A program made the translations under genes and the position numbers. A model generated the notes under the pieces. The model saw only the letters and a list, made by a program, of their open reading frames with translations. It had not been told where the DNA came from and searched no databases. A DNA stretch of 64,000 bases from Bradyrhizobium prioriisuperbiae. Lineage in GTDB: Bacteria; Pseudomonadota; Alphaproteobacteria; Rhizobiales; Xanthobacteraceae. Shown here piece after piece: positions 1-64,000 of this stretch (its first letter is position 1; each line of letters opens with the position of its first letter). The stretch lies in contig NZ_CP135921.1 of the NCBI RefSeq assembly GCF_032397745.1, positions 496,001-560,000 of the forward strand. Reading direction: 5' to 3'.

Positions 1-237
1 AATAGCGGGGGAACAGCAAGGTTCCGCCCAGCCTGCGCTTGAAAAGTGCGTGAGAACCGGAAAAATCCGGAACCAATCGCCCCCGTGGCCGCAGCCGAAT
101 TGTCCCGGGAAAACGACAGCAAAATCACGCAAAAGCTGTGCCAAACCCCGTATGATCCCTATATGAGGAATCCTCCTCATGGATGGCGCCTGTACCGCCG
201 CGTTGCGGGGTGCCATCGTGGCCGCAAGACGATTCGC
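1..237. other. Non-coding leader upstream of the helicase gene
   Basis: The frame of the helicase is open from position 46, but residues before the ATG at 238 look unlike any helicase N-terminus, so I treat this stretch as upstream DNA. It holds a short inverted repeat at 163-180 (ATGAGGA, 4-base spacer, TCCTCAT) about 60 bases before the start codon, and another (GGAAC-N6-GTTCC) at about 11-26. No confident sigma-70 promoter was found. Confidence 0.4.
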
Positions 238-2799
238 ATGACTGATCCGATCAAACTGAGCCCTTTTGACGTGCCCGCGCACCAGCCCGCCGCTGGCGGC
301 ATTGCTGCGCGCGCCCGTGCGGCGGCGGGTCCTCAGTATCTCGCCGTGCTCAATCCGGAGCAGCGCGAGGCGGTCGAGACACTCGACGGTCCGGTGCTGG
401 TGCTGGCCGGCGCAGGCACCGGCAAGACGCGTGTGCTGACCTCGCGCATCGCCTATATTCTGACCCTTGGTCGTGCCCGCCCCGCTGAAATCCTCTCCGT
501 CACCTTCACCAACAAGGCGGCGCGGGAGATGAAGCACCGGCTCGGCCAGATGCTGGGCCAGGCGGTGGAGGGCATGCCATGGCTCGGCACCTTCCATTCC
601 ATCGGTGGCCGCATCCTGCGCTTTCATGCCGAGCTGGTCGGGCTGAAGTCGAATTTCACCGTCCTCGATGTCGACGACCAGGTGCGGCTGCTCAAGCAGT
701 TGCTGCAGGCCGAGAACATTGACGAAAAACGCTGGCCGGCGCGGATGCTGGCCGGGCTGATCGACGGCTGGAAGAACCGTGGACTGACACCCTCCCAGGT
801 ACCGTCAGGCGAAGCCGCCGTGTTCGGCAACGGTCGCGGCGGCAAGCTTTATGCGACCTATCAGGAGCGGCTGAAGGTTCTCAACGCCGCCGATTTCGGT
901 GACCTGCTGCTGGAGAACATCCGGTTGTTCCGCGAGCACCCCGACGTGCTGCGGCAATACCAGGGCCGCTTCAAGTTCATCCTGGTCGACGAATATCAGG
1001 ACACCAACGTCGCGCAGTATCTCTGGCTGCGGCTGCTGTCGCAAAGCGGATCGTCGTCGGGGCCCATCCTTCGAGACGCACCGCGTCGCGGTGCTCCTCA
1101 GGATGAGGCGGAGAGTGAACAGCCGCTGCTCCCTGAGGAGCGCGGCAGCTCGCCGCGCGTCTCGAAGGGCGAGGCCGAAGCGCTTCAGCACCCCGCCCCG
1201 AAAAACATCTGCTGCGTCGGCGATGACGACCAGTCGATTTATGGCTGGCGCGGTGCCGAGGTCGACAACATCCTGCGCTTTGACCACGATTTTCCCGGCG
1301 CCAAGGTGATCCGGCTGGAGCGCAACTACCGCTCCACCGGCCACATCCTCGCCGCCGCCTCGCATCTGATCGCCCACAATGAAGGTCGGCTTGGCAAGAC
1401 GCTCCGCACCGAGGACGAGGACGGCGAGAAGGTCACCGTCACCGGCGCCTGGGATTCCGAGGAAGAAGCCCGCGGCATCGGCGAGGAGATCGAGGAGCTG
1501 CAGCGCAAGCAGCACAAGCTCAACGAGATCGCCATCCTGGTGCGCGCCTCGTTCCAGATGCGCGAGTTCGAAGACCGTTTCGTCACCCTCGGCCTGCCCT
1601 ATCGGGTGATCGGCGGGCCCCGGTTCTACGAGCGCGCGGAAATCCGCGACGCACTGGCTTATCTGCGTGTCATCAATTCGCCGGCCAACGACCTCGCCTT
1701 CGAGCGCATTATCAATGTGCCCAAACGCGGCCTCGGCGACGCCACCGTGCAGATGCTGCACGACCATGCCCGCAAACGCCGAATTCCGCTCACCGAAGCC
1801 GCCCGCGCCGTCATCGACACCGACGAACTAAAGCCGAAGGCGCGCGGCTCGCTGCGCGACGTGATCGCCAATTTCGACCGCTGGCGGGCCCAGAGCGAAG
1901 TCGTGCCGCACACCGAACTGGCCGAGATCGTGCTCGACGAAAGCGGCTACACCGAGATGTGGCAGAAGGACCGCTCGGCGGACGCTGCGGGCCGGCTGGA
2001 GAACCTGAAGGAACTGGTGCGCTCGATGGAAGAGTTCGAGAACCTGCAGGGGTTCCTCGAACACATCTCGCTGGTGATGGACCGCGAAGGCGGCCCCGAT
2101 GAGGACGCGGTGTCGATCATGACGCTGCACTCTGCCAAGGGGCTGGAATTCGACACCGTGTTTCTGCCCGGCTGGGAAGAAGGCCTGTTTCCGCACCAGC
2201 GCGCGCTGGACGAACAGGGCCGCGCCGGGCTCGAGGAAGAGCGTCGGCTGGCGCATGTCGGCATCACCCGCGCCCGTCGCCGCGCCAAGCTCTACTTCGC
2301 CACCAACCGACGCATCCACGGCTCATGGACAACGACGATTCCATCCCGCTTTCTCGATGAACTGCCGGCGCACAATGTCGAGATCACCGAGAGCAAGGGT
2401 GGCGGCGGGTGGGGCGGCGCCGGTGGCTATGGCGCCTCGCGCTTTGACGACATGTCGGCCTTCGGCTCGACCTATTCGACGCCGGGCTGGCAGCGCGCAC
2501 AGCAGCGCAAAGGCAGCGGCAGCAAAGGCGGCGGCGGCTTCAACGAAACCGGGGGCAGTTATAGTGCCGGCGGTGGCGACTTCGGATCCTGGCGCAACAA
2601 GCGCGGCGGGATGACCATCGAAGGCGAACTGATCGCCAAATCCACCGGCGCGCAGTCGGACTTCTCGGCCGGCGACCGGGTGTTCCACGAAAAGTTCGGC
2701 TATGGCGCGGTCACGCAGGTCGACGGCAACAAGCTAACGATTGCGTTCGACAAAGCCGGCGAGAAGCGCGTGGTGGACAGCTTCGTGCAGCGGGCGTGA
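238..2799 (+). CDS. uvrD: ATP-dependent DNA helicase, UvrD/PcrA type (SF1)
   Basis: An 853-residue superfamily 1A 3'-5' helicase for nucleotide excision and mismatch repair. Walker A (AGAGTGKT) lies at about residues 57-64, motif Ia as TFTNKAAREMK, motif II as DEYQDTN at about 251, motif III as GDDDQSIYGWRG from about 328, motif IV region as ERNYRST, motif V as MTLHSAKGLEFD, and motif VI as VGITRARRRA. A Gly/Ser-rich linker precedes a C-terminal Tudor-like tail that begins near FSAGDRVFHEKFGYG. The ATG at 238 gives the N-terminus expected for this family; the frame is open further upstream. Between motifs II and III there is an extra stretch of roughly 40 residues encoded by a palindromic repeat (1065-1171), so the protein carries an unusual loop but stays in frame. 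Nothing suggests loss of function. Confidence 0.95.
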   Translation: MTDPIKLSPFDVPAHQPAAGGIAARARAAAGPQYLAVLNPEQREAVETLDGPVLVLAGAGTGKTRVLTSRIAYILTLGRARPAEILSVTFTNKAAREMKHRLGQMLGQAVEGMPWLGTFHSIGGRILRFHAELVGLKSNFTVLDVDDQVRLLKQLLQAENIDEKRWPARMLAGLIDGWKNRGLTPSQVPSGEAAVFGNGRGGKLYATYQERLKVLNAADFGDLLLENIRLFREHPDVLRQYQGRFKFILVDEYQDTNVAQYLWLRLLSQSGSSSGPILRDAPRRGAPQDEAESEQPLLPEERGSSPRVSKGEAEALQHPAPKNICCVGDDDQSIYGWRGAEVDNILRFDHDFPGAKVIRLERNYRSTGHILAAASHLIAHNEGRLGKTLRTEDEDGEKVTVTGAWDSEEEARGIGEEIEELQRKQHKLNEIAILVRASFQMREFEDRFVTLGLPYRVIGGPRFYERAEIRDALAYLRVINSPANDLAFERIINVPKRGLGDATVQMLHDHARKRRIPLTEAARAVIDTDELKPKARGSLRDVIANFDRWRAQSEVVPHTELAEIVLDESGYTEMWQKDRSADAAGRLENLKELVRSMEEFENLQGFLEHISLVMDREGGPDEDAVSIMTLHSAKGLEFDTVFLPGWEEGLFPHQRALDEQGRAGLEEERRLAHVGITRARRRAKLYFATNRRIHGSWTTTIPSRFLDELPAHNVEITESKGGGGWGGAGGYGASRFDDMSAFGSTYSTPGWQRAQQRKGSGSKGGGGFNETGGSYSAGGGDFGSWRNKRGGMTIEGELIAKSTGAQSDFSAGDRVFHEKFGYGAVTQVDGNKLTIAFDKAGEKRVVDSFVQRA
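1065..1171. repeat. Palindromic repeat inserted in frame inside uvrD
   Basis: The left arm (1065-1108, starting CATCCTTCGAGACGC and containing CTCCTCAGGATGAGG) is an imperfect reverse complement of the right arm (1131-1171, CCTGAGGAGCGCGGC then GCGCGTCTCGAAGG). The sequence resembles a dispersed intergenic palindrome that I recall from Bradyrhizobium-like genomes. Here it lies within coding sequence and is translated without stops, adding a Pro/Glu/Ser/Arg-rich segment between helicase motifs II and III. Confidence 0.75.
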
Positions 2800-2826
2800 C
2801 GCGACGAGGGCCACGTCGCCGGCCCT

Positions 2827-2926
2827 AGAGCCTTTTCCGTTCTGGTTGAATCACAACAGAGGCTCTAGCTTTTTGTTTTGACGCGTTTTCTTCACGCGAA
2901 CCGGTATCCACTCGAAAACGCTCTAG
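2827..2926. repeat. Dispersed hairpin repeat, family A copy 1
   Basis: A stem-loop (2827-2866: AGAGCC at one end, GGCTCT at the other, inner TCTG-TTG/CAACAGA) is followed by an AT-rich joint and the conserved block TTTTGACGCGTTTTCTTCAC, then GCGAACCGGTATCCA and GAAAACGCTCTAG. The same arrangement recurs at 4429-4529 and 19813-19933. The copy lies between uvrD and the kinase gene and could terminate or process the uvrD transcript. Confidence 0.85.
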
Positions 2927-3004
2927 CGAGAAGAGCCAATCTCCAGAACTGTGCCGCGGCTTCGATCTCATGCTTCCGGCACTGGGAAAATCGTGGGAAG
3001 CGCG

Positions 3005-3643
3005 ATGCCACAAGGCCAGATCGTTATTCTCAATGGCGCGCCGCGTTCGGGGAAATCCAGCATTGCCGCCGTTATTCAAGAGACGTTCGAAGGTCCGTGG
3101 ATCAGCCTGGGCGTCGATGTTTATGCGAGCATGATCCCTGCCCGGTACCGACCCGGCATCGGCTTGCGGCCTGGCTGCGAACGGCCGGATCTCGAAGCGT
3201 TCGTCCCCACTTTTTATGCGGCCTTGTACGACTCAATTGCAGCTCACAGCCGATTGGGGCTGAACGTCGTCGTCGATGTCGGACATCATGATGACTATAC
3301 GCGGCCGCTGAATGTCCTGCAGGACTGCGCACGACGTCTACTTGATTTGCCCGTCTTGTTCGTCGGAGTCCATTGCCCCCTTGACGTCATCATGAAACGT
3401 CGCAGTGTGCCGCAGTCCGGGCGAGAAGGACAATATGTGACGGGGTCGGTTGATCAACCCGCCCCGCATCCTGTTGTTCAATGGCAGCGAGCCGTTCATA
3501 GTCCCGGCCTATACGATCTGAACATCGACACATCGTTGCAGAGCCCAGAGGCATGCGCAGATGCAATCCGCAGGCAGCTTGAACGAGGCATGACCTATCC
3601 CACGGCGTTTCAAAAACTTGCGGCAGAGCGGTACGAACCGTGA
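3005..3643 (+). CDS. Chloramphenicol phosphotransferase-like P-loop kinase
   Basis: A predicted 212-residue cytoplasmic phosphotransferase. The N-terminus carries a Walker A loop (GAPRSGKS, about residues 11-18) right after a hydrophobic beta strand (IVILN), as in the chloramphenicol 3-O-phosphotransferase (CPT-like) family. Further family-like features are SLGVDVYASMIP after the P-loop and VVVDVGHHDDY as a second nucleotide or substrate-contact strand. The ATG at 3005 places the P-loop at the usual distance from the N-terminus; an upstream in-frame ATG at 2951 would add sequence overlapping the repeat's flank. The family is widespread and most members are of unknown substrate, so resistance should not be assumed. 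It converges on the GntR gene with a 10-base gap. Confidence 0.75.
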   Translation: MPQGQIVILNGAPRSGKSSIAAVIQETFEGPWISLGVDVYASMIPARYRPGIGLRPGCERPDLEAFVPTFYAALYDSIAAHSRLGLNVVVDVGHHDDYTRPLNVLQDCARRLLDLPVLFVGVHCPLDVIMKRRSVPQSGREGQYVTGSVDQPAPHPVVQWQRAVHSPGLYDLNIDTSLQSPEACADAIRRQLERGMTYPTAFQKLAAERYEP

Positions 3644-3653
3644 CGCTTCCGCG

Positions 3654-4403
3654 TCAGTTCGTTGCCGCGTCCTGCCGCATCAGGCGCATGGTGTAGCTGT
3701 AGCGATCCGCCGGATGAATGCTGAGCGAGACTTCGGCCATATCCCCGGGACTCAAAATATACTGACGGCGGATCTCCAGCGCGTGTGCGCCCGTCACAGC
3801 CTTTAACGGCCCCGCCAACTGTTCGGAAATTCCGACCGCCTTGATGTCCTGCCGGATTTCGCCGATCCGGCGGCCTGAGATGTTTTCCACCAGCGTCGAG
3901 AAGATGCCGCGGTGACGATCCATGCGCGCCTTCACCTCGTCGGCAAACACCGCATCGATATAGACGTCGGTCCAGCAGATCGGGGTCTGGGAGATGTCGC
4001 CGGGCGACAGGCGCAGGCTTGAGATCCGCAGCCAGCGCCGCCCCGGCCGGCATCCGAGCCGCACCGCCAGTTCGTCATCCGTCACGATCTCGGCAACCGC
4101 CTGGACATGGCGCTCGGTCTCGACGCCGAACTGTTGCACGGCCTCCACCGACCCCAGCGCCTGGGTGTATCCCGCCGCGCTGCGAGACGGCGCAACAGCC
4201 TCGACCCGGGTGCCGGCGCTCTTCTTGCGGCTGACCAGACCGGAGGCCTGCAGTTCGCGCATCGCGGCCCGCACTGTGGAACGGCTCACCGCGAACTGCT
4301 CGGCCAGCTCGAATTCGTTCGGAAGCACCGAGCCGACCGGATGGCGGCCGTCGGCAATCGCTTCAGCCAGCGCGCGGGCGACATAGGCATAGCGCGTTTC
4401 CAC
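3654..4403 (-). CDS. GntR-family (HutC subfamily) transcriptional regulator
   Basis: A 249-residue regulator. The N-terminal winged helix-turn-helix (about residues 1-70) contains the typical PNEFELAEQFAVSRSTVRAA segment followed by ELQASGLVSRKKSAGTRV. The rest matches a UTRA ligand-binding domain of HutC-type regulators (RISSLRLSPGD, TDVYIDAVFADEV). It starts at GTG 4403, preceded by a clear GGAGGA ribosome site. The gene is divergent from the lyase-symporter-fumarase operon. A perfect palindrome TATGTACGTACATA at 4610-4623, of the size and TGTAC/GTACA type bound by GntR proteins, lies just after that operon's promoter. It is therefore the probable local repressor, with inducer likely the lyase substrate or a related dicarboxylate. 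Confidence 0.85.
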   Translation of the reverse strand: METRYAYVARALAEAIADGRHPVGSVLPNEFELAEQFAVSRSTVRAAMRELQASGLVSRKKSAGTRVEAVAPSRSAAGYTQALGSVEAVQQFGVETERHVQAVAEIVTDDELAVRLGCRPGRRWLRISSLRLSPGDISQTPICWTDVYIDAVFADEVKARMDRHRGIFSTLVENISGRRIGEIRQDIKAVGISEQLAGPLKAVTGAHALEIRRQYILSPGDMAEVSLSIHPADRYSYTMRLMRQDAATN

Positions 4404-4428
4404 CCGTCTTTTCCTCCGGTTACAGCCA

Positions 4429-4529
4429 AGAGCGTCCGCTCCGAAAGAATCGGAGCGGACGCTCTAGTTTATTGTTTTGACGCGTTTTCTTCACGCGAAC
4501 CGGTACCCACTTCGCTTGAAAACGCTTTG
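4429..4529. repeat. Dispersed hairpin repeat, family A copy 2
   Basis: A near-perfect hairpin (4429-4465, arms AGAGCGTCCGCTCCG and CGGAGCGGACGCTCT) is followed by TTGTTTTGACGCGTTTTCTT and CACGCGAACCGGTACCCACT, ending in GAAAACGCTTTGG. The stem sequence differs from copies 1 and 3 but is fully complementary. The copy lies between the divergent GntR gene and the operon promoter. Confidence 0.88.
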
Positions 4530-4578
4530 GGCCCCGCGCTGGAAGCCCGACCCCCGACGGATTCGTCAAGGAAGTATA

Positions 4579-4636
4579 TTGACTCCTCTATTATGTTCCT
4601 ACAATAATATATGTACGTACATAATATCCGAGGAGA
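4579..4636 (+). promoter_or_regulatory. Promoter, GntR-type operator and RBS of the lyase operon
   Basis: A -35-like TTGACT (4579-4584) is followed after about 18 bases by AATAAT (4603-4608). A perfect 14-bp palindrome TATGTACGTACATA (4610-4623) sits where transcription should start, ideal for repression. AGGAGA (4631-4636) is a good ribosome site 6 bases before the ATG at 4643. The AT-rich stretch contrasts with its GC-rich surroundings. Binding of the neighbouring GntR protein is inferred. Confidence 0.7.
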
Positions 4637-4642
4637 CGGTTC

Positions 4643-6007
4643 ATGGGCAGCACGGTGTTCGACTCCGTCCTGTTCCGCGACATGTTCGGCACGGCCGAGA
4701 TGCGCGCGGTGTTCAGCGACGAGGCCCTGGTCGGGCGTTATCTCGAGGTGGAAGCGGCGCTGGCCCGCGCCCAGGCCCGTTGCGGGGTGGTGCCGAAAGA
4801 CGCCGCCGCCGCGATCGACACCGCGTCGCGCAGCATCGTCATCGACTACGACAAGCTGCGGCATGAGACCGAGATCGTCGGCTACCCGATCCTGCCGCTG
4901 GTGCATCAGCTTGCGGCCGCCGCCGGCGACGCCGGAGGCTTCGTGCACTGGGGCGCCACCACCCAGGACATCATGGACACGGCGAACGTGCTGCAGATCC
5001 GCGCAGCGCTCGCCATCGTCGCCCGCGACCTGCGCGACCTGCGTGGCATCCTGGCCGATCTCGCCCGCAAATACCGCGACACGCCGATGGCGGGACGAAC
5101 CCATCTGCAGCAAGCATTGCCGGTGACCTTCGGCTACAAGGCCGCGGTCTGGCTGTCGTCGATCGACCGGCACATCGAGCGTCTCGACCAGGCGCTGCCG
5201 CGGATTCTGCTCGGCGAATTCGCCGGTGCCGCGGGCACCCTCGCCTCCGTCGGCGACGGTGGTCTCGCCATGCAGACACTGTTCTGCGAGGAACTTGATC
5301 TGCATCAACCGGCGATCACCTGGCATGTCGCCCGTGACGGCATCGCAGAATCCGTCACGCTGCTCGGCCTGATCACCGGCACGCTCGGCAAGATCGCAAC
5401 CGACGTGATGATGATGTCGGCCAGCGAGTTCGGCGAAGTCTCCGAGCCGTTCGTGCCGGGACGCGGCGCGTCCTCGACCATGCCGCAGAAGCGCAACCCG
5501 ATTTCCAGCGAACTGATGCTGGCTGCGGCCAAAGCCGTGCGCCAGCACGTCGCCGCCATGCTGGACGGCATGATCCACGATTTCGAGCGAGCGACCGGCC
5601 CCTGGCATCTGGAATGGGTGTCGCTGCCGGAAAGTTTCCTGCTGACCGCATCGTCGCTGGCCAACGCCAAGTTCATGCTCGCCGGCCTTGTGGTGCACGA
5701 ACAGCGCATGCGCAAGAACCTCGACCTGACCCACGGCCTGATCGTGGCGGAGGCGGTGATGATGGCGGCGGCGCCGAAACTCGGCCGCCAGCACGCCCAC
5801 GACATGGTCTACGACGCCTGTCGCAAGGCGATCGAAGGTGGTGGTCAACTCGCCGACATCCTGGCCGGCGTGCCGGAGATCGTCGACGCGCTCGGCAGCG
5901 TCGCGGCGATCCGTCGTCACTGCGATCCCGCCAACTATCTGGGCTTGTCCGGACAGATGGTCGATCGCGCCCTGCAGATATCCGCTGGCAAACCTGCCGC
6001 GACCTGA
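4643..6007 (+). CDS. Fumarase/aspartase-superfamily lyase (carboxymuconate cycloisomerase/adenylosuccinate lyase-like)
   Basis: A 454-residue enzyme of the superfamily that eliminates fumarate from, or cycloisomerizes, succinyl-type substrates. The signature loop is SSTMPQKRNP with the catalytic serine at about residue 277, and the conserved GRTHLQ motif has its histidine at 154. HWGATTQDIMDT is typical of the pcaB/purB-like branch rather than fumarase. No protocatechuate-pathway genes are nearby, so 3-carboxy-cis,cis-muconate is an unlikely substrate. The next genes encode a dicarboxylate symporter and a fumarase. The simplest reading is a catabolic lyase that releases fumarate from a substituted succinate (for example an N-substituted aspartate), but the substrate is unknown. 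Confidence 0.8.
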   Translation: MGSTVFDSVLFRDMFGTAEMRAVFSDEALVGRYLEVEAALARAQARCGVVPKDAAAAIDTASRSIVIDYDKLRHETEIVGYPILPLVHQLAAAAGDAGGFVHWGATTQDIMDTANVLQIRAALAIVARDLRDLRGILADLARKYRDTPMAGRTHLQQALPVTFGYKAAVWLSSIDRHIERLDQALPRILLGEFAGAAGTLASVGDGGLAMQTLFCEELDLHQPAITWHVARDGIAESVTLLGLITGTLGKIATDVMMMSASEFGEVSEPFVPGRGASSTMPQKRNPISSELMLAAAKAVRQHVAAMLDGMIHDFERATGPWHLEWVSLPESFLLTASSLANAKFMLAGLVVHEQRMRKNLDLTHGLIVAEAVMMAAAPKLGRQHAHDMVYDACRKAIEGGGQLADILAGVPEIVDALGSVAAIRRHCDPANYLGLSGQMVDRALQISAGKPAAT

Positions 6008-6075
6008 TTGGTCGCTACCCCATCGCAAGGCGCCCGAGAGCGCCAACAGCAACATCATCCTTTCGGGAGACAATC

Positions 6076-7410
6076 ATGGCCGTCGCAGCAACCACTGACA
6101 GCAATCTTGCGCCCAGTGATATCAAAACCAAAACCAGGAAAGCGTCCCTCTGGGGCAATCTTGGTTTCCAAGTCGCGGTGAGCATGGTGCTCGGCATCGC
6201 CGTCGGGCTGATCTGGCCGGAGTTCGCCGCATCCCTGAAGATCCTTGGCGATCTGTTCCTGCGCCTGATCAAGACCGCGGTGGCGCCGCTGGTGTTTCTC
6301 ACCGTTGCGGTAGGTATCGCAGCCGCCGGCGACATCAAGCGAGTGGGCAAAGTCGGCCTGATCGCAATGCTCTATTTTGAGATCGTCTCGACCATCGCGC
6401 TGGCGCTCGGGCTGTTGTTCGGAAACCTGGTCGGCGTCGGCAAAAATCTCGGCCACCTCACCGCCTCGACGAACGCGATCAAGGGCGCAGAGGCCGCAGC
6501 CAAGACCGCATCGACGTCCCACACCACGTTCGACCAGTTCCTGCTCAACGTCTTTCCCGACAATTTCGTTGGCGCCTTTGCGCGCGGTGAACTGCTGCAG
6601 GTGCTGGTGATCGCGCTGATCTTCGGCTTCGGCCTGATGGCGCTGAGCCCGGAGAAGCGAGCGCCGATCGAAGCCGGGCTGAACACCATCTCGACCGCGT
6701 TCTTCGAATTCATTCATATCATCATGCGACTGGCGCCGATCGGCACGTTCGGTGCCGTGGCCTATGCGGTCGGCGCCAACGGCACCACGGTGCTGATCTC
6801 GCTGGCGTATTTCGTGCTGACCTTCTATGCGCTGATTATCCTGTTTATCGTGTTCGTGCTTAGCGCGGTGTGTGCGCTGTTCCGGATCAACCTGTTCCAC
6901 CTGCTGCGCTACATCCGCGACGAAATCATCATCATGCTCGGCACCGCGTCATCCGAGAGCGTGCTGCCACGCCTGCTGGAAAAGCTGCCGGCCTACGGCG
7001 CTTCGAAACAAACCGTCGGGCTGGTGCTGCCGACCGGCTATGCCTTCAACCTCGACGGCACCTCGCTGTTCATGTCGATGGGGGTGATCTTCCTGGCCAA
7101 CGCTTATGGCGTGCCGCTGAGCTGGGAGCAGGAACTTGGCATCCTTGCCATTATGCTTCTGACCTCGAAGGGCGCGGCAACCGTGTCCGGTGGCTCGTTC
7201 GTGGTGTTCGCCGCTACCGTTACCGCCTCCGGAATCCTGCCGATCGAGGGCCTGGCGCTGATCTTCGGCGTCTATCGTTTCCTGTCCATAGCGCTCTCCA
7301 CCTGCAACGTGATCGGCAACACGGTCGCGACCGTGGTGGTCGCCAAGCTGGCCGGCGAATTCGACGAAACGGCACGCGCGCGCCTCGATGGCGCCGAGAC
7401 CACAGCCTGA
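6076..7410 (+). CDS. Dicarboxylate/amino acid:cation symporter (DAACS, DctA/GltP-like)
   Basis: A 444-residue inner-membrane symporter for C4-dicarboxylates or acidic amino acids. The ATG at 6076 follows a GGGAGA ribosome site; a longer open frame reaches back into the lyase gene but is not translated from a plausible start. The N-terminal segment GNLGFQVAVSMVLGIAVGLI is a first membrane helix. FLRLIKTAVAPLVFLTVAVG and, in the C-terminal half, MLGTASSESVLPRLLEKL and LPTGYAFNLDGTS match the conserved HP1, HP2 and TM7 substrate/cation-binding region of the family. It lies 68 bases after the lyase and 9 bases before the fumarase, and probably imports the substrate of the operon. Confidence 0.88.
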   Translation: MAVAATTDSNLAPSDIKTKTRKASLWGNLGFQVAVSMVLGIAVGLIWPEFAASLKILGDLFLRLIKTAVAPLVFLTVAVGIAAAGDIKRVGKVGLIAMLYFEIVSTIALALGLLFGNLVGVGKNLGHLTASTNAIKGAEAAAKTASTSHTTFDQFLLNVFPDNFVGAFARGELLQVLVIALIFGFGLMALSPEKRAPIEAGLNTISTAFFEFIHIIMRLAPIGTFGAVAYAVGANGTTVLISLAYFVLTFYALIILFIVFVLSAVCALFRINLFHLLRYIRDEIIIMLGTASSESVLPRLLEKLPAYGASKQTVGLVLPTGYAFNLDGTSLFMSMGVIFLANAYGVPLSWEQELGILAIMLLTSKGAATVSGGSFVVFAATVTASGILPIEGLALIFGVYRFLSIALSTCNVIGNTVATVVVAKLAGEFDETARARLDGAETTA

Positions 7411-7419
7411 GAGGTCGCC

Positions 7420-8814
7420 ATGTCGCTGCAGCCGCGCATCGAACACGACGCCTTCGGCCCGGTCGAAATTCCTGTCGATCGCTATTGGGGGGCACAAACC
7501 CAGCGTGCGCTCGCCGTGTTCGACGTCGGCGAAGAGCGTTTCCCGGCCTGCCTGATCCATGCCTTCGGGCTGCAGAAAATCGCCGCCGTGCGCGCCAATC
7601 GCCGGCTCGGAACGCTTGACGCGCATCTTGCCGACGCCATCGAAGCCGCGGCAGCCGAGCTGCGTGCGGGACGGTTCGACGATCATTTCCCGCTGACGAT
7701 CTGGCAGACCGGCTCCGGCACCCAGACCAACATGAATGCGAATGAAGTGATCGCCAACCGCGCCAACGAGACGTTGGGACAGCCGCTTGGCACGCGGGCG
7801 CCGGTGCATCCGAACGATCACGTCAATCGTTCGCAATCGTCCAACGACAGCTTCCCGACAGTCATGCATCTCGCCACCGCCCTGGAATTGCAGGAACGGT
7901 TGCTGCCGGCGCTGGCGATATTGCAGGCCGAACTGGCGACCAAGGCGGAGGCCTTTGCCGACATCGTGAAAATCGGGCGTACCCATCTGATGGATGCGGT
8001 GCCGATGACCATCGGCCAGGCTTTCGATGCCTTTGCCCGCCAAATCCAGAATGGCATCGCACGGATCGAAGCGACATTACAGCGGCTCTGTTTGCTGCCG
8101 CAAGGCGGCACCGCGGTCGGCAGCGGCCTCAATGCGCCCGTCGGATTCGACGCTACCTTTTGCGAGGAAGTCAGCGCGCTTTGCGGGATCGCGTTCGAAC
8201 CCAATCCGAGCAAGTTCGAAGGCATGGCCGCGCACGATGCCCTGGTCGAGGTCTCCGCCGCGCTCAATGGGCTGGCGGTTTCGCTGATCAAGATCGCCAA
8301 TGATATCCGCCTGCTCGGCTCCGGCCCGCGCTGCGGCCTTGGTGAACTGATCATTCCAAACGATGGTCTGACCTCATCCATCATGCCGGGCAAGCGCAAC
8401 CCGACCATCGCCGAGGTGGTGGCGCAAGCAGCATTCCAGGTGATCGGCAATCACGCCACGGTGACGGCGGCGGCGGCCTCCGGCAATTTCGAGCTCAATG
8501 TCGCCAAGCCAGTGCTGATCTACAATGTGCTGCAGTCGATCCGTGTGCTCGCCGACAGCGTACGAATGTTCGCAAATCGGCTGGTGAAGGATCTCGATGT
8601 CGACCGCGAAAGATTAGCCAGCAATGTGGCGAACGCACTGCTGCTCGCGACCGCACTCAATCCAGTGTTGGGATACGACAAGGTGGCGCAGATTACATCC
8701 AGGGCCGTCGCTGACGGCACCACGCCGCGTGAAGCGGCGCTGGCCCTGGGTTTTCTAACCGGCGAACAGTACGACCAGCATGTTGATCCCTTGCGGATGG
8801 TCCGGCCGAACTGA
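7420..8814 (+). CDS. Class II fumarate hydratase (FumC-like)
   Basis: A 464-residue iron-independent fumarase interconverting fumarate and L-malate. Motifs are TGSGTQTNMNANEV, SSNDSFPT, GRTHLMDAVP (catalytic His at 189, like His188 of E. coli FumC) and the signature loop SSIMPGKRNP (Ser319/320). The loop is preceded by DGLT instead of the usual EPG, and has KRNP instead of KVNP, so it is a slightly divergent member; another hydro-lyase or ammonia-lyase activity cannot be excluded. It starts 9 bases after the symporter gene with GAGGT upstream, hence co-transcribed. It would turn lyase-derived fumarate into malate. Its 3' end meets the convergent MFS gene with only 2 bases between. Confidence 0.85.
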   Translation: MSLQPRIEHDAFGPVEIPVDRYWGAQTQRALAVFDVGEERFPACLIHAFGLQKIAAVRANRRLGTLDAHLADAIEAAAAELRAGRFDDHFPLTIWQTGSGTQTNMNANEVIANRANETLGQPLGTRAPVHPNDHVNRSQSSNDSFPTVMHLATALELQERLLPALAILQAELATKAEAFADIVKIGRTHLMDAVPMTIGQAFDAFARQIQNGIARIEATLQRLCLLPQGGTAVGSGLNAPVGFDATFCEEVSALCGIAFEPNPSKFEGMAAHDALVEVSAALNGLAVSLIKIANDIRLLGSGPRCGLGELIIPNDGLTSSIMPGKRNPTIAEVVAQAAFQVIGNHATVTAAAASGNFELNVAKPVLIYNVLQSIRVLADSVRMFANRLVKDLDVDRERLASNVANALLLATALNPVLGYDKVAQITSRAVADGTTPREAALALGFLTGEQYDQHVDPLRMVRPN

Positions 8815-8816
8815 AA

Positions 8817-10169
8817 TCAGGCCACCCGCGGAGCACCGACGATCACCGGCGCGGACGCGTTCATCTGTCCCTTCATTGTCCTGGCGTCGGCGACAAAGGT
8901 GCGTGCGGCCATGAACATCGCCGCCGCCGTCAGCAGCAGCGAGACAGGAATGGCATACATCGCATCGTGCAGGCCGATGGCTTTGAACTGTTCCGTCATC
9001 TCGTTGGCGCCACTCGCGACCATCGCAGCGACCGCGTAGCGGTCCGACAGCCAGCCGACCACCAGCGGACCGAACGCACCGCCCAGCAGGTACAGCGCGA
9101 TCAGAAACACCGCAATCGCGGTGGCACGCAGCCGGGGTTCGACGATGTCCTGCACCGCCGGGTAAATGCAGGTATGATAACAATATTGCGCGAGCCAGCC
9201 GATGCTGAAGAGCGCTGTGAACAGCCCAACCTCGGTGTGATCACGCATCAGCGCAAACCATGTGGCAAACGCCGAGATGAGCATCCCGAACGCGCCGAAC
9301 AGCAAGCGCCCTCGCTCGGACCGCTGATGTATCTTGTCCGCCAGCCAGCCGCCCCCGGTGAGGCCGATCAGGCCGGTGATGCCGACGATGATGCCGGTGG
9401 TGACGGCGGCCTGCTGTAGCGACAGGCCGTAATAACGCTGCAGCATCGGCACCATGAAGGTATTGGCGGCGTAGGCGGCAAAATTAGCGGCGATCCCGGA
9501 CAGGATGATCCACCACATGGTCGGGATCCGCAAAATCCTGCGGATCGGCTGGCTGATCGGCGCCTCCGAGATCCGGATCTCCTCGGCCGCTCCCCGGGCC
9601 GGCTCCTTGATGAAAAACACGAAGATCGCCAGCACGAGGCCGGGCACCATCGCAATGAAGAACGGTGCTCGCCATGACCCAAACGCGTTGACAATCGCCC
9701 CCGTGGTGAAGAACGCCAGGATGAGCCCGAGTGGCAGGCCAAGCATGAAGATACCGACGGCGCGCGATCGTTTCTCGGACGGGAAAAGATCGCCGATCAG
9801 GGCATTGGCGGCGGGTGCATAGCTCGCTTCTCCAACCCCGACACCGACCCGGATTGCCAGGAACGAGAGGAAACTCCACGCCAGGCCGGTGAGGCCGGTG
9901 AAGACGCTCCAGACCACGAAGCCCCATCCCATGATGGCTTTGCGTGATGCGGTATCGGCAAGCCGGCCGAGCGGTAGGCCGGCCACGGCATAGACCACCG
10001 TGAAGGCAACGGCGATGATGCCGATCTGGAAATCGCTGAGGCTCCATTCATGGCGAATCGGTTCGATGATAATCGCCGGGATCGCCCGATCGAAAAAATT
10101 GAAGAGGTTGGCGAGAAAGAGCAGAATCAAGACCCGCCAGGCATTGTCCGCCTGCTTGCCGCCTGCCAT
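8817..10169 (-). CDS. MFS transporter (spinster-like), paralogue 2 of a tandem pair
   Basis: A 450-residue, 12-helix major facilitator. The N-terminus LLFLANLFNFFDRAIPAI and the loop after TM2 (GLPLGRLADTASRK) are typical, with GVGVGEASYAPAANALIGD in TM4-5. The ATG at 10169 (MAGGKQADN...) lines up with the start of the neighbouring paralogue and follows GGGAG; the open frame extends further upstream. It is very similar along its whole length to the gene at 10210-11562 and lies 40 bases downstream of it on the same strand, so the two arose by tandem duplication and are probably co-transcribed. The family includes transporters for aromatic acids and hexuronates, but the substrate cannot be read from sequence. 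Confidence 0.85.
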   Translation of the reverse strand: MAGGKQADNAWRVLILLFLANLFNFFDRAIPAIIIEPIRHEWSLSDFQIGIIAVAFTVVYAVAGLPLGRLADTASRKAIMGWGFVVWSVFTGLTGLAWSFLSFLAIRVGVGVGEASYAPAANALIGDLFPSEKRSRAVGIFMLGLPLGLILAFFTTGAIVNAFGSWRAPFFIAMVPGLVLAIFVFFIKEPARGAAEEIRISEAPISQPIRRILRIPTMWWIILSGIAANFAAYAANTFMVPMLQRYYGLSLQQAAVTTGIIVGITGLIGLTGGGWLADKIHQRSERGRLLFGAFGMLISAFATWFALMRDHTEVGLFTALFSIGWLAQYCYHTCIYPAVQDIVEPRLRATAIAVFLIALYLLGGAFGPLVVGWLSDRYAVAAMVASGANEMTEQFKAIGLHDAMYAIPVSLLLTAAAMFMAARTFVADARTMKGQMNASAPVIVGAPRVA

Positions 10170-10209
10170 GCGCGTCGCTCCCGTTTTGGGCCGGATCGTA
10201 TCTGGTCGG

Positions 10210-11562
10210 TTATGCCGGGCGAGGCGCCCCCACAATGGCCGGAGCGCGTGCAATCATCCCCTGCTTCATCGCCCGGGCATCGGCAACGAAGGTGCGGGCG
10301 GCAAAGAACATGGCGATCGCCGTCAACAGCAGCGAGACCGGCACCACGAACATCGCATTGTGCAGACCGGCGGCCTTGAATTGTTCGGTCATCTGGGTCG
10401 CGCCGGCCGCGACCATAGCCGCGGATGCATAGTGATCCGACAACAATCCGACCACCAGAGGGCCGAATGCACCGCCCAGCAGATAGAACACGGCGAAGAA
10501 AACCGCCATCGCGGTGGCGCGCAGGCGCGGTTCGACGATGTCCTGAATCGCCGGATAGACGCAGGTGTAGTAGTTGTACTGCAGCAGCCAGCCGATGCTG
10601 AAGAGCGCGGTGAACAATCCGATCTGGGTGCTGCCGAGCGTGAGGGCATACCATGTCGCCAGCGCCGCGATCACGAGCCCCAACGCGCCGAACATCAGCC
10701 GGCCCTGCTCCGACTTTTGATGCATCTTGTCGGCAATCCAGCCGCCAAGGGTCAGGCCGATGAGGCCGGTCACGCCGACAATGATGCCTGTGGTGACCGC
10801 GGCCTGCTCCAATGGCAAGCCGAAGTAACGCTGCAGCATCGGCACCATGAAGGTGTTGGTGCCATAGGCCGCAAAGTTGGAGGCAATCCCGGCCAGGATG
10901 ATCCACCACATTGTCCGAATCCGCATCACCTTGCGGATCGGCTGATCGATCGGCGCCAGCGAGATCTGCGTCTCTTCGGCAGCGCCGCGCGCCGGCTCCT
11001 TGATAAGGAACATGAAGACCGCGAGAACAAGCCCCGGCACCATGGCGATGAAGAAAGGCGCGCGCCAGGAGCCGAAAGCCTTGACCATCGCGCCGACGGT
11101 GAAGAACGCCAGGATCAGTCCGAGGGGCAGACCGAGCATGAAGATGCCGATCGCGCGCGAACGCTTGCTGGACGGAAACAGATCGCCGATCAGGGCATTG
11201 GCGGCCGGCGCGTAACTCGCCTCGCCGATGCCGACACCGACACGCACCGCCAGAAACGACCAGAAGCTCCAGGCCAGACCATTGAGCCCGGTAAAGATGC
11301 TCCAGACCGCGAGCCCCCATCCCATGATGTTCTTGCGCGATGCGGAGTCCGCCAGCCGTCCGAGCGGCAGGCCGGCGATGGCATAAACCACCGTAAAAGC
11401 AACGGCGATGATCCCCAGCTGGAAATCACTGAGGCTCCATTCATGGCGGATCGGTTCGAGGAGAATCGCAGGGACCGTGCGGTCGAAGAAATTAAAAAGG
11501 TTGGCCAGAAAGAGCAGAATCAACACTCTCCAGGCATTCTCAGCCTGTTTGCCGTTGTCCAT
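10210..11562 (-). CDS. MFS transporter (spinster-like), paralogue 1 of a tandem pair
   Basis: A 450-residue, 12-helix major facilitator and the first gene of the pair. It carries the same diagnostic segments as its neighbour: FLANLFNFFDRTVPAILLEP, PLGRLADSASRK, GVGIGEASYAPAANALIGD, and the TM11-12 region FGPLVVGLLSDHYASAAM. Substitutions are scattered and no deletion is visible, so both copies look functional and may differ in substrate or affinity. A good minus-strand promoter (TTGACG-N16-TCTAAT) lies about 70-95 bases upstream. The nearby class II aldolase and Crp regulator may belong to the same catabolic function, but nothing in the sequence proves it. Confidence 0.85.
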   Translation of the reverse strand: MDNGKQAENAWRVLILLFLANLFNFFDRTVPAILLEPIRHEWSLSDFQLGIIAVAFTVVYAIAGLPLGRLADSASRKNIMGWGLAVWSIFTGLNGLAWSFWSFLAVRVGVGIGEASYAPAANALIGDLFPSSKRSRAIGIFMLGLPLGLILAFFTVGAMVKAFGSWRAPFFIAMVPGLVLAVFMFLIKEPARGAAEETQISLAPIDQPIRKVMRIRTMWWIILAGIASNFAAYGTNTFMVPMLQRYFGLPLEQAAVTTGIIVGVTGLIGLTLGGWIADKMHQKSEQGRLMFGALGLVIAALATWYALTLGSTQIGLFTALFSIGWLLQYNYYTCVYPAIQDIVEPRLRATAMAVFFAVFYLLGGAFGPLVVGLLSDHYASAAMVAAGATQMTEQFKAAGLHNAMFVVPVSLLLTAIAMFFAARTFVADARAMKQGMIARAPAIVGAPRPA

Positions 11563-11583
11563 GCGTTTTCCCCGTTTGAAACC

Positions 11584-11611
11584 GGCTGATTGTGCTCAGC
11601 CCATTTTTTTT
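11584..11611 (+). terminator. Rho-independent terminator facing the plus direction
   Basis: GGCTGA, a 6-base loop and TCAGCC are followed after two bases by eight T residues. Because the gene here (MFS, minus strand) begins at 11562, the structure would stop antisense transcription emerging from the MFS region. In the MFS mRNA leader it would be only a small hairpin. Confidence 0.4.
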
Positions 11612-11630
11612 GAAAATCGCAGATCAGGTC

Positions 11631-11658
11631 ATTAGAAACGATAATATGACGGCGTCAA
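11631..11658 (-). promoter_or_regulatory. Sigma-70-like promoter for the MFS pair
   Basis: On the minus strand TTGACG (11658-11653) and TCTAAT (11636-11631) are separated by 16 bases, each matching consensus at five of six positions. It lies 69 bases upstream of the ATG at 11562. Confidence 0.5.
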
Positions 11659-11773
11659 CGAAAGTCGGCCAAAACGACACGCGCAGCATGCGCCAACATG
11701 ACGCGTTTCGCGCGAACCGACGTTTCTTCCTTGGAAGTCTTGTCTTGAAATCTCGCTGCACAGCAGCATAACG

Positions 11774-11801
11774 GTGCGCGCCCATTGCTGCGGGCGCGCA
11801 C
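11774..11801 (-). terminator. Strong GC hairpin after the aldolase gene
   Basis: A perfect 10-bp stem (GTGCGCGCCC / GGGCGCGCAC) with an 8-base loop lies 13 bases beyond the aldolase stop codon. There is no T-run after it on the minus strand, so it may be a weak terminator or an mRNA 3'-end stabilizer. Confidence 0.4.
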
Positions 11802-11814
11802 GGCAGGCGGACAC

Positions 11815-12585
11815 TCAATCCCGGTAACCCGGGTTGACGCGGTCGAGCTTGCGCAGGATTGCCGGCCAGACCAGTTGGTTCGACAACGCAGCAAAGCCCT
11901 CCGATTTGCCGAGCGCGGCATTTTTCTCAATGACCGATTCCTCGGTCGGATGCTGGTTGCCGCCCTGCATCAGGGTCCGCACCTGCATGGTGCAGGCGCG
12001 CTCGAGATAGTACATGCGCGTGAAAGCCTCCGCGGCGGTGCGACCCACCGTCAACGTCCCGTGATTGTGCAGCAGCATCAGATTCTTGTTGCCGAGGTCC
12101 TGCTGGATACGCGGTCGTTCGTCATGATCAAGGGCGACGCCCTCATAGTCATGATAAGCCAGATCCGAAAGAACGATCTGAGCCGTCTGATTCAGCGGCA
12201 ACAGCCGGCTTTCCGCCGTCGACACCGCAGTGCCGTCGGGAGTGTGCAAATGGATCACACAACCGGCGTCCTCGCGGACTTCGTGCACCGCCGAGTGAAT
12301 GGTGAAGCCGGCGGGGTTGACCGGATAGGGAGATTTGCTGACAGGATTGCCGTCGAGGCCGATCTTGACCAGGCTGGATGCCGTGATCTCATCGAACATC
12401 ATGCCGTAGGGGTTGATCAGAAAGTGATGTTCCGGACCGGGGACGCGGGCGGAGATGTGGGTGAAAATGAGGTCGTCCCAGCCATATAAAGCCACCGCGC
12501 GATAGGCGGCGGCGAGATCGATGCGCACCGCGCGCTCGGCGTCGGACATCTCCGCAGTGTGGAGATTCTGGATCGCGGCAACCAT
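11815..12585 (-). CDS. Class II aldolase/adducin-family protein
   Basis: A 256-residue cytoplasmic protein of the zinc-dependent class II aldolase/adducin fold (L-fuculose-phosphate aldolase and relatives). Likely metal ligands are the histidines of VIHLHTPDG and LHNHGTLTVG; DLIFTHISARVPG and FLINPYGMMFDEI match the N-terminal phosphate/substrate region. The ATG at 12585 has a GGGAGA site in front. The adducin-like subgroup contains many members of unknown reaction, so sugar-phosphate cleavage is only one possibility; decarboxylases and hydroxy-acid enzymes also occur in the fold. It is divergently transcribed from the Crp-family gene at 12709, which may control it. Confidence 0.8.
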   Translation of the reverse strand: MVAAIQNLHTAEMSDAERAVRIDLAAAYRAVALYGWDDLIFTHISARVPGPEHHFLINPYGMMFDEITASSLVKIGLDGNPVSKSPYPVNPAGFTIHSAVHEVREDAGCVIHLHTPDGTAVSTAESRLLPLNQTAQIVLSDLAYHDYEGVALDHDERPRIQQDLGNKNLMLLHNHGTLTVGRTAAEAFTRMYYLERACTMQVRTLMQGGNQHPTEESVIEKNAALGKSEGFAALSNQLVWPAILRKLDRVNPGYRD

Positions 12586-12708
12586 CTGCTTTCTCCCTTT
12601 GTCTCTTTCGCCGCGGCATGCGGCGTTGGGGAAGACCGATAGTCGCCCTGGTCGGGAGAGACTGTCGCGTGGTTTACAATTGGGCGGGGGAACCGTAATT
12701 TTTCACCC

Positions 12709-13440
12709 ATGGACCGTCGGCGGATGGAAGAGGTGCTGATGCACGGCACGTGGTTCGGCGGCTTGCCTGAGCCACGACGCGCCGCGATCCTCGAGCGAGC
12801 CCGCTTGAAAGCCATCGGCGAAGGCGAAAGGCTGTATGCCATCGGGGATCCTCCGAACGGCCTGTTCGCGGTCCTCGAAGGTGGCGTGCGGCTGGCCAAC
12901 TACCCGAGCCCAGGTTTGGAGCGGCTCAACCTGATCGTCGGCCCCGGTGACTGGTTTGGCGAGATCTCTGTCCTCGATGGTGGACCACGTCCGCACGACG
13001 CGGTCGGCGCCGACACGTCCAAAATCCTTCATCTCTCGCTCGCCGCCATCGACGTGATTGCACAGAGCGATCCGTATTTCTATCGCGAGCTCGCATTGAT
13101 CGCCTGTCGCCATCAGCGGATGCAACTCGCGGCGATGGGCCGTATCGTGACGATGCGGCCGGAAGCATCACTGGCTTATGCGTTGCTGCATCTCGCCATC
13201 GCCGGGGACAAGCATGCGGCCAAGGATACCGAGCTCATCGCTCAGATCAGCCAGGAAAGTCTGGCGAGCATGGTCGGGGTTTCGCGGCAAACCCTCAGCC
13301 GGCTGCTGAAACGGCTCGAAGCCGCGAAGGTCATACGAGTGGGGTATTCCAGACTGACGATACGCGACCGCGATCGTCTTGTGGCGGAGGCCCAGCTCGA
13401 ACCGGACGAAGCACTCGCCATTCGCAAACCGTGGACTTGA
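12709..13440 (+). CDS. Crp/Fnr-family transcriptional regulator
   Basis: A 243-residue regulator with an N-terminal cyclic-nucleotide-binding-type beta-roll (about residues 20-130; EGERLYAIGDPPNGLFAVLE and GDWFGEISVLDGG are typical) and a C-terminal winged HTH (ISQESLASMVGVSRQTLSRL, about residues 180-200). There is no N-terminal cysteine cluster as in FNR, so oxygen sensing through an Fe-S cluster is unlikely. The effector is unknown: the phosphate-binding cassette reads GEISVLDGGPRPHDA, lacking the exact RTA of cAMP-responsive CRP. The start may be the ATG at 12709 or the one at 12724; neither has a strong ribosome site. It is divergent from the aldolase gene across a 123-base promoter region. 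Confidence 0.85.
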   Translation: MDRRRMEEVLMHGTWFGGLPEPRRAAILERARLKAIGEGERLYAIGDPPNGLFAVLEGGVRLANYPSPGLERLNLIVGPGDWFGEISVLDGGPRPHDAVGADTSKILHLSLAAIDVIAQSDPYFYRELALIACRHQRMQLAAMGRIVTMRPEASLAYALLHLAIAGDKHAAKDTELIAQISQESLASMVGVSRQTLSRLLKRLEAAKVIRVGYSRLTIRDRDRLVAEAQLEPDEALAIRKPWT

Positions 13441-13486
13441 AAGCGTCTCAGCTGCCCGCTGCGACACTATCGGTCATGCTGCTAAC

Positions 13487-13515
13487 AAAAATCCGCCGCG
13501 CGGAGCGCGACGGAT
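13487..13515 (-). terminator. Rho-independent terminator of the glycine-zipper gene
   Basis: Read on the minus strand: ATCCG-t-CGCGC, loop TCC, GCGCG-g-CGGAT, then TTTTGTT. It lies 24 bases after the stop of the minus-strand gene and also separates it from the convergent Crp gene. Confidence 0.7.
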
Positions 13516-13538
13516 TGGTGGTCGGTCCCGCAATTCGA

Positions 13539-13853
13539 TCAGTGGCGATGCCGCCGATAGTGACGGTGACGATAGCCGCGACGGTCAGGGATGCCGAGCA
13601 CGCCCTTGACGCCCCCGACCACGCCACCTACGCCCGCCCCGATCGCTCCGCCCACCACACCGCCGACGGGCCCGGCCGCGCGGTTGCCGCGGCGACTCCC
13701 CTCTTCAGCTCCGCCAACAATACCCTGGGCGTGGGCGACGTGAGGAAGCGCGAGCAACGCCAGCGCCGACAGGGCGGCGATCGCATGCAGTCTGATCAGC
13801 GATGGTCTGGTCACGGCAATCGCGCTTGCCTGCCGTCCGATGTCCCTCAACAT
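13539..13853 (-). CDS. Small exported glycine-zipper protein
   Basis: A 104-residue protein of unknown function. An N-terminal signal peptide (about residues 1-35, hydrophobic run HAIAALSALALLALP with a likely cut after AHA) precedes a glycine-zipper segment (GGVVGGAIGAGVGGVVGG) and a basic tail rich in His, Arg and Tyr (RRGYRHRHYRRHRH). The ATG at 13853 has an AGGAG site 7 bases upstream, which decides the start even though the frame stays open beyond it. Glycine zippers of this kind insert in or span membranes. The basic tail could bind metal, nucleotides or the lipopolysaccharide surface; this is speculation. It has its own terminator and is divergent from the L,D-transpeptidase gene. Confidence 0.75.
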   Translation of the reverse strand: MLRDIGRQASAIAVTRPSLIRLHAIAALSALALLALPHVAHAQGIVGGAEEGSRRGNRAAGPVGGVVGGAIGAGVGGVVGGVKGVLGIPDRRGYRHRHYRRHRH

Positions 13854-14178
13854 TCCAAGTCTCCTGGTCATTCTCGAAGACCCCACTAACGCAGCAGGGA
13901 ACCGAAGGTTGCGACGAGATATGACGAAAGCGTGAAGGTCGAGCCCAACGCCGCAGATCGGTAGTTTTCCGGACCATTTCGGGCCGTCGGCAGCTGCCCT
14001 CGGCAAGGGCGCCTTTTATGAACGGCCCCTCGTTTGGTTACCTTAACGTGAACCGATCGGAACGTGGTGGAACCAAATTCGGCTTTTATGCTTTAATACC
14101 GTTGGGCCGTGGAGGCAGGCCGGCTCGACATACGAGCGCCAAGGCCTTAGCGCCAAGTCCTTGGAGGCGAGTACCAGT
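13854..14178. other. Divergent intergenic region (325 bases)
   Basis: It separates two envelope genes, the glycine-zipper protein (leftward) and the L,D-transpeptidase (rightward). Ribosome sites are visible at both ends (AGGAG complement at 13861-13865; GGAGGCG at 14163-14169). GGAAC occurs at 14058-14062 and 14068-14072, but without a matching downstream box. I found no confident promoter, RNA gene or open reading frame. Confidence 0.5.
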
Positions 14179-14958
14179 ATGAGTGCGCATCACACCATGA
14201 CATCGTCCGTTGTTCGCCACCTTCTATCCCTCACCGTTGCCGGCTCGGCCATCATTTTCGCAAGCGGCACGGCGCAGGCCGCGGTCCAGATCACGATCGA
14301 CAAAGACAGCCAGCAGATGACCGTTGCTGTCGACGGCGTCGAGCAGTACACATGGCCGGTCTCAAGCGGTGTCCCCGCGCACGAGACACCGAACGGCACC
14401 TTCCGCGCCTTCCGCATGGAAGCCGACCACTACTCGAAAGAGTGGGACGACGCGCCGATGCCGCACTCGATCTTTTTCACCAAGGTCGGCCATGCCATCC
14501 ACGGCACCGACTCGGTGGGCAAGCTCGGCGCGCCGGCCTCCCATGGCTGCGTGCGGCTCTCGCGCGAAAACGCCGCGACACTCTACGCGCTGGTGGAGAG
14601 GGAAGGCGTGCTCAAGACCACCGTGACACTGACCGGCTCATCCCAGGTGGCGCTGGCACGCCGCGGTCGCGGCAAGACCAACGTTGCACGTGGCGACGCG
14701 GCGGGCGATCCCGTCCAGATCACTCCCCGCAATGCCCGTGCCGCGGCGCGCGGACTGGATGATTCCGGCGAGGTCTATGTCGATCAGTACGGCCGCCCCG
14801 TCGCGGCCAACCGCGGCCTAGGTTATGCCACCGATCAATACGGCCGGCGCGTTTACCAGGGACGCCCGCAATACGATCCGCGCTACGAGGCCGACGCCTA
14901 CTCACAACAGTACGGGCGCCCCTATCAGCCGCGCGGCCTGTTCTTCAACCAGTACTGA
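14179..14958 (+). CDS. L,D-transpeptidase (YkuD domain), exported
   Basis: A 259-residue periplasmic peptidoglycan enzyme that makes 3-3 crosslinks or anchors proteins. A signal peptide ends near AQA (about residue 34). The YkuD domain begins at VQITIDKDSQQMTV, and the catalytic motif is IHGTDSVGKLG...SHGCVRL with His108 and nucleophile Cys124. The C-terminal 90 residues are low-complexity with three imperfect repeats of the type (D/Q)QYGR(P/R)(V/Y), and end in FFNQY; they may bind the cell wall or partner proteins. The ATG at 14179 is preceded by GGAGGCG; a TTG at 14161 is a less likely start. A strong terminator follows, so the gene is probably monocistronic. Confidence 0.9.
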   Translation: MSAHHTMTSSVVRHLLSLTVAGSAIIFASGTAQAAVQITIDKDSQQMTVAVDGVEQYTWPVSSGVPAHETPNGTFRAFRMEADHYSKEWDDAPMPHSIFFTKVGHAIHGTDSVGKLGAPASHGCVRLSRENAATLYALVEREGVLKTTVTLTGSSQVALARRGRGKTNVARGDAAGDPVQITPRNARAAARGLDDSGEVYVDQYGRPVAANRGLGYATDQYGRRVYQGRPQYDPRYEADAYSQQYGRPYQPRGLFFNQY

Positions 14959-14975
14959 CACGCCGTAACAGCCGG

Positions 14976-15020
14976 TGGCCGGATCGAAGGCGCCCAGCGC
15001 CTGATCCGGCCATTTTGCTT
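14976..15020 (+). terminator. Strong rho-independent terminator
   Basis: A long hairpin (TGGCCGGATC ... GATCCGGCCA, with an inner AGGCGC/GCGCCT stem) is followed by TTTTGCTTT. It ends the L,D-transpeptidase transcript 18 bases after its stop codon. Confidence 0.85.
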
Positions 15021-15170
15021 TGATCGCATGATGCCGCGGGCGACGTTCAGACGTCACAGAACCATGACATGCATGGCCGTCCTGCCGGCGCTGCGATATT
15101 GACGAAACATCCCGAAATATGCGCTTTAGTCTGATACCGCGGGGAAAGCGGCTGAAGACCACGGGACCAC

Positions 15171-16586
15171 ATGCTTTTCGTCACCAGAGAGTTTTTTCTC
15201 GGATTTCTTCCGATCGTTCTGGCGGCATTCCATATCTCGCTCGCGCTCGGTTTCCGAAAACTGCTGCTGCCGATCCTGCTGGTCGGATCGGTAGTGTTCT
15301 ACGCCTGGGGCAACCCGTCTGAAACGCCGATCCTGATCGTATCGATCCTGGTCAATTATCTGACCGGGCGCGGTCTGGTGGATCTCGGCCTGTCCCCGTC
15401 ACGACGCAAGGCGCTGTTCATCCTCGCGCTGACCTTCAATCTGGGAATGCTGGCGTTCTTCAAATATACGAACTTCGCGCTGGACAATTTGGCCGCCGTT
15501 TTCGACCTGGCGCCGCGCCACATCAACATCGCGCTGCCGATCGGAATTTCGTTCTACACCTTCACGCAGATCGCGTTCCTGACCGACATCTACAAGAACG
15601 GCGAGCGTCAACGCGATATCGCGAGCTACGGACTGTTCGTCACTTATTTCCCGCATCTGGTGGCCGGACCGATCATTCACTGGCGCGATGTGATGCCGCA
15701 ATTCCGGATACTGGGACGCAAGGAGGGGCTCTCATTTGCCTCGTCGGCGTATGCGACATTTCTGATCGAGGGCATCTGCCTGTTCTCCATCGGACTGATC
15801 AAGAAACTCCTGATCGCCGACCAGCTCAGCGTCTTCGTCAATCTCGGCTACAAGGCGGTGCCGTCACTCGGGTTTACCGACGCCTGGCTGCTCAGCCTGG
15901 CCTATACGTTCCAGCTCTATTTCGATTTCTCCGGCTATGCCGATATGGCGGTGGGGATATCGCTGCTGTTCGGCATCCGCATTCCCTACAATTTCAACTC
16001 GCCCTACATCGCGGTTTCGATCCAGGACTTCTGGCGCCGCTGGCACATGACGCTGTCGCGCTGGCTGCGCGACTATCTGTACATCCCGCTCGGCGGCAAT
16101 CGCGGCTCGTCGGCGATGATCTACCGCAACCTGTTCCTGACCTTCCTGCTGGGCGGCCTCTGGCACGGCGCGGCCTGGACCTTCATTATCTGGGGTGCGC
16201 TCCATGGTCTGGGATGCTGCGTGCATCGCCTCTGGTCTACGGCCGGCTACCGCATGCCGAAGCTCGTCGGCATCGTCGTGACCTTCCTGTTCATCAATAT
16301 GACCTGGGTCTATTTCCGCGCCCCGGACCTCGCCACCGCCAACACCCTGCTGCTGACCATGGCCAAGCCGCAGTTCGATGCCCCGGCCTTGCTGTTTGCC
16401 GTGCGGCCGCTGCTGGTGATCAGTGCGCTGCTGGTCTGGTTCTGCCCGAACAGCCAGGCCATTGCATCCGCCGACTGGCGCGGGCGCATCGCACTCTCCG
16501 GCGCGTTTGCCGGCGTGGCCGCGATCGTCGCGATGGTCGCGACCAATACGTCGATTTCGTCTCCCTTCATCTATTATAATTTCTGA
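15171..16586 (+). CDS. MBOAT-family membrane O-acyltransferase (AlgI/DltB-like)
   Basis: A 471-residue polytopic inner-membrane protein that moves acyl groups, usually acetyl, across the membrane to a cell-surface glycan. Family marks are GISFYTFTQIAFLTDIY, LVAGPIIHWRDVMPQ, FSGYADMAVGISLLFG, FWRRWHMTLSRWLRDYLYIP and the active-site GGLWHGAAW with the invariant His332. The length matches AlgI-type enzymes. The next gene starts one base after its stop codon and encodes an exported SGNH-like partner, the usual arrangement in alginate, peptidoglycan or teichoic acid acylation systems. No polysaccharide biosynthesis genes are nearby, so the acceptor is unknown. Confidence 0.9.
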   Translation: MLFVTREFFLGFLPIVLAAFHISLALGFRKLLLPILLVGSVVFYAWGNPSETPILIVSILVNYLTGRGLVDLGLSPSRRKALFILALTFNLGMLAFFKYTNFALDNLAAVFDLAPRHINIALPIGISFYTFTQIAFLTDIYKNGERQRDIASYGLFVTYFPHLVAGPIIHWRDVMPQFRILGRKEGLSFASSAYATFLIEGICLFSIGLIKKLLIADQLSVFVNLGYKAVPSLGFTDAWLLSLAYTFQLYFDFSGYADMAVGISLLFGIRIPYNFNSPYIAVSIQDFWRRWHMTLSRWLRDYLYIPLGGNRGSSAMIYRNLFLTFLLGGLWHGAAWTFIIWGALHGLGCCVHRLWSTAGYRMPKLVGIVVTFLFINMTWVYFRAPDLATANTLLLTMAKPQFDAPALLFAVRPLLVISALLVWFCPNSQAIASADWRGRIALSGAFAGVAAIVAMVATNTSISSPFIYYNF

Positions 16587-16587
16587 C

Positions 16588-17634
16588 GTGAGAAAACTCG
16601 TAACATTCCTGCTGTTTGCCGCTATCGGCGCCACGCTGTGCGCGTTCGCCAGCCTTCTGTCGTATGATTTTTTCACGACACGCAACCGCGCCGTGCCGTA
16701 CTCCTATTCGCAGTTCCTGCTGGAGACTATCGCCACGCCCCGCATCATCATCGATGCCGGCTCCAGCTCGATGTTCGGCGTCGAGCCCGGACTGATCGAG
16801 CAGGCATTCAGAAAGCCGACGATCGACGTTGCCGACAACGGCAGCATTCCGCTCGACATGAAAATCTACCGGATGCTGAAATACGCCCGCGAGGGCGATA
16901 TCCTCGTTGTCCCGCTGGAATGGGTCTACTACACTCGCGATATCGTTCCGCTGGACTTCATCGACAAGACGCCGGACGAATATGCAGCCTATTACGGCAG
17001 CCTGCCGTTGCCACAGCGGCTGTATTTTGCCGTGCGCCACGTATCGCTGCACAATCTGTCGGATGCGGGACGGCTGTATCTGCGCAAGGATCTGCGCCGC
17101 AACCATCTTGGTCGGGTGCGCGACGAGATGTCGAAATGGCCTAATGGGGATCGCAAGGACGACACGCGGCGGCGCTCGTCGGTGACCGACATCAACTGTG
17201 CCGACTATATCGCCGCTGCCGGAGAGATTCCGCCGATCGTGCCGTGGGCGGCGAAGCAGCTCTCCGAGCTTCAGACACAGCGGAAGATCCGCGTCTATCT
17301 GGCCTGGCCGGCGGTTGCGGGGTCGGACTGCTATGCGATGCCGAACGGACGGTTGCCCATTGCCGATCAGGTCCGCGCCATCTTTGAACGCAACGGCATC
17401 ACCGTGATCGGCGAGCCCGCGGATTCATATTTCGCCCCGGAGCATATGCTGGACACGTATTATCATGTCGACAGCTCCGCCGCGCGGGTGCGCACCGAAC
17501 GACTGATTGCGCGATTACGGGATGCGGGGTTGAAGCCGGGCGAAACCGTCGCCACGACAACGGCCCAGCTCGCTGAGGAAGCCCTGCGCAAGCTGGAAGC
17601 GTCGATGGACCCGCGCGACGTCGCAGGGCAATGA
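16588..17634 (+). CDS. Exported SGNH-like partner protein of the MBOAT acyltransferase
   Basis: A 348-residue protein probably anchored by an N-terminal helix (LVTFLLFAAIGATLCAFASL) and facing the periplasm. IIIDAGSSSMFG places a candidate nucleophile serine at the end of the first beta strand, as in DltD/AlgX-type and GDSL/SGNH hydrolases; near the C-terminus HMLDTYYHVD supplies a plausible Asp-His pair. It starts at GTG 16588, one base after the MBOAT stop codon, so the two are translationally linked. The frame is open further upstream inside the MBOAT gene but makes no sensible protein there. By analogy it would complete transfer of the acyl group to the surface polymer. I do not recognize a named family member. 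Confidence 0.7.
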   Translation: MRKLVTFLLFAAIGATLCAFASLLSYDFFTTRNRAVPYSYSQFLLETIATPRIIIDAGSSSMFGVEPGLIEQAFRKPTIDVADNGSIPLDMKIYRMLKYAREGDILVVPLEWVYYTRDIVPLDFIDKTPDEYAAYYGSLPLPQRLYFAVRHVSLHNLSDAGRLYLRKDLRRNHLGRVRDEMSKWPNGDRKDDTRRRSSVTDINCADYIAAAGEIPPIVPWAAKQLSELQTQRKIRVYLAWPAVAGSDCYAMPNGRLPIADQVRAIFERNGITVIGEPADSYFAPEHMLDTYYHVDSSAARVRTERLIARLRDAGLKPGETVATTTAQLAEEALRKLEASMDPRDVAGQ

Positions 17635-17654
17635 ACGTGACGGCATCCAGTCTC

Positions 17655-17735
17655 GTAGCCCGGATGAGCGCAGCGACATCCGGGGCGACCGCTCGACTTT
17701 AATTTCCCGGATGTCGCTTTGCTCATCCGGGCTAC
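17655..17735. repeat. Palindromic repeat, family B
   Basis: Two 30-base arms (17655-17684 beginning GTAGCCCGGATGAGC, and 17706-17735 ending GCTCATCCGGGCTAC) are inverted copies with very few mismatches, around a 21-base spacer. It lies between convergent genes, where it could act as a two-way terminator. I recall the GTAGCCCGGATGAGC core as a high-copy intergenic element in Bradyrhizobium-like genomes. Confidence 0.85.
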
Positions 17736-17747
17736 CATCGTCAGCGT

Positions 17748-19166
17748 CTACGATCCACCAGCCAGGCCCTTGACCAGCCGGTAGAGATACTCATCGCCCT
17801 CGAAGAACGACTTCACCAGGACCCGCTCATCACGGCCATGCGCGCGGACATCGTTGATGTCGCCCGCGAGCCCGGAGTGGCCATAGGTCGGGATACCGGC
17901 GTTGCGCAGATAACTGCCATCGGTGGCGCCGGAACTCATCACCGGCATGATCACCGCGCCGGGCCAGAACTCGCCCGACAATTTTCCGATCGCCGCCAAA
18001 ATCTCCTTGTTGAGGGGCGACGGCGGAGACACCACCGGCTGGCCGATCTGCGTCACGCTGATCTGCTCATCCGCGAGCACCTTGACCAATGTCGCCTTCA
18101 CTTCGTCCACCGGCTCCCCGGGCAAGATGCGGCAATTGACCTTGGCGCGGGCCATCTGCGGCAGCGCATTGACAGCATGCCCACCCTCCAGCAGTGTCGC
18201 GACACAAGTGGTGCGCAGTTGCGCATTGAAGACCGGACTGGCTGAGAGCCGGTCGACCGCTGCCGGATCGGGACGCGCCCCCAGCAACGCGCGCATATCC
18301 GCCGCGTTGCTATCATTCTCGAATTGCGCCGCGCGCTCGAAATAAACCCGCGTGGTCTCGTTGAGCTTCACCGGGAAGTCGAATTTCGCCAGCCGGGCCA
18401 GGCCTTCGGCCAAATGATAGATCGCGTTGTCCCTGGTCGGCAGCGAGCTGTGCCCGCCCTTGTTCTTGACCTCCAGCTGGTAGCTGAGTGACACCTTCTC
18501 GCTGGTCTGGATGCTGTTGCGGATCGCCTTGCCGTCCTTCAATCCGACCCCGCCGCCTTCATTGAGAGCGAACTCGGCGTCGATCAGATCACGATGATTC
18601 TTGATCAGCCACTGGATGCCGAGCCCATCGGCATCGAGGATTTCCTCGTCGGTCTCCAGCGCAATAATGATGTCGCGATCCGGCTTGTAGCCTTCCTGCC
18701 GATAGCGGATCAGGTTGGCGACAAAGGCCGCCGCCATGAATTTGTCGTCGCCGCTGCCGCGGGCGTAATAGTAGCCGTCCTTTTCCGTCAGCTTGAACGG
18801 GTCGACCGACCAATCTTCGCGCAGCGCCGGCACCACGTCGATATGCGCGACCAGCAGGATCGGCTTGCGGGCGCCGCTGCCGCGCAGGCGGGCGACGAGA
18901 TTGCCCTTCCGCGGCGCCGGCTTGAACACGTGAACGTCGGTATCGCTGAACCCGCCGGCACGCAGCCGCGCGCCCATCGCCTCCGCGGCTCGGGCGGTGT
19001 CGCCGGTCGCCGTCGTGGTGTCGATCTCGACCAGCTCCTTGTAGATGTCGAAGGCGCGCTGCTGCTGAGCAGTCAGTGCCTCCGCGTGGCTCGGGCGTGG
19101 TTCGCCGAAAACGGCGCCGAACAGAGCCAGTCCGACTACGAGGGACGACAGGCGGCGGCAGGACAT
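17748..19166 (-). CDS. Exported M20/M25/M40-family metallopeptidase
   Basis: A 472-residue zinc-dependent exopeptidase-type hydrolase. A Sec signal peptide (about residues 1-28, ending SHA) directs it to the periplasm. Zinc and catalytic residues are in VAHIDVVPAL, YARGSGDDKFMAAA and ALETDEEI, and NEGGGV matches the second metal site region; the C-terminal histidine ligand is likely in YGHSG. The central lid/dimerization domain contains KNKGGHSSLPTRDNAIY. The ATG at 19166 has a GGAGAG site. The family hydrolyses small peptides, N-acyl amino acids or carnosine-like substrates; the sequence does not say which. Confidence 0.88.
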   Translation of the reverse strand: MSCRRLSSLVVGLALFGAVFGEPRPSHAEALTAQQQRAFDIYKELVEIDTTTATGDTARAAEAMGARLRAGGFSDTDVHVFKPAPRKGNLVARLRGSGARKPILLVAHIDVVPALREDWSVDPFKLTEKDGYYYARGSGDDKFMAAAFVANLIRYRQEGYKPDRDIIIALETDEEILDADGLGIQWLIKNHRDLIDAEFALNEGGGVGLKDGKAIRNSIQTSEKVSLSYQLEVKNKGGHSSLPTRDNAIYHLAEGLARLAKFDFPVKLNETTRVYFERAAQFENDSNAADMRALLGARPDPAAVDRLSASPVFNAQLRTTCVATLLEGGHAVNALPQMARAKVNCRILPGEPVDEVKATLVKVLADEQISVTQIGQPVVSPPSPLNKEILAAIGKLSGEFWPGAVIMPVMSSGATDGSYLRNAGIPTYGHSGLAGDINDVRAHGRDERVLVKSFFEGDEYLYRLVKGLAGGS

Positions 19167-19275
19167 TCAACTCTCCTTTTCAAGTCTCCCTGGGTGTGAT
19201 CCAGAGTGCGTCAGGTTGCCGCCGTGCGGCCACCACCGCAAGCTAAACCCGCGCGCCGCATGACAGCCATTACGC

Positions 19276-19773
19276 CTACTTGTTGTCCTTCACGGCGATG
19301 ACTTCGATCTCAACCAGGAACCCCGGATTGGCCAGCGCCGCCACGCCGACCACCGACCGCGCCGGCAGATTGGGCTGGCTGCCGCCGAAGAACTTGGTGT
19401 AGCCCTCCATGAACGCCTTGAAATCCATCGGCGCCCGCGCATCGTGAACCAAAAAGACCTGCATCTTGACCACGTCGCCCATACCAAGCCCATGGCCCTC
19501 GAGGATGGTCTTGATCTTGGTCAGGACGCTGACCGTCTGGGTCTGCACATCGCCATAAGCCTGAGGGCTCGAGGCATCGGCATCCTTGTTGGCGACGGCG
19601 GGAACCTGGCCACTGACGTAGTAGGTCGTCACATTGCCCGAGACCTGGACATCCAGCGCGATCGGGAAGGTGGAATTGGGAATCGGATGCCGGACAATTT
19701 CGGCTTGAGCGACGCCAACGCCCGCCAAAACACCCGCCACGACTGCACCAAGAACGAACGAAGCCAATTTCAT
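19276..19773 (-). CDS. Exported RidA-family (YjgF/UK114) enamine/imine deaminase
   Basis: A 165-residue RidA protein with an N-terminal Sec signal peptide (MKLASFVLGAVVAGVLAG, cut after AQA), which is unusual since classic RidA is cytosolic. The catalytic core is intact: LPARSVVGVAAL keeps the arginine that binds the imino-acid carboxylate (Arg105 in E. coli RidA), and FLVEIEVIAV matches the conserved end. The ATG at 19773 is 8 bases after AGGGG; the ATG at 19779 is too close to it. It follows the flavin amine oxidase and cytochrome c genes on the same strand, so it probably hydrolyses the imine that the oxidase releases in the periplasm. A family A repeat separates it from the cytochrome gene. 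Confidence 0.82.
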   Translation of the reverse strand: MKLASFVLGAVVAGVLAGVGVAQAEIVRHPIPNSTFPIALDVQVSGNVTTYYVSGQVPAVANKDADASSPQAYGDVQTQTVSVLTKIKTILEGHGLGMGDVVKMQVFLVHDARAPMDFKAFMEGYTKFFGGSQPNLPARSVVGVAALANPGFLVEIEVIAVKDNK

Positions 19774-19812
19774 CTGCATGTCCCCTGATCTCAAAAAACC
19801 GCGTGTTTCTTG

Positions 19813-19933
19813 AGAGCACCGTTCCGATAGAATCGGAACGGTGCTCTAGATTTTTATTTTGACGCGTTTTCTCCGCGCAAACGCTTCGCGTTTGTCGCGG
19901 GGGAAACGGCATCCACTTCGCTGGAAAACGCTA
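19813..19933. repeat. Dispersed hairpin repeat, family A copy 3
   Basis: A perfect hairpin (19813-19847, arms AGAGCACCGTTCCGAT and ATCGGAACGGTGCTCT) is followed by TTTTGACGCGTTTTCT and, after an extra internal hairpin (AAACGC TTC GCGTTT), by CATCCACTTCG and GAAAACGCTATG. Its position between the cytochrome c and RidA genes means it would be transcribed within that operon. Confidence 0.85.
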
Positions 19934-19939
19934 TGCACT

Positions 19940-20368
19940 CTACTTTTTCTCGGGCCGCGCATCCTTGGCATCCTTGGCCGTGATTTTGTCCTGATAGCTG
20001 TTGCCAAAGCTGGTGCGCACAAAATTCACCACGGCCGCCACCTGCTCGTCGTTCATCATCAAGCCGACCGGCGGCATGCCTTTGGAGCCATTGATGACGA
20101 CATAAAGCGGGTAGCTGGCCGCCTCCAAATTCTTGTTGTTGGCGAGCGCGGGATAGACTCCTGCGCCGACTGCTCCCTTGCCGTCCGGCATGTGGCAGCC
20201 CTGGCACACGTTGGCATAGATCTCTTCGCCGGTTGTCTCCACGAAGGTCTGGGATGGACTGAGCATCGGATGGGCGCCTTGCGCCCGCGCCGGGTTACCG
20301 GCCTGCGACCAGACCAGGAGTGAAACGAGGCCGAAACCGGCAACCGACCAGGCAACAAGTCGTGTCAT
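19940..20368 (-). CDS. Small exported c-type cytochrome
   Basis: A 142-residue class I-type cytochrome c. The signal peptide (residues 1-30, hydrophobic WSVAGFGLVSLLVW, cut after ARA or ARAQ) is followed by a single heme-binding motif CQGCH (Cys55, Cys58, His59) and GSKGMPPVGLMMND, which supplies the likely distal methionine. A Lys/Asp-rich tail ends the protein. The ATG at 20368 lies 22 bases after the stop codon of the flavin amine oxidase. It is best explained as the periplasmic electron acceptor of that enzyme, as CycN is for nicotine oxidoreductase NicA2 in Pseudomonas (established for that system; inferred here). Confidence 0.88.
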   Translation of the reverse strand: MTRLVAWSVAGFGLVSLLVWSQAGNPARAQGAHPMLSPSQTFVETTGEEIYANVCQGCHMPDGKGAVGAGVYPALANNKNLEAASYPLYVVINGSKGMPPVGLMMNDEQVAAVVNFVRTSFGNSYQDKITAKDAKDARPEKK

Positions 20369-20390
20369 GGAACAATGCCCTCGCAGATGA

Positions 20391-22004
20391 TCAGGCTTTG
20401 ACGACGCGGCTATGCAGCCGCGAAATGGCATCGAGTGCGGAGAGAATGGCCCCCTCCTGCCACGCAGGAATGTACGAGGCATGTTCGCCGGCAAGCGCAA
20501 TCCGGCCATCGATCTGGCAGATATTGTCGTAGTGCTCGGCCCGTGTTGCCTCGGTCCAGTACCCGGCACAGCCCAGCGTATACGGGACCCGGTGCCAGGC
20601 GACCGAAACACCGTTTTCGTACTCGGTCTTGTACTGAGGATGGATTTGCGCTCCGAACTCCACCGCGCGTGCAATTCGCTCTGACGGCGCCATCGAGGTG
20701 AACTCATACGAGTTGGGACCCTCGAACATATAGGCGCCGAGCAACACGCCGCGGCCGCTGCGATTGAAGCCGGTGTTCGGATAGGCGATCTGTCTGATCG
20801 GCAAATCAGTGTAGCTGATGCCGCCGTAAATCGCCTCGTCTTCCTCCCAGAACCGACGCTTGAACTGCAGGCCGACCTTCACGGACGACACATAGGGTAC
20901 GCCGTCGATCGCCGCCTTCATCTTGGGGCCGACATCCACGGGAAGCTGGCTGAGGATCGAGAGCGGAATGGTGCAAAGACACCAATTCGCCTTTGCCTGC
21001 TGCGGCGTGCCCGGGTTTTTGCCGTCGATATAGGTCACCGTCACGCCGCCGGCGTCCTGCTGAATCCGGGTCACCTTGGCGTCGTAGCGGATGAGGTCGC
21101 CGACCTCCTTGGCAAAGGCCTTGCCGATCATGTCCATGCCGCCGACCGGCTGGAACATGGTGGTCTGGAATTCGTGCAGCGCGAAATTCTGCAGGGAGCG
21201 CCACAGCCGGGATTTCAGGATGTCCGACAAGCCGATCGGATCGCCCGGCACCGGCGCGGCATTCAACCCGCCGCCGGGCTCCTTCGCATAGCCGCGGAAC
21301 TCCGCCGAAATCTCATTCGCCTTGTAGGCGTAATTGTTATCGAGCGCCCCCCACGATTTCAGCGCCTGCAGCAGGATTTCCTTGTCTTCTTTGGATACCG
21401 TATCGTCGAGCTTGCCTTGCTGGGTGACCTTTGCGAGCAGCTCCGACGTGTGCCCCTGAAAGTCGGTCTTGATCTCTCTGATACGTTGCGGCTTGCCGCC
21501 GAATGCGCGCGACGAATGCAGCAGGGCGTTGTGATTGAGCTGAACGAACGGTTCGAGCGCCACGCCAAGCCGCTTGCAATAATCGAGAACGCCATGATGG
21601 TGATAGGGGATCCGCCATGGGCCGGGATTGATATAAAGTCCTTCGGCGAATTCGCAGGTTTGTTCGGTACCGCCAAGCTCCGTATAACGGTCGCCACCGC
21701 GCAGCGTCCAATTGCGGCCACCCGGCCGGGTGTTGAATTCAAGGATCTGGACCTTGTATCCGGCCTTGCGCAATTCGAGCGCGGCCGTCATGCCCGCAAG
21801 GCCGGCGCCGAGGATGAGAATCGAGGCGCCTTTGGGATCGCCATCGAGCTTGATCGGACCCTTGTAGCCGGACTCTTCGGCGAAACCGAGCGTGGTCATC
21901 GCCTGGTACATCGCCGCGCTGCCCGCAACGGCGCCGATCATCGACAACAGATCACGCCGGCGCATGCCGGAAAGCTGTTGACCATCAGTCTGCTTATTTT
22001 GCAT
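20391..22004 (-). CDS. Exported flavin amine oxidase/dehydrogenase
   Basis: A 537-residue FAD enzyme of the monoamine oxidase/L-amino acid oxidase family, oxidizing an amine to an imine. The N-terminus MRRRDLLSMIGAVAGSAAM looks like a twin-arginine export signal. The dinucleotide-binding fold is ILGAGLAGMTAALELRKAGY, followed by FNTRPGGRNWTLRGG. The C-terminal FAD motif is IDGRIALAGEHASY, close to AGYWTEAT. The start is taken as ATG 22004 (weak AAAGGTG site); the ATG at 21965, directly before the RRR, is the alternative. Downstream genes encode a cytochrome c and an exported RidA, which suggests that electrons go to cytochrome c rather than oxygen. The substrate is unknown. Confidence 0.85.
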   Translation of the reverse strand: MQNKQTDGQQLSGMRRRDLLSMIGAVAGSAAMYQAMTTLGFAEESGYKGPIKLDGDPKGASILILGAGLAGMTAALELRKAGYKVQILEFNTRPGGRNWTLRGGDRYTELGGTEQTCEFAEGLYINPGPWRIPYHHHGVLDYCKRLGVALEPFVQLNHNALLHSSRAFGGKPQRIREIKTDFQGHTSELLAKVTQQGKLDDTVSKEDKEILLQALKSWGALDNNYAYKANEISAEFRGYAKEPGGGLNAAPVPGDPIGLSDILKSRLWRSLQNFALHEFQTTMFQPVGGMDMIGKAFAKEVGDLIRYDAKVTRIQQDAGGVTVTYIDGKNPGTPQQAKANWCLCTIPLSILSQLPVDVGPKMKAAIDGVPYVSSVKVGLQFKRRFWEEDEAIYGGISYTDLPIRQIAYPNTGFNRSGRGVLLGAYMFEGPNSYEFTSMAPSERIARAVEFGAQIHPQYKTEYENGVSVAWHRVPYTLGCAGYWTEATRAEHYDNICQIDGRIALAGEHASYIPAWQEGAILSALDAISRLHSRVVKA

Positions 22005-22317
22005 CACCTTTGTACTCAATTTGCGGGGTGCGAAGAACAAATTGCGGCAGGAGAGCACGACGTGCATGAAGCTGAGCGGAGCACGCTATCCGTGTCAAGC
22101 AATCTTGATCACGAACAGCCATGCACAAATTTCGCGACAAACTTGACAACTGGCTTGGCTCCGAACCCTCGAACGGATTTGGCAAGCCTGCAGCCACATC
22201 AGCGACCACATCATGTGTCTAATTCACAGAAACTTTTTCCGATCATGACGGGTTGATGAATCACCATTCGGTCTCCATAAGCGCAGGCGACAACACTTTC
22301 GAACAACAGGTGCACTT
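22005..22317. other. Divergent intergenic region between the amine oxidase and tex
   Basis: It must contain promoters for both genes. A small inverted repeat TCAAG-CAAT-CTTGA lies at about 22096-22109, and TTGACA occurs on both strands near 22093-22150 without a good partner -10 box. An AGG ribosome site precedes the TTG start of tex. No RNA gene or open frame stands out. Confidence 0.4.
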
Positions 22318-24654
<2,337 letters not shown>

Positions 24655-24686
24655 GGTTCGTCACGCAGTGGTAAGTCACACTCGGT

Positions 24687-24748
24687 GTCATCGCCCAGCT
24701 TGACCGGGCGATCCAGGGTGGCTTCAACCGGTCAAGCGGGGGGACGAC
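24687..24748. repeat. Palindromic repeat, family C
   Basis: The arms GTCATCGCCCAGCTTGACC (24687-24705) and GGTCAAGCGGGGGGACGAC (24730-24748) are imperfect inverted copies, with a smaller internal hairpin CGCCC/GGGCG at the left arm. It sits between the convergent tex and Bug-protein genes. The GTCATCGCCC...GACCGGGCGATCCAG core resembles another high-copy element of this bacterial group. Confidence 0.6.
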
Positions 24749-24789
24749 GGAGAGAATTAGTCGCCTGCCTCGCGAACAATGCGCTTCCC

Positions 24790-25758
24790 CTACTCGATCT
24801 TCGCGCCGGCATCCTTCGCGACCTTGCTCCACTTGTCGGTCTCCGCGTGGATGAACTTCGCGAATTCCACCGGCGTCTCGCCGCCGGGCTCTGCGCCCAT
24901 GTCCTTCAGCCGGGCGCGGATCTCCGGTGATTTCAGCGCTTCGCTGATCTGGGCATAGAGCTTGTCGCAGATCTCCTTCGGCGTCCCCTTTGGCACCAGG
25001 AAACCGTACCAAGTGGTCACGTCGTAATCCTTCAAGCCCGCTTCCGCCAGCGTCGGCAGGTCCGGAAAGAACGGCGACCGCCGCGCAGTGCTCACCGCCA
25101 ACGCACGAACGGCACCGGCTTGAATCTGTGGTGTCGCCGACCCACTGGTTTCGATCGCCATCTGGATCTGGCCGGAGATCAGGTCGGTCATCATCGGGGC
25201 ACCGCCCTTATAGGGGACGTGCACGATGTTGGCGCCGGCCATCGAGCGGAACAGCTCGCCCGACATATGCTCGGTGCTGCCGGGGCCGGCGGAGCCGTAA
25301 TTCACCTTGCCGGGATTGGCGTTGATATAAGCCATCAGCTCATCGACCGATTTTGCCGGCAACGCCGGATTGACGATCAGGATGTTCGGCACTTGCGCGG
25401 CGATCGTGATCGGCTCGAAATCCTTTTCGAAATTGTACGGCAGCGACTTGTAGAGGCCGGGCGCCATGGTGTGGGCCACGGTCGCCAGAAAAATCGTGTA
25501 GCCGTCGGCCGGCGCCTTGGCGACCGCGGCCGCCGCCAGCGTTCCACCGGCACCGGCGCGGTTATCGACCACGACAGGCTGGCCCAGCCGTTGCGACAGC
25601 ACCTGCGCGATCGGACGCGCGACCATGTCGGTGGTGCCGCCCGCAGCAAACGGAACCACGACGGTCACCGCCCGGTTCGGCCACTCGTCGGCGCAGGCGA
25701 CACCGCTCCACAGCAGACCGCATGCGATCGCAAAATTGCGCGCTTTCTTTATCGACAC
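24790..25758 (-). CDS. Tripartite tricarboxylate transporter substrate-binding protein (Bug/TctC family)
   Basis: A 322-residue periplasmic binding protein for carboxylated compounds. It starts at GTG 25758, directed by a textbook GGGAGGA site 5 bases upstream; residues further upstream in the frame are not a signal. The signal peptide (FAIACGLLWSGVACA) is cut before DEWPNR. Bug marks are TVVVPFAAGGTTDMVARP, QPVVVDNRAGAGG, NYGSAGPGSTEHM and HVPYKGGAPMMTDL. No TctA or TctB membrane gene is nearby, so it is an orphan that must work with a distant permease or as a sensor. Such orphans are abundant in Bordetella and Bradyrhizobium-like genomes. Confidence 0.9.
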   Translation of the reverse strand: MSIKKARNFAIACGLLWSGVACADEWPNRAVTVVVPFAAGGTTDMVARPIAQVLSQRLGQPVVVDNRAGAGGTLAAAAVAKAPADGYTIFLATVAHTMAPGLYKSLPYNFEKDFEPITIAAQVPNILIVNPALPAKSVDELMAYINANPGKVNYGSAGPGSTEHMSGELFRSMAGANIVHVPYKGGAPMMTDLISGQIQMAIETSGSATPQIQAGAVRALAVSTARRSPFFPDLPTLAEAGLKDYDVTTWYGFLVPKGTPKEICDKLYAQISEALKSPEIRARLKDMGAEPGGETPVEFAKFIHAETDKWSKVAKDAGAKIE

Positions 25759-26032
25759 ATTATCCTCCCAGCGCCTCATTATTGAGGTCATTTCAAAACA
25801 ACCGGCTCTGGCTGCGCCGTCTGACGCAATATTTTATGATTTAGATCAGGCGATAGACGACTGGCCGATAAGACCGGCAAAGCCGCTGTCTGCGGCCCGC
25901 GCCAGCAAGCTATCGGCGTTCTCGGCCCGCTGCAACGACAGCCCGACCGATTTCGCAAGGCCCAGCACATAGGCGCGCTGCCCAGTCACCCGGCGTTATT
26001 CGCATGGCGGCGCTGCCGCGCATCTTCGGCGC

Positions 26033-26068
26033 TTGCGATCTTAAACGCGGACCAATATAGTCCGCGTT
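26033..26068 (+). promoter_or_regulatory. Promoter with overlapping palindromic operator of the Rrf2 gene
   Basis: TTGCGA (26033-26038), a 17-base spacer and TATAGT (26056-26061) form a good sigma-70 promoter. A perfect inverted repeat AACGCGGAC-N7-GTCCGCGTT (26044-26068) covers the -10 box and ends at the base before the ATG. Transcription would begin at or next to the A of the start codon, so the mRNA is predicted to be leaderless, and regulator binding would block RNA polymerase. The 270 bases upstream (25759-26032) hold nothing else recognizable. Confidence 0.7.
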
Positions 26069-26632
26069 ATGGCACACCTTGGAACCAGCGTTGAATATGC
26101 GATGCATTGCCTGCTCTGGCTTGCCGGCCCGCTTGCCGAGCCGGCGAGCAGCCGCGATCTCGCGGAATTGCAGGGCATTTCGCCGTCATTCCTGGCCAAG
26201 ATTTTCCCGAAGCTGGAGAAGGCCGGCATCGTGGAGGCCTCGGAAGGCATTCGCGGCGGCTATCGTCTCGCCCGGCCGGCCGACAACATCACGGTTCTCG
26301 ACGTGGTCGATGCGGTCGAAGGCCACAAGCCATTGTTCGACTGCCAGGAAATTCGCGGACGCTGCGCATTGTATGGCGACAACCCGCCGCTGCGCGCAAC
26401 CACCGGCATCTGCGGCATTCACGCCGTGATGCTGCGCGCCGAGCAAAGCATGCGACAGGAGCTGGCCCGCACCACGCTGGGCGACCTCGATAGATCGACC
26501 GGCAAGAAGATGTCTCCCGGCTTTCCCGACCAGGTTCAGGAGTGGCTGTCCAATCGCGTCACGGCGCGAACGGAAGCGCGACTGTCACCCACGAAGGACC
26601 CTTCAGCGGAACGACGGCGCCGCAAACCATAA
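26069..26632 (+). CDS. Rrf2-family transcriptional regulator
   Basis: A 187-residue winged-helix regulator. The DNA-binding domain spans about residues 1-80 (TSVEYAMHCLLWLAG, ISPSFLAKIFPKLEKAGIV, GIRGGYRLARP). The dimerization/sensor part carries three cysteines (FDCQEIRGRC and TGICGIH), in the region where IscR, NsrR and RirA bind an Fe-S cluster, so redox, nitric oxide or iron sensing is plausible; spacing does not match one named subgroup exactly. A basic, probably disordered tail ends the protein. The perfect palindrome abutting its start codon suggests autoregulation. The following flavoprotein-cupin genes are likely targets. Confidence 0.88.
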   Translation: MAHLGTSVEYAMHCLLWLAGPLAEPASSRDLAELQGISPSFLAKIFPKLEKAGIVEASEGIRGGYRLARPADNITVLDVVDAVEGHKPLFDCQEIRGRCALYGDNPPLRATTGICGIHAVMLRAEQSMRQELARTTLGDLDRSTGKKMSPGFPDQVQEWLSNRVTARTEARLSPTKDPSAERRRRKP

Positions 26633-26724
26633 GCGCCAAAATACCCTCAATTTTTTAATTCGCCGGTCACAGGCTCGGAGAGATCGACCACGCGCGCCTG
26701 TGCGAAACACAGAGGATAACCGTT

Positions 26725-27936
26725 ATGACACAACGGATTTTAATCATCGGTGCCGGCTTCGCCGGCATGTGGAGCGCGCTGGCTGCCGCACGGGTGCTCG
26801 ACCAAGCAGGCCGGACCGACGGTTCGATCGAAATCGCACTGATTGCCCCCGAACCAGTGCTGCATGTTCGCCCGCGGCTTTATGAGACCGGTGCCGCAGA
26901 GATGGCCGCGCCGCTCACGGACATCTTCAACAGCGTTGGCGTCACCTACATTCAGGGCCGCGTCGACAAGATCCGAACAGGCGACAAAGCCGTGGAGATT
27001 ATCGACGCCGACCACAACAGGTCCGTTCTGACCTACGACCGGCTGGTGCTGGCCGCCGGTAGCCGGCTGTTCAAGCCGGATATTCCCGGGCTCGAGACCC
27101 ACAGCTTCAATGTCGACCAGCTCGACGAGGCCGCTACACTCGAAGCACATATCAAGCGGCTCTCTGAACTGCCCGACACGCCCGCGCGCAACACCATCGT
27201 TGTCGCCGGTGGCGGCTTCACCGGCATCGAAACCGCAGCTGAAATGCCGGAGCGGCTGCGCGCGGCACTCGGCGACACGGCAACCGCCAGCGTCATCATT
27301 GTCGAGCGTGCCGACGCGATCGGACCGGACCTCGGACCGGGACCGCGCCCGATCATCGAGCGCGCGCTTTCCGAGCTTGGCGTGCAATGGAAGGTCAATG
27401 TGGCGGTGACAGCCATCGACTCGGATGGCCTGACGCTTTCGACTGGAGAGCGGATCGCCAGCAACACCGTGATCTGGACGGCGGGCGCACGCGCCAGCAC
27501 CCTGACCGAGCAGATTCCAGCGGAGCGCGACCGCTACGGCCGGCTGCATGTCGATCGTGACCTGCGCGTGATCGGTATCGATCATGTCTACGCGACCGGC
27601 GATGTCGCCCGCGCCATCACCGACGATCAGGGCCATCACACCATGATGTCGTGCCAGCACGCGATGAACCTCGGACGCTCGGCCGGACACAATGTCGCCT
27701 CCGACCTGCTCGGGCTGGCAACCATGCCCTACAGCCAGCCGCGTTACGTGACCTGCCTGGATCTCGGTCCTTGGGGCGCGGTCTACACCGAGGGCTGGGA
27801 CCGCCAGGTCAAACTCATGGGCGCGGAGGCCAAGGCGCTGAAACGCAACATCAACACCCGGTGGATCTACCCGCCGCGCGCCGATCGCACCGAGGCGCTC
27901 GCGGCCGCCAATCCCGCACGTATCGTCGTCGCCTGA
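26725..27936 (+). CDS. NDH-2-like FAD-dependent pyridine nucleotide oxidoreductase
   Basis: A 403-residue flavoprotein with two Rossmann folds: FAD site IIGAGFAGMWSALAAARVL at the N-terminus and NAD(P)H site IVVAGGGFTGIETAAEMPER near residue 160. The C-terminal FAD motif is GIDHVYATGDVA. It belongs to the family of type II NADH dehydrogenases and related NADH:quinone or ferredoxin reductases. No clear transmembrane segment or C-terminal amphipathic membrane anchor is seen, unlike the second family member at 28608. The ATG at 26725 follows GAGGATAACCGTT. It is the first gene after the Rrf2 regulator and is followed by a cupin. Confidence 0.82.
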   Translation: MTQRILIIGAGFAGMWSALAAARVLDQAGRTDGSIEIALIAPEPVLHVRPRLYETGAAEMAAPLTDIFNSVGVTYIQGRVDKIRTGDKAVEIIDADHNRSVLTYDRLVLAAGSRLFKPDIPGLETHSFNVDQLDEAATLEAHIKRLSELPDTPARNTIVVAGGGFTGIETAAEMPERLRAALGDTATASVIIVERADAIGPDLGPGPRPIIERALSELGVQWKVNVAVTAIDSDGLTLSTGERIASNTVIWTAGARASTLTEQIPAERDRYGRLHVDRDLRVIGIDHVYATGDVARAITDDQGHHTMMSCQHAMNLGRSAGHNVASDLLGLATMPYSQPRYVTCLDLGPWGAVYTEGWDRQVKLMGAEAKALKRNINTRWIYPPRADRTEALAAANPARIVVA

Positions 27937-27978
27937 ACCATCCCACCACTCAACCAGAACACGGAGAAAGGATTTGAC

Positions 27979-28401
27979 ATGAAGATCCGACATATCGTGA
28001 CTCTGATCGCCGGCGCATCGCTCGCAGCACTGCTCACCGGCGCCGCCGCGCAGGCCCAATCGGCCGGAACCGTAACGCCCGCGTTCAACCACGCTATTTC
28101 CAACATTCCCGGCAAGAGCATCGTTGCCGTGATCGTTGACTACCCGCCAGGAGGCACCACACCGGCGCATCGCCATGCCAAATCCGCCTTCATCACCGGC
28201 TATGTGCTGTCGGGCGCGATCCGCAGCCAGGTCGATGACGGACCGGTGCAGGTGTTCAAGGCCGGTGAAAACTTCACCGAGAAGCCGGGCGCCCATCACC
28301 GTGTCAGCGACAATGCCAGCACCACCGAGCCGGCAAAACTGCTCGCGATCTTCGTGGTCGACAGCAGCGAAAAAGAACTGACCACACTCGACGGAAAATA
28401 A
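27979..28401 (+). CDS. Small exported cupin-domain protein
   Basis: A 140-residue single-domain cupin with a Sec signal peptide (VTLIAGASLAALLTGAAAQA). The first metal-binding motif is PPGGTTPAHRHAKSAFITGY and the second region is GENFTEKPGAHHRVSDNAS, giving several His and Glu ligands typical of an Fe/Mn/Zn-binding beta-barrel. The function is unknown; such small periplasmic cupins are often annotated only by fold. It lies 42 bases after the flavoprotein gene with AGAAAGG upstream, so it is probably co-transcribed. A degenerate copy of its C-terminal end follows it directly (28480-28590). Confidence 0.8.
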   Translation: MKIRHIVTLIAGASLAALLTGAAAQAQSAGTVTPAFNHAISNIPGKSIVAVIVDYPPGGTTPAHRHAKSAFITGYVLSGAIRSQVDDGPVQVFKAGENFTEKPGAHHRVSDNASTTEPAKLLAIFVVDSSEKELTTLDGK

Positions 28402-28402
28402 A

Positions 28403-28590
28403 ATGGTCTATCGGATCTTCTTCGCTGGAGCCGGCGGCGCGATCGGCCGCCGGCTGACCCCGCTGCCGGCCGGCCCATTCATGTCTCTGCCGAGAATGCC
28501 AGCGCGACGGAACTGGCCGAATTGCTCGCAATTTTTGTTGCCGACAATGACTGCAACCCGCTTACAATACTCGACCATACGAAGCATTAG
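28403..28590 (+). pseudogene. Chimeric gene remnant: SDR/epimerase start joined to a second cupin tail
   Basis: From ATG 28403 the sequence reads YRIFFAGAGGAIGRRLTPL, the Rossmann N-terminus (GxxGxIGR) of an NAD-dependent epimerase or SDR, then loses that homology. From 28480, in a different frame, it reads HVSAENASATELAELLAIFV and continues to LTILDH before a TAG at 28588-28590. This closely parallels the end of the intact cupin just upstream (HRVSDNASTTEPAKLLAIFV ... LTTLDGK). The stretch is thus two truncated genes fused by deletion. A 79-codon frame does run through it (to 28642) but matches neither parent beyond the junction. Confidence 0.7.
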
Positions 28591-28607
28591 ACGGGAGCAC
28601 CGGCACT

Positions 28608-29942
28608 ATGACCTCGGCAACCGAAACCCCTGCCAGCGCTGAGCAAGATCCCGGTCCGGTCCGCTCCAAAGATCGCCCCCGTGTGGTCATTGTCGGCTCC
28701 GGCTTCGGCGGCCTGGAACTGGTGCACCGCCTCAACGGCGCGGCGGTCGACATCACGCTGATCGATCGCCGCAATCATCACCTGTTTCAACCATTGCTCT
28801 ATCAGGTTGCGACCGCATCACTCGCCACATCGGAAATCGCCTGGCCGGTGCGGCAACTGCTGCGCAAGCGCCGCGAAGTCACCACGCTGATGGCCACGGT
28901 GACTGGCGTCGATACCGCGGCCCGCCGTGTGCAGCTCGACGATGGTGCCACCGTGCCTTATGACACGCTGGTGCTGGCGACCGGCGCTCGCCATGCCTAC
29001 TTCGGCCACGACGAATGGGAGCCGTTTGCGCCCGGCCTGAAGACGCTGGAAGACGCCACCACCATCCGGCGCCGCATCCTGATGGCGTTCGAGCGCGCCG
29101 AGCGCGAGACCGACCCGCAACGCCGCGCCGCGCGGCTGACATTCGTGATCGTCGGTGCCGGCCCGACTGGTGTGGAGCTCGCCGGCACCATCGCGGAGCT
29201 CGCGCATGTCACCATGCCGGCAGACTTTCGCAATATCGACACCCGCAAGGCGCGGGTGATTCTGATCGAAGCCGGACCGCGCGTGCTGGCGGGCTTCCCT
29301 GAGGATCTCTCGGCCTATGCCCAACGCTCGGTGGAAAGCCTCGGTGTCGAAGTCGTGCTGGGACAGCCGGTGTCCGAATGCAACAGGGATGGCGTGGTCT
29401 ATGGCGGACAACGGCTCGCCGCCAAGACCATCATCTGGGCGGCGGGTGTGCGCGCCTCGCCCGCGGCGGAATGGCTCAACGCACCGGCGGACCGGGCGGG
29501 ACGGTTACAGGTTCTCCCTGACCTGACCGTACCCGGCCATCCGGAGATCTTTGCGGTTGGCGACACCGTGACCATTGCAGGCCCCAATGGCCAGCCGGTC
29601 CCCGGCATCGCACCCGCGGCCAAACAGCAGGGGCAATACGTGGCGGGGATGATCGCAGCGCGCCTGCGCGGCGATACCCCCCCTCCACCATTCCATTACA
29701 AACACGCCGGCAGCCTGGCACAGATCGGCAAGAAACTTGCGGTCATCGACTTCGGCCGCATCAAACTGCGCGGCACCATCGCCTGGTGGATCTGGGGCCT
29801 TGCCCACATCTATTTCCTGATCGGGGTGCGCAACCGCCTCCAGGTCGCGATCAGTTGGCTGTGGATCCATACCCGCGATCAGCGCAGCGCACGGCTGATC
29901 ACCCAGGGAAGCGCCCAGATCAATCCCCCCGGTCCGGGGTAG
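28608..29942 (+). CDS. ndh: Type II NADH:quinone oxidoreductase (NDH-2)
   Basis: A 444-residue membrane-associated flavoprotein passing electrons from NADH to quinone without proton pumping. The FAD site is VVIVGSGFGGLELVHRLNG, the quinone/FAD-proximal motif LFQPLLYQVATASLATSEIA is diagnostic of NDH-2, the NADH site is FVIVGAGPTGVELAGTIAEL, and EIFAVGDTVTIAG plus PAAKQQGQYVA complete the FAD fold. The C-terminal region WWIWGLAHIYFLIGVRNRL is the hydrophobic/amphipathic membrane anchor. The ATG at 28608 has GGGAG upstream. It is the last gene of the Rrf2-flavoprotein-cupin group and is convergent with the VWA gene. Confidence 0.9.
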   Translation: MTSATETPASAEQDPGPVRSKDRPRVVIVGSGFGGLELVHRLNGAAVDITLIDRRNHHLFQPLLYQVATASLATSEIAWPVRQLLRKRREVTTLMATVTGVDTAARRVQLDDGATVPYDTLVLATGARHAYFGHDEWEPFAPGLKTLEDATTIRRRILMAFERAERETDPQRRAARLTFVIVGAGPTGVELAGTIAELAHVTMPADFRNIDTRKARVILIEAGPRVLAGFPEDLSAYAQRSVESLGVEVVLGQPVSECNRDGVVYGGQRLAAKTIIWAAGVRASPAAEWLNAPADRAGRLQVLPDLTVPGHPEIFAVGDTVTIAGPNGQPVPGIAPAAKQQGQYVAGMIAARLRGDTPPPPFHYKHAGSLAQIGKKLAVIDFGRIKLRGTIAWWIWGLAHIYFLIGVRNRLQVAISWLWIHTRDQRSARLITQGSAQINPPGPG

Positions 29943-29985
29943 GCCACTTCACTCATCCCACCTGCACTTCACCACATCGCATTTT

Positions 29986-32280
29986 TCATTTCTTCAGTTC
30001 GCCATACAGCTGCATGATCCGCGCCGGCAATGCGGCAATGCGCGGGACGCGAAGTGCACGGCGGACGCCGAAAATCCGATCGAGCTGATGGAATGGCCCC
30101 TCTCCCATCCCGAAAGCGAAGGTATCGACGCCGCGGCGGCGCAGTTGCGAGACCACCCGCCTCGCATCCTCGGCAAGGTAGAGCGGATCCTGCACATCGA
30201 TATCCGACGGCTCGCCGTCGGTCAGGACCACCAGCACCCTCCGGAATGCGCGCCGCAACGCAAGCGCGCGGCCGGCATGGCGCAGCGCAGGTCCCAGCCG
30301 AGTCGAATGACTGCTGCTGAGACCGGCGAGACGCGCACGCACAATTCCATCCACCGGTTCGTCAAAGTCCTTGATGCGCACGTACCGCACCCGCTCGCGG
30401 CCATCGGAATTGAATCCATGCACCGCAATGGCATCGCCGGCGTCATGGACCGCGGAGGCAACGATCCTCGCCGCCTCACGCTCGATCGCGAGCACCGACT
30501 GTCCCTGACGATCACGGTCGGCGGTGGACTGCGACAAATCGAGCAGCAGCACGATCGCCAGATCGCGTGGCCCCGGCGCATCGCGCTGGTAGACCCGTGG
30601 CTCCGGCACCAGGCCGGCGCGGCGCTCGATGTTCCAGGCGATCGCTGCATCGATATCCAGCGTATCGCCGTCGTGCTGGCCCCTGTGCCTGATACGCCGA
30701 CCGATCGAGGCCTCACGCGCAAGCGCAGTGATCCGCTTCATCTCGACGGTCTCCGCTGGCAAAGCGCCGCCACCACCCCGGTCGACCGGAGCGTCCGCCT
30801 CCAGGATCGTGGTCCAGTCGGGGCGCTCGATACCCGCGGCATAATCCCACTCCGGATAGGTCGCGACCGGCAATCCTTCCGGCGGCGTCACAACTGTCCC
30901 GCGTGCGCGCAGGTTATCGGAACGGGCCGCTTCATCGGCCCGCTGCTGTCCGTCGGGCTGGTCACGCCGCTCGATCCGCACGGAATCGACCGGAAGCTCG
31001 ATCTCTTCGGACGGCGCGTCCGGCTGGTCGCCGAAATCCCACAGCGCCAGGTTGTCGTCGCGATAGACCGGCTCGACCACATAACTGCGGGCATTGAACT
31101 GCAGCCGCATCTGGCCCAGATCATTGCCCAGCAGCCCTCCGATCTCGCGGCTGATCGCCGGATCGCTCCATCGCTCAGTTGCGGCCGAAAACAACGCCCG
31201 TCCCTTGCCGACCCAGGCATCGCCCTCATCGTAAGCCGGATCGATCAGTGCACGCGCCAGCCGCGTCATCAATCCGGCAGCGGTCGTCTGCGACGATGGC
31301 TCTGCGGTGTGAAACGGCAACCATAGGCGTCGCAAGCCGGGTTTATCGTTCAGCGCCAGCGTCTCGACCCGCGCATCCTCGATCAATGACACCAGCGCGA
31401 TCTGCAACGGCTTCAGCTGCCCAACCGGAAAACGGATACCAGAATGCGACAGATGCGCGCCGGCATGGGCCGCAGCCGCAAGATAAATCGTGTCTGCGTG
31501 AGTGCCTTCGAAGCCGGGAAACGTTTCGGGCAAGCCGATCAGTCCCGCGGCCAGCGAAGCTCGCCGCTGCAGCGGCAAGGCGTCGGCGGCCACCAGCTTG
31601 CGAAACCGCGACTTGCTGTTCCACAGCGCCTGCATGGTCAGGGATAGCCGCCGTTCCAGCCGGGTGAAGTCGCCGCCGGATCGACCGAGCGCGAACAGGC
31701 GTTTCGACAACGCGTCGTCCAAACCGAAATAGGCACGTCGGCGCGCGGCGCTGCTGCCGCAGGCGCGCAGGCCGCCCGACACCCACACCGCGAAGTCCTC
31801 CGCATCGGCGGAAGCCAGCAACTGTTCGAGGCGGCCAATGGCCAGCACGACTGATTCCGGTGCCACCTCCGCAAGCTGGCGCAAAGCGGCTGACACGATC
31901 ATCAGATCGACCGACGCCGGCAGCCGCGGCAGCAGTTTCGGTATCGTGGCGAGCAGGACTTGCGCACTGCGACTGCCGGCTTCCCGGCCGACATGCCGCG
32001 CGGCTTCCCCTGTCGCCAGCAGATCCACGGCGGATCGATCGCGCGGCCACACCTCGGTCAGGCGCAGGAAGCCACGAACCGTGGCTTCGCCGAGATTGGC
32101 ATTGAGCAAGCCAAGCAGAATCTCATCCCAACGAGCGAGATCGATATTGTCGCCTCGACGCCCCAGCGCGGTGAGCGTGGCATGCAATGCCGCAAGCAGA
32201 TCACTGTTGTCACGAAGCAGCGCGGCAAACCGACGGCCTGATCGATAGTCACCGAGGGAGAGGACCTGCGCGCCCGGCAC
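29986..32280 (-). CDS. VWA-domain protein, CbbO/NorD family
   Basis: A 764-residue cytoplasmic protein and the last gene of the amide cluster. It starts at GTG 32280, directed by AGGAGA. The N-terminal two thirds is alpha-helical and family-specific; a charged Asp/Glu/Arg-rich linker (IERRDQPDGQQRADEAARSD) leads to a C-terminal von Willebrand A domain with the MIDAS motif DLSQSTA (about residues 578-584) and further metal-site parts near SSHSTRLGP and VLTDGEPSD. CbbO and NorD proteins work with a MoxR-type ATPase (CbbQ, NorQ) encoded next door to remodel and activate a client enzyme. No Rubisco or nitric oxide reductase gene is in the window. Here the pair sits behind amidase genes, so the client is probably encoded in the same cluster. 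Confidence 0.85.
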   Translation of the reverse strand: MPGAQVLSLGDYRSGRRFAALLRDNSDLLAALHATLTALGRRGDNIDLARWDEILLGLLNANLGEATVRGFLRLTEVWPRDRSAVDLLATGEAARHVGREAGSRSAQVLLATIPKLLPRLPASVDLMIVSAALRQLAEVAPESVVLAIGRLEQLLASADAEDFAVWVSGGLRACGSSAARRRAYFGLDDALSKRLFALGRSGGDFTRLERRLSLTMQALWNSKSRFRKLVAADALPLQRRASLAAGLIGLPETFPGFEGTHADTIYLAAAAHAGAHLSHSGIRFPVGQLKPLQIALVSLIEDARVETLALNDKPGLRRLWLPFHTAEPSSQTTAAGLMTRLARALIDPAYDEGDAWVGKGRALFSAATERWSDPAISREIGGLLGNDLGQMRLQFNARSYVVEPVYRDDNLALWDFGDQPDAPSEEIELPVDSVRIERRDQPDGQQRADEAARSDNLRARGTVVTPPEGLPVATYPEWDYAAGIERPDWTTILEADAPVDRGGGGALPAETVEMKRITALAREASIGRRIRHRGQHDGDTLDIDAAIAWNIERRAGLVPEPRVYQRDAPGPRDLAIVLLLDLSQSTADRDRQGQSVLAIEREAARIVASAVHDAGDAIAVHGFNSDGRERVRYVRIKDFDEPVDGIVRARLAGLSSSHSTRLGPALRHAGRALALRRAFRRVLVVLTDGEPSDIDVQDPLYLAEDARRVVSQLRRRGVDTFAFGMGEGPFHQLDRIFGVRRALRVPRIAALPARIMQLYGELKK

Positions 32281-32293
32281 GATGTCTCCTGAT

Positions 32294-33106
32294 CTAGATG
32301 CTGGCCGTGATCGCGTCGCGCAGCGCATTTCGGACATCCATATCGTCGGTGAGGGGAACGACGATCGTGGCCTCACAGGCATCATCCAGGTCGATACCGC
32401 ATCCGATCAGCCGGCCGGCATTGACCAGCATGCGGGTCGACGCGCCCTCATCAAGCCCTTGCCCTTTCAAATTGCGGCTGTGTGCGGCGATCTTCACCAG
32501 GAGGCCTGCAACGTTCGGATCGATACCAGCCTCGCGGGATACGATTTCGGCCTCGGCAGATCGATCCGGATAGCCGAAATCCAGCGCCGCGAAGCGCTGC
32601 TTGGTGGATTCCTTGAGATCCTTGATCGCGCTCTGGTAGCCGGGATTGTAGGAGATCACCAACTGGAAATCGGAATGGGCGTGGATCAGTTCGCCGCGCT
32701 TTTCCAGCGGCAACACCCGCCGATCATCGGTCAAGGGATGGATCACGACGGTGGTGTCCTGGCGCGCCTCCACGATCTCATCGAGATAACAGATCGCGCC
32801 ACAACGCACCGCCGTGGTCAAAGGCCCGTCGTTCCAGACTGTTCCCTGCGGATCGAGCAACCAGCGGCCGACCAGGTCCGCAGCCGTCATGTCTTCATGG
32901 CAGGCCACCGTGATCAGCGGGCGACCAAGACGCCAGCACATGTATTCGATGAAGCGGGTCTTGCCGCAGCCGGTGGGCCCTTTCAGCATCATCGGCATGC
33001 GACTGGCATAAGCGGCGCTGAACATAGCAATTTCATCCCCGACGGGCCGATAATACGGCTCGTCGAGAATCCGATACTGGTCGAGCAGCATCGCCGGGTT
33101 GGACAC
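32294..33106 (-). CDS. MoxR-type AAA+ ATPase, CbbQ/NirQ/NorQ family
   Basis: A 270-residue AAA+ ATPase. Walker A GPTGCGKT is at residues 43-50, Walker B CYLDE at about 106-110, sensor-type residues in [10 protein letters not shown], and the arginine-finger region near [14 protein letters not shown]. The length and the absence of extra domains match CbbQ/NorQ. It starts at GTG 33106 with a GAGAGGG site; the open frame continues upstream without homology. It lies 13 bases before the VWA gene, its expected partner. The pair lies downstream of an aliphatic amidase, an NCS1 permease and an alpha/beta hydrolase. The P. aeruginosa amidase operon also carries an ATPase gene (amiB), but I cannot establish orthology. 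Confidence 0.9.
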
Positions 33107-33161
33107 GCTTACGCCCTCTCTTTGCACCAGCGAAGATCGGACCGACCGCACGCGATCGACA

Positions 33162-34181
33162 TCATGATGCGAGCAGCTCCTTGAGTTTGGCGTCGATGAA
33201 GGCGACGTCCACCGGATTGGTTCCGGGGCCGCCGGCGAAGTGTCCCCATACCGACGGCACCGGCACGAACTTCGCATTCGGCATATGCGCGACCTCGTTC
33301 TCGCTGTCCTCTGGCGGGAAATAGAGATCAGTCTGGCCCGGCATGACGAACGTCTTGGCCTTGATCGCGCCGAGCGCGGCCTTGAAGTCGCCCTTGTAAA
33401 GGTCGTTGTCGCTGATGTCCCCGTTTTGCCAGGTCCAGAGCATGGTCAAGAGATTGTTGGGATCTTTCGGCAGGAAGAAACCCTCCCAGAATGCGACCAG
33501 AAAGTCCTCCAGTGAGGAATATCCCAGCGTCTTGATATCGAGCTCCTGGCGATAGAAGGCCTGGGAAAAGCCCCAGCCGGCGTAGACGCGCGCTGCGGCG
33601 CGCAGACCGCGTGCCGGTTTCTCGGTGTACCAGCCTTCGTTCCAGACCGCGTCCGCGGTCAGCGCCGCCTTGACTCCCTCGAGAAACACAATGTTGTGGC
33701 GCGAGCATTTGGCCGAGCCGCAGAACGGCGCCAGCAGGTCCATCATGGTCGGATAAAGCGCGCCCCAGTGGAAGGTCTGCAACGCTCCCATCGACCAGCC
33801 GACGACAAGCCGGATGTGCTCAATGCCGAACTTTTCAGTGACCAGGCGGTGCTGGGCGCGGACGTTGTCGTACGCGGTCACCTTGGGAAAACGCGGCCCA
33901 TTGTAAGGTTCCGGCGTATTGCTGGGCGACGAGGACAGCCCGTTGCCCAGCATGTTCGGAATGATGATGAAGTATTTGGCGGGATCGAGCGCCATGCCCG
34001 AGCCGACCAGCCATTCATTGTCGTAGTGCTGGCCGGAATACCAGGTCGGATAGACGATGACATTGTCCTTGGCTGCATTCAGCGTGCCGAAGGTCTTGTA
34101 GGCGAGCTTGCAGTCGCGCAGCGTCGCTCCCCGCTGCAGCACGACGTTGCCCAGGTCATAGATTTCATAATCGATACTCAT
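33162..34181 (-). CDS. Alpha/beta hydrolase, homoserine O-acetyltransferase-like
   Basis: A 339-residue cytoplasmic hydrolase or acyltransferase of the MetX-like branch. The nucleophile elbow is [10 protein letters not shown], the acid is probably in [13 protein letters not shown], and the catalytic histidine is in [28 protein letters not shown] replaces the usual oxyanion-loop sequence of true homoserine acetyltransferases. There is no methionine-pathway context; the gene sits inside the amide cluster between an NCS1 permease and the MoxR gene. It may hydrolyse an amide, ester or carbamate related to the amidase substrate; this is inference. The ATG at 34181 follows GGGACG. Confidence 0.78.
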
Positions 34182-34215
34182 CGATCGTCCCTTTCGTTTC
34201 TCGAAACAAAATCCA

Positions 34216-35550
34216 TCAGGCGGCGCGCGCCGCGCTCTCGGCCGGCGCTCCGACCTTTGCTATCACCAGATAAGCAATGCCGGCGACAACCGCAGCGGAG
34301 ATCGCCGTGGACAGGCTCGGCATCTTTTCCTCGACCACGAAGGCGCACAACGATCCGATGGCCCAGGCGATGAACGGTTTTGCGCGCCAGTCCGCCTCCG
34401 CATGTGAGTTGGTGCGCAACAGGTACTGATCGACAAGAATGATCGCGCCAATCGGCGGCACCAGGATGCCGAGCAGCGACAACCATTGGATGAAGAACGC
34501 CCAGACATTGCCCGCCGCCACAATGATGCCGATCACGCCCAGCACGATCGCCATGGCACGCATGTTGGTCCCGAGAATGCGCGACCAGCCGGTGGCCGCA
34601 TTGTAGAGGCAGTGCGAGCAGACTGAGCCGAGATTGGCGTAGAGAAAGATAAAGGCCAGGATGCTGAGCCAAGTCAGCTGCTTGCCGTTCATGTAGCCGA
34701 ACATGTTGTCGACGCCGAACGGATTGGCGTTGGGAACAGCCAGGGCCGCGGTCATCACCCCGCCCACCAGCATCGCAACCAGGTTGGCGAAGGGAAAAGC
34801 GCTGAATGTCGCGATCAAGGACGCTTTTGGCGATGGCGCCCAGCGATTGAAATCCGCCGTCACGGTTCCCGCATCGATGAACAGCGCCAGCACAACCGTT
34901 AGCCCGACGCCCATCGACATGGAAGCAACGCCATTGTTGCCGGCGTAGTCGAGGATGGCAGCCGCCGTTGTCGTGGTCGCTGCGTCCGCAGCCACCCATA
35001 ACCCGAGCACAACGAACAGAGGCACAGACGCAAGCCCGATCCAGTGCAGGCCCTTCACGCCGACGAAGGTAATCCCGATATAGAGCACGCCGGCGATAAT
35101 CGTCATGGCGACATAGCTGAGGCCGTAGGTTGAGGACACCAGCGCACCGGTAATGCCGGTCTGCACCGCATACCAGCCGAGCAGCAGGGTGGACAGCAGT
35201 CCCGACGCCAGCACATAGCCCTTCTTGCCGAACACGATGCTGGCGATCAGCGCAAAGTTCATGCCGCGCTTGGTGCCGATCAGGCCGAGTGCACCGACAT
35301 AAGCGAACATGATGATGTTGCCGAGGATCATGGCCACCAGCGCACTCTTGAAGCCCATTCCCAGCACCAGCAGCGACCCGGTCATCGCACCGGTGATGAT
35401 CATCGGAAAGCCGAGCCACACCATGGTGACCGAGAACGCACTGCGCCGGGCACTGACCGGAACCGGCTCATGCTCGTATTCGTGCCCCAGAAGTTCGTCG
35501 ATCTGTTCTTCGGTATGATGAACGATACCGGTATTCGCGTCGCTGTTCAT
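34216..35550 (-). CDS. NCS1-family permease (cytosine/purine/allantoin type)
   Basis: A 444-residue inner-membrane permease with about 12 helices, of the nucleobase:cation symporter-1 family that includes CodB and allantoin or hydantoin carriers. Typical parts are FSVTMVWLGFPMIITGAMTG in TM1, GTKRGMNFALIASIVFGKKG between TM2 and TM3, DAGTVTADFNRWAPSPK, and LLGILVPPIGAIILVDQYLL in TM10. The ATG at 35550 begins the cytosolic segment MNSDANTG; the open frame extends 20 codons upstream. It would give a second uptake route for a nitrogenous substrate beside the ABC transporter. A strong hairpin separates it from amiE. Confidence 0.88.
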   Translation of the reverse strand: MNSDANTGIVHHTEEQIDELLGHEYEHEPVPVSARRSAFSVTMVWLGFPMIITGAMTGSLLVLGMGFKSALVAMILGNIIMFAYVGALGLIGTKRGMNFALIASIVFGKKGYVLASGLLSTLLLGWYAVQTGITGALVSSTYGLSYVAMTIIAGVLYIGITFVGVKGLHWIGLASVPLFVVLGLWVAADAATTTTAAAILDYAGNNGVASMSMGVGLTVVLALFIDAGTVTADFNRWAPSPKASLIATFSAFPFANLVAMLVGGVMTAALAVPNANPFGVDNMFGYMNGKQLTWLSILAFIFLYANLGSVCSHCLYNAATGWSRILGTNMRAMAIVLGVIGIIVAAGNVWAFFIQWLSLLGILVPPIGAIILVDQYLLRTNSHAEADWRAKPFIAWAIGSLCAFVVEEKMPSLSTAISAAVVAGIAYLVIAKVGAPAESAARAA

Positions 35551-35600
35551 ATCAAGCCCCAATCCCTTTTGATGTGCTACCCCGGCAAATACCCTGGCAT

Positions 35601-35627
35601 GCGCCGGCACGGAGGCCGTGCCGGCGC
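35601..35627 (-). repeat. Intra-operon hairpin between amiE and the NCS1 permease gene
   Basis: A perfect 12-bp stem (GCGCCGGCACGG / CCGTGCCGGCGC) with a 3-base loop lies 11 bases after the amiE stop codon, with no T-run. It may protect the upstream amiE message or lower downstream expression. Confidence 0.6.
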
Positions 35628-35638
35628 GGCGTTTTCGT

Positions 35639-36676
35639 TCAACGATGCGCGGTCTTCTGGTTCGGGATGCCTTCGATCGGACTCTCGTCCGTGCCGACGG
35701 TCGGGCGGGTCATGGCTTCGACCATCTCCCGAGTCCCTTCGGGATCGCTGATCCAGTTCTTGTAGAAAGTGTAGGGACAGACCGCGTGGCCGCGATCACC
35801 CTCGCCCGAATTGATCAGGCCGGTGTAACCGCGGTGCACCAGCTTGAAGAGATGGTTCTGCGACTGCATGTTGCGCCGTGCGTCGCGGATCAGCGACACG
35901 GAGAGCTGTGCATACTGGATGCCGTTCTCCTCGGTGCCGCACTCGCCAAGCGTACGTCCGTCGAAGCCGACGATCGCCGAATGTCCGAAGTAGGAATAGA
36001 CACCGTCGAAGCCCGCCGCATTGGCGACCGCAACATAGACGTTGTTGGCCCACGCCATCGCCTTCGACATGATGACCTGCTGATCCTTGGCCGGATACAT
36101 GTAGCCCTGGCAGCGCACGATCAGTTCGGCACCGCGCATCGCGCAATCGCGCCAGATTTCGGGATAATTGCCATCGTCGCAGATGATCAGGCTGATCTTC
36201 AGCCCCTTCGGGCCGTCGGAGACGTAGGTGCAATCGCCCGGGTACCAGCCCTCGATCGGCACCCAGGGCATGATCTTGCGGTATTTCTGGACGATCTCGC
36301 CCTTGTCGTTCATCAGGATCAGGGTGTTGTAGGGCGCCTTGTTCGGGTGCTCCTCATGGCGCTCGCCGGTCAGCGAGAACACGCCCCACACCTTGGCCTT
36401 GCGGCAGGCATCGGCAAAGATCGCGGTTTCCTCGCCGGGAACACTCGAGGCCGTCTCGTACATCTCCTTGGAGTCGTACATGATGCCGTGGGTGGAGTAT
36501 TCCGGGAAGATCACCAGATCCATTCCCGGCAGGCCGAGCTTCATGCCCTCGACCATGCTCGCGATGTTGCGGGCGTTCTCCAGGACCTGCGCCTTGGTAT
36601 GAAGGCGCGGCATCTTGTAATTGACCACGGCGACGCCGACCGTGTCCTTGCTCGAAGAAATATCACCATGCAACAT
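35639..36676 (-). CDS. amiE: Aliphatic amidase
   Basis: A 345-residue nitrilase-superfamily amidase hydrolysing short aliphatic amides to carboxylate and ammonia. It appears closely collinear with Pseudomonas aeruginosa AmiE (from memory): [20 protein letters not shown] at the N-terminus, and the catalytic triad at the same numbers, Glu59 (FPEYS), Lys134 (KYRKIMPW) and Cys166 (CDDGNYPE). [15 protein letters not shown] and [11 protein letters not shown] are further hallmarks. The close match favours AmiE over formamidase AmiF. The ATG at 36676 has AAGGAG upstream. It follows the ABC transporter genes by 71 bases and is probably induced through the AmiC/ANTAR pair encoded upstream. Confidence 0.95.
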
Positions 36677-36747
36677 GTCGCTCTCCTTGCTGGCTGACAA
36701 TCAGTCTCTTGTTGCTTCGACCAGCGCTTCATTGCGCCAGCCCCCAG

Positions 36748-37443
36748 TCACACCGCCATGTGGCGATGAACCATCCCGTCGCTGAGCTCTCCGATATCAC
36801 CCGTGGCGACGACGCGTCCCTTCTCCATCATGGCGAAGCGATGCGCCGCCCTGCGGGCAAATGAAACGTTCTGCTCGACCAGCATCACCGTGAGGCCGAG
36901 CTCGCTATTGAGGCGAACGATGACGTTCTCGATCTCTTCCACGATCGAAGGTTGAATGCCTTCGTTCGGCTCATCGAGAAGAATGACCTTCGGATTGGCG
37001 GCCAGCGCGCGGGCGATCGCCAGCTGTTGCTGCTGACCGCCGGACAGCACGCCGCCGTTGCGATCGAGGTTGTTTATCAGGTACGGAAACAGCTCCGCCA
37101 CCAGCGGTGGAATCTCGCGCCGACCATCGGTACGGGCGAAGGCACCCATCAGGATATTGTCGCGAATGGTGAAATCCGGGATGATCTCGCGGCCTTGGGG
37201 AACGTAGGCGATGCCGGCACGGGCGCGGAGAAAAGTGGGTTGCTGACCGAGATCGATGTCGTCGAAACGAATCTGCCCCTTCATCCGGTCGGTCAGGCCC
37301 ATCAACGTCTTGAGCAGCGTGGTCTTGCCCGTGCCGTTGCGGCCGAGCACCGCCATGATCTTTCCGAGCGGAACATCGAGACAGATATCATGCAGGATGT
37401 GACTACGATCATAGAAGCTGTCGACGTTTGCGAACATCAGCAT
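36748..37443 (-). CDS. Urea/short-chain amide ABC transporter ATP-binding protein (UrtE/LivF-like)
   Basis: A 231-residue ABC ATPase, second of a pair. Walker A is GRNGTGKTT, the Q-loop region GIAYVPQGREI is typical of LivF/UrtE, the signature is LSGGQQQQLAIARAL, Walker B VILLDEPNEGIQ, and the switch His is replaced by EQN in MLVEQNVSF, as normal for LivF types. Its ATG at 37443 overlaps the stop codon of the preceding ATPase gene by one base (TGATG), so translation is coupled. A TTG two codons' distance upstream is less likely. The complete transporter feeds substrate to the amidase encoded next. Confidence 0.92.
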   Translation of the reverse strand: MLMFANVDSFYDRSHILHDICLDVPLGKIMAVLGRNGTGKTTLLKTLMGLTDRMKGQIRFDDIDLGQQPTFLRARAGIAYVPQGREIIPDFTIRDNILMGAFARTDGRREIPPLVAELFPYLINNLDRNGGVLSGGQQQQLAIARALAANPKVILLDEPNEGIQPSIVEEIENVIVRLNSELGLTVMLVEQNVSFARRAAHRFAMMEKGRVVATGDIGELSDGMVHRHMAV

Positions 37444-38192
37444 CAACCGATCCCTTTCGAGCCGAGATAAGCTTCCCGCACTTTGGGATTGGTCTCGATC
37501 TGCTGGACATTCCCCTCCGCGAGCACCTGGCCGAGGTGCAGCACCGTGATGCGTTCGGCGATCTCGCGCACGAAGGCCATATCGTGTTCGACCACGATGA
37601 TGGTGTGCCGCCCCCTGAGATTGTTGACAATCAGGGACGTCTTGTGCGTTTCGGTCTGAGTCATGCCGGCCGTCGGCTCGTCAAGCAGGACGATTTTCGG
37701 ATTCTGCGTGATCAGGAGCCCCAGTTCGAGCCACTGCGTCTGGCCGTGACTGAGATAGGCCGCGATGTGGTCCGCCTCCTCGGTCAGGCCGATCAGCTCC
37801 AGCACCTCGTCGATCTCGGCCTTGGCCTGCGTGCCGAAGCCGAAGCGGAGATTGGCGAGCACGCCGGGATTCTTGCAGCTCGCGACTTCCAGATTGCGAC
37901 GGACGGACAGATCCTTGAATACGCTCGGGATCTGGAACTTCCGCCCGACTCCGGCGCGCGCGATCTTGTGCTCTTCCCAGTTGGTGATGTCAGTGTCATG
38001 CAAGAACACCCGGCCGGACGTGCTTTTTGTCTTGCCGGAAATCAGATCCATCAGCGTGGTCTTGCCGGCGCCGTTGGCACCGAGCAGGACCCGCAATTCG
38101 CCGTCGTCGATCGTCATCGAGACGTTGTTGACCGCCTTGAAGCCTTCGAAATCGACCCCGAGCCCATCGATCGTCAACGCGGTCTGCGCCAT
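37443..38192 (-). CDS. Urea/short-chain amide ABC transporter ATP-binding protein (UrtD/LivG-like)
   Basis: A 249-residue ABC ATPase. Walker A is GANGAGKTT, VGRKFQIPSVFKDLSVRRNL is the LivG/UrtD Q-loop region, the signature position reads LSHGQTQWLELG as in UrtD proteins (LSHGQ rather than LSGGQ), Walker B is IVLLDEPTAGM, and the switch His is in VVEHDMAFV. The LSHGQ signature places it with urea/amide rather than branched-chain amino acid systems. It starts 5 bases after the upstream permease gene. Confidence 0.92.
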   Translation of the reverse strand: MAQTALTIDGLGVDFEGFKAVNNVSMTIDDGELRVLLGANGAGKTTLMDLISGKTKSTSGRVFLHDTDITNWEEHKIARAGVGRKFQIPSVFKDLSVRRNLEVASCKNPGVLANLRFGFGTQAKAEIDEVLELIGLTEEADHIAAYLSHGQTQWLELGLLITQNPKIVLLDEPTAGMTQTETHKTSLIVNNLRGRHTIIVVEHDMAFVREIAERITVLHLGQVLAEGNVQQIETNPKVREAYLGSKGIG

Positions 38193-38197
38193 GTCAG

Positions 38198-39343
38198 TTA
38201 CTCCGCCAGTTGCGATGTGTTGGTGGCGCGCAGCTCTCGGGACGATGACGGAAGCTTTCGAGTCACGACACGGGCGACGAAGTCATGTGCGAGGCCGGCG
38301 AGGCCGCGCGGCAGATACAGCACGACCAGAACGAAGATCAGCCCGATAATCGCCTTCCAGGCTTCGGCAAAGCCCGCTGTTTCGCTGACGGTCGCCGAAA
38401 TGATGTTGATCAGGATGGCGCCGATGCAGGCGCCAAGGATGGACGAGCGGCCGCCGACCGCGGCCCACACCACCATGGTGATGGAGAACGTCAGATCCAT
38501 GAAAGTCGGCGATGCGAACTCCGACACGACCACGTAAAGCATGCCGGCGAAGCCAGCGATCGCCGCCGACACCGCAAAGAAGAAGGTCTGGTAGACCGGC
38601 ACGTCGAAGCCAAGGCACCGGGCCCGATTCTCGTCGTCACGGATCGCCTGCAGGATGATTCCGGCCCTGGTCTCGACCAGAAGCCGCGCACCCGCCAGCA
38701 CGATGGCGAGCGAGATCGCGACCAGGTAATAGGTCTGGACCACATAGGGATCGAATTCAAAGCCGGCGACCTTGAACCAGCCGAGATCGGTCAGGCCGTT
38801 GAAGCCATTGGTGATCGGCTGCGCATCGATCACGACGAGCCTGACCAGCAGCACCAGCGCCAGCGTGATGATCGAGACGAACACACCCGCGATACGCTTG
38901 CGGAAAACGATGGTGCCGATGATCGCTGCGATCGCCACCGGCAGGATCAGCGCCATCGCCACGCCGAACCACTGGTTCTGGAACGGCAGCCACAGAAACG
39001 AAGCCTTGTTGATGCAACACAGTTCGGTTGGCGCACCGGGCTCGGCGTTCCAGAGCATGAAGTCGGGCACCGGCTTGTCGGAGCCCTGCCGCAGGCTGGT
39101 CGTGCTCGCCAGCTTCAGCGACATCGCCAGCATGTAGGCTCCGGCGCCGAAGAACAGGCCCTGGCCGAGATTGAGAATGCCAGCATAGCCCCACGACAGT
39201 GCCACCGCGACGCCAAGCATCCCATAGACCAGGTACTTCGCCACCCGATTGAGCCAGAACGGATCCATCGCCAGCGGCGCCAGCATGATGAGGACGATGA
39301 AAGCTGCGTAGATGCCCCATTCGATTCGGCGCGTCGGCGACAT
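38198..39343 (-). CDS. Urea/short-chain amide ABC transporter permease (UrtC/LivM-like)
   Basis: A 381-residue polytopic membrane permease. The N-terminal helix (IYAAFIVLIMLAPLAMDPFW) and the conserved LivM-type loop AIRDDENRARCLGFDVPVYQ with the following FAGMLYVVVSEF are visible. An extended periplasmic loop around residues 80-110 carries PDFMLWNAEPGAPTELCC, typical of UrtC compared with LivM. It is separated by one base from the upstream permease gene. Confidence 0.9.
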   Translation of the reverse strand: MSPTRRIEWGIYAAFIVLIMLAPLAMDPFWLNRVAKYLVYGMLGVAVALSWGYAGILNLGQGLFFGAGAYMLAMSLKLASTTSLRQGSDKPVPDFMLWNAEPGAPTELCCINKASFLWLPFQNQWFGVAMALILPVAIAAIIGTIVFRKRIAGVFVSIITLALVLLVRLVVIDAQPITNGFNGLTDLGWFKVAGFEFDPYVVQTYYLVAISLAIVLAGARLLVETRAGIILQAIRDDENRARCLGFDVPVYQTFFFAVSAAIAGFAGMLYVVVSEFASPTFMDLTFSITMVVWAAVGGRSSILGACIGAILINIISATVSETAGFAEAWKAIIGLIFVLVVLYLPRGLAGLAHDFVARVVTRKLPSSSRELRATNTSQLAE

Positions 39344-39344
39344 C

Positions 39345-40238
39345 TCAGCGGCCTTTCAGGGCGAACAGGCCCTTCGGCTTGAGAATGATGATCAAGATCA
39401 CGACCCCGAACACCACCGCGCGCGCCAGGATGTCGTTGGTCGCCGCGGCGACGAAACCATTGATCTCGCCGAGGATGCCTGCGGACAGCACCGAGCCGAG
39501 CAGACTGCCGACACCGCCCATCACGACCACGAGAAAGCCATCGACCACCATCGACGTGCCCATGTCGGGAAACACGGTCTTGAAACCCGACATCATCACG
39601 CCGGCGATGCCGGCAAGACCCGAGCCGAACGCAAAGGTCAGCGCGTTGATACGCGCGACGTTAATGCCACAGGCTGCCGCCATCTTCGGATTGCGAATTA
39701 TCGCGCGAACCTGCATGCCGATGGCCGTTCGGTACATGATAAGCCACGTCACGAACGCCAGAACCGCGGTGACGAAAATGATGAATGTGCGATAGCGGTT
39801 GATCTCCGCACCACCGATCACGAACGTGCCCTGCAAAATCGCCGGAACGCTGACGTTCTGCAGTCCCGGCCCCAGTCCCTGGATGTGAATACCGAAGAAC
39901 GAGAGAGCTAGTTCCAACCGCACTGCCTGCTGGATCAGGATCGCGATGCCCCATGTCGCAAGCAGTGTGTCGAGGAGACGGCCATAGAGGCGACGCACCA
40001 CCACATGTTCGATCAAAAGCCCCAGCAGCGCAGTGACGATGAAGGCAATCGGAATGGCGACGAAAATGTTGGCGCCGAGCCAGATGCCGGACAGCACCGT
40101 GACATAGGCGCCGATCATCACCAGCTCGCCGTGCGCCATGTTGATCACACCCATGGCGCCGTAGGTGATGGCGAGACCCAGCGCCACCAGCAGCAGAATC
40201 GAGCCGACGCTGAGACCGATGAACAAAACCTCGAGCAT
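39345..40238 (-). CDS. Urea/short-chain amide ABC transporter permease (UrtB/LivH-like)
   Basis: A 297-residue membrane permease with about eight helices. GLAITYGAMGVINMAHGELVM is the hallmark N-terminal segment of LivH/UrtB, and ATWGIAILIQQAVRLELALSFFG and VRAIIRNPKMAAACGINVAR match the cytosolic coupling region. The ATG at 40238 lies 60 bases after the binding-protein stop codon; the gap holds a GC-rich hairpin. Confidence 0.9.
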   Translation of the reverse strand: MLEVLFIGLSVGSILLLVALGLAITYGAMGVINMAHGELVMIGAYVTVLSGIWLGANIFVAIPIAFIVTALLGLLIEHVVVRRLYGRLLDTLLATWGIAILIQQAVRLELALSFFGIHIQGLGPGLQNVSVPAILQGTFVIGGAEINRYRTFIIFVTAVLAFVTWLIMYRTAIGMQVRAIIRNPKMAAACGINVARINALTFAFGSGLAGIAGVMMSGFKTVFPDMGTSMVVDGFLVVVMGGVGSLLGSVLSAGILGEINGFVAAATNDILARAVVFGVVILIIILKPKGLFALKGR

Positions 40239-40250
40239 AGAACGTCCTTG

Positions 40251-40286
40251 TCGCCCGGCCCCACCGCGCCAGGCACGGTGGGCGGC
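40251..40286 (-). repeat. Hairpin between the binding-protein and permease genes
   Basis: A 7-bp perfect core (CCCACCG / CGGTGGG) with flanking G/C pairs and a 9-base loop lies in the 60-base gap. There is no T-run on the minus strand. Such hairpins after binding-protein genes often keep that part of the message more abundant than the permease part. Confidence 0.5.
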
Positions 40287-40298
40287 TTTGCTGTGCCG

Positions 40299-41570
40299 TC
40301 AGATCTTCAGCTTGGCCGTGTCGAGTCCCTTGCCCGTGCAGAACAGGTTGGACTCGGTCTCGCCATAGGCGACGTAGGGCAGCGGAATCGTCGGCTCCTT
40401 GTAGGCGTCGATGATCTTGCCCTGGCCGTTCGCTTGCCACTGCGCGATGCGCGGCGTGAGGTAGGTATGAAGGTTATCGGGATCGATCTTCACGTGACCG
40501 TTCGGCGCATCGAACTCCTGCCCCTTGACCGCTTCGCGGATCGCAACAGGTGTCACCTCGGTGGCTTTTTCGACTGCCTGCTTCCAGAGGAAAACCTGGA
40601 AATAGGAGGATTCGAGCGCGTGGTGCGTGACCGCCTTGGGATCCTTGACGAAGGCGCGATAACGCTCGACGAACGCCTTGTTGCGATCGGTGTCGATGGC
40701 CTGGAAGTACGGGAATGATGTATAGCTGCCAACCGCATATTCGGGCCCCATGGCGGCGATTTCGATTTCCGACGTCACCGTGGCGCAGATCGGCAGCTTG
40801 TCGTGGGTGAGGCCCTGGTTCTTGTATTCACGATAGAAGGCGACCACCGAATCACCGACCACGTTGGATAGCACCACATCGCAGCCCGAGCCCTTGATCT
40901 TGTTGACCATCGAGCCCCATTCGGAATGGCCGAGTTCAAGATATTCGTCGGCGATCCACTCCCCGCCGCTCTTTTCGATCAGGATCTTCGAGACCTTCGC
41001 CATCTCACGGGGATAGATGTAGTTCGAGCCGACGATGAAGAATTTCTTCTTGCCGAGGGTCTTAACGATCCAGGGAATGAAGTTCGAGAGCTGCTGGTTC
41101 GGAACGGCGCCAGTGTAGACGACGTTCTTCGAACACTCGAAGCCTTCGTAATAGGTCGGATAGAAGTAGAGGTTGTTGCGCTTTTCGAACACCGGCAGCA
41201 CCGCCTTGCGGCTTGCGGAGGTATACGATCCGAACACCGTCGGAACCCGATCCTGAATGACGAGCTTTGAAGCTTTCTCGTTGTAGGTCTTTGGATCTGA
41301 GGCGCCGTCTTCGGCAATCGCCGAGATCTTCATCCCCTTGACGCCGCCGGCCGCGTTGATCTCGCTGATCGCCATCATGGTGGCGTCGTGAAGCGACTTC
41401 TCGACGATGGACAGACCGCCGGTCAGCGAAAACAGCACGCCGACCTTGATTTCTCCACCTGCGGCGCGCGCCAGATCGGCGTTCTTGATCCAGATGTGTG
41501 GCAGGCCGGCGCCGGCGAAGGCACCAAACGCTGCTGCATTTTTCACCAAAGTCCGCCTCGAAATGCCCAT
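40299..41570 (-). CDS. Urea/short-chain amide ABC transporter substrate-binding protein (UrtA/FmdD-like)
   Basis: A 423-residue periplasmic binding protein of the type I Leu/Ile/Val superfamily. The N-terminus MGISRRTLVKNAAAFGAFAG looks like a twin-arginine or Sec signal. The mature part shows GVLFSLTGGLSIVEKSLHD, SYTSASRKAVLPVFEK, YPTYYEGFECSKNVVYTGA and VGSNYIYPREMAKV, all typical of UrtA/FmdD proteins for urea and short amides. The ATG at 41570 has GGGAGCAAGAG upstream and comes 15 bases after an attenuator T-tract. It is paralogous to the AmiC-like protein at 42345, but unlike it carries an export signal. Confidence 0.92.
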   Translation of the reverse strand: MGISRRTLVKNAAAFGAFAGAGLPHIWIKNADLARAAGGEIKVGVLFSLTGGLSIVEKSLHDATMMAISEINAAGGVKGMKISAIAEDGASDPKTYNEKASKLVIQDRVPTVFGSYTSASRKAVLPVFEKRNNLYFYPTYYEGFECSKNVVYTGAVPNQQLSNFIPWIVKTLGKKKFFIVGSNYIYPREMAKVSKILIEKSGGEWIADEYLELGHSEWGSMVNKIKGSGCDVVLSNVVGDSVVAFYREYKNQGLTHDKLPICATVTSEIEIAAMGPEYAVGSYTSFPYFQAIDTDRNKAFVERYRAFVKDPKAVTHHALESSYFQVFLWKQAVEKATEVTPVAIREAVKGQEFDAPNGHVKIDPDNLHTYLTPRIAQWQANGQGKIIDAYKEPTIPLPYVAYGETESNLFCTGKGLDTAKLKI

Positions 41571-41584
41571 CTCTTGCTCCCAGA

Positions 41585-41650
41585 GTAAAAAAGGAAAAGA
41601 AAAAACAAAAAGCCCTCCCGATGCGCGCTGACGCGAGCATTGGGAGGGCT
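41585..41650 (-). terminator. Intrinsic terminator/attenuator before the amide transporter genes
   Basis: On the minus strand, AGCCCTCCC-a-ATGC and GCAT-c-GGGAGGGCT pair around a 12-base loop, followed by TTTTTGTTTTTTCTTTTCC. The terminator stands between the ANTAR regulator gene and the binding-protein gene, so transcription must be antiterminated for the downstream ten genes to be expressed. Confidence 0.85.
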
Positions 41651-41670
41651 TTGTTGCCTGATGTATCGAA

Positions 41671-41706
41671 GGCGGCGCTGTCGCCGCCAATCCCCGCTAT
41701 TGGGGA
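41671..41706 (-). promoter_or_regulatory. Two leader hairpins, candidate ANTAR-protein RNA target
   Basis: Read on the minus strand, TCCCC-AATAGC-GGGGA (41706-41691) and, two bases on, GGCGGC-GACAGC-GCCGCC (41688-41671). Both can be drawn with six-base loops sharing the pattern N-A-(T/C)-A-G-C. ANTAR proteins bind paired hairpins with hexanucleotide loops having a conserved A and G three positions apart, as here; in my drawing they fall at loop positions 2 and 5 rather than 1 and 4. The hairpins lie directly before the attenuator, and the first begins next to the stop codon of the ANTAR gene. Confidence 0.6.
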
Positions 41707-42348
41707 CTAGTGTTGCGGATCGTAGCCAAGCAATTCGAAGGAGTCAACGATCGCAGCGGCAACTGCACTCGCCGACACGCGACGATCCATCGCTTGCCGA
41801 CGAATGAATCCGTAAGCTTCCGTCTCCGGCATTTGCCGCGTCGCCATCAGGATCGCCTTGGCGCGTTCGACGGTTCGCATCGAGCGCAGATTTTCATCGA
41901 GCTTTTCGATCTTGCTGCGCAGCCGCCGCTCATAGCCGAACTGGCTGCGCGCCAGGATCAAGCTCGACAACACCGCATTGGGCGTAAACGGACGCGACAG
42001 CACCGCATTGGGTGTGGCATGGGACAGCGCTTCTGCCTGAATCGCCTCCGTCGCCGGCACAATCACGACCAGCGCCGAGCGCGCATCACCTGGAATCCAC
42101 GGCAGCCGGCGAGCGAGATCATTGCAGTAGTCGCAATAGACCACATCCGCATCGCCCGGGACGCTTTCCGGCATCGGCCACACCTGCCGCACCCGCATCC
42201 GGAATCGCTGCAATTCCCGCAGCAACAGGCTGGTCTGGTCATCAACCAGGGCAACCACAACGGCGCTCAGGTCTGCCAGCTCCTGCACCATCGATTTACG
42301 GCCCGGCATCTCCCGGCTGCTGCCGGGTTTACGCATGGTTTCAGTCAT
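41707..42348 (-). CDS. amiR: ANTAR-domain transcription antiterminator (AmiR-like)
   Basis: A 213-residue protein with an N-terminal receiver-like domain lacking an obvious phosphorylation pocket (ADLSAVVVALVDDQ, residues about 20-140), a coiled-coil (YERRLRSKIEKLDENLRSM) and a C-terminal ANTAR RNA-binding domain (RTVERAKAILMATRQMPETE through RQAMDRRVSASAVAAAI). This is the build of P. aeruginosa AmiR, an antiterminator kept inactive by AmiC until amide is present. Its ATG overlaps the AmiC-like stop codon (ATGA), ensuring paired production. The leader with two hexaloop hairpins and a terminator directly downstream is its likely target. Confidence 0.88.
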   Translation of the reverse strand: MTETMRKPGSSREMPGRKSMVQELADLSAVVVALVDDQTSLLLRELQRFRMRVRQVWPMPESVPGDADVVYCDYCNDLARRLPWIPGDARSALVVIVPATEAIQAEALSHATPNAVLSRPFTPNAVLSSLILARSQFGYERRLRSKIEKLDENLRSMRTVERAKAILMATRQMPETEAYGFIRRQAMDRRVSASAVAAAIVDSFELLGYDPQH

Positions 42349-43502
42349 TGAGCGTGTCCTGCATGTGCGGTTGCCCGGCCGTATCCGATCAGGAACGGAT
42401 CGGCGTGCACCGCCTCTTTTGATTGATTGATGATATCGAACTGCCCCTGGCGATTGGCGCGACCGATCCGGGTCCAAAGATCAGTGTGACCCGACATCGG
42501 ATTGACGGTGACGGCACCTTGCGGCGCATCGAAGCTGCTGCCCATGACCATCGATCGCAGGACTTCGGTATCTAGGGTGTTGGCCAGCTCCAGCGCCCGC
42601 GCAAACAGGTGCAACTGGAAGTAGGAGGCTTCGACGCACATGTTGGTCGAGACATCGCTGCCGAACCGTTTCTTGAAGCGGCTGACAAACGAATTGTTGG
42701 CGCTGCCCTCGATGCCCTGGAAGTAGGACGCGGCAGTGATGTGGCCCTCGCCGACGTCGAAGCCCATGGCCGCAATCTCGGCTTCGGTGGTGGTCAGGCT
42801 GGCGATCGGCATCTTGCGCGGATCGAGCCCGACATTGGTATAGGCCTGGTAGAGATAGACCGTCCCCTCCCCGACCACGGTCGAGAAAATCACATCGGGC
42901 TTGAGCCTGCGAATATCCTGCACGATCGGCAGAAAATCCTGCCAGCGCGCATGAACGCCGACATAACGCTCGCCGACCACCGAACCGCCATTGGCCTTCA
43001 GCAGCTCGCGCATCACCCGATTGGATTCGCGCGGATAGATGTAGTCCGAGCCGACAAAGTAGAAGCGATTGCCGTAGGTATCCATCAGGTAACGGCACAG
43101 CGCGAGGCTGTTTTGATTGGGCGATGCCCCAGTGTAGATAACGTTGGGCGACGCCTCGAATCCTTCATACAGCGTCGGATACCACAGCAGACCGTTCAAC
43201 CGTTCGACCACCGGCAGCACGGCTTTGCGGCTGGACGAGGTGTAGCAACCGAAGATGGTGCTGACCTGATCCTCGATCATCAGGCGCTTGGCATAGTGTC
43301 CGTAAGCGATCGAATCGGAGCCGGGGTCGTAGGCGACAGGAACCAGCTCCCGGCCGCATACGCCGCCGGCCGCATTGATCTCCTCGATCGCCAATAATGT
43401 GCCCTGATACTGCGTGTCTTCGATCACCGACATGAAGCCGGTACGCGAGAACAACACGCCAATCCGCCAGGGGGCGGACGTTTCGTGCGACAGGCTGGCC
43501 AT
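42345..43502 (-). CDS. amiC: Cytoplasmic amide sensor, AmiC-like binding protein
   Basis: A 385-residue type I periplasmic-binding-protein fold without a signal peptide: it begins SLSHETSAPWRIGVLFSRTG, so it stays in the cytoplasm. Segments FGCYTSSSRKAVLPVVERLN, YPTLYEGFEASPNVIYTGA and FVGSDYIYPRESNRVMREL parallel both AmiC and the exported binding protein at 40299, from which it was probably derived. In Pseudomonas, AmiC binds AmiR and releases it when amide binds (established). The ATG at 43502 has GAGGG upstream; GTG 43508 is an alternative. It is the first gene of the cluster. Confidence 0.88.
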   Translation of the reverse strand: MASLSHETSAPWRIGVLFSRTGFMSVIEDTQYQGTLLAIEEINAAGGVCGRELVPVAYDPGSDSIAYGHYAKRLMIEDQVSTIFGCYTSSSRKAVLPVVERLNGLLWYPTLYEGFEASPNVIYTGASPNQNSLALCRYLMDTYGNRFYFVGSDYIYPRESNRVMRELLKANGGSVVGERYVGVHARWQDFLPIVQDIRRLKPDVIFSTVVGEGTVYLYQAYTNVGLDPRKMPIASLTTTEAEIAAMGFDVGEGHITAASYFQGIEGSANNSFVSRFKKRFGSDVSTNMCVEASYFQLHLFARALELANTLDTEVLRSMVMGSSFDAPQGAVTVNPMSGHTDLWTRIGRANRQGQFDIINQSKEAVHADPFLIGYGRATAHAGHAQ

Positions 43503-43822
43503 GATCACACCCTCGATGTTTTAAAGAGGGACGGGAACGATTGTTACTCTTGAACGCAAATTTCGATAAAAAGATTGCACGCCACCTGAACGGAAACAAG
43601 CACAGCTTTTCATCGCTGCCTGCATACGCGGCAAAAAGCGAACCGGTCAACTCTGGAAGACTCTCAAGTCACGCGTGAACGGAGTGCTGAACCCTCGGCA
43701 CAACTCGCGCGTTCACTGAGCATGTGAAACGTCGAGACACCATTCGGCAGCCACCGGTCGGCAGGAACAAGCAAACCCGATTGCAGCCGCGGCTGCCCAT
43801 TCCAAGCACACATCGCTCCACC
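43503..43822. other. Intergenic region upstream of the amide cluster
   Basis: About 320 of the nearly 400 bases separating the divergent amiC-like gene and the small basic-protein gene. It should hold the promoter of the amide cluster, but I could not find a good sigma-70 pair, and a TGGC-containing stretch near 43575-43590 lacks the -12 GC needed for sigma-54. No open reading frame or RNA gene stands out. Confidence 0.4.
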
Positions 43823-43847
43823 GGAACGCTTTGATCAAATTGGAGTT
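43823..43847 (+). promoter_or_regulatory. Possible EcfG-type (general stress) promoter
   Basis: GGAAC (43823-43827), a 16-base spacer and AGTT (43844-43847) approximate the alphaproteobacterial EcfG/RpoE2 promoter (GGAAC, 16-18 bases, (C)GTT). It lies about 50 bases before the small basic-protein gene. One mismatch in the -10 part, so moderate support only. Confidence 0.35.
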
Positions 43848-43898
43848 CACCTCCGGTTGTGACGGGTCCGACACTGGACCGCGACTAGGAGAGAACGG

Positions 43899-44099
43899 AT
43901 GGCGAAGAAAGCCGTGAAACGAAAGTACTCGCGCGGTGTGTCGAAAAAAGTCGCGTCCGCAATGAAGAAACGAAAAAAAGGCACGCTCAAGAGCGGTCGC
44001 AGCGGCAAGACAGTCAAAAGCCGCAAGCAGGCCATCGCCATCGGCCTCTCTGAGGCGCGCAAAAGCGGCGCCAAAGTCCCGAAGAAGAAAGCCAAATAG
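43899..44099 (+). CDS. Small Lys/Arg-rich basic protein
   Basis: A 66-residue protein, about 40% Lys plus Arg, with no acidic patch (one Glu). It starts AKKAVKRKYSRGVSKKVASA and ends SGAKVPKKKAK, resembling a family of short DUF-type basic proteins and histone H1-like tails. A central segment (KSRKQAIAIGLSEARKSG) could form one helix. AGGAG precedes the ATG by 8 bases. It is likely to bind nucleic acid; a stress role is suggested only by the promoter candidate upstream. It is not part of the neighbouring operons. Confidence 0.75.
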   Translation: MAKKAVKRKYSRGVSKKVASAMKKRKKGTLKSGRSGKTVKSRKQAIAIGLSEARKSGAKVPKKKAK

Positions 44100-44185
44100 C
44101 GCGCCGGGAAATCATCGCGTGCGCGGAAGTCGCGTTAGGGATTGTCCCTGCGGGTTGGCTCGGATGTCACCGGCCGGTTTGTCGG

Positions 44186-45142
44186 TCAGGTGGCTGACCG
44201 GTCGACGAAATTGGCCAGCCCCAACAACGCCGGCGATTCTTCCAGGATCATGAACGTCGGAATCTTGCGCAGATAATCCTGAAATCGTCCCTTGGCCTCA
44301 AATCGCTCGCGGAACGGCGACGACGCAAACGCATCCTTGAAGCGCAGCAGGATTCCACCGGCGAGGTAAATGCCCCCGGTCGCTCCGATGGTCACCGCCA
44401 GGTTACCTGCCACCGTGCCGAGCATTGCGCAGAACACCTTGAAGGCTTCGACGCAGGTCGTATCCGTACCGCGGATGGCATGGTCGGTGACGTCAGCCGG
44501 CGACAGTTGATCGGGCGTACGACCCGCGATGGTGCAAAGCGCCTCATAAAGATTGACCAGACCGGAGCCGGACAGCACTCGTTCCGCCGACACATGGGAC
44601 CAGCGCGTGCGCAGAACTGCGATGATCTGATCTTCCTCAGGCTTCACAGCCGGTAAAGTGACATGACCACCTTCGCCCGGCACCATGATCCATTGGCCGC
44701 GATCCGGCACCAGCGTGCTGACGCCGAGACCCGTTCCCGGCCCAACGATGCCGATCGGCCCGCTCGCGCCGGGGCGCGACTCGCCGACCGGAAAGACATC
44801 CGTTTTCGGCAGATAGGGAATTGCCATGGCGATGGCAGCGAAATCATTGACGATGACCAGCGACGACAGGCCCAACGCCGCCTTCAATGCCGTGATCGAG
44901 AACGACCAGCTCTGGTTGGTCAGCTTGATATGATCGCCGAACACCGGCCCCGCAATCGCGAGCACGCCGGTGCTCGGTCGCAGATGATCCGGCAGCGTCG
45001 CCATATAGGCGATCAGCGCGTCCTGCAGCGTGGCATGGTCGCGCACCGCCACGTGAGACAACGCGCTGTAGGTGCCGTTCTCGGCAATGGCAAAGCGGGC
45101 GTTGGTCCCGCCAATGTCTCCGATCACCCGACGTCCGCTCAT
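44186..45142 (-). CDS. glk: Glucokinase
   Basis: A 318-residue cytosolic kinase making glucose 6-phosphate from glucose and ATP. The phosphate-1 loop is IGDIGGTNARFAIAENG at the N-terminus. VNDFAAIAMAIPYL carries the catalytic Asp, GPGTGLGVSTLVP is the sugar-binding/phosphate-2 region, and PGEGGHVTLPA follows, with AGGILLRF as the adenosine motif. The length is typical of the E. coli-type Glk family. It is 40 bases downstream of malQ on the same strand, so glucose released by MalQ and by trehalose or glycogen turnover is captured at once. Confidence 0.93.
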   Translation of the reverse strand: MSGRRVIGDIGGTNARFAIAENGTYSALSHVAVRDHATLQDALIAYMATLPDHLRPSTGVLAIAGPVFGDHIKLTNQSWSFSITALKAALGLSSLVIVNDFAAIAMAIPYLPKTDVFPVGESRPGASGPIGIVGPGTGLGVSTLVPDRGQWIMVPGEGGHVTLPAVKPEEDQIIAVLRTRWSHVSAERVLSGSGLVNLYEALCTIAGRTPDQLSPADVTDHAIRGTDTTCVEAFKVFCAMLGTVAGNLAVTIGATGGIYLAGGILLRFKDAFASSPFRERFEAKGRFQDYLRKIPTFMILEESPALLGLANFVDRSAT

Positions 45143-45182
45143 GGATTATCCCGTGTCGCCTTCATGCAAAAAGCAGCATGTC

Positions 45183-47150
45183 CTAGACGTTGCCCGTACG
45201 CCATCTTGAACCAAGCGCATCGTGCAATTTTGCCAGGTCGAGTTCGGTCGCAGCCGCCTCGATCGTGAGAGGGAGCTTGCGACGCCAGTTCGGGTGCTCG
45301 TCGATGGTCCCCGGTACGTTCGGCTGCTCCCGCACCTGTTGCAGATCCTCCATCGCCACCGCCAGGATGCGGGACGGCGTTCGGCCGAGGAAGCCAACGG
45401 CGTCGCTGAAAGTAACGGCCTCCGACGACCCATGCCGGGTCGCTGCATGAAAGGCACCGACAGCCCAGCGGCGCTGGTCATCGGTCTCTCCGGGATCCAA
45501 CCCCAATCCCCGCTTGACCTCCAGGTCATGGCCCGAGGCCCATCCGGCAAAGGTCGGCAGATCGTGCGTGCTGAAGGTGACCAGCGCGTCGGCGGCATAA
45601 TGCTCCGGCGCCGTGAACGATCCATCGTGATTACGCTCGAAGATCATCACCCGATACGACCAGATGCCCCGCTCTGCCAGCCGCTCGCGAAAACCTTCGG
45701 GCACGGTGCCGAGATCCTCGCCGACCACGATGCAGCGGTGTTTTTGACTTTCAGCCGCAATCACCGCCAACAACGCCGCGAGCGGCATCCGCACGTAAAC
45801 ACCCTCCCGCGCTGAGAACCCCGACGGCACCAGATAGATCCGCTGCAAACCGAGGACGTGGTCGAGGCGGATGGCACCGGCATAACGCATCGATGCTTCC
45901 ATCATGTCACGAAACGGTCGAAACAACGTGCGCTCCAGGCCGGCAGCGCTGAATCCTGCCAACCCCCAGTTCTGCCCGGCGGTGTTGAGCAGATCGGGCG
46001 GCGCACCGACTGACGCATGGCGCGAGATGACGGACTGCTCATTCCAGGCGTCGAAGCCGTCGGCCTTCACGCCGACGGCGACATCGAGATACAGCCCGAC
46101 CGGCATCCCGAGTTCGACGGCCAGATCACAACATTGCTGCAACTGGCTATCGGCAAGCCACTGGATGAACTCGAAGTATGCAATCTCTCGCGCGTCCGGG
46201 CCGTGGCGGAGTGCAGTCAGCCGGTCGACGTCCGGCGTACGCCATTCCAGCGGCCATTCCCACCAGGGTCCTGGATGTTTGTGCCGCAGGAATTCGAAGC
46301 AGGCAAATCGCGAGAGATTATCGCCACGCTCCTGCCGAAAGATATCGAACGCGGCCATATCATCCTTGGCTCCATCTCGCCTGAATCGCTCGAAGGCGAG
46401 GCGCAGCGCACGCCATTTCAGGCCGGCGACGGCCGTGTAGTCGACGAGGTCGGCGCGCCGCAGCAACTCCAGGTTATCGGTGTGCTCAGACAAGAACTCG
46501 GCGGGGATGTTCGGCGCCCGGGTCACGTCTATATAGAGCGGGTTCAGGAACAACCGGCTGTTGGGCGAATATGGACTGCAATCGGCGGGATGATTGTCGA
46601 ACAACGCGTGCAGCGGATTGAGACCAATTCCGGCCGCGCCAGCCCGCGCGGCAAACCGGATCATCGTCATCAGATCAGTGAAATCGCCGATACCCCAATT
46701 CGAAGCCGAGCGCAGACTGTAGAGCTGAATTGTCAGCACCCAGACCCGGTCGAAGGTGCCGGCGAACGCCTTGTCCGGTGCAACGACCAGTGCGCTGTGA
46801 TCGGTTTTGCCGTCGACATCGGTCAATCGCACGCGATAAACGCCGGGCGCGAGGTCGGCCGGCCATGCAATGGCCTGATGTGCCGATTGGCCGCGGGCAA
46901 TATCGCCCTGTCCGCCTTCGCGGCTGATTGCCCAGTCGACGGGCAGTTTCGCCGCACCGCCTAATTCGGTCATCGTGGGTTGTCCCGCACGCACCACGAC
47001 CGGGCCAGGAAGCAGCCGATGATCGGACGGATGGTCGACGGCTTCGAGGATCGCCTGGAGAACTGCCGGATTGGTGGCGTGCGCATGGCCCTGCGCATCG
47101 ATAAAGTCGGTTTCAATGCCGACGGCGACCGCCTTAGCTCTCAAATCCAT
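45183..47150 (-). CDS. malQ: 4-alpha-glucanotransferase (amylomaltase)
   Basis: A 655-residue GH77 disproportionating enzyme moving maltooligosyl units between glucans and freeing glucose. A bacterial MalQ N-terminal extension (about residues 1-130) precedes the GH77 barrel. LYSLRSASNWGIGDFTDL, NPLHALFDNHPADCSPYSPN, YAGAIRLDHVLGLQRIYLVP (nucleophile Asp), VVGEDLGTVPEGFRE (acid Glu) and TFSTHDLPTFAGW (third acid) are all present. The ATG at 47150 (MDLRAKAVAVG) is chosen over the longer open frame; AAGAAG lies upstream. It is divergent from glgE across 252 bases and followed by glk. Confidence 0.92.
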   Translation of the reverse strand: MDLRAKAVAVGIETDFIDAQGHAHATNPAVLQAILEAVDHPSDHRLLPGPVVVRAGQPTMTELGGAAKLPVDWAISREGGQGDIARGQSAHQAIAWPADLAPGVYRVRLTDVDGKTDHSALVVAPDKAFAGTFDRVWVLTIQLYSLRSASNWGIGDFTDLMTMIRFAARAGAAGIGLNPLHALFDNHPADCSPYSPNSRLFLNPLYIDVTRAPNIPAEFLSEHTDNLELLRRADLVDYTAVAGLKWRALRLAFERFRRDGAKDDMAAFDIFRQERGDNLSRFACFEFLRHKHPGPWWEWPLEWRTPDVDRLTALRHGPDAREIAYFEFIQWLADSQLQQCCDLAVELGMPVGLYLDVAVGVKADGFDAWNEQSVISRHASVGAPPDLLNTAGQNWGLAGFSAAGLERTLFRPFRDMMEASMRYAGAIRLDHVLGLQRIYLVPSGFSAREGVYVRMPLAALLAVIAAESQKHRCIVVGEDLGTVPEGFRERLAERGIWSYRVMIFERNHDGSFTAPEHYAADALVTFSTHDLPTFAGWASGHDLEVKRGLGLDPGETDDQRRWAVGAFHAATRHGSSEAVTFSDAVGFLGRTPSRILAVAMEDLQQVREQPNVPGTIDEHPNWRRKLPLTIEAAATELDLAKLHDALGSRWRTGNV

Positions 47151-47229
47151 CAGATCTTCTTTACCATTGTGACCACGGCGCAGCCCTGACGCCGACCCCA
47201 GCGATGAAGGGCCGGCGATTGTCCGATTC

Positions 47230-47279
47230 ATGACGAATATTGGTGACAAATATAAGTGACAATAAAGGTGATAAAAAAG
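47230..47279. repeat. Four tandem AT-rich 12-13 bp repeats in the malQ-glgE promoter region
   Basis: The units ATGACGAATATTG, GTGACAAATATAA, GTGACAATAAAG and GTGATAAAAAAG follow one another without gaps. They are strikingly AT-rich against their GC-rich surroundings and lie between the divergent malQ and glgE genes. They may be regulator-binding sites for either gene, or bend DNA; no regulator gene is adjacent. Confidence 0.5.
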
Positions 47280-47326
47280 GCAGCGCAAAGCGGCTGACCA
47301 ACGTGCCATTCCCGCGTAAGTTCCTG

Positions 47327-47351
47327 GGAACCAGTCGCTTAAGTAGTTGTT
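47327..47351 (+). promoter_or_regulatory. Possible EcfG-type promoter of the glgE-treY operon
   Basis: GGAAC (47327-47331), 16 bases, then TGTT (47348-47351) resembles the alphaproteobacterial general-stress promoter; it lies about 52 bases before the glgE start. Trehalose genes are frequent targets of this regulon, which supports the call, but the -10 first base is off-consensus. Confidence 0.4.
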
Positions 47352-47402
47352 CTACCTCACAGGGATTGGCCCTTCCAACTGAGGGGCCTTCGTCATTAGG
47401 CG

Positions 47403-49367
47403 GTGAAGCAGGTGAACAAAAGAGTGCAGACCGGCAGTGGCCTCGCAACCGCTGCTGCTTTTCATATCGAGAATATCTACCCCAGCGTCGATGGCGGCCG
47501 CTACCCGGTCAAGCGCATCGTCGGCGAGGCGGTAGAGGTGTGGGCCGACGTCTTCCGCAACGGTCATGAGGTGACCGTTGCGGTGCTGTTATGGAAACGC
47601 GACAACGAGCCCGAGTGGCACCGCCAGCCAATGCGGCACGATGGCAACGATCGCTGGACAGCCTCCTTTATTCCCCGTGACCTGGGGCGCCATCACTATG
47701 CAATCGAAGCCTGGACCGACGAGTTCGCGACCTGGCGGCGGGATTTCGAACGCAAGCGCGATGCTGGCCTCGACGTCTCCCTCGATGCGCTGGAAGGTGC
47801 CAGCCTGTTGACCAGGGCGCATGAGGCCAAGCCCGACGCGGCTGTCGTTATCATCCAGAAGTGCGAGGACTTCCTGCAGAATGGCGACCCTGCGCCGCTG
47901 CTCTCTCCGCTGCTCGCGAACGCAATGGCGGAAAGCCAGCACCGTGTCGGCCTCACCCTGTCGCGCCCCCACCCGCTGATGATCGATCGCCCGATCGCCC
48001 GCAACGGCGCATGGTACGAGATGATTCCGCGCAGCCAGGGAACGATACCGGGCCAGCACGGCACCTTCAGCGACTGTATCGCACGCGTTCCGGAGATCGC
48101 GGCACTCGGATTTGATGTCATTTATCTGACGCCGATCCATCCGATCGGGAAAGCCAACCGAAAAGGCCGCAACAACGCGCTGGTCGCGGCTCCCGACGAT
48201 CCCGGTAGTATGTATGCAATCGGGAGCGCCGACGGTGGCCACGATGCGGTGCATCCCGAACTCGGAACACTGGAGAATTTCCGCGGCTTCGTCACGGCCT
48301 GCAAGCTGCATGGCATGGAAGTCGCGCTCGACTTCGCGGTGCAATGCTCTCCCGATCATCCCTGGCTACGCGAACATCCCGAATGGTTTCGCAAGCGGCC
48401 GGACGGATCGATGCGGTTTGCGGAGAACCCACCAAAGAAATACGAAGACATCGTCAATCCCGATTTCGATGCTCCAAGCGCACCGGCGCTCTGGGCAGGT
48501 CTGCGCGACGTCATCCTGTTTTGGGTGACGCAGGGCGTGCGCATCTTCCGCATCGACAACCCGCACACCAAGCCCTTCCCGTTCTGGGAATGGCTGATTG
48601 CCGAGGTCCAGGAACGTCATCCGGACACGATCTTCCTGGCGGAAGCGTTCACGCGCCCGAAGCTGATGAAGGGCCTCGCCAAGCTCGGCTTCACCCAGTC
48701 CTACACGTATTTCACGTGGCGGACCTACAAGGGTGAAATCGAGGAGTATCTGCGCGAACTCACCGACTATCCCGAGCGCGAGTATTATCGGCCGAATTTC
48801 TTCGTCAATACGCCGGACATCTTGCCCTACCATCTGCAGGGCGGCGAACCATGGATGTTCAAGTCCCGCGTCGCTCTGGCCGCCACGTTATCCTCGACCT
48901 ACGGCATTTACAGTGGCTTCGAACTGCTGGAGCACGAGCCGATTCCCGGCAAGGAGGAATACATCAATTCCGAGAAATACGAGATCAAGGTGCGGGACTG
49001 GAACAAACCGGGCAACATCAAGGACTATATCCGCCTGCTGAACGAAGCGCGGCGCAGCAACCCAGCCTTGCAACAGACCGAAAAGCTGCGGTTTGTCGGC
49101 ATTGAGGATCCCAATGTCATCGGGTTCCTGAAAGAGAGCATCGATGGCAGCAATGTGGTCGCGATAGCCATCGCCCTGTCGGCGGACACTCGTGATGTGT
49201 GGTTTCCGATCGGCGACGCCGAGATTGGGCCCCCCGGCCATCGGCAAAAGGTTGCGGCCGTCGAAAATATCATGACCGGGGAACGTTACGCGATCGAATG
49301 GGGCGGCTTGCGTCTCCAGATTGATCCAGCCCGCGATCCCGCTATCCTGCTCCGATGCCTCGCGTAA
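47403..49367 (+). CDS. glgE: Alpha-1,4-glucan:maltose-1-phosphate maltosyltransferase
   Basis: A 654-residue GH13_3 enzyme extending alpha-glucan with maltose from maltose 1-phosphate. An N-terminal beta domain (HIENIYPSVDGGRYPVKRIV) and helical insert lead to the catalytic barrel. GFDVIYLTPIHPIGKANRKG is a GlgE signature, and the nucleophile Asp385 (FRIDNPHTK) and acid Glu414 (LAEAFT) are 29 residues apart, as in Streptomyces GlgE. It starts at GTG 47403 or GTG 47412. It is the first of six closely spaced plus-strand genes. The next gene supplies its substrate through maltokinase. Confidence 0.93.
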   Translation: MKQVNKRVQTGSGLATAAAFHIENIYPSVDGGRYPVKRIVGEAVEVWADVFRNGHEVTVAVLLWKRDNEPEWHRQPMRHDGNDRWTASFIPRDLGRHHYAIEAWTDEFATWRRDFERKRDAGLDVSLDALEGASLLTRAHEAKPDAAVVIIQKCEDFLQNGDPAPLLSPLLANAMAESQHRVGLTLSRPHPLMIDRPIARNGAWYEMIPRSQGTIPGQHGTFSDCIARVPEIAALGFDVIYLTPIHPIGKANRKGRNNALVAAPDDPGSMYAIGSADGGHDAVHPELGTLENFRGFVTACKLHGMEVALDFAVQCSPDHPWLREHPEWFRKRPDGSMRFAENPPKKYEDIVNPDFDAPSAPALWAGLRDVILFWVTQGVRIFRIDNPHTKPFPFWEWLIAEVQERHPDTIFLAEAFTRPKLMKGLAKLGFTQSYTYFTWRTYKGEIEEYLRELTDYPEREYYRPNFFVNTPDILPYHLQGGEPWMFKSRVALAATLSSTYGIYSGFELLEHEPIPGKEEYINSEKYEIKVRDWNKPGNIKDYIRLLNEARRSNPALQQTEKLRFVGIEDPNVIGFLKESIDGSNVVAIAIALSADTRDVWFPIGDAEIGPPGHRQKVAAVENIMTGERYAIEWGGLRLQIDPARDPAILLRCLA

Positions 49368-49377
49368 GAGGCAAGTC

Positions 49378-52300
49378 ATGAATGTGATGTCGCACGTCTC
49401 AAACCGACCATCCTCGCACGCGAATACCGCCGCCGCGGAGACCGATCCGCTATGGTACAAGGATGCCGTCATCTATCAACTGCACGTCAAGGCCTATGCC
49501 GACAGCAACAATGACGGCATCGGTGATTTTGTCGGGCTGACGAGCAAGCTCGATTACCTGCAGGATCTCGGCGTCACGGTGTTGTGGCTGTTGCCATTCT
49601 ATCCCTCGCCGGGACGCGATGACGGCTACGATATCGGCGACTACGGCGCGGTAAACCCGGATTTCGGCACGATGCGGGATTTCCGCCGCTTCATCGCCGA
49701 AGCCAAGCGCCGCGGCCTGCGGGTGATCACCGAACTCGTGATCAATCACACCTCCGACCAGCACACCTGGTTCAAGCGCGCCCGCCGCAGTCCGCCCGGC
49801 TCGAGCGCACGCAACTGGTATGTGTGGAGCGACACCGACCAGAAGTATCGCGGCACCCGGATCATTTTCACCGACACCGAGAAGTCCAACTGGAGCTGGG
49901 ACACCGAGGCAGGCGCTTATTACTGGCACCGGTTCTTCTCGCATCAGCCCGATCTCAATTTCGACAATCCGCGGGTGGTTACCGCGGTCATCCAGGTGAT
50001 GAAGCGCTGGCTCGATGCAGGCGTCGACGGCTTTCGTCTGGATGCCATTCCTTACCTGTGCGAGCGCGAAGGCACCAACAACGAAAACCTGCCGGAGACC
50101 CACTCCATCATCCGGCAACTCCGGCGCGGCCTCGACGCCTACGCCAAGGACAAGATTTTCCTTGCGGAAGCCAACCAGTGGCCGGAAGACGTCCAACAGT
50201 ATTTCGGCGACGGCGACGAATGCCACATGGCCTACCATTTTCCGCTGATGCCGCGGATCTATATGGCCATCGCCCAGGAGGACCGGTTTCCGATCACCGA
50301 CATCCTGCGCCAGACCCCCGACATTCCGGAAAACTGCCAGTGGGCGCTGTTCCTGCGCAACCACGACGAACTGACCCTGGAAATGGTCACCGACGTCGAG
50401 CGCGACTATCTGTGGTCGACCTATGCCAACGATCCACGCGCCCGCATCAATCTCGGCATCCGCCGCCGGCTCGCGCCATTGATGGACAATGATCGACGCA
50501 AGATCGAACTGATGAATTCATTGCTGCTGTCGTTTCCGGGGACGCCGATCATCTATTACGGCGACGAGATCGGCATGGGCGACAACATCTATCTCGGCGA
50601 TCGCAACGGTGTGCGCACGCCGATGCAATGGTCTCCGGACCGCAATGGCGGCTTCTCGCGCGGCGATCCGGCGCGGCTTTATGCCCCGCCGATCATGGAC
50701 CCGGTGTATGGTTATGACGCGGTCAATGTCGAAGCGCAGTCGCGCAGCTTGTCCTCGCTGCTGAACTGGACCAAACGGCTGATCTCGGTGCGGAAATCCA
50801 GTCCCGCATTCGGGCGCGGCTCGATCACCTTCATCCGCCCGGTCAATCGCTCGATCCTCGCCTATGTTCGCCAGTATGGCGACGAAATCATCCTCTGTGT
50901 CGCCAACCTGTCGCGCGCAGCGCAGGCTTGCGAGCTCGATCTGTCGCCGTGGAAGGACCGTATTCCACTGGAGATGCTGGGACGCACGAGTTTCCCGCAG
51001 ATCGGCGAACTGCCTTATATGATCACGCTCGCCCCCTACGGCTTCTATTGGTTCAAGCTGGAGGAAAAGCCGGCATCGATGCGGCCGCCGGTGATCGTTC
51101 CCGAATTCGAGACGCTTGTCATTCCGGCCGGCTCGGTGTGGGAATCGCTGGGGCGCACCCGCGGCGTGTTCGAACGCGACGTGCTGCCGCAACATTTTGC
51201 ACTGGCGCGCTGGTTTCCGGAGCATTCGCCATTTGCAATTTCGGCTAAACTGATCGCGGCGGTGCCCTGCTCGAACGACGAGATCATGGTGAGGCCGTGG
51301 ATCGCATTTTGCGAGACCACCCATCGCAACCAAACCGGGCGCTATCTGATGCCGCTGCGCATCAACTGGTCCCGCTTCGATCGCTCGCGCTACAATCCGA
51401 ATGCATTGGCCGCGGTTCGCCAGGGGCCCACGGAAGGCACACTGGTCGACGTTGCCTCCGACAAGGACTTCATTACGCTGCTGCTCGACAATGTGCGGGC
51501 GAATTTTTCCATCGAGGACCAGGGTATCCGACTGGATTTTCGCGGCACCAAGCGATTCCTCGCAGCGGCACCAAAGCCGGTCGAGACGGTTCGCGCGGTC
51601 CAGACCGAGCAGTCGAACAGCACGGCGCTGGTCGACGGCAACTATGTGGTCAAGGTCTATCGCAAGCTCGAAACCGGTATCAATCCTGAAATCGAAATGG
51701 GTCAGTTCCTGACCGACGTGGCTGGCTTCGGCAACACCCCGGCACTTCTGGGCAGCGTCGAAGCGGTCGAGGGCGACAAACGCAGCGCTGTGGCCATCGT
51801 CCACGCGTTTGTCGAAAATCAGGGCGACGCCTGGACTGTCACCAACAATTATCTCGATCGTTATATCGAGGAACAGAGGGTGCTGCGCGCCCATCACGAG
51901 GCAGAGCGCCCCGAGGAGCGCTCGCAATATCAGCTTTACATGGAGCAGACCGGCAAACGCGTCGCCGAAATGCAGCTCGCGCTGGCGAGCCGCAGTGACA
52001 TTGCCGACTTTGCGCCGCAGCCAACCACCGACGAGGACGTTCAGTCCTGGGCCGATGCGATCATCGAGCGGGGCGAACGCGCCTTCGAAGGGTTGCGGCG
52101 CCAGCGCGAAAAGGCCAAAGAGGCCGACCGACCGCTGATCGACAAAGTGCTGGAACTTTCCACCGGCTTCCGCGACCACGTCGGGGGCCTGATGCCCGCC
52201 GCAAGCCAGAGCCTCAACATCCGGCATCATGGCGATTTCCATCTCGGGCAGATGCTGATTGTCAAAGACGACATCTTCATCATTGATTTCGAGGGCGAGC

Positions 52301-52686
52301 CACGGCGTTCGCTTTCGGAACGCCGGCGCAAGGCTCCTGCCGCGCGCGACGTCGCCGGCCTCATCCGCTCGATCGACTATGCGGCGACCGCTGCGCTCGA
52401 GCGCGCCCTCAAGGTCGAGGCCGATGATGCCGGCCTCACTGCAACTGCGCTTGATCAGTGGCGCGACCGCTCCACCGCAACCTTCCTGGCCGCATATCGC
52501 GCCATCATGACGGATTCCCGGCTGTGGCCGGCCGACCCCATCGCCAGCGAACGCCTGCTCGACTTTTTCCTGCTGGAAAAGGCCTTCTACGAGATCGAGT
52601 ATGAGCTCGCCCACCGCCCCGACTGGCTTCGCGTTCCGCTCGCCGGAACCCTGCGGGTGCTGTCGCGGCAACGAGGTTCTGTATGA
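49378..52686 (+). CDS. treS: Trehalose synthase-maltokinase fusion protein
   Basis: A 1102-residue bifunctional protein. The first ~560 residues are a GH13 trehalose synthase (TreS): [67 protein letters not shown] (nucleophile), [12 protein letters not shown] (acid) and [13 protein letters not shown]. The C-terminal half is a maltokinase (Pep2/Mak) with [20 protein letters not shown] and [14 protein letters not shown] as the kinase catalytic and metal loops. It thus converts trehalose to maltose and then to maltose 1-phosphate for GlgE in one polypeptide. The ATG at 49378 has GAGG 6 bases upstream; ATG 49387 is possible. The stop overlaps the glgB start (4 bases). Confidence 0.93.
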
Positions 52687-54827
52687 CTCTGCAAGACGAA
52701 GCCCATGCGGTGATTGAAGGCCGCCACGCCGATCCGTTTCACTATCTCGGCCCGCATCCCGAGGGCGAGACCACGGTGGTTCGCGCTTTTTTGCCTGGCG
52801 CCCTGGAGGTCGAAGCGATCGAGCCTGACGGCCATGCCGCACCCCTGTCGCGCATTCACGAGGCCGGGCTGTTCGAAGGCAAGCTGTCGAACGGATCGAC
52901 CAGCTACCGGCTGCACGCACGGTTCGGCAACGGTGTCACCGAATTCGACGATGCCTACCGTTTTCCACCGATCCTGTCGGACTTTGATCTGCATCTGCTC
53001 GGCGAGGGCACCGATCTCAACCTCTACAAGAAACTCGGCGCCCACCGCATGATCATCGACGGCGTTGAAGGCGTCGGCTTCGCGGTCCACGCCCCCAATG
53101 CCCGACGAGTCAGCGTGGTCGGTGACTTCAATCTCTGGGATGGCCGCCGACATGCGATGCGCGTGCGCGGGACCGGGTACTGGGAGATCTTCGTCCCAGG
53201 CGCGGTGCCTGGCGATCACTACAAGTACGAGATTGTCGACCACACCGGCCGCCTGCTGCCGTTGAAATCCGACCCCCTGGCGTTCTCGGCCGAGTTGCGC
53301 CCGCACACCGCCTCGATCGTGGTCGACGAGCGCAGTCTGCATCGCCCCTCGCCGGCCCCCGCCGACATCAACAGCCTGAAGGCGCCGATGTCGATCTACG
53401 AGGTTCATCTCGGCTCGTGGCGCCGCAAGAGCGGCAACGAATGGTTGAGTTATCGCGATCTCGCCGAAACACTGCCGGCGTATGCCCGCGATATGGGATT
53501 TACCCATCTGGAATTCCTGCCGATCAATGAGCACCCGTTCGACGGCTCATGGGGTTACCAGCCCACCGGCCTCTATGCGCCGACCAGCCGGTTCGGTACG
53601 CCGCAGGATTTTCTAGCCCTCGTCGACGCGTGCCATTGCGCCGGCCTGGGCGTAATCCTGGACTGGGTGCCGGGCCACTTTCCCGACGATCCGCACGGCC
53701 TCGGCCAGTTCGACGGCACGGCGCTGTATGAACACGCCAATCCGCTACAGGGCCGGCACCTCGACTGGGGCACGCTGATCTACAATTACGGCCGCACCGA
53801 AGTCTCCAATTTCCTGCTCTCCAACGCGCTGTTCTGGCTGGATCGCTACGGCATCGACGGACTTCGCGTCGATGCCGTCGCCTCCATGATTTATCTCGAC
53901 TACAGCCGGCCGGCCGGCGGCTGGATTCCCAACAAGTATGGTGGCCGCGAAAACCTCGAGGCGGTCGCATTCCTGCGCCGCTTCAACACCGAGGTGTTCG
54001 GCCACTTCCCGCAGACGACCACCGCGGCGGAAGAATCCACCGCCTGGCCCCAGGTCTCGCGCCCGGTGGAATTCGGCGGCCTCGGCTTCGGCTACAAATG
54101 GAACATGGGCTGGATGCACGACACGCTGGACTACATCAGCAAGGATCCGATCCACCGCAAGCATCATCACGGCCAGATCCTGTTCGGCACGCACTATGCG
54201 TTCTCGGAAAACTTCATCCTGCCGCTGTCGCACGACGAGGTCGTCCACGGCAAACGCTCGATCCTCGGCCGTATGCCGGGTGATGCCTGGCAACGCTTCG
54301 CCAACCTGCGCGCTTATTACGCCTTCATGTTCGGTCACCCCGGCAAGAAGCTGCTGTTCATGGGCAACGAGTTCGGCCAGGAACGCGAATGGAATCACGA
54401 CCAGTCGCTCGACTGGCATCTGCTTGATCTGGCGCCTTATGCCGGCATCCACACGCTGATCCGCGATCTCAACCGACTCTACAAAGCCGTGCCGGCGCTG
54501 CATCAGCTCGACTGTGATCCAACCGGCTTCGAATGGGTGATTGCCAATGACGCCGACCGCAGCGTGTTCGCCTGGATGCGCAAGGGTATCGACACCCGCT
54601 CGCGTTGCCTCGTGGTCTCGAATTTCACGCCGAATACCTACCGCAATTATCGCGTTCGCGTGCCATTTGGCGGGCGCTGGCGTGAGGTGCTCAATTCGGA
54701 TTCCGCTCATTATGGCGGCAGCAATGTCGGCAATGGCGGTGTCATTGAGACGTCGGCGACGCTGGTGCCGGAGCTCAATCTGACCATCCCGCCGCTGGCG
54801 ACGATATTTCTGGTTCTGGAAGATTGA
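52683..54827 (+). CDS. glgB: 1,4-alpha-glucan branching enzyme
   Basis: A 714-residue GH13_9/CBM48 enzyme introducing alpha-1,6 branches into glycogen or GlgE-made glucan. The N-terminal domain [20 protein letters not shown] and second CBM48 ([20 protein letters not shown]) precede the barrel: [53 protein letters not shown] (nucleophile Asp), [16 protein letters not shown] (acid Glu) and [14 protein letters not shown]. The length is typical of long-form GlgB. Start and stop overlap the neighbouring genes (ATGA with treS), so translation is coupled. Confidence 0.95.
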
Positions 54828-56902
54828 TGATGCGGCTGACTGCGGGGACATCCCATCGCCTGGGCGCAACATGGGATGGTCGGGGAACCAATTTCGCACT
54901 GTTCTCGGCCAACGCCACAAAAGTCGAGCTCTGCCTGTTCGACAGCCAGGGCCGGCGCGAGCTCGAGCGCATCGTCCTGCCGGAACGAACCGAAGACGTC
55001 TGGCACGGCTATCTCAACGATGTCTCGCCGGGGCAGCTCTACGGTTATCGCGTGCACGGGCCGTATGAGCCAAGCCACGGCCACCGGTTCAATGCGCACA
55101 AGCTGCTGCTCGACCCTTATGCCAAGCGGGTGGCAGGTCGGGTGGTGTGGAGTGATGCGCATTTCGGCTACCGTGCCGGCAGTCATCGCGAAGACCTGTC
55201 GTTTGACCGGCGCGACAATTCCCGTGGCGTGCCTAAGGCCGTGGTGGTCGACGAGGTCTTCAACTGGGGCCTGCGCGAGTTGCGTCCACAGATCGCCTGG
55301 GAAGACACCATTATCTACGAAGCCCACGTCAAAGGCCTGACCCAGACCCACCCGGATGTTCCCGCGCAGATGCGCGGCACCTATCGCGGCCTGTCGTCTC
55401 CGGCGGTCATCGAGCATCTGAAACGGCTCGGCGTGACCACGGTCGAACTGCTGCCCATGCATGGCCTTGTCGACGATCGCCGCCTCGTCGAGATGAAGCT
55501 CGTGAACTACTGGGGCTACAACACACTGTCGTTTTTTGCGCCGGAACAGCGCTACGCGCCGGACAATCCGCTCGATGCGTTCCGCACCACGGTGGCGCGG
55601 CTGCACGATGCCGGCATCGAGGTGATGCTTGACGTGGTCTATAATCATACCGCAGAAGGCAACCACCTCGGCCCGACATTGTCGTTCCGCGGCATCGACA
55701 ACGCCTGCTACTACTGGCTGACGAAGGACAATCCCCGCTTCTATGAAAATTTCACCGGAACCGGCAACGCGCTGAATCTCACGCATCCGCGCGTGCTGCA
55801 GATGGTGATGGATTCACTGCGCTACTGGGTCGAGCAGTGCCACGTCGACGGTTTCCGTTTCGATCTCGCGCCGACACTGGCGCGCGAACCCAATGGCTTC
55901 AATCGGGCCGGCGCCTTCCTGATGGCGATGCGGCAGGATCCAGTGCTGTCGACCGTCAAGCTGGTGGCTGAACCCTGGGATATTGGCCTTGGCGGCTACC
56001 AGGTCGGCGCCTTTCCCTCGCAATGGTCCGAATGGAACGACCGCTATCGCAGCACCCTGCGACGCTACTGGGCCGGCGAAGGCAGCCTCATTGGTGATGT
56101 CAGTTCGCGCATGATCGCCTCTCCGGATGTGTTCAAGCATGACGGGCGCTTGCCGCGCTCCAGCATCAACCACATCACCGTCCATGACGGGTTCACGCTG
56201 ATGGACCTGTTCAGCTATAACGAGAAACACAACATGGCCAACGGCGAGGATAATGCCGACGGCTCCAGCGACAATCACAGCATCAATTGCGGCCATGAAG
56301 GCCCGACCGACGATCCCGAGATTCTTCGCAAGCGCTGCCAGCTGCGACGCAACCAGCTGGCCTGTCTTTTTCTGGCCCAGGGCGTGCCGCTGCTGCTGGC
56401 CGGCGACGAGGTCGGCAACAGCCAGGACGGCAACAACAACGCCTATTGCCAGGACAACGACACCGGCTGGATCAATTGGGGTGGACTGCGCCGCAAACAC
56501 GACAACATGGTGGATTTCGTCGCCCATCTGACCGCGCTGCGCCGGCGATTTCCACAATTGCGCGCCAGCCATTGGGTCGCGCCGCTGGTACCCAACACGC
56601 CGAACAGCGTGCTGTGGCTGACGCCGCAGGGCAACGAAATGACGGAGACCGACTGGAAGTTTCCGGACGGGCGCTTTGTCTCGTATGTGCTTGGCGCCGT
56701 CGATTCCCACGCCCCGCTCTATATCGTGCTGAACGCGGCGTCCGAAGCCATCGCATTCACACTGCCCAAACTCGATCCCTACAGGCAGTGGGAGCTGGTG
56801 CTCGATACCACCGATGACGATCAGCTGGCGCGGCGTTTTGATCGCACGACTGCGATGGAAGCGCCGCCGCACGCCGTGCTTGCCTACGCGGGGATGCCAT
56901 GA
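54827..56902 (+). CDS. glgX: Glycogen debranching enzyme (isoamylase type)
   Basis: A 691-residue GH13_11 enzyme cutting alpha-1,6 branches from trimmed glucan. CBM48 begins GATWDGRGTNFALFSANATK. The barrel has LPMHGLVDDRRLVEMKLVNY, LDVVYNHTAEGNHLGPTLSF, VDGFRFDLAPTLAREPNGFN (nucleophile), KLVAEPWDIGLGGYQVG (acid) and ITVHDGFTLMDLFSYNEKHN. QDNDTGWINW is typical of GlgX/TreX. The start is ATG 54827, which shares one base with the glgB stop; ATG 54830 is equally possible. It releases linear chains for TreY and MalQ. Confidence 0.93.
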   Translation: MMRLTAGTSHRLGATWDGRGTNFALFSANATKVELCLFDSQGRRELERIVLPERTEDVWHGYLNDVSPGQLYGYRVHGPYEPSHGHRFNAHKLLLDPYAKRVAGRVVWSDAHFGYRAGSHREDLSFDRRDNSRGVPKAVVVDEVFNWGLRELRPQIAWEDTIIYEAHVKGLTQTHPDVPAQMRGTYRGLSSPAVIEHLKRLGVTTVELLPMHGLVDDRRLVEMKLVNYWGYNTLSFFAPEQRYAPDNPLDAFRTTVARLHDAGIEVMLDVVYNHTAEGNHLGPTLSFRGIDNACYYWLTKDNPRFYENFTGTGNALNLTHPRVLQMVMDSLRYWVEQCHVDGFRFDLAPTLAREPNGFNRAGAFLMAMRQDPVLSTVKLVAEPWDIGLGGYQVGAFPSQWSEWNDRYRSTLRRYWAGEGSLIGDVSSRMIASPDVFKHDGRLPRSSINHITVHDGFTLMDLFSYNEKHNMANGEDNADGSSDNHSINCGHEGPTDDPEILRKRCQLRRNQLACLFLAQGVPLLLAGDEVGNSQDGNNNAYCQDNDTGWINWGGLRRKHDNMVDFVAHLTALRRRFPQLRASHWVAPLVPNTPNSVLWLTPQGNEMTETDWKFPDGRFVSYVLGAVDSHAPLYIVLNAASEAIAFTLPKLDPYRQWELVLDTTDDDQLARRFDRTTAMEAPPHAVLAYAGMP

Positions 56903-58665
56903 GCGCGCGCCGGTTCGGCGCGGTGCTCTCGGCGGAGGGCACCACCTTCCGGCTGTGGGCGCCGGCTGCTGCTAGCGTCGACCTCGTGCTGGATCGTCCC
57001 ATCGCAATGACGAAACAGCCAGACGGCTGGTACATCGCCACGACCAAGGAAGCTGGCGCCGGCACGCGCTATCGTTTCCGGATCGATGGCGACCTTGAAG
57101 TCCCCGATCCGGCCTCCTTGTTTCAGCCGGACGACGTGTTCGGACCCAGCGAAGTGATCGACCACGGCTCCTATCATTGGCGCGCCAATACCTGGACAGG
57201 CCGGCCCTGGGCGGACACCATCATTCTCGAAACCCATGTCGGCACCTTCACTCAGGAAGGCACCTACCGCGCCATGATCGACAAGCTCGATCACCTGGTC
57301 GCGACCGGAATCACGGCGCTCGAACTGATGCCACTCAATGATTTTGCCGGCCGTCGCAACTGGGGGTACGACGGCGTGCTGTGGTATGCTCCCGATGACA
57401 GTTATGGGCGGCCTGATGACCTGAAGGCGCTGATCGACGAGGCGCATCTGCGCGGCCTGATGGTGTTTCTCGACGCCGTCTACAATCATTTCGGGCCGGA
57501 GGGAAACTATCTCGGCAGCTACGCGCCCGGCTTCTTCATGAAGGCCAACACCCCCTGGGGCGCGGCCATCGATTATCGCCAGCCGCTGGTGCGGGATTTC
57601 GCCATTCAAAGCGCCCTGCACTGGTTGCGCGACTATCGCTTCGACGGCCTGCGGCTGGATGCCGTGCACGAAATCGCTGAAGCCGGCGAGAACCCGCTGC
57701 TGCGCGATCTCAGCATTGCTGTCGGTGACCTCGCCCGGCAGACAGGCCGCATCATCCATCTGATGGTCGAGAACGACGACAATCGCGCCAGCCTGCTGGC
57801 GCCGCAGATCGATCCTCCCGACGGCCATTATCGCGCCCAATGGAACGACGATTATCATCACGCCTGGCATGTGCTGCTGACCGGAGAAAACGGCGGCTAT
57901 TATCGTGACTATGCCGCCGATCCGCGCCGCTACATCCAGCGCGAACTGACGTCGGGTTTCGGCTACCAGGGCGAGCCATCCGAGCATCGCAACAACCGAC
58001 CGCGCGGCGAGCCGAGCCTCGCCTTGTCGCCGCTGGCCTTCATCAATTTTCTGCAGAACCATGACCAGATCGGCAACCGTGCCTTGGGCGACCGGCTGCA
58101 ATGCCTCGCCACACGCGAAGCCATCGAAGCAGCGCTTGCCATCACTTTGCTGACCCCGATGCCGCCAATGCTGTTCATGGGCGAAGAATGGGGCTCGCGG
58201 CAGCCGTTCCCATTCTTCTGCGATTTCAAAGGCGGCCTCGCGGAGGCTGTTCGCGCGGGGAGACGGCGCGAATTCCAGGTGGCTTACGCCAAATATGGAA
58301 ACGACGTTCCGGATCCGTTGGACGCGACCACGTTCACATCCGCCAAACTTGACTGGCAGGAACTCGAGCAGGAGCGAAGTAGCGCTCGGCTGGCGCTGAT
58401 CCGGGAGCTGCTCGCGATTCGGCACCGCGACATCATTCCGCATCTGGCGCAGGCCCGCTTCAGCCACGGCACGTCCGGCCTGCCGCCCGCCTCGCTACTC
58501 TCGGTGCAATGGATCCTTGGCAACGGACGAACGTTGTCACTGATGGCGAACATCTCCGATCAGCCGACCGAAAATCCATCCCAGTCCCATCCAGGCGTTG
58601 CGATCTGGGGCGGCGAACCGCCGTCAACGTTGCCATCCTGGTCGGTGTTCTGGCGCATGCGATAA
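56899..58665 (+). CDS. treZ: Malto-oligosyltrehalose trehalohydrolase
   Basis: A 588-residue GH13_10 enzyme releasing trehalose from the end of maltooligosyltrehalose. The N-terminal CBM48-like part reads FGAVLSAEGTTFRLWAPAAA. The catalytic barrel shows LMPLNDFAGRRNWGYDGVLW, LDAVYNHFGPEGNYL, FDGLRLDAVHEIAEAGE (nucleophile), HLMVENDDNRASLL (acid, in the treZ-type E-N-D-D-N-R context) and FLQNHDQIGNRALGDRL. The ATG overlaps the glgX stop by four bases. It works with TreY encoded 4 bases downstream. Confidence 0.94.
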   Translation: MSARRFGAVLSAEGTTFRLWAPAAASVDLVLDRPIAMTKQPDGWYIATTKEAGAGTRYRFRIDGDLEVPDPASLFQPDDVFGPSEVIDHGSYHWRANTWTGRPWADTIILETHVGTFTQEGTYRAMIDKLDHLVATGITALELMPLNDFAGRRNWGYDGVLWYAPDDSYGRPDDLKALIDEAHLRGLMVFLDAVYNHFGPEGNYLGSYAPGFFMKANTPWGAAIDYRQPLVRDFAIQSALHWLRDYRFDGLRLDAVHEIAEAGENPLLRDLSIAVGDLARQTGRIIHLMVENDDNRASLLAPQIDPPDGHYRAQWNDDYHHAWHVLLTGENGGYYRDYAADPRRYIQRELTSGFGYQGEPSEHRNNRPRGEPSLALSPLAFINFLQNHDQIGNRALGDRLQCLATREAIEAALAITLLTPMPPMLFMGEEWGSRQPFPFFCDFKGGLAEAVRAGRRREFQVAYAKYGNDVPDPLDATTFTSAKLDWQELEQERSSARLALIRELLAIRHRDIIPHLAQARFSHGTSGLPPASLLSVQWILGNGRTLSLMANISDQPTENPSQSHPGVAIWGGEPPSTLPSWSVFWRMR

Positions 58666-58669
58666 GCCG

Positions 58670-61441
58670 ATGACGCAGGGCATCCCGCTTGCGACCTATC
58701 GGCTGCAATTGACAGCGGACTTCGGCTTCGATGCAGCCGCGGCCGTGGTGCCGTATCTGAAGACACTGGGCATTACTCATCTTTATGCTTCACCCTTCCT
58801 GAAGGCGAGAAGCGGCAGCACCCACGGCTACGACATCATCGATCACAATGCGCTCAATCCCGAACTCGGTGGCGAAGCCGGGTTTGAGCATCTGAGCGCC
58901 GTGCTGAAGGCGCACGATCTGGGGCTGATTCTGGATTTCGTGCCCAACCACATGGGCGTGCATTTCGCCGACAATGCCTGGTGGCTCGACGTCCTTGAAT
59001 GGGGCTCCGCCTCGCCGCACGCCGCCTTTTTCGATATCGACTGGGACACTTTGCCATTTCGCCGCCGGCCCGGTGTGCTGCTGCCGATCCTGGGCACATC
59101 TTATGGCAGCGCGCTCGGCCAGGGGGCGATCGAACTGCGTTACGAACCAACGGACGGCAGCCTGTCCGCCTGGTACTACGAGCACCGGCTACCGATCAGT
59201 CCCAATCGTTACGGCGAAATCCTGCAGGTAGTGGTCAACGCGGCGAATGCCGGAGACAGCGCCGCGGGCAAGGCCTTGCTGGCAATCGCCGCGCAATATC
59301 GTGGCCTGACACGGCCGCGGCGGCACGAAGCTCCTGCGATGAAAGCCGCAATTGCCGCTGTGGATGGCGGGGCGGAGGTGATCGAGTGTGGGCTCGCTAC
59401 CTATCGCGCCGGTCCCGAGCGCGCGACCGAAACACTGCTGTTGCATCATCTCCTGGAGCGACAACACTATCGCCTGGCGGACTGGCGCGTTGCCACCAGC
59501 GACATCAACTATCGCCGCTTCTTTGACGTCAACTCGCTGGCTGGCCTGCGGGTCGAACACCCAGCAACATTCCAGGGCGTTCATAGGCTCGTGACCCGGC
59601 TGATCGCGGACGATAGATTGCAGGGCCTGCGGCTCGATCATATCGACGGCCTGCGCGATCCAGCCGGTTATTGCCAGCGACTGCGCCGCCTGATCCGCTC
59701 GGCCCAACCCGATCCAAGCCAGCCGTTCTATCTGCTGGTGGAAAAAATCCTCGGCGAAGGCGAGGCCTTGCCGCGCTTTGCCGGCGTTCACGGCACCACT
59801 GGCTACGAGATCCTGAACACCATCAGCCATGTGCTCATCGATAACAAAGGCCTGTCGGAATTGGACGAAGTCTGGCGGCAGGCTGCGGACCTGCGCCCCG
59901 ATTTCGATCCAGTGCTGCTGCAGGCCAAGCGGCGCGTGATCGATACCATCCTCACCAGCGAATTCACGGTGCTGGCGCGGCTGCTGGCGCGCATAGCAGC
60001 CGGACATTATTCGACGCGCGACTATTCCGCAGTCGTGTTGCGGGAAGCGCTTGAGCTTTATGTGCTGTATTTTCCTGTTTATCGCACCTATTTGACAGCA
60101 ACCAGCGTCTCGGCAGGCGACCGCGCCCTGATCGAAGCAACGATTGCGCTTGCCCGCGCCAACTGGCCCAATTCCGACGCCGGCATTTTCGATTTCCTGC
60201 GTGATGCCCTCACCCTCGATCTGATCGCGCCGGGCAACCCGCCGCACAGCAAACCGCGGGTGCGCCGCTTCGCCCTGAAGGTGCAGCAGTTCACCGGCCC
60301 GACCATGGCCAAGTCGCTCGAAGACACCGCGTTCTATCGCTACCATCGGCTGCTGGCGCTCAACGAGGTCGGCGGCAACCCGGCCACGCGCGAATTGCCG
60401 GTCGATGCCTTTCATCAGGCGATGGCGGATCGCGCCCGACATTGGCCGCACGCACTGACCACGACGGCAACCCACGACACCAAGCGTGGCGAGGATGCCC
60501 GCGCCCGGCTGCTGAGCCTTTCGGAACTGTCCCATGAATGGGCGGTCGGCGTCGGCAAGTGGAAGCAGCTCAACGCCCGGCATATCACGACGACCGGAAA
60601 TCTTCGCAGTCCTTCCGTCGCGCACGAGTACATGATCTATCAGGCTCTGCTCGGCGCCTGGCCCCTGGACGGTCCAGATCGAAGTTTTGTCGAGCGCATG
60701 CAATCCTATGTCGTGAAAGCCGCGCGCGAGGGCAAGCAGGAGTCCAGTTGGATCAATGTCAACGAAGCCTATGAGCGGAACCTGCAGGACTTCATTGCAA
60801 ACATCCTGACTCCGGACCTGTCGTCCGAATTCCTCGAATCCTTCACCCGCTTTGCGGATCGCACGTCCCTGCTGGGCGCCATGAACACGATCAGCCAGTT
60901 GACGCTGAAGGCCACCCTGCCTGGTGTACCCGACTTCTACCAGGGCACGGAGTTGTTCGATTTTTCGCTGGTCGACCCCGACAATCGCCGCTCCGTCGAT
61001 TTCGAGCAGCGCCGAAAGGCGTTCGTGGATGCCCCCGTCGGTTGGCCGGACTTGACGGCCCATTGGCGCGACGGCCTCTTCAAGCTGCAATGGACCCGGC
61101 AGTTGCTCATGCTACGCCGAACTTTCCCGGACATTTTTACGCAAGGCAGCTACCAGCCGCTCGACGTTAGTGGCCCCCACAGCGATCACGTCGTCGCATA
61201 TGCAAGACAGCGTCGGCGCGATACGCTGATCGTCATCGTCTGCCGGAAGTTCGCAAGGTTGACCGACGGCGGGCGCCACTGGCTCAACGTCGACCACGTC
61301 GATGCATCGATCGACATTGCGGACTTCGTGGTCCGCGACGTCGCCATTCGTGAGGCCTTGCAGTCGGGTGGCGCTTTGCCGGCATCCCTAGCGTTGAAGG
61401 GTTTTCCGGCTGCAGTTCTGCCGGCAACGATCCAAAGCTAA
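58670..61441 (+). CDS. treY: Maltooligosyl trehalose synthase
   Basis: A 923-residue GH13_26 enzyme that turns the reducing-end alpha-1,4 bond of a maltodextrin into an alpha,alpha-1,1 bond. Marks are PLATYRLQLTADFGFDAAA, LYASPFLKARSGSTHGYDI, LDFVPNHMGVH, GLRLDHIDGLRDPAGYC (nucleophile), LLVEKILGEGEALP (acid), TTATHDTKRGEDARARL and LPGVPDFYQGTELFDFSLVD. The ATG at 58670 gives MTQGIPLATYR, the normal N-terminus; earlier in-frame codons overlap treZ. It is the last gene of the operon; no clear terminator follows. Confidence 0.94.
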   Translation: MTQGIPLATYRLQLTADFGFDAAAAVVPYLKTLGITHLYASPFLKARSGSTHGYDIIDHNALNPELGGEAGFEHLSAVLKAHDLGLILDFVPNHMGVHFADNAWWLDVLEWGSASPHAAFFDIDWDTLPFRRRPGVLLPILGTSYGSALGQGAIELRYEPTDGSLSAWYYEHRLPISPNRYGEILQVVVNAANAGDSAAGKALLAIAAQYRGLTRPRRHEAPAMKAAIAAVDGGAEVIECGLATYRAGPERATETLLLHHLLERQHYRLADWRVATSDINYRRFFDVNSLAGLRVEHPATFQGVHRLVTRLIADDRLQGLRLDHIDGLRDPAGYCQRLRRLIRSAQPDPSQPFYLLVEKILGEGEALPRFAGVHGTTGYEILNTISHVLIDNKGLSELDEVWRQAADLRPDFDPVLLQAKRRVIDTILTSEFTVLARLLARIAAGHYSTRDYSAVVLREALELYVLYFPVYRTYLTATSVSAGDRALIEATIALARANWPNSDAGIFDFLRDALTLDLIAPGNPPHSKPRVRRFALKVQQFTGPTMAKSLEDTAFYRYHRLLALNEVGGNPATRELPVDAFHQAMADRARHWPHALTTTATHDTKRGEDARARLLSLSELSHEWAVGVGKWKQLNARHITTTGNLRSPSVAHEYMIYQALLGAWPLDGPDRSFVERMQSYVVKAAREGKQESSWINVNEAYERNLQDFIANILTPDLSSEFLESFTRFADRTSLLGAMNTISQLTLKATLPGVPDFYQGTELFDFSLVDPDNRRSVDFEQRRKAFVDAPVGWPDLTAHWRDGLFKLQWTRQLLMLRRTFPDIFTQGSYQPLDVSGPHSDHVVAYARQRRRDTLIVIVCRKFARLTDGGRHWLNVDHVDASIDIADFVVRDVAIREALQSGGALPASLALKGFPAAVLPATIQS

Positions 61442-61665
61442 ACGCCATCAGCCTGGCAGCCGACTTCGATTGATCCCCAGTGATAAACGTTTGCCTGTTA
61501 GTGAACAGCACTCCCTCGTCCTATCAATTGCACTGACGGGCTAATTTTTATCTCAGGATCGTCGCCACCGTCTTGAACCGTTCACTGTCGCCGATGCTCT
61601 CATCAGCAAACCCGACCTGACCATCTCCCCCATCGATGGGCGACGGCCGACATGGAACATGAGAC
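61442..61665. other. Intergenic region between treY and the terpene-synthase-like gene
   Basis: 224 bases. No intrinsic terminator with a T-run and no clear promoter were seen. The base before the ATG at 61666 is preceded by GGAACATGAGAC, a poor ribosome site. Confidence 0.35.
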
Positions 61666-62823
61666 ATGAACGCGACGACGTCACAACGCATCCTACATCG
61701 CATCAGAGCCTGGGCTTTCGAGACATTGCCGACTGCACGCGAACTCGGCCGACTGCTGGATATGACAAAGGCCAGACTCCACGATTCTTCCAGCAGGCAC
61801 ACCAGCGCTCCGCAAAGCAGCCAACACACCAATACTGTATCCGCCGGCTCACCCCTCCGCGGTGCACCAGTTCGCGTCTCTCCACCGGCGCTCTACTGCC
61901 CGTTCCCCAGCGCCGTCCACGACGACGTCCATTCCATCGAGGAGGGCACCATTACGTGGATGAAGCGCTACGGCTACATCAAGACGCCAGGTGAGGAAGA
62001 AAGCGCCCGAAAAGCCCAGTTCGGCATCCGCGCGGCCCGCGTCCACCCCATCGGTTGCACCGAAGCGATCCAGTTCGTCTCCAACCTGACGGTGTGGCTC
62101 TTCCTGACGGATGACGTTTATGTCGAGGAGCCGGGCATGTCGCGCACCCTTTCGATCACGACCGACCACATCATCCGCTCCATTCGCATCCTTCGAGATC
62201 CGGAAGATGTCTCCTCGGGCCTGGGTGCTTCCCTGCTGGCGCTGCAGGACATCAGCCGGCACCTCAGAGTCCTGGCGACACCCGAGCAGATCGACCGCTT
62301 CGTCAACGGAATGATCGAATTTTTTCTGGCCGGCTGCTGCGAAGCCGTCTCCTTTTCCCGCAAGACACTGCCGGCGGAAGCCGACTACATCCCGGTGCGT
62401 GATGCGATCAATTGTCTGCGCTCGGTGTGCTTTGTGTTTATCGAGATCGTCGGAGGCCACGAATTGCCTGGCCCCATATGGTGCGGTGCCGATTTGCAAG
62501 CCGTCGTCGGCAAGGCCACACGAATCGTTTCGAATCACCACGATATTCTGTCCGGGCTTCGCGAGCTTTCACAAGACATCCCGATGAACCTGCCGGCGGT
62601 CATTGCCCGTGAACAGGGGCTTCCTATTACGGAGGCTTTTGCACACGTCGGCGATCAGGCGAACGCCGATATGCGCAGCTTTGTCGATATGATCAACCGC
62701 ATCTTCGCCGATCAGCCAGATCCTTCGGTCAGGACATACGTCGATGGTTTGAAAGCCTGGATTCGAGGGAACCTCGACTGGAGCCTGACGACAGGCCGTT
62801 ACCGCGTCTGCGATTACGTCTGA
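61666..62823 (+). CDS. Class I terpene-synthase-like protein
   Basis: A 385-residue protein of the bacterial class I terpene cyclase fold. The Asp-rich metal motif is FLTDDVYVEEPG (Asp149, Asp150, Glu154), of the DDxxxE kind seen in 2-methylisoborneol-type synthases. The second metal motif reads HHDILSGLRE: Ser296 and Glu300 of the NSE triad are in place, but the Asn position is His292. The C-terminal GNLDWSLTTGRYR gives the conserved Trp and Arg378-Tyr379 pair. The first ~80 residues are Ser/Pro/Thr-rich and not conserved-looking, so the true start could be internal. No isoprenoid or methyltransferase gene is adjacent; the product is unknown, and a non-catalytic role is possible. Confidence 0.78.
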   Translation: MNATTSQRILHRIRAWAFETLPTARELGRLLDMTKARLHDSSSRHTSAPQSSQHTNTVSAGSPLRGAPVRVSPPALYCPFPSAVHDDVHSIEEGTITWMKRYGYIKTPGEEESARKAQFGIRAARVHPIGCTEAIQFVSNLTVWLFLTDDVYVEEPGMSRTLSITTDHIIRSIRILRDPEDVSSGLGASLLALQDISRHLRVLATPEQIDRFVNGMIEFFLAGCCEAVSFSRKTLPAEADYIPVRDAINCLRSVCFVFIEIVGGHELPGPIWCGADLQAVVGKATRIVSNHHDILSGLRELSQDIPMNLPAVIAREQGLPITEAFAHVGDQANADMRSFVDMINRIFADQPDPSVRTYVDGLKAWIRGNLDWSLTTGRYRVCDYV

Positions 62824-63108
62824 TCGGAGCTGCCACCTCATCACTCGTTCTTGAAGCGGACGTTCGTGATCACGCTGTCGGGAAGATTTGGCCGGCGGTG
62901 CGAATATCGCGCCCATACAGCGCCGGTCCCCGGTGCCGCCTCTATCGCTGGTGCCATCTCGGAGATCCATTTTAATCAATCGGGCGAGATCGTGGTCACG
63001 AAGTGGCACATCTCCTTATTCGCGACGTGAACATGGCGGCCCTGTTGCTTGGCATTCAGGATGACTAGCTCATGATGGCCTGCAACAGAAAGCACTCAGG
63101 ACAGTTCG

Positions 63109-63381
63109 ATGACGAACCATCTGACGAGCCAAGAGACAATCCAGGATAACGGCGATCTGCGCCAAGATAACGTGGTGTATTTCTCGAAATCCCTGGAACT
63201 TCGCGCTAGGGCGCTCGAGGTCGCCCGACGCGCGCGCGCATGCCCCATCGGCCCCGCACGCAACAAGCTGCGACAGATTGCGCGGGCGCTCCGAGCCTTG
63301 GCGGATAATGAAGCCTGGCTGCACGGGCGGATCGAGCCGCGCAGACGGCAGTATGGTCGGCGCAACGCGCACGGTGCCTAG
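63109..63381 (+). CDS. Small hypothetical protein, Arg-rich
   Basis: A 90-residue ORF with a weak AGGACAG site upstream. The N-terminal part is polar (MTNHLTSQETIQDNGDLRQD); the rest is an Arg/Ala-rich helix-forming stretch (ARALEVARRARACPIGPARN, LRQIARALRALADNEAWLHG) ending in RRRQYGRR. I do not recognize a family. Codon use with G/C third positions in the second half supports coding, but the 285 bases upstream (62824-63108) contain no visible promoter. Medium-low confidence that it is a real gene. Confidence 0.45.
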   Translation: MTNHLTSQETIQDNGDLRQDNVVYFSKSLELRARALEVARRARACPIGPARNKLRQIARALRALADNEAWLHGRIEPRRRQYGRRNAHGA

Positions 63382-63731
63382 CCGGGTCAATCCTTCTTCG
63401 CGATCGATTGAGAGCCGGTGCCACGCCCATGAACGCTTGTCGAACAGGCCACGGGAATCGACACCGGAACGAACTCGGCTCTCCTCCAACGGGTAGACCG
63501 GCGTTAACTAAACTCTAAACCAGCTCCCCATCGGGAACCCACGCAAAAATTTGCATTTTTGCGGGGAACCTTTGCACCTGTAAGCCATTGTGCGTCATGC
63601 GGGAACTCGTTCGAGCTGGCTCGCATGACATTTCAATGGCAGGGCCACATGCTTTTGGGTCGATTGTCGGCAGACCATCCACTCCATTTCATTGCGGACA
63701 TTCCATAGAACCCAATGCAGGGGGAAAGTAG
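63382..63731. other. Intergenic region with a perfect AT-rich hairpin
   Basis: 350 bases upstream of the HAMP-protein gene. At 63542-63563 a perfect 9-bp stem CGCAAAAAT / ATTTTTGCG encloses TTGC, flanked by GGGAACC on both sides. It lies about 170 bases before the next start codon and could be a regulator site or leader structure. GGGGGAAAG at 63720-63728 is the ribosome site of the next gene. Confidence 0.45.
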
Positions 63732-64000
63732 ATGCAGAACGGCCTCGATCCGGGTCTGACCGCAGTTGATTCGTTGATACCATCCGAAGGCAATGGTCAG
63801 CATCTGGAAGCGCTGCTGGTCGCTCTGCAGGCGATGCGCGCGGGTGATTTCTCGGTACGGATGGCCGGCAATCAGTTCGGCATCGAAGGCAAGATCTCCG
63901 ATACCTTCAACGAGATCGTCGCGGCCAACGAGCGGATGGCAAAGCAGCTCGATCACGTTGGCCAGGTGGTCGGCCGCGAAGGCAAAACCCGACAACGCTT
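63732..64000 (+). CDS. HAMP-domain signalling protein, N-terminal part (cut by window end)
   Basis: The first 89 codons are visible. From ATG 63732 (GGGGGAAAG upstream) the protein reads MQNGLDPGLTAVDSLIPSEG, then LEALLVALQAMRAGDFSVRM and KISDTFNEIVAANERMAKQL, the amphipathic pattern of a HAMP domain, without any transmembrane helix before it. Large soluble hybrid histidine kinases with serial HAMP domains begin like this, so it is probably the start of such a kinase; the rest lies outside the window. Confidence 0.7.
   Translation, partial: MQNGLDPGLTAVDSLIPSEGNGQHLEALLVALQAMRAGDFSVRMAGNQFGIEGKISDTFNEIVAANERMAKQLDHVGQVVGREGKTRQR

Follow-up and report, generated by a model that had tools for sequence, protein, structure and literature searches.

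The last two genes of a 12-gene operon of the amiCR-urt-amiE type in Bradyrhizobium prioriisuperbiae encode a CbbQ-type ATPase and a VWA protein, which probably constitute a third branch of the CbbQ/CbbO-type MoxR-VWA machine, predicted to act as an ATP-driven remodeler of the aliphatic amidase AmiE, most likely as an activase. To our knowledge, MoxR-VWA machines are widespread, and the client is known for few of them. The initial annotation of the window (the whole 64,000-nucleotide stretch analyzed, positions 496,001 to 560,000 of contig NZ_CP135921.1) had described a CbbQ/NorQ- and CbbO/NorD-type pair within an amide-utilization operon, with a role differing from the two described ones. This description is retained here, and the option it had listed third, a new role in amide metabolism, is the one that we favor.

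Organization of the operon

The annotated transcription unit comprised amiE, an NCS1 permease, a MetX-like hydrolase, the CbbQ-type ATPase and the VWA gene. All five were confirmed at their coordinates on the minus strand, but the unit is larger than described, continuing upstream through urtEDCB and the UrtA-like, AmiR-type and AmiC-like genes to position 43508:

29986..32280, minus strand, VWA protein of the CbbO type, 764 aa, GTG start (PF00092; N-terminal domain and C-terminal VWA domain)
32294..33106, minus strand, CbbQ-type MoxR AAA+ ATPase, 270 aa, GTG start (AAA_5, 1.9e-33; CbbQ_C, 6.5e-30)
33162..34181, minus strand, MetX-like alpha/beta hydrolase, PRK07581 family (NF005757, 570 bits, cut-off 332)
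34216..35610, minus strand, NCS1-type cytosine/allantoin-like permease (PF02133)
35639..36676, minus strand, AmiE aliphatic amidase, 345 aa, proposed client (NF009802, 718 bits, cut-off 427)
35642..35647, minus strand, codons of the AmiE C-terminal His-Arg (cat cgt, then tga; from the sequence)
36748..37446, minus strand, UrtE-like ABC ATPase (TIGR03410, above cut-off)
37443..38192, minus strand, UrtD-like ABC ATPase (open reading frame, labeled by position and sequence)
38198..39343, minus strand, UrtC-like permease (TIGR03408, above cut-off)
39345..40238, minus strand, UrtB-like permease (TIGR03409, above cut-off)
40299..41690, minus strand, UrtA-like amide/urea binding protein (PF13433, 1.6e-148; under the UrtA cut-off)
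41707..42477, minus strand, AmiR-type ANTAR antiterminator (PF21332 AmiR_N and PF03861 ANTAR)
42345..43508, minus strand, AmiC-like amide sensor (open reading frame; a similar gene adjoins AmiR in related loci)

The hydrolase and cbbQ genes are separated by 55 bases, and cbbQ and the VWA gene by 13. The GTG start of the VWA gene was chosen by reading frame and a Shine-Dalgarno-like sequence; the PF00092 match covers residues 610–771 of the longer reading, and the MIDAS residues are D581, S583, S585, T660 and D688. The NCS1 permease probably starts at 35550 instead of 35610, and the true start of the UrtA-like gene lies inside the reading listed. The closest solved structures to the window CbbQ were, in order, 5c3c (a CbbQ/NirQ/NorQ domain protein, 4e-121), CbbQ (6l1q) and NorQ (9qh4), and solved relatives of AmiE include 2plq and 2uxy. 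Only the window CbbQ matches CbbQ_C in full within this genome (104.9 bits); the one other match is confined to positions 12–51 of 85 and scores 22.6 bits, slightly above the cut-off of 20.6.

Linkage of the pair to amiE

The concern that the pair might be linked to amiE in this genome only did not hold up: all but one of the 89 loci encoding a close relative of the VWA protein carried amiE (88/89, a plain count), and the lone exception was cut at a contig end. One set of loci consisted of the top 80 among at least 551 that were confirmed. The 89 include repeats (e.g., L042/L106), so distinct counts are given for the AmiE tails below. The gene order was often directly amiE-cbbQ-VWA and elsewhere convergent. 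The MetX-like hydrolase (32/89 loci) and the NCS1 permease (28/89) were optional cargo, and a urease cluster was found in 24/89. Of the 64 plasmids listed as having AmiE (E ≤ 1e-100), at least 27 also appeared among the listed VWA matches. In the sample by order, 7 of the 38 VWA loci without AmiE had no assignable neighbor; the sample by class added few new AmiE loci (8 from 385 genomes).

A putative C-terminal handle on AmiE

The AmiE of the window ends in -HR. All but one of the 110 AmiE rows beside the pair shared an H[RK] end (109/110, or 93/94 when only distinct sequences are counted), compared to 0 of 42 rows without the pair (0/13 AmiB-linked, 0/29 other); these totals include the 24 AmiE of the first prediction test, and the paired rows include L197 (Acidithiobacillus), in which the VWA gene is annotated in two pieces and no CbbQ match was found, and L246, in which the fetched stretch stops short of the VWA gene. 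The sole exception (L126) ends in HA, and the penultimate His is therefore present in all 110 paired rows. The first tail count omitted five loci (L042, L044, L106, L107 and L118) in which AmiE was cut or absent; all except L107 were read afterwards. The rule had been set down before testing, and held in 24 new AmiE (11/11 paired vs. 0/13 unpaired) and in 8 further loci (5/5 paired, two of them probably repeats, given that their contigs match those of earlier loci in length, vs. 0/3 unpaired). Among the AmiE columns listed, only the penultimate His cleanly separated paired from unpaired proteins; the last residue did so nearly (Arg in 97% of paired vs. 2/17 unpaired). The C-terminal stretch starting at the G-[ILV]-P motif differed in length among the proteins (6 to 10 residues), with the terminal His-Arg constant.

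Kinship was controlled for with an AmiE tree of 93 rows from which the tail was excluded. Six independent contrasts were available on supported branches, and all six agreed in direction in 193 of 200 pairings, the other seven giving five plus one tie (median p 0.031, range 0.031–0.063); allowing all branches gave 10 contrasts. The first AmiE set alone provided three contrasts, in the same direction in nearly all pairings (p 0.25). Two Azospirillum AmiE at a distance of only 0.043 end in ...EPAHR with the pair and ...ELPRN without it.

C-termini were read for AmiE and eight other proteins of these loci, and the handle was found on AmiE alone: none of 25 UreC, 24 UreAB, 25 UreG, 22 UreF, 22 UreE, 35 hydrolases, 27 NCS1 permeases or 116 UrtA-like matches ended in H[RK]. 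In Rubisco, a C-terminal HK/R motif of RbcL is the recognition signal for CbbQO; it is missing from carboxysomal Rubiscos without CbbQO, and truncation or extension of RbcL by one residue abolishes activation (PMC8718961). In the Rubisco-linked loci sampled here, 11 form I RbcL ended in VAHR or VAHK (one, L239, being read differently by two queries), and the form II-like RbcL had the penultimate His in 9/9 and HK in 5/9. None of 13 NorB ended in H[RK]. What the tails show concerns presumptive recognition, and not what the machine would do next.

Relationship to Rubisco- and NorB-linked pairs

In a tree of CbbQ and VWA sequences (74 rows picked for diversity), NorB-linked (13), Rubisco-linked (21) and AmiE-linked (40) pairs were set apart, and the AmiE and Rubisco groups joined to the exclusion of NorQD. 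The 21 Rubisco-linked rows formed one clade that excluded the window pair (SH-aLRT 100). Three CbbQ-VWA pairs from the phylum sample (L234, L237 and L240), with no RbcL, AmiE or NorB match within the fetched stretch, were omitted. The Walker A and B motifs of CbbQ, intact in the window protein, and the MIDAS residues of the VWA protein were kept across all three groups, while H272, E301, D302 and D408 of the VWA protein were invariant in AmiE- and Rubisco-linked rows and occurred in ≤15% of NorB-linked rows.

Whether built from CbbQ, from VWA or from the two combined, the trees nested the Rubisco clade within the AmiE-linked group, where its sister was an AmiE-linked pair from Burkholderiales. 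However, AU tests did not reject a single AmiE-linked clade (p 0.39, 0.22 and 0.16), and a nested origin of Rubisco CbbQO is for this reason treated only as a possibility. We offer tentatively, as a conceivable but doubtful extension, that the His-Lys/Arg handle is a general label of the CbbQO branch on unrelated enzymes (the amidase, Rubisco and perhaps a tubulin-like protein), and that Rubisco CbbQO arose from an amidase-repair machine once Rubisco had acquired the label.

AmiE loci with AmiB or with neither machine

In the phylum sample, 8 of 30 amiE loci had a Clp-type AAA+ protein in the same slot, never alongside CbbQ-VWA. The AmiB-slot proteins of Klebsiella, Mycolicibacterium and Rhodococcus plasmids (three scanned) contained AAA_2 and ClpB_D2-small domains and were not MoxR proteins, and no VWA match was found in these plasmid stretches. 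AmiB is thus not the CbbQ of this operon; the window ATPase has AAA_5 and CbbQ_C. Another 15 of the 30 loci had neither machine; in their genomes, the AmiE-type VWA was absent elsewhere (4/15 had weak partial matches only) and no AmiB was found apart from large Clp proteins. AmiE in general thus manages without such help.

Rubisco, nitric oxide reductase and urease in the genome

The initial annotation had stated that neither Rubisco nor NO reductase was present. This is correct within the window, and there is no Rubisco gene in the operon, but a form I Rubisco is encoded elsewhere in the genome (C1:573548, ≈45 kb from the operon); its large subunit ends in -SLTV, and by eye a CbbX-like ATPase adjoins it. 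The window pair is not a Rubisco CbbQO proper, being unlinked to Rubisco genes and outside the Rubisco-linked clade. No cNOR was recognized among four COX1-family matches in the genome; only one had a NorB-like score, and it is followed by a cytochrome-c gene that by eye resembles CcoO. Nor is the pair NorQD, being unlinked to norB and outside the NorB-linked clade. The genome's copy of the urease type seen in related loci is found at a separate site, next to AmiC- and AmiR-like genes; the 19.9 kb read there contained no AmiE, CbbQ or VWA.

Proposed function

AmiE had been dismissed as client because it needs no metal, and first place had gone to the hydrolase or to an enzyme from another locus. 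The data point the other way: amiE is the constant neighbor (88/89 loci), and among the C-termini read it is AmiE, encoded beside the pair, that carries the handle. Judged from these comparisons, the client is very probably AmiE. That the pair serves as an activase, freeing an inhibited AmiE active site, appears somewhat more probable than other purposes. The VWA protein would bind the AmiE C-terminus, probably via its N-terminal domain, and would hand AmiE to the CbbQ hexamer or lever it against this hexamer; the AmiE subunit would then be remodeled at the expense of ATP hydrolyzed by CbbQ. With less certainty, this may open a dead-end, inhibited active site, for which the most plausible trap would be a stable thioester of the catalytic cysteine (Cys166) with an amide or urea that shares the Urt-type transporter as its way in, such as a carbamoyl adduct derived from urea or cyanate. 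Metal insertion would be unnecessary in such a scheme, and we know of no metal center in AmiE. The suggested role of urea draws in part on work with the P. aeruginosa amidase; earlier studies include that of Gregoriou and Brown (1979) and, on AmiB, the Wilson papers of 1995. In the available part of a review, urea is described as an inhibitor of two formamidases (PMC10781810), and no report of AmiE trapping by urea was recognized in the literature searched.

The handle data are equally compatible with a pair that folds, assembles or disassembles the AmiE hexamer as a maturation or quality-control chaperone and removes no inhibitor. MoxR proteins have been described in cofactor assembly and other remodeling (PMC9976466), and the accessible portion of a paper on a Pseudomonas veronii plasmid suggests assembly or activation (PMC13209695). 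We nevertheless consider such a chaperone unlikely: half of the sampled AmiE loci (15/30) have neither machine; among the relatives studied by experiment, those nearest to the pair are the Rubisco CbbQO, which repair active sites that have become inhibited (PMC8718961); and in the tree the pair lies next to these instead of next to NorQD.

Clients other than AmiE fare much worse. Since NorQD inserts metal (PMC9976466) and one type of urease cluster is found close to amiE and the pair in 24/89 loci, the pair might aid metal insertion into the nickel urease of these islands (ureE-F-AB-C-G); yet 65/89 loci had no urease in the fetched stretch (some of which end at contig ends), the urease locus of the window genome is separate from the pair, and 0/25 UreC carry the handle, making this very improbable. 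The MetX-like hydrolase gene immediately precedes cbbQ, both in the window and in numerous Bradyrhizobium loci, but with only 32/89 loci having it and 0/35 hydrolases ending in H[RK], it is scarcely credible as the client. The metal-insertion reading was dropped, as urease and the hydrolase accompany the pair in only some loci and do not end in the handle. We likewise give little credence to the idea that the pair serves a Rubisco or NO reductase encoded elsewhere, with its linkage to amiE an accident of a mobile operon. The genome does contain a form I Rubisco, but that enzyme has its own neighboring CbbX-like ATPase and a different C-terminus, no cNOR was recognized in the genome, and both the amiE linkage and the co-varying tails are seen again across many families of Alphaproteobacteria and also in Burkholderiales.

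Comparison with known systems

If AmiE is indeed the client, a client of a MoxR-VWA machine will have been named from sequence alone, through a C-terminal label already familiar from Rubisco that could also serve to look for further clients. The amidase would provide a soluble, easily assayed model of CbbQO client remodeling, and the result bears on the origin of the CbbQO Rubisco activase. It also suggests that AmiE, a classic induced enzyme, has a dead-end state costly enough for the recruitment of two unrelated ATPases.

The window pair resembles the CbbQO Rubisco activase in that an ATPase with AAA_5 and CbbQ_C adjoins a large VWA protein, in the shared invariant residues of the CbbO N-terminal domain, in the C-terminal H-K/R of the client, and in its sister or nested position in the tree; it differs in that its proposed client is an aliphatic amidase and in lying outside the Rubisco-linked clade. 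NorQ and NorD belong to the same two families, and the VWA domain (474–762) aligns to NorD (9qhd, 1.5e-59), but the NorB-linked pairs form a clade of their own, mostly lack H272, E301, D302 and D408, and accompany NorB without the H[RK] end. In the Pseudomonas-type amidase operon, described in the available text as amiEBCRS (PMC5259723), an AAA+ ATPase gene, amiB, likewise adjoins amiE in the same kind of operon; in contrast to the window ATPase, the AmiB-slot proteins are Clp-type and lack a VWA partner, as judged from the Klebsiella, Mycolicibacterium and Rhodococcus plasmid copies. Also close is the amiE-CbbQ-like-NorD-like-amiC-amiR operon of the P. veronii plasmid (PMC13209695, 2026), which, as far as the accessible part of the paper describes it, has the same gene content. 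That part treats a single case and, with no mention of a survey, a C-terminal handle or a relation to the Rubisco activase, devotes one sentence to suggesting amidase assembly or activation.

Organization of the amidase operon

The adjoining CbbQ-type MoxR ATPase and CbbO-type VWA protein (the pair) close a single, tightly packed operon:

43508..29986, minus strand: AmiC-like sensor, AmiR-type antiterminator, UrtA-like binding protein, UrtB, UrtC, UrtD, UrtE, AmiE, NCS1 permease, MetX-like hydrolase, CbbQ-type ATPase, CbbO-type VWA protein

AmiC and UrtD were named from position and sequence, the other genes from family profiles. AmiE is a genuine aliphatic amidase, scoring 718 bits against a family profile cut-off of 427, with 2plq and 2uxy as solved relatives, and its gene ends in gcg cat cgt tga, encoding Ala-His-Arg-stop. 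The ATPase carries AAA_5 and CbbQ_C domains, and its nearest solved relatives are the CbbQ proteins 5c3c and 6l1q, with NorQ ranking behind; the MIDAS of the VWA protein is intact. The MetX-like hydrolase (33162-34181) belongs to the PRK07581 family, which bears the NCBIfam name "hypothetical protein". Downstream of the VWA gene, but encoded on the other strand, are two genes that by eye resemble NDH-2 (NADH:quinone oxidoreductase), at 26725-27936 and 28608-29942, separated by a small gene.

Linkage of the pair to amiE

Loci containing close relatives of the VWA protein were collected from 150 genomes of the order (9 loci besides the window's own, L010 to L018) and from GTDB contigs (80 loci, the best 80 of 551 confirmed), giving 89 loci that include repeats of one contig and some that end at contig ends. 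Within this set, 80 of which are the best 80 of 551, CbbQ was present in all 89 loci, Urt components in 58 to 78, the NCS1 permease in 28 and the urease cluster ureE-F-AB-C-G in 24. The initial annotation had listed a new role for the pair in amide metabolism as one option, and its linkage to amiE is not confined to this genome: AmiE was found in 88 of the 89 loci (the same best 80 of 551 included), and the sole locus without it starts merely 0.2 kb upstream of cbbQ. Among the matches listed, the named hosts extend from Bradyrhizobium and Azospirillum as far as Thioclava and also include Burkholderiales; some records bear the labels Oceanobacillus and Mesoflavibacter.

The MetX-like hydrolase recurs with amiE and the NCS1 permease as an optional partner (32/89 loci, 80 of the 89 being the best 80 of 551). 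The acetate-CoA ligase gene acs directly follows amiE-cbbQ-VWA on Shinella and Rhizobium plasmids, and follows amiE and the gene for AmiB, an unrelated Clp-type ATPase, on a Mycolicibacterium plasmid (loci L251, L254 and L205), which fits acetamide as a substrate. On the Acidithiobacillus caldus plasmid NZ_CP005987.1 (L197), AmiE ends in -RHK and the VWA gene after it is annotated as two pieces; this locus has no CbbQ match, is flanked by IS elements on both sides, and is probably a decaying copy.

The C-terminus of AmiE

Full-length AmiE proteins encoded beside the pair (n = 95) end in His-Arg in 92 cases, His-Lys in two and His-Ala in one, and an H[RK] end was found in 0/17 unpaired and 0/12 AmiB-linked AmiE of the first set. 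A prediction was fixed beforehand and then applied to unused loci (23 loci, 24 AmiE): the His-Arg end was present in 11/11 proteins with CbbQ and in 0/13 without, counting one locus (L246) whose fetched stretch stops short of the VWA gene. In a family sample, the H[RK] end occurred in 5/5 AmiE with the pair, versus 0/3 without; two of the five (L270 and L271) have contigs as long as those of L095 and L115 and are probably repeats. Before that sample, and with truncated copies and the unused-loci rows included, the tally stood at 109/110 (93/94 distinct) with the pair versus 0/42 (41 distinct) without, and the penultimate His was present in all 110 paired rows.

On an AmiE tree built without the tail, six independent contrasts on supported branches pointed the same way in 193 of 200 pairings and included one tie in the remaining 7, for a median p of 0.031; the smaller first set gave three contrasts (p 0.25). 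Counted from the G-[ILV]-P motif, the tail of AmiE differs in length between proteins (6 to 10 residues), so it is the end itself that is kept.

amiE loci with another ATPase or none

In a phylum-wide sample of 398 genomes, 31 had AmiE. Among the 30 AmiE loci outside the window's genome, CbbQ-VWA adjoins AmiE in 7, an unrelated ATPase (assigned by 47-56% identity to a Klebsiella plasmid protein) occupies the slot in 8, neither is present in 15, and both in none. Therefore, CbbQ-VWA is an accessory of AmiE and not a requirement, and the same slot has been taken by two unrelated AAA+ machines, each recruited. The slot ATPases of Klebsiella, Mycolicibacterium and Rhodococcus plasmids carry AAA_2 and ClpB_D2-small, and are Clp-type, not MoxR. 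Elsewhere in the 15 genomes with neither machine, searches found no AmiE-type VWA protein beyond weak partial matches in 4, and no AmiB save ordinary large Clp proteins.

AmiE encoded beside AmiB mostly carries G[KQL]E[KR] a few residues before its end (11/13 rows; L189-L196, L201, L202 and L267). This end is perhaps a second, AmiB-specific handle; kinship may also explain it, because the AmiB-linked AmiE form one clade on the AmiE tree.

Families of CbbQ-VWA pairs

The order sample held 38 further VWA loci without AmiE. No more than about 5 kb away on their contig, 9 of them have the Rubisco large subunit RbcL and 22 a COX1-family gene of NorB score (NorB being a cNOR subunit). The remaining 7, mostly on contigs that show no client, comprise 4 with Rubisco-type and 3 with NorD-type scores. 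Protein matches in the fetched loci agree with this sorting by neighbour, except in the phylum sample, where three pairs (L234, L237 and L240) showed no RbcL, AmiE or NorB match within the fetched stretch.

On a tree of 74 joined CbbQ and VWA rows, the 13 NorB-linked rows form one clade and the 21 Rubisco-linked rows another, with the 40 AmiE-linked rows, the window pair among them, lying between; two changes of neighbour suffice. The Rubisco clade is nested in the AmiE-linked group on all three trees (CbbQ, VWA and the two joined), but AU tests are compatible with a single AmiE-linked clade (p 0.39, 0.22 and 0.16). Because such a clade is not rejected, descent between AmiE-linked and Rubisco-linked pairs may have run in either direction.

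A second CbbQ-VWA pair, 90% alike on Agrobacterium and Shinella plasmids (L252, CP129670.1:112333-129367, at 204-5982; L269, NZ_OZ000536.1:28500-36200, at 2561-6575), adjoins tubulin/FtsZ-like proteins, which in L252 match Tubulin and Tubulin_2 below cut-off. The upstream tubulin-like protein of L252 (564 aa) ends in -AHA, with a penultimate His that also occurs in some form II-like RbcL and in one AmiE; the downstream protein lacks that end, and the annotation of the Shinella plasmid shows no full-length copy upstream of the pair. Tubulin/FtsZ-like proteins are a possible third client class.

Other candidate clients in this genome

Clients encoded elsewhere in the genome (Rubisco, NorB or urease) fail to account for the pair. 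The form I Rubisco at C1:573548 (coordinates on the window's genome) adjoins a CbbX-like gene, the sole NorB-scoring COX1 match is followed by a gene that by eye is CcoO-like, and the amidase-type urease is encoded at a separate locus next to AmiC- and AmiR-like genes, with the pair absent in the 19.9 kb read.

This urease type, with fused UreAB and the order ureE-F-AB-C-G, goes along with amiE/CbbQ-VWA islands (L041, L043-L046, L082, L261 and others). It is distinct from a second urease type: UreC agrees at about 78-85% within the type and at 52-57% with the other. Both types are present in the window's genome, where the amidase one lies at C1:6640000-6659900.

Proposed mechanism

MoxR ATPases are described as working in cofactor assembly and other remodelling (PMC9976466). 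By analogy, the VWA protein would bind the AmiE tail, and CbbQ would pull or twist the bound AmiE at the expense of ATP. We favour repair of inhibited AmiE over assembly for two reasons: the closest relatives studied by experiment repair inhibited Rubisco, and half of the AmiE loci in the sample have no such machine. The most likely trap, with thin support, would be a slow thioester, carbamoyl or other, at the catalytic cysteine, arising from urea or cyanate entering with amides. Older work on the P. aeruginosa amidase is reportedly also behind the idea of a urea trap. A review describes urea as an inhibitor of two formamidases (PMC10781810).

Comparison with Rubisco CbbQO and known systems

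The H[RK] end of pair-linked AmiE is the known handle of the Rubisco activase CbbQO: RbcL is recognised by its C-terminal HK/R motif, and shortening or lengthening that end by one residue abolishes activation (PMC8718961). In Rubisco-linked loci, 11 form I RbcL end in VAHR or VAHK (one of them, L239, read two ways), and the form II-like RbcL have the penultimate His in 9/9 and an HK end in 5/9. Unlike these, the window's own genome encodes a CbbX-linked Rubisco ending in -SLTV. PMC8718961 also describes Rubiscos with an alternative NR end, activated by their own CbbQO. The H[RK] end was found in 0/13 NorB of NorB-linked loci, and in no other amidase-locus product that was read (UreC 0/25, hydrolase 0/35, UreAB 0/24, UreG 0/25, UreF 0/22, UreE 0/22, NCS1 0/27 and UrtA-like 0/116).

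In the N-terminal domain of the VWA protein, H272, E301, D302 and D408 are invariant in AmiE- and Rubisco-linked proteins, and D409 is conserved in 97 to 100%; all five are rare in NorB-linked VWA proteins. From their conservation we would guess that these residues form a candidate tail pocket.

PMC13209695 describes a single amiE operon of this type, carried by a Pseudomonas veronii plasmid, and suggests in one line a role in amidase assembly or activation; within the scope of the literature searched, nothing tied AmiE to CbbQO by its C-terminus. We therefore regard the pair as a CbbQO-type machine with a probable new client, AmiE.
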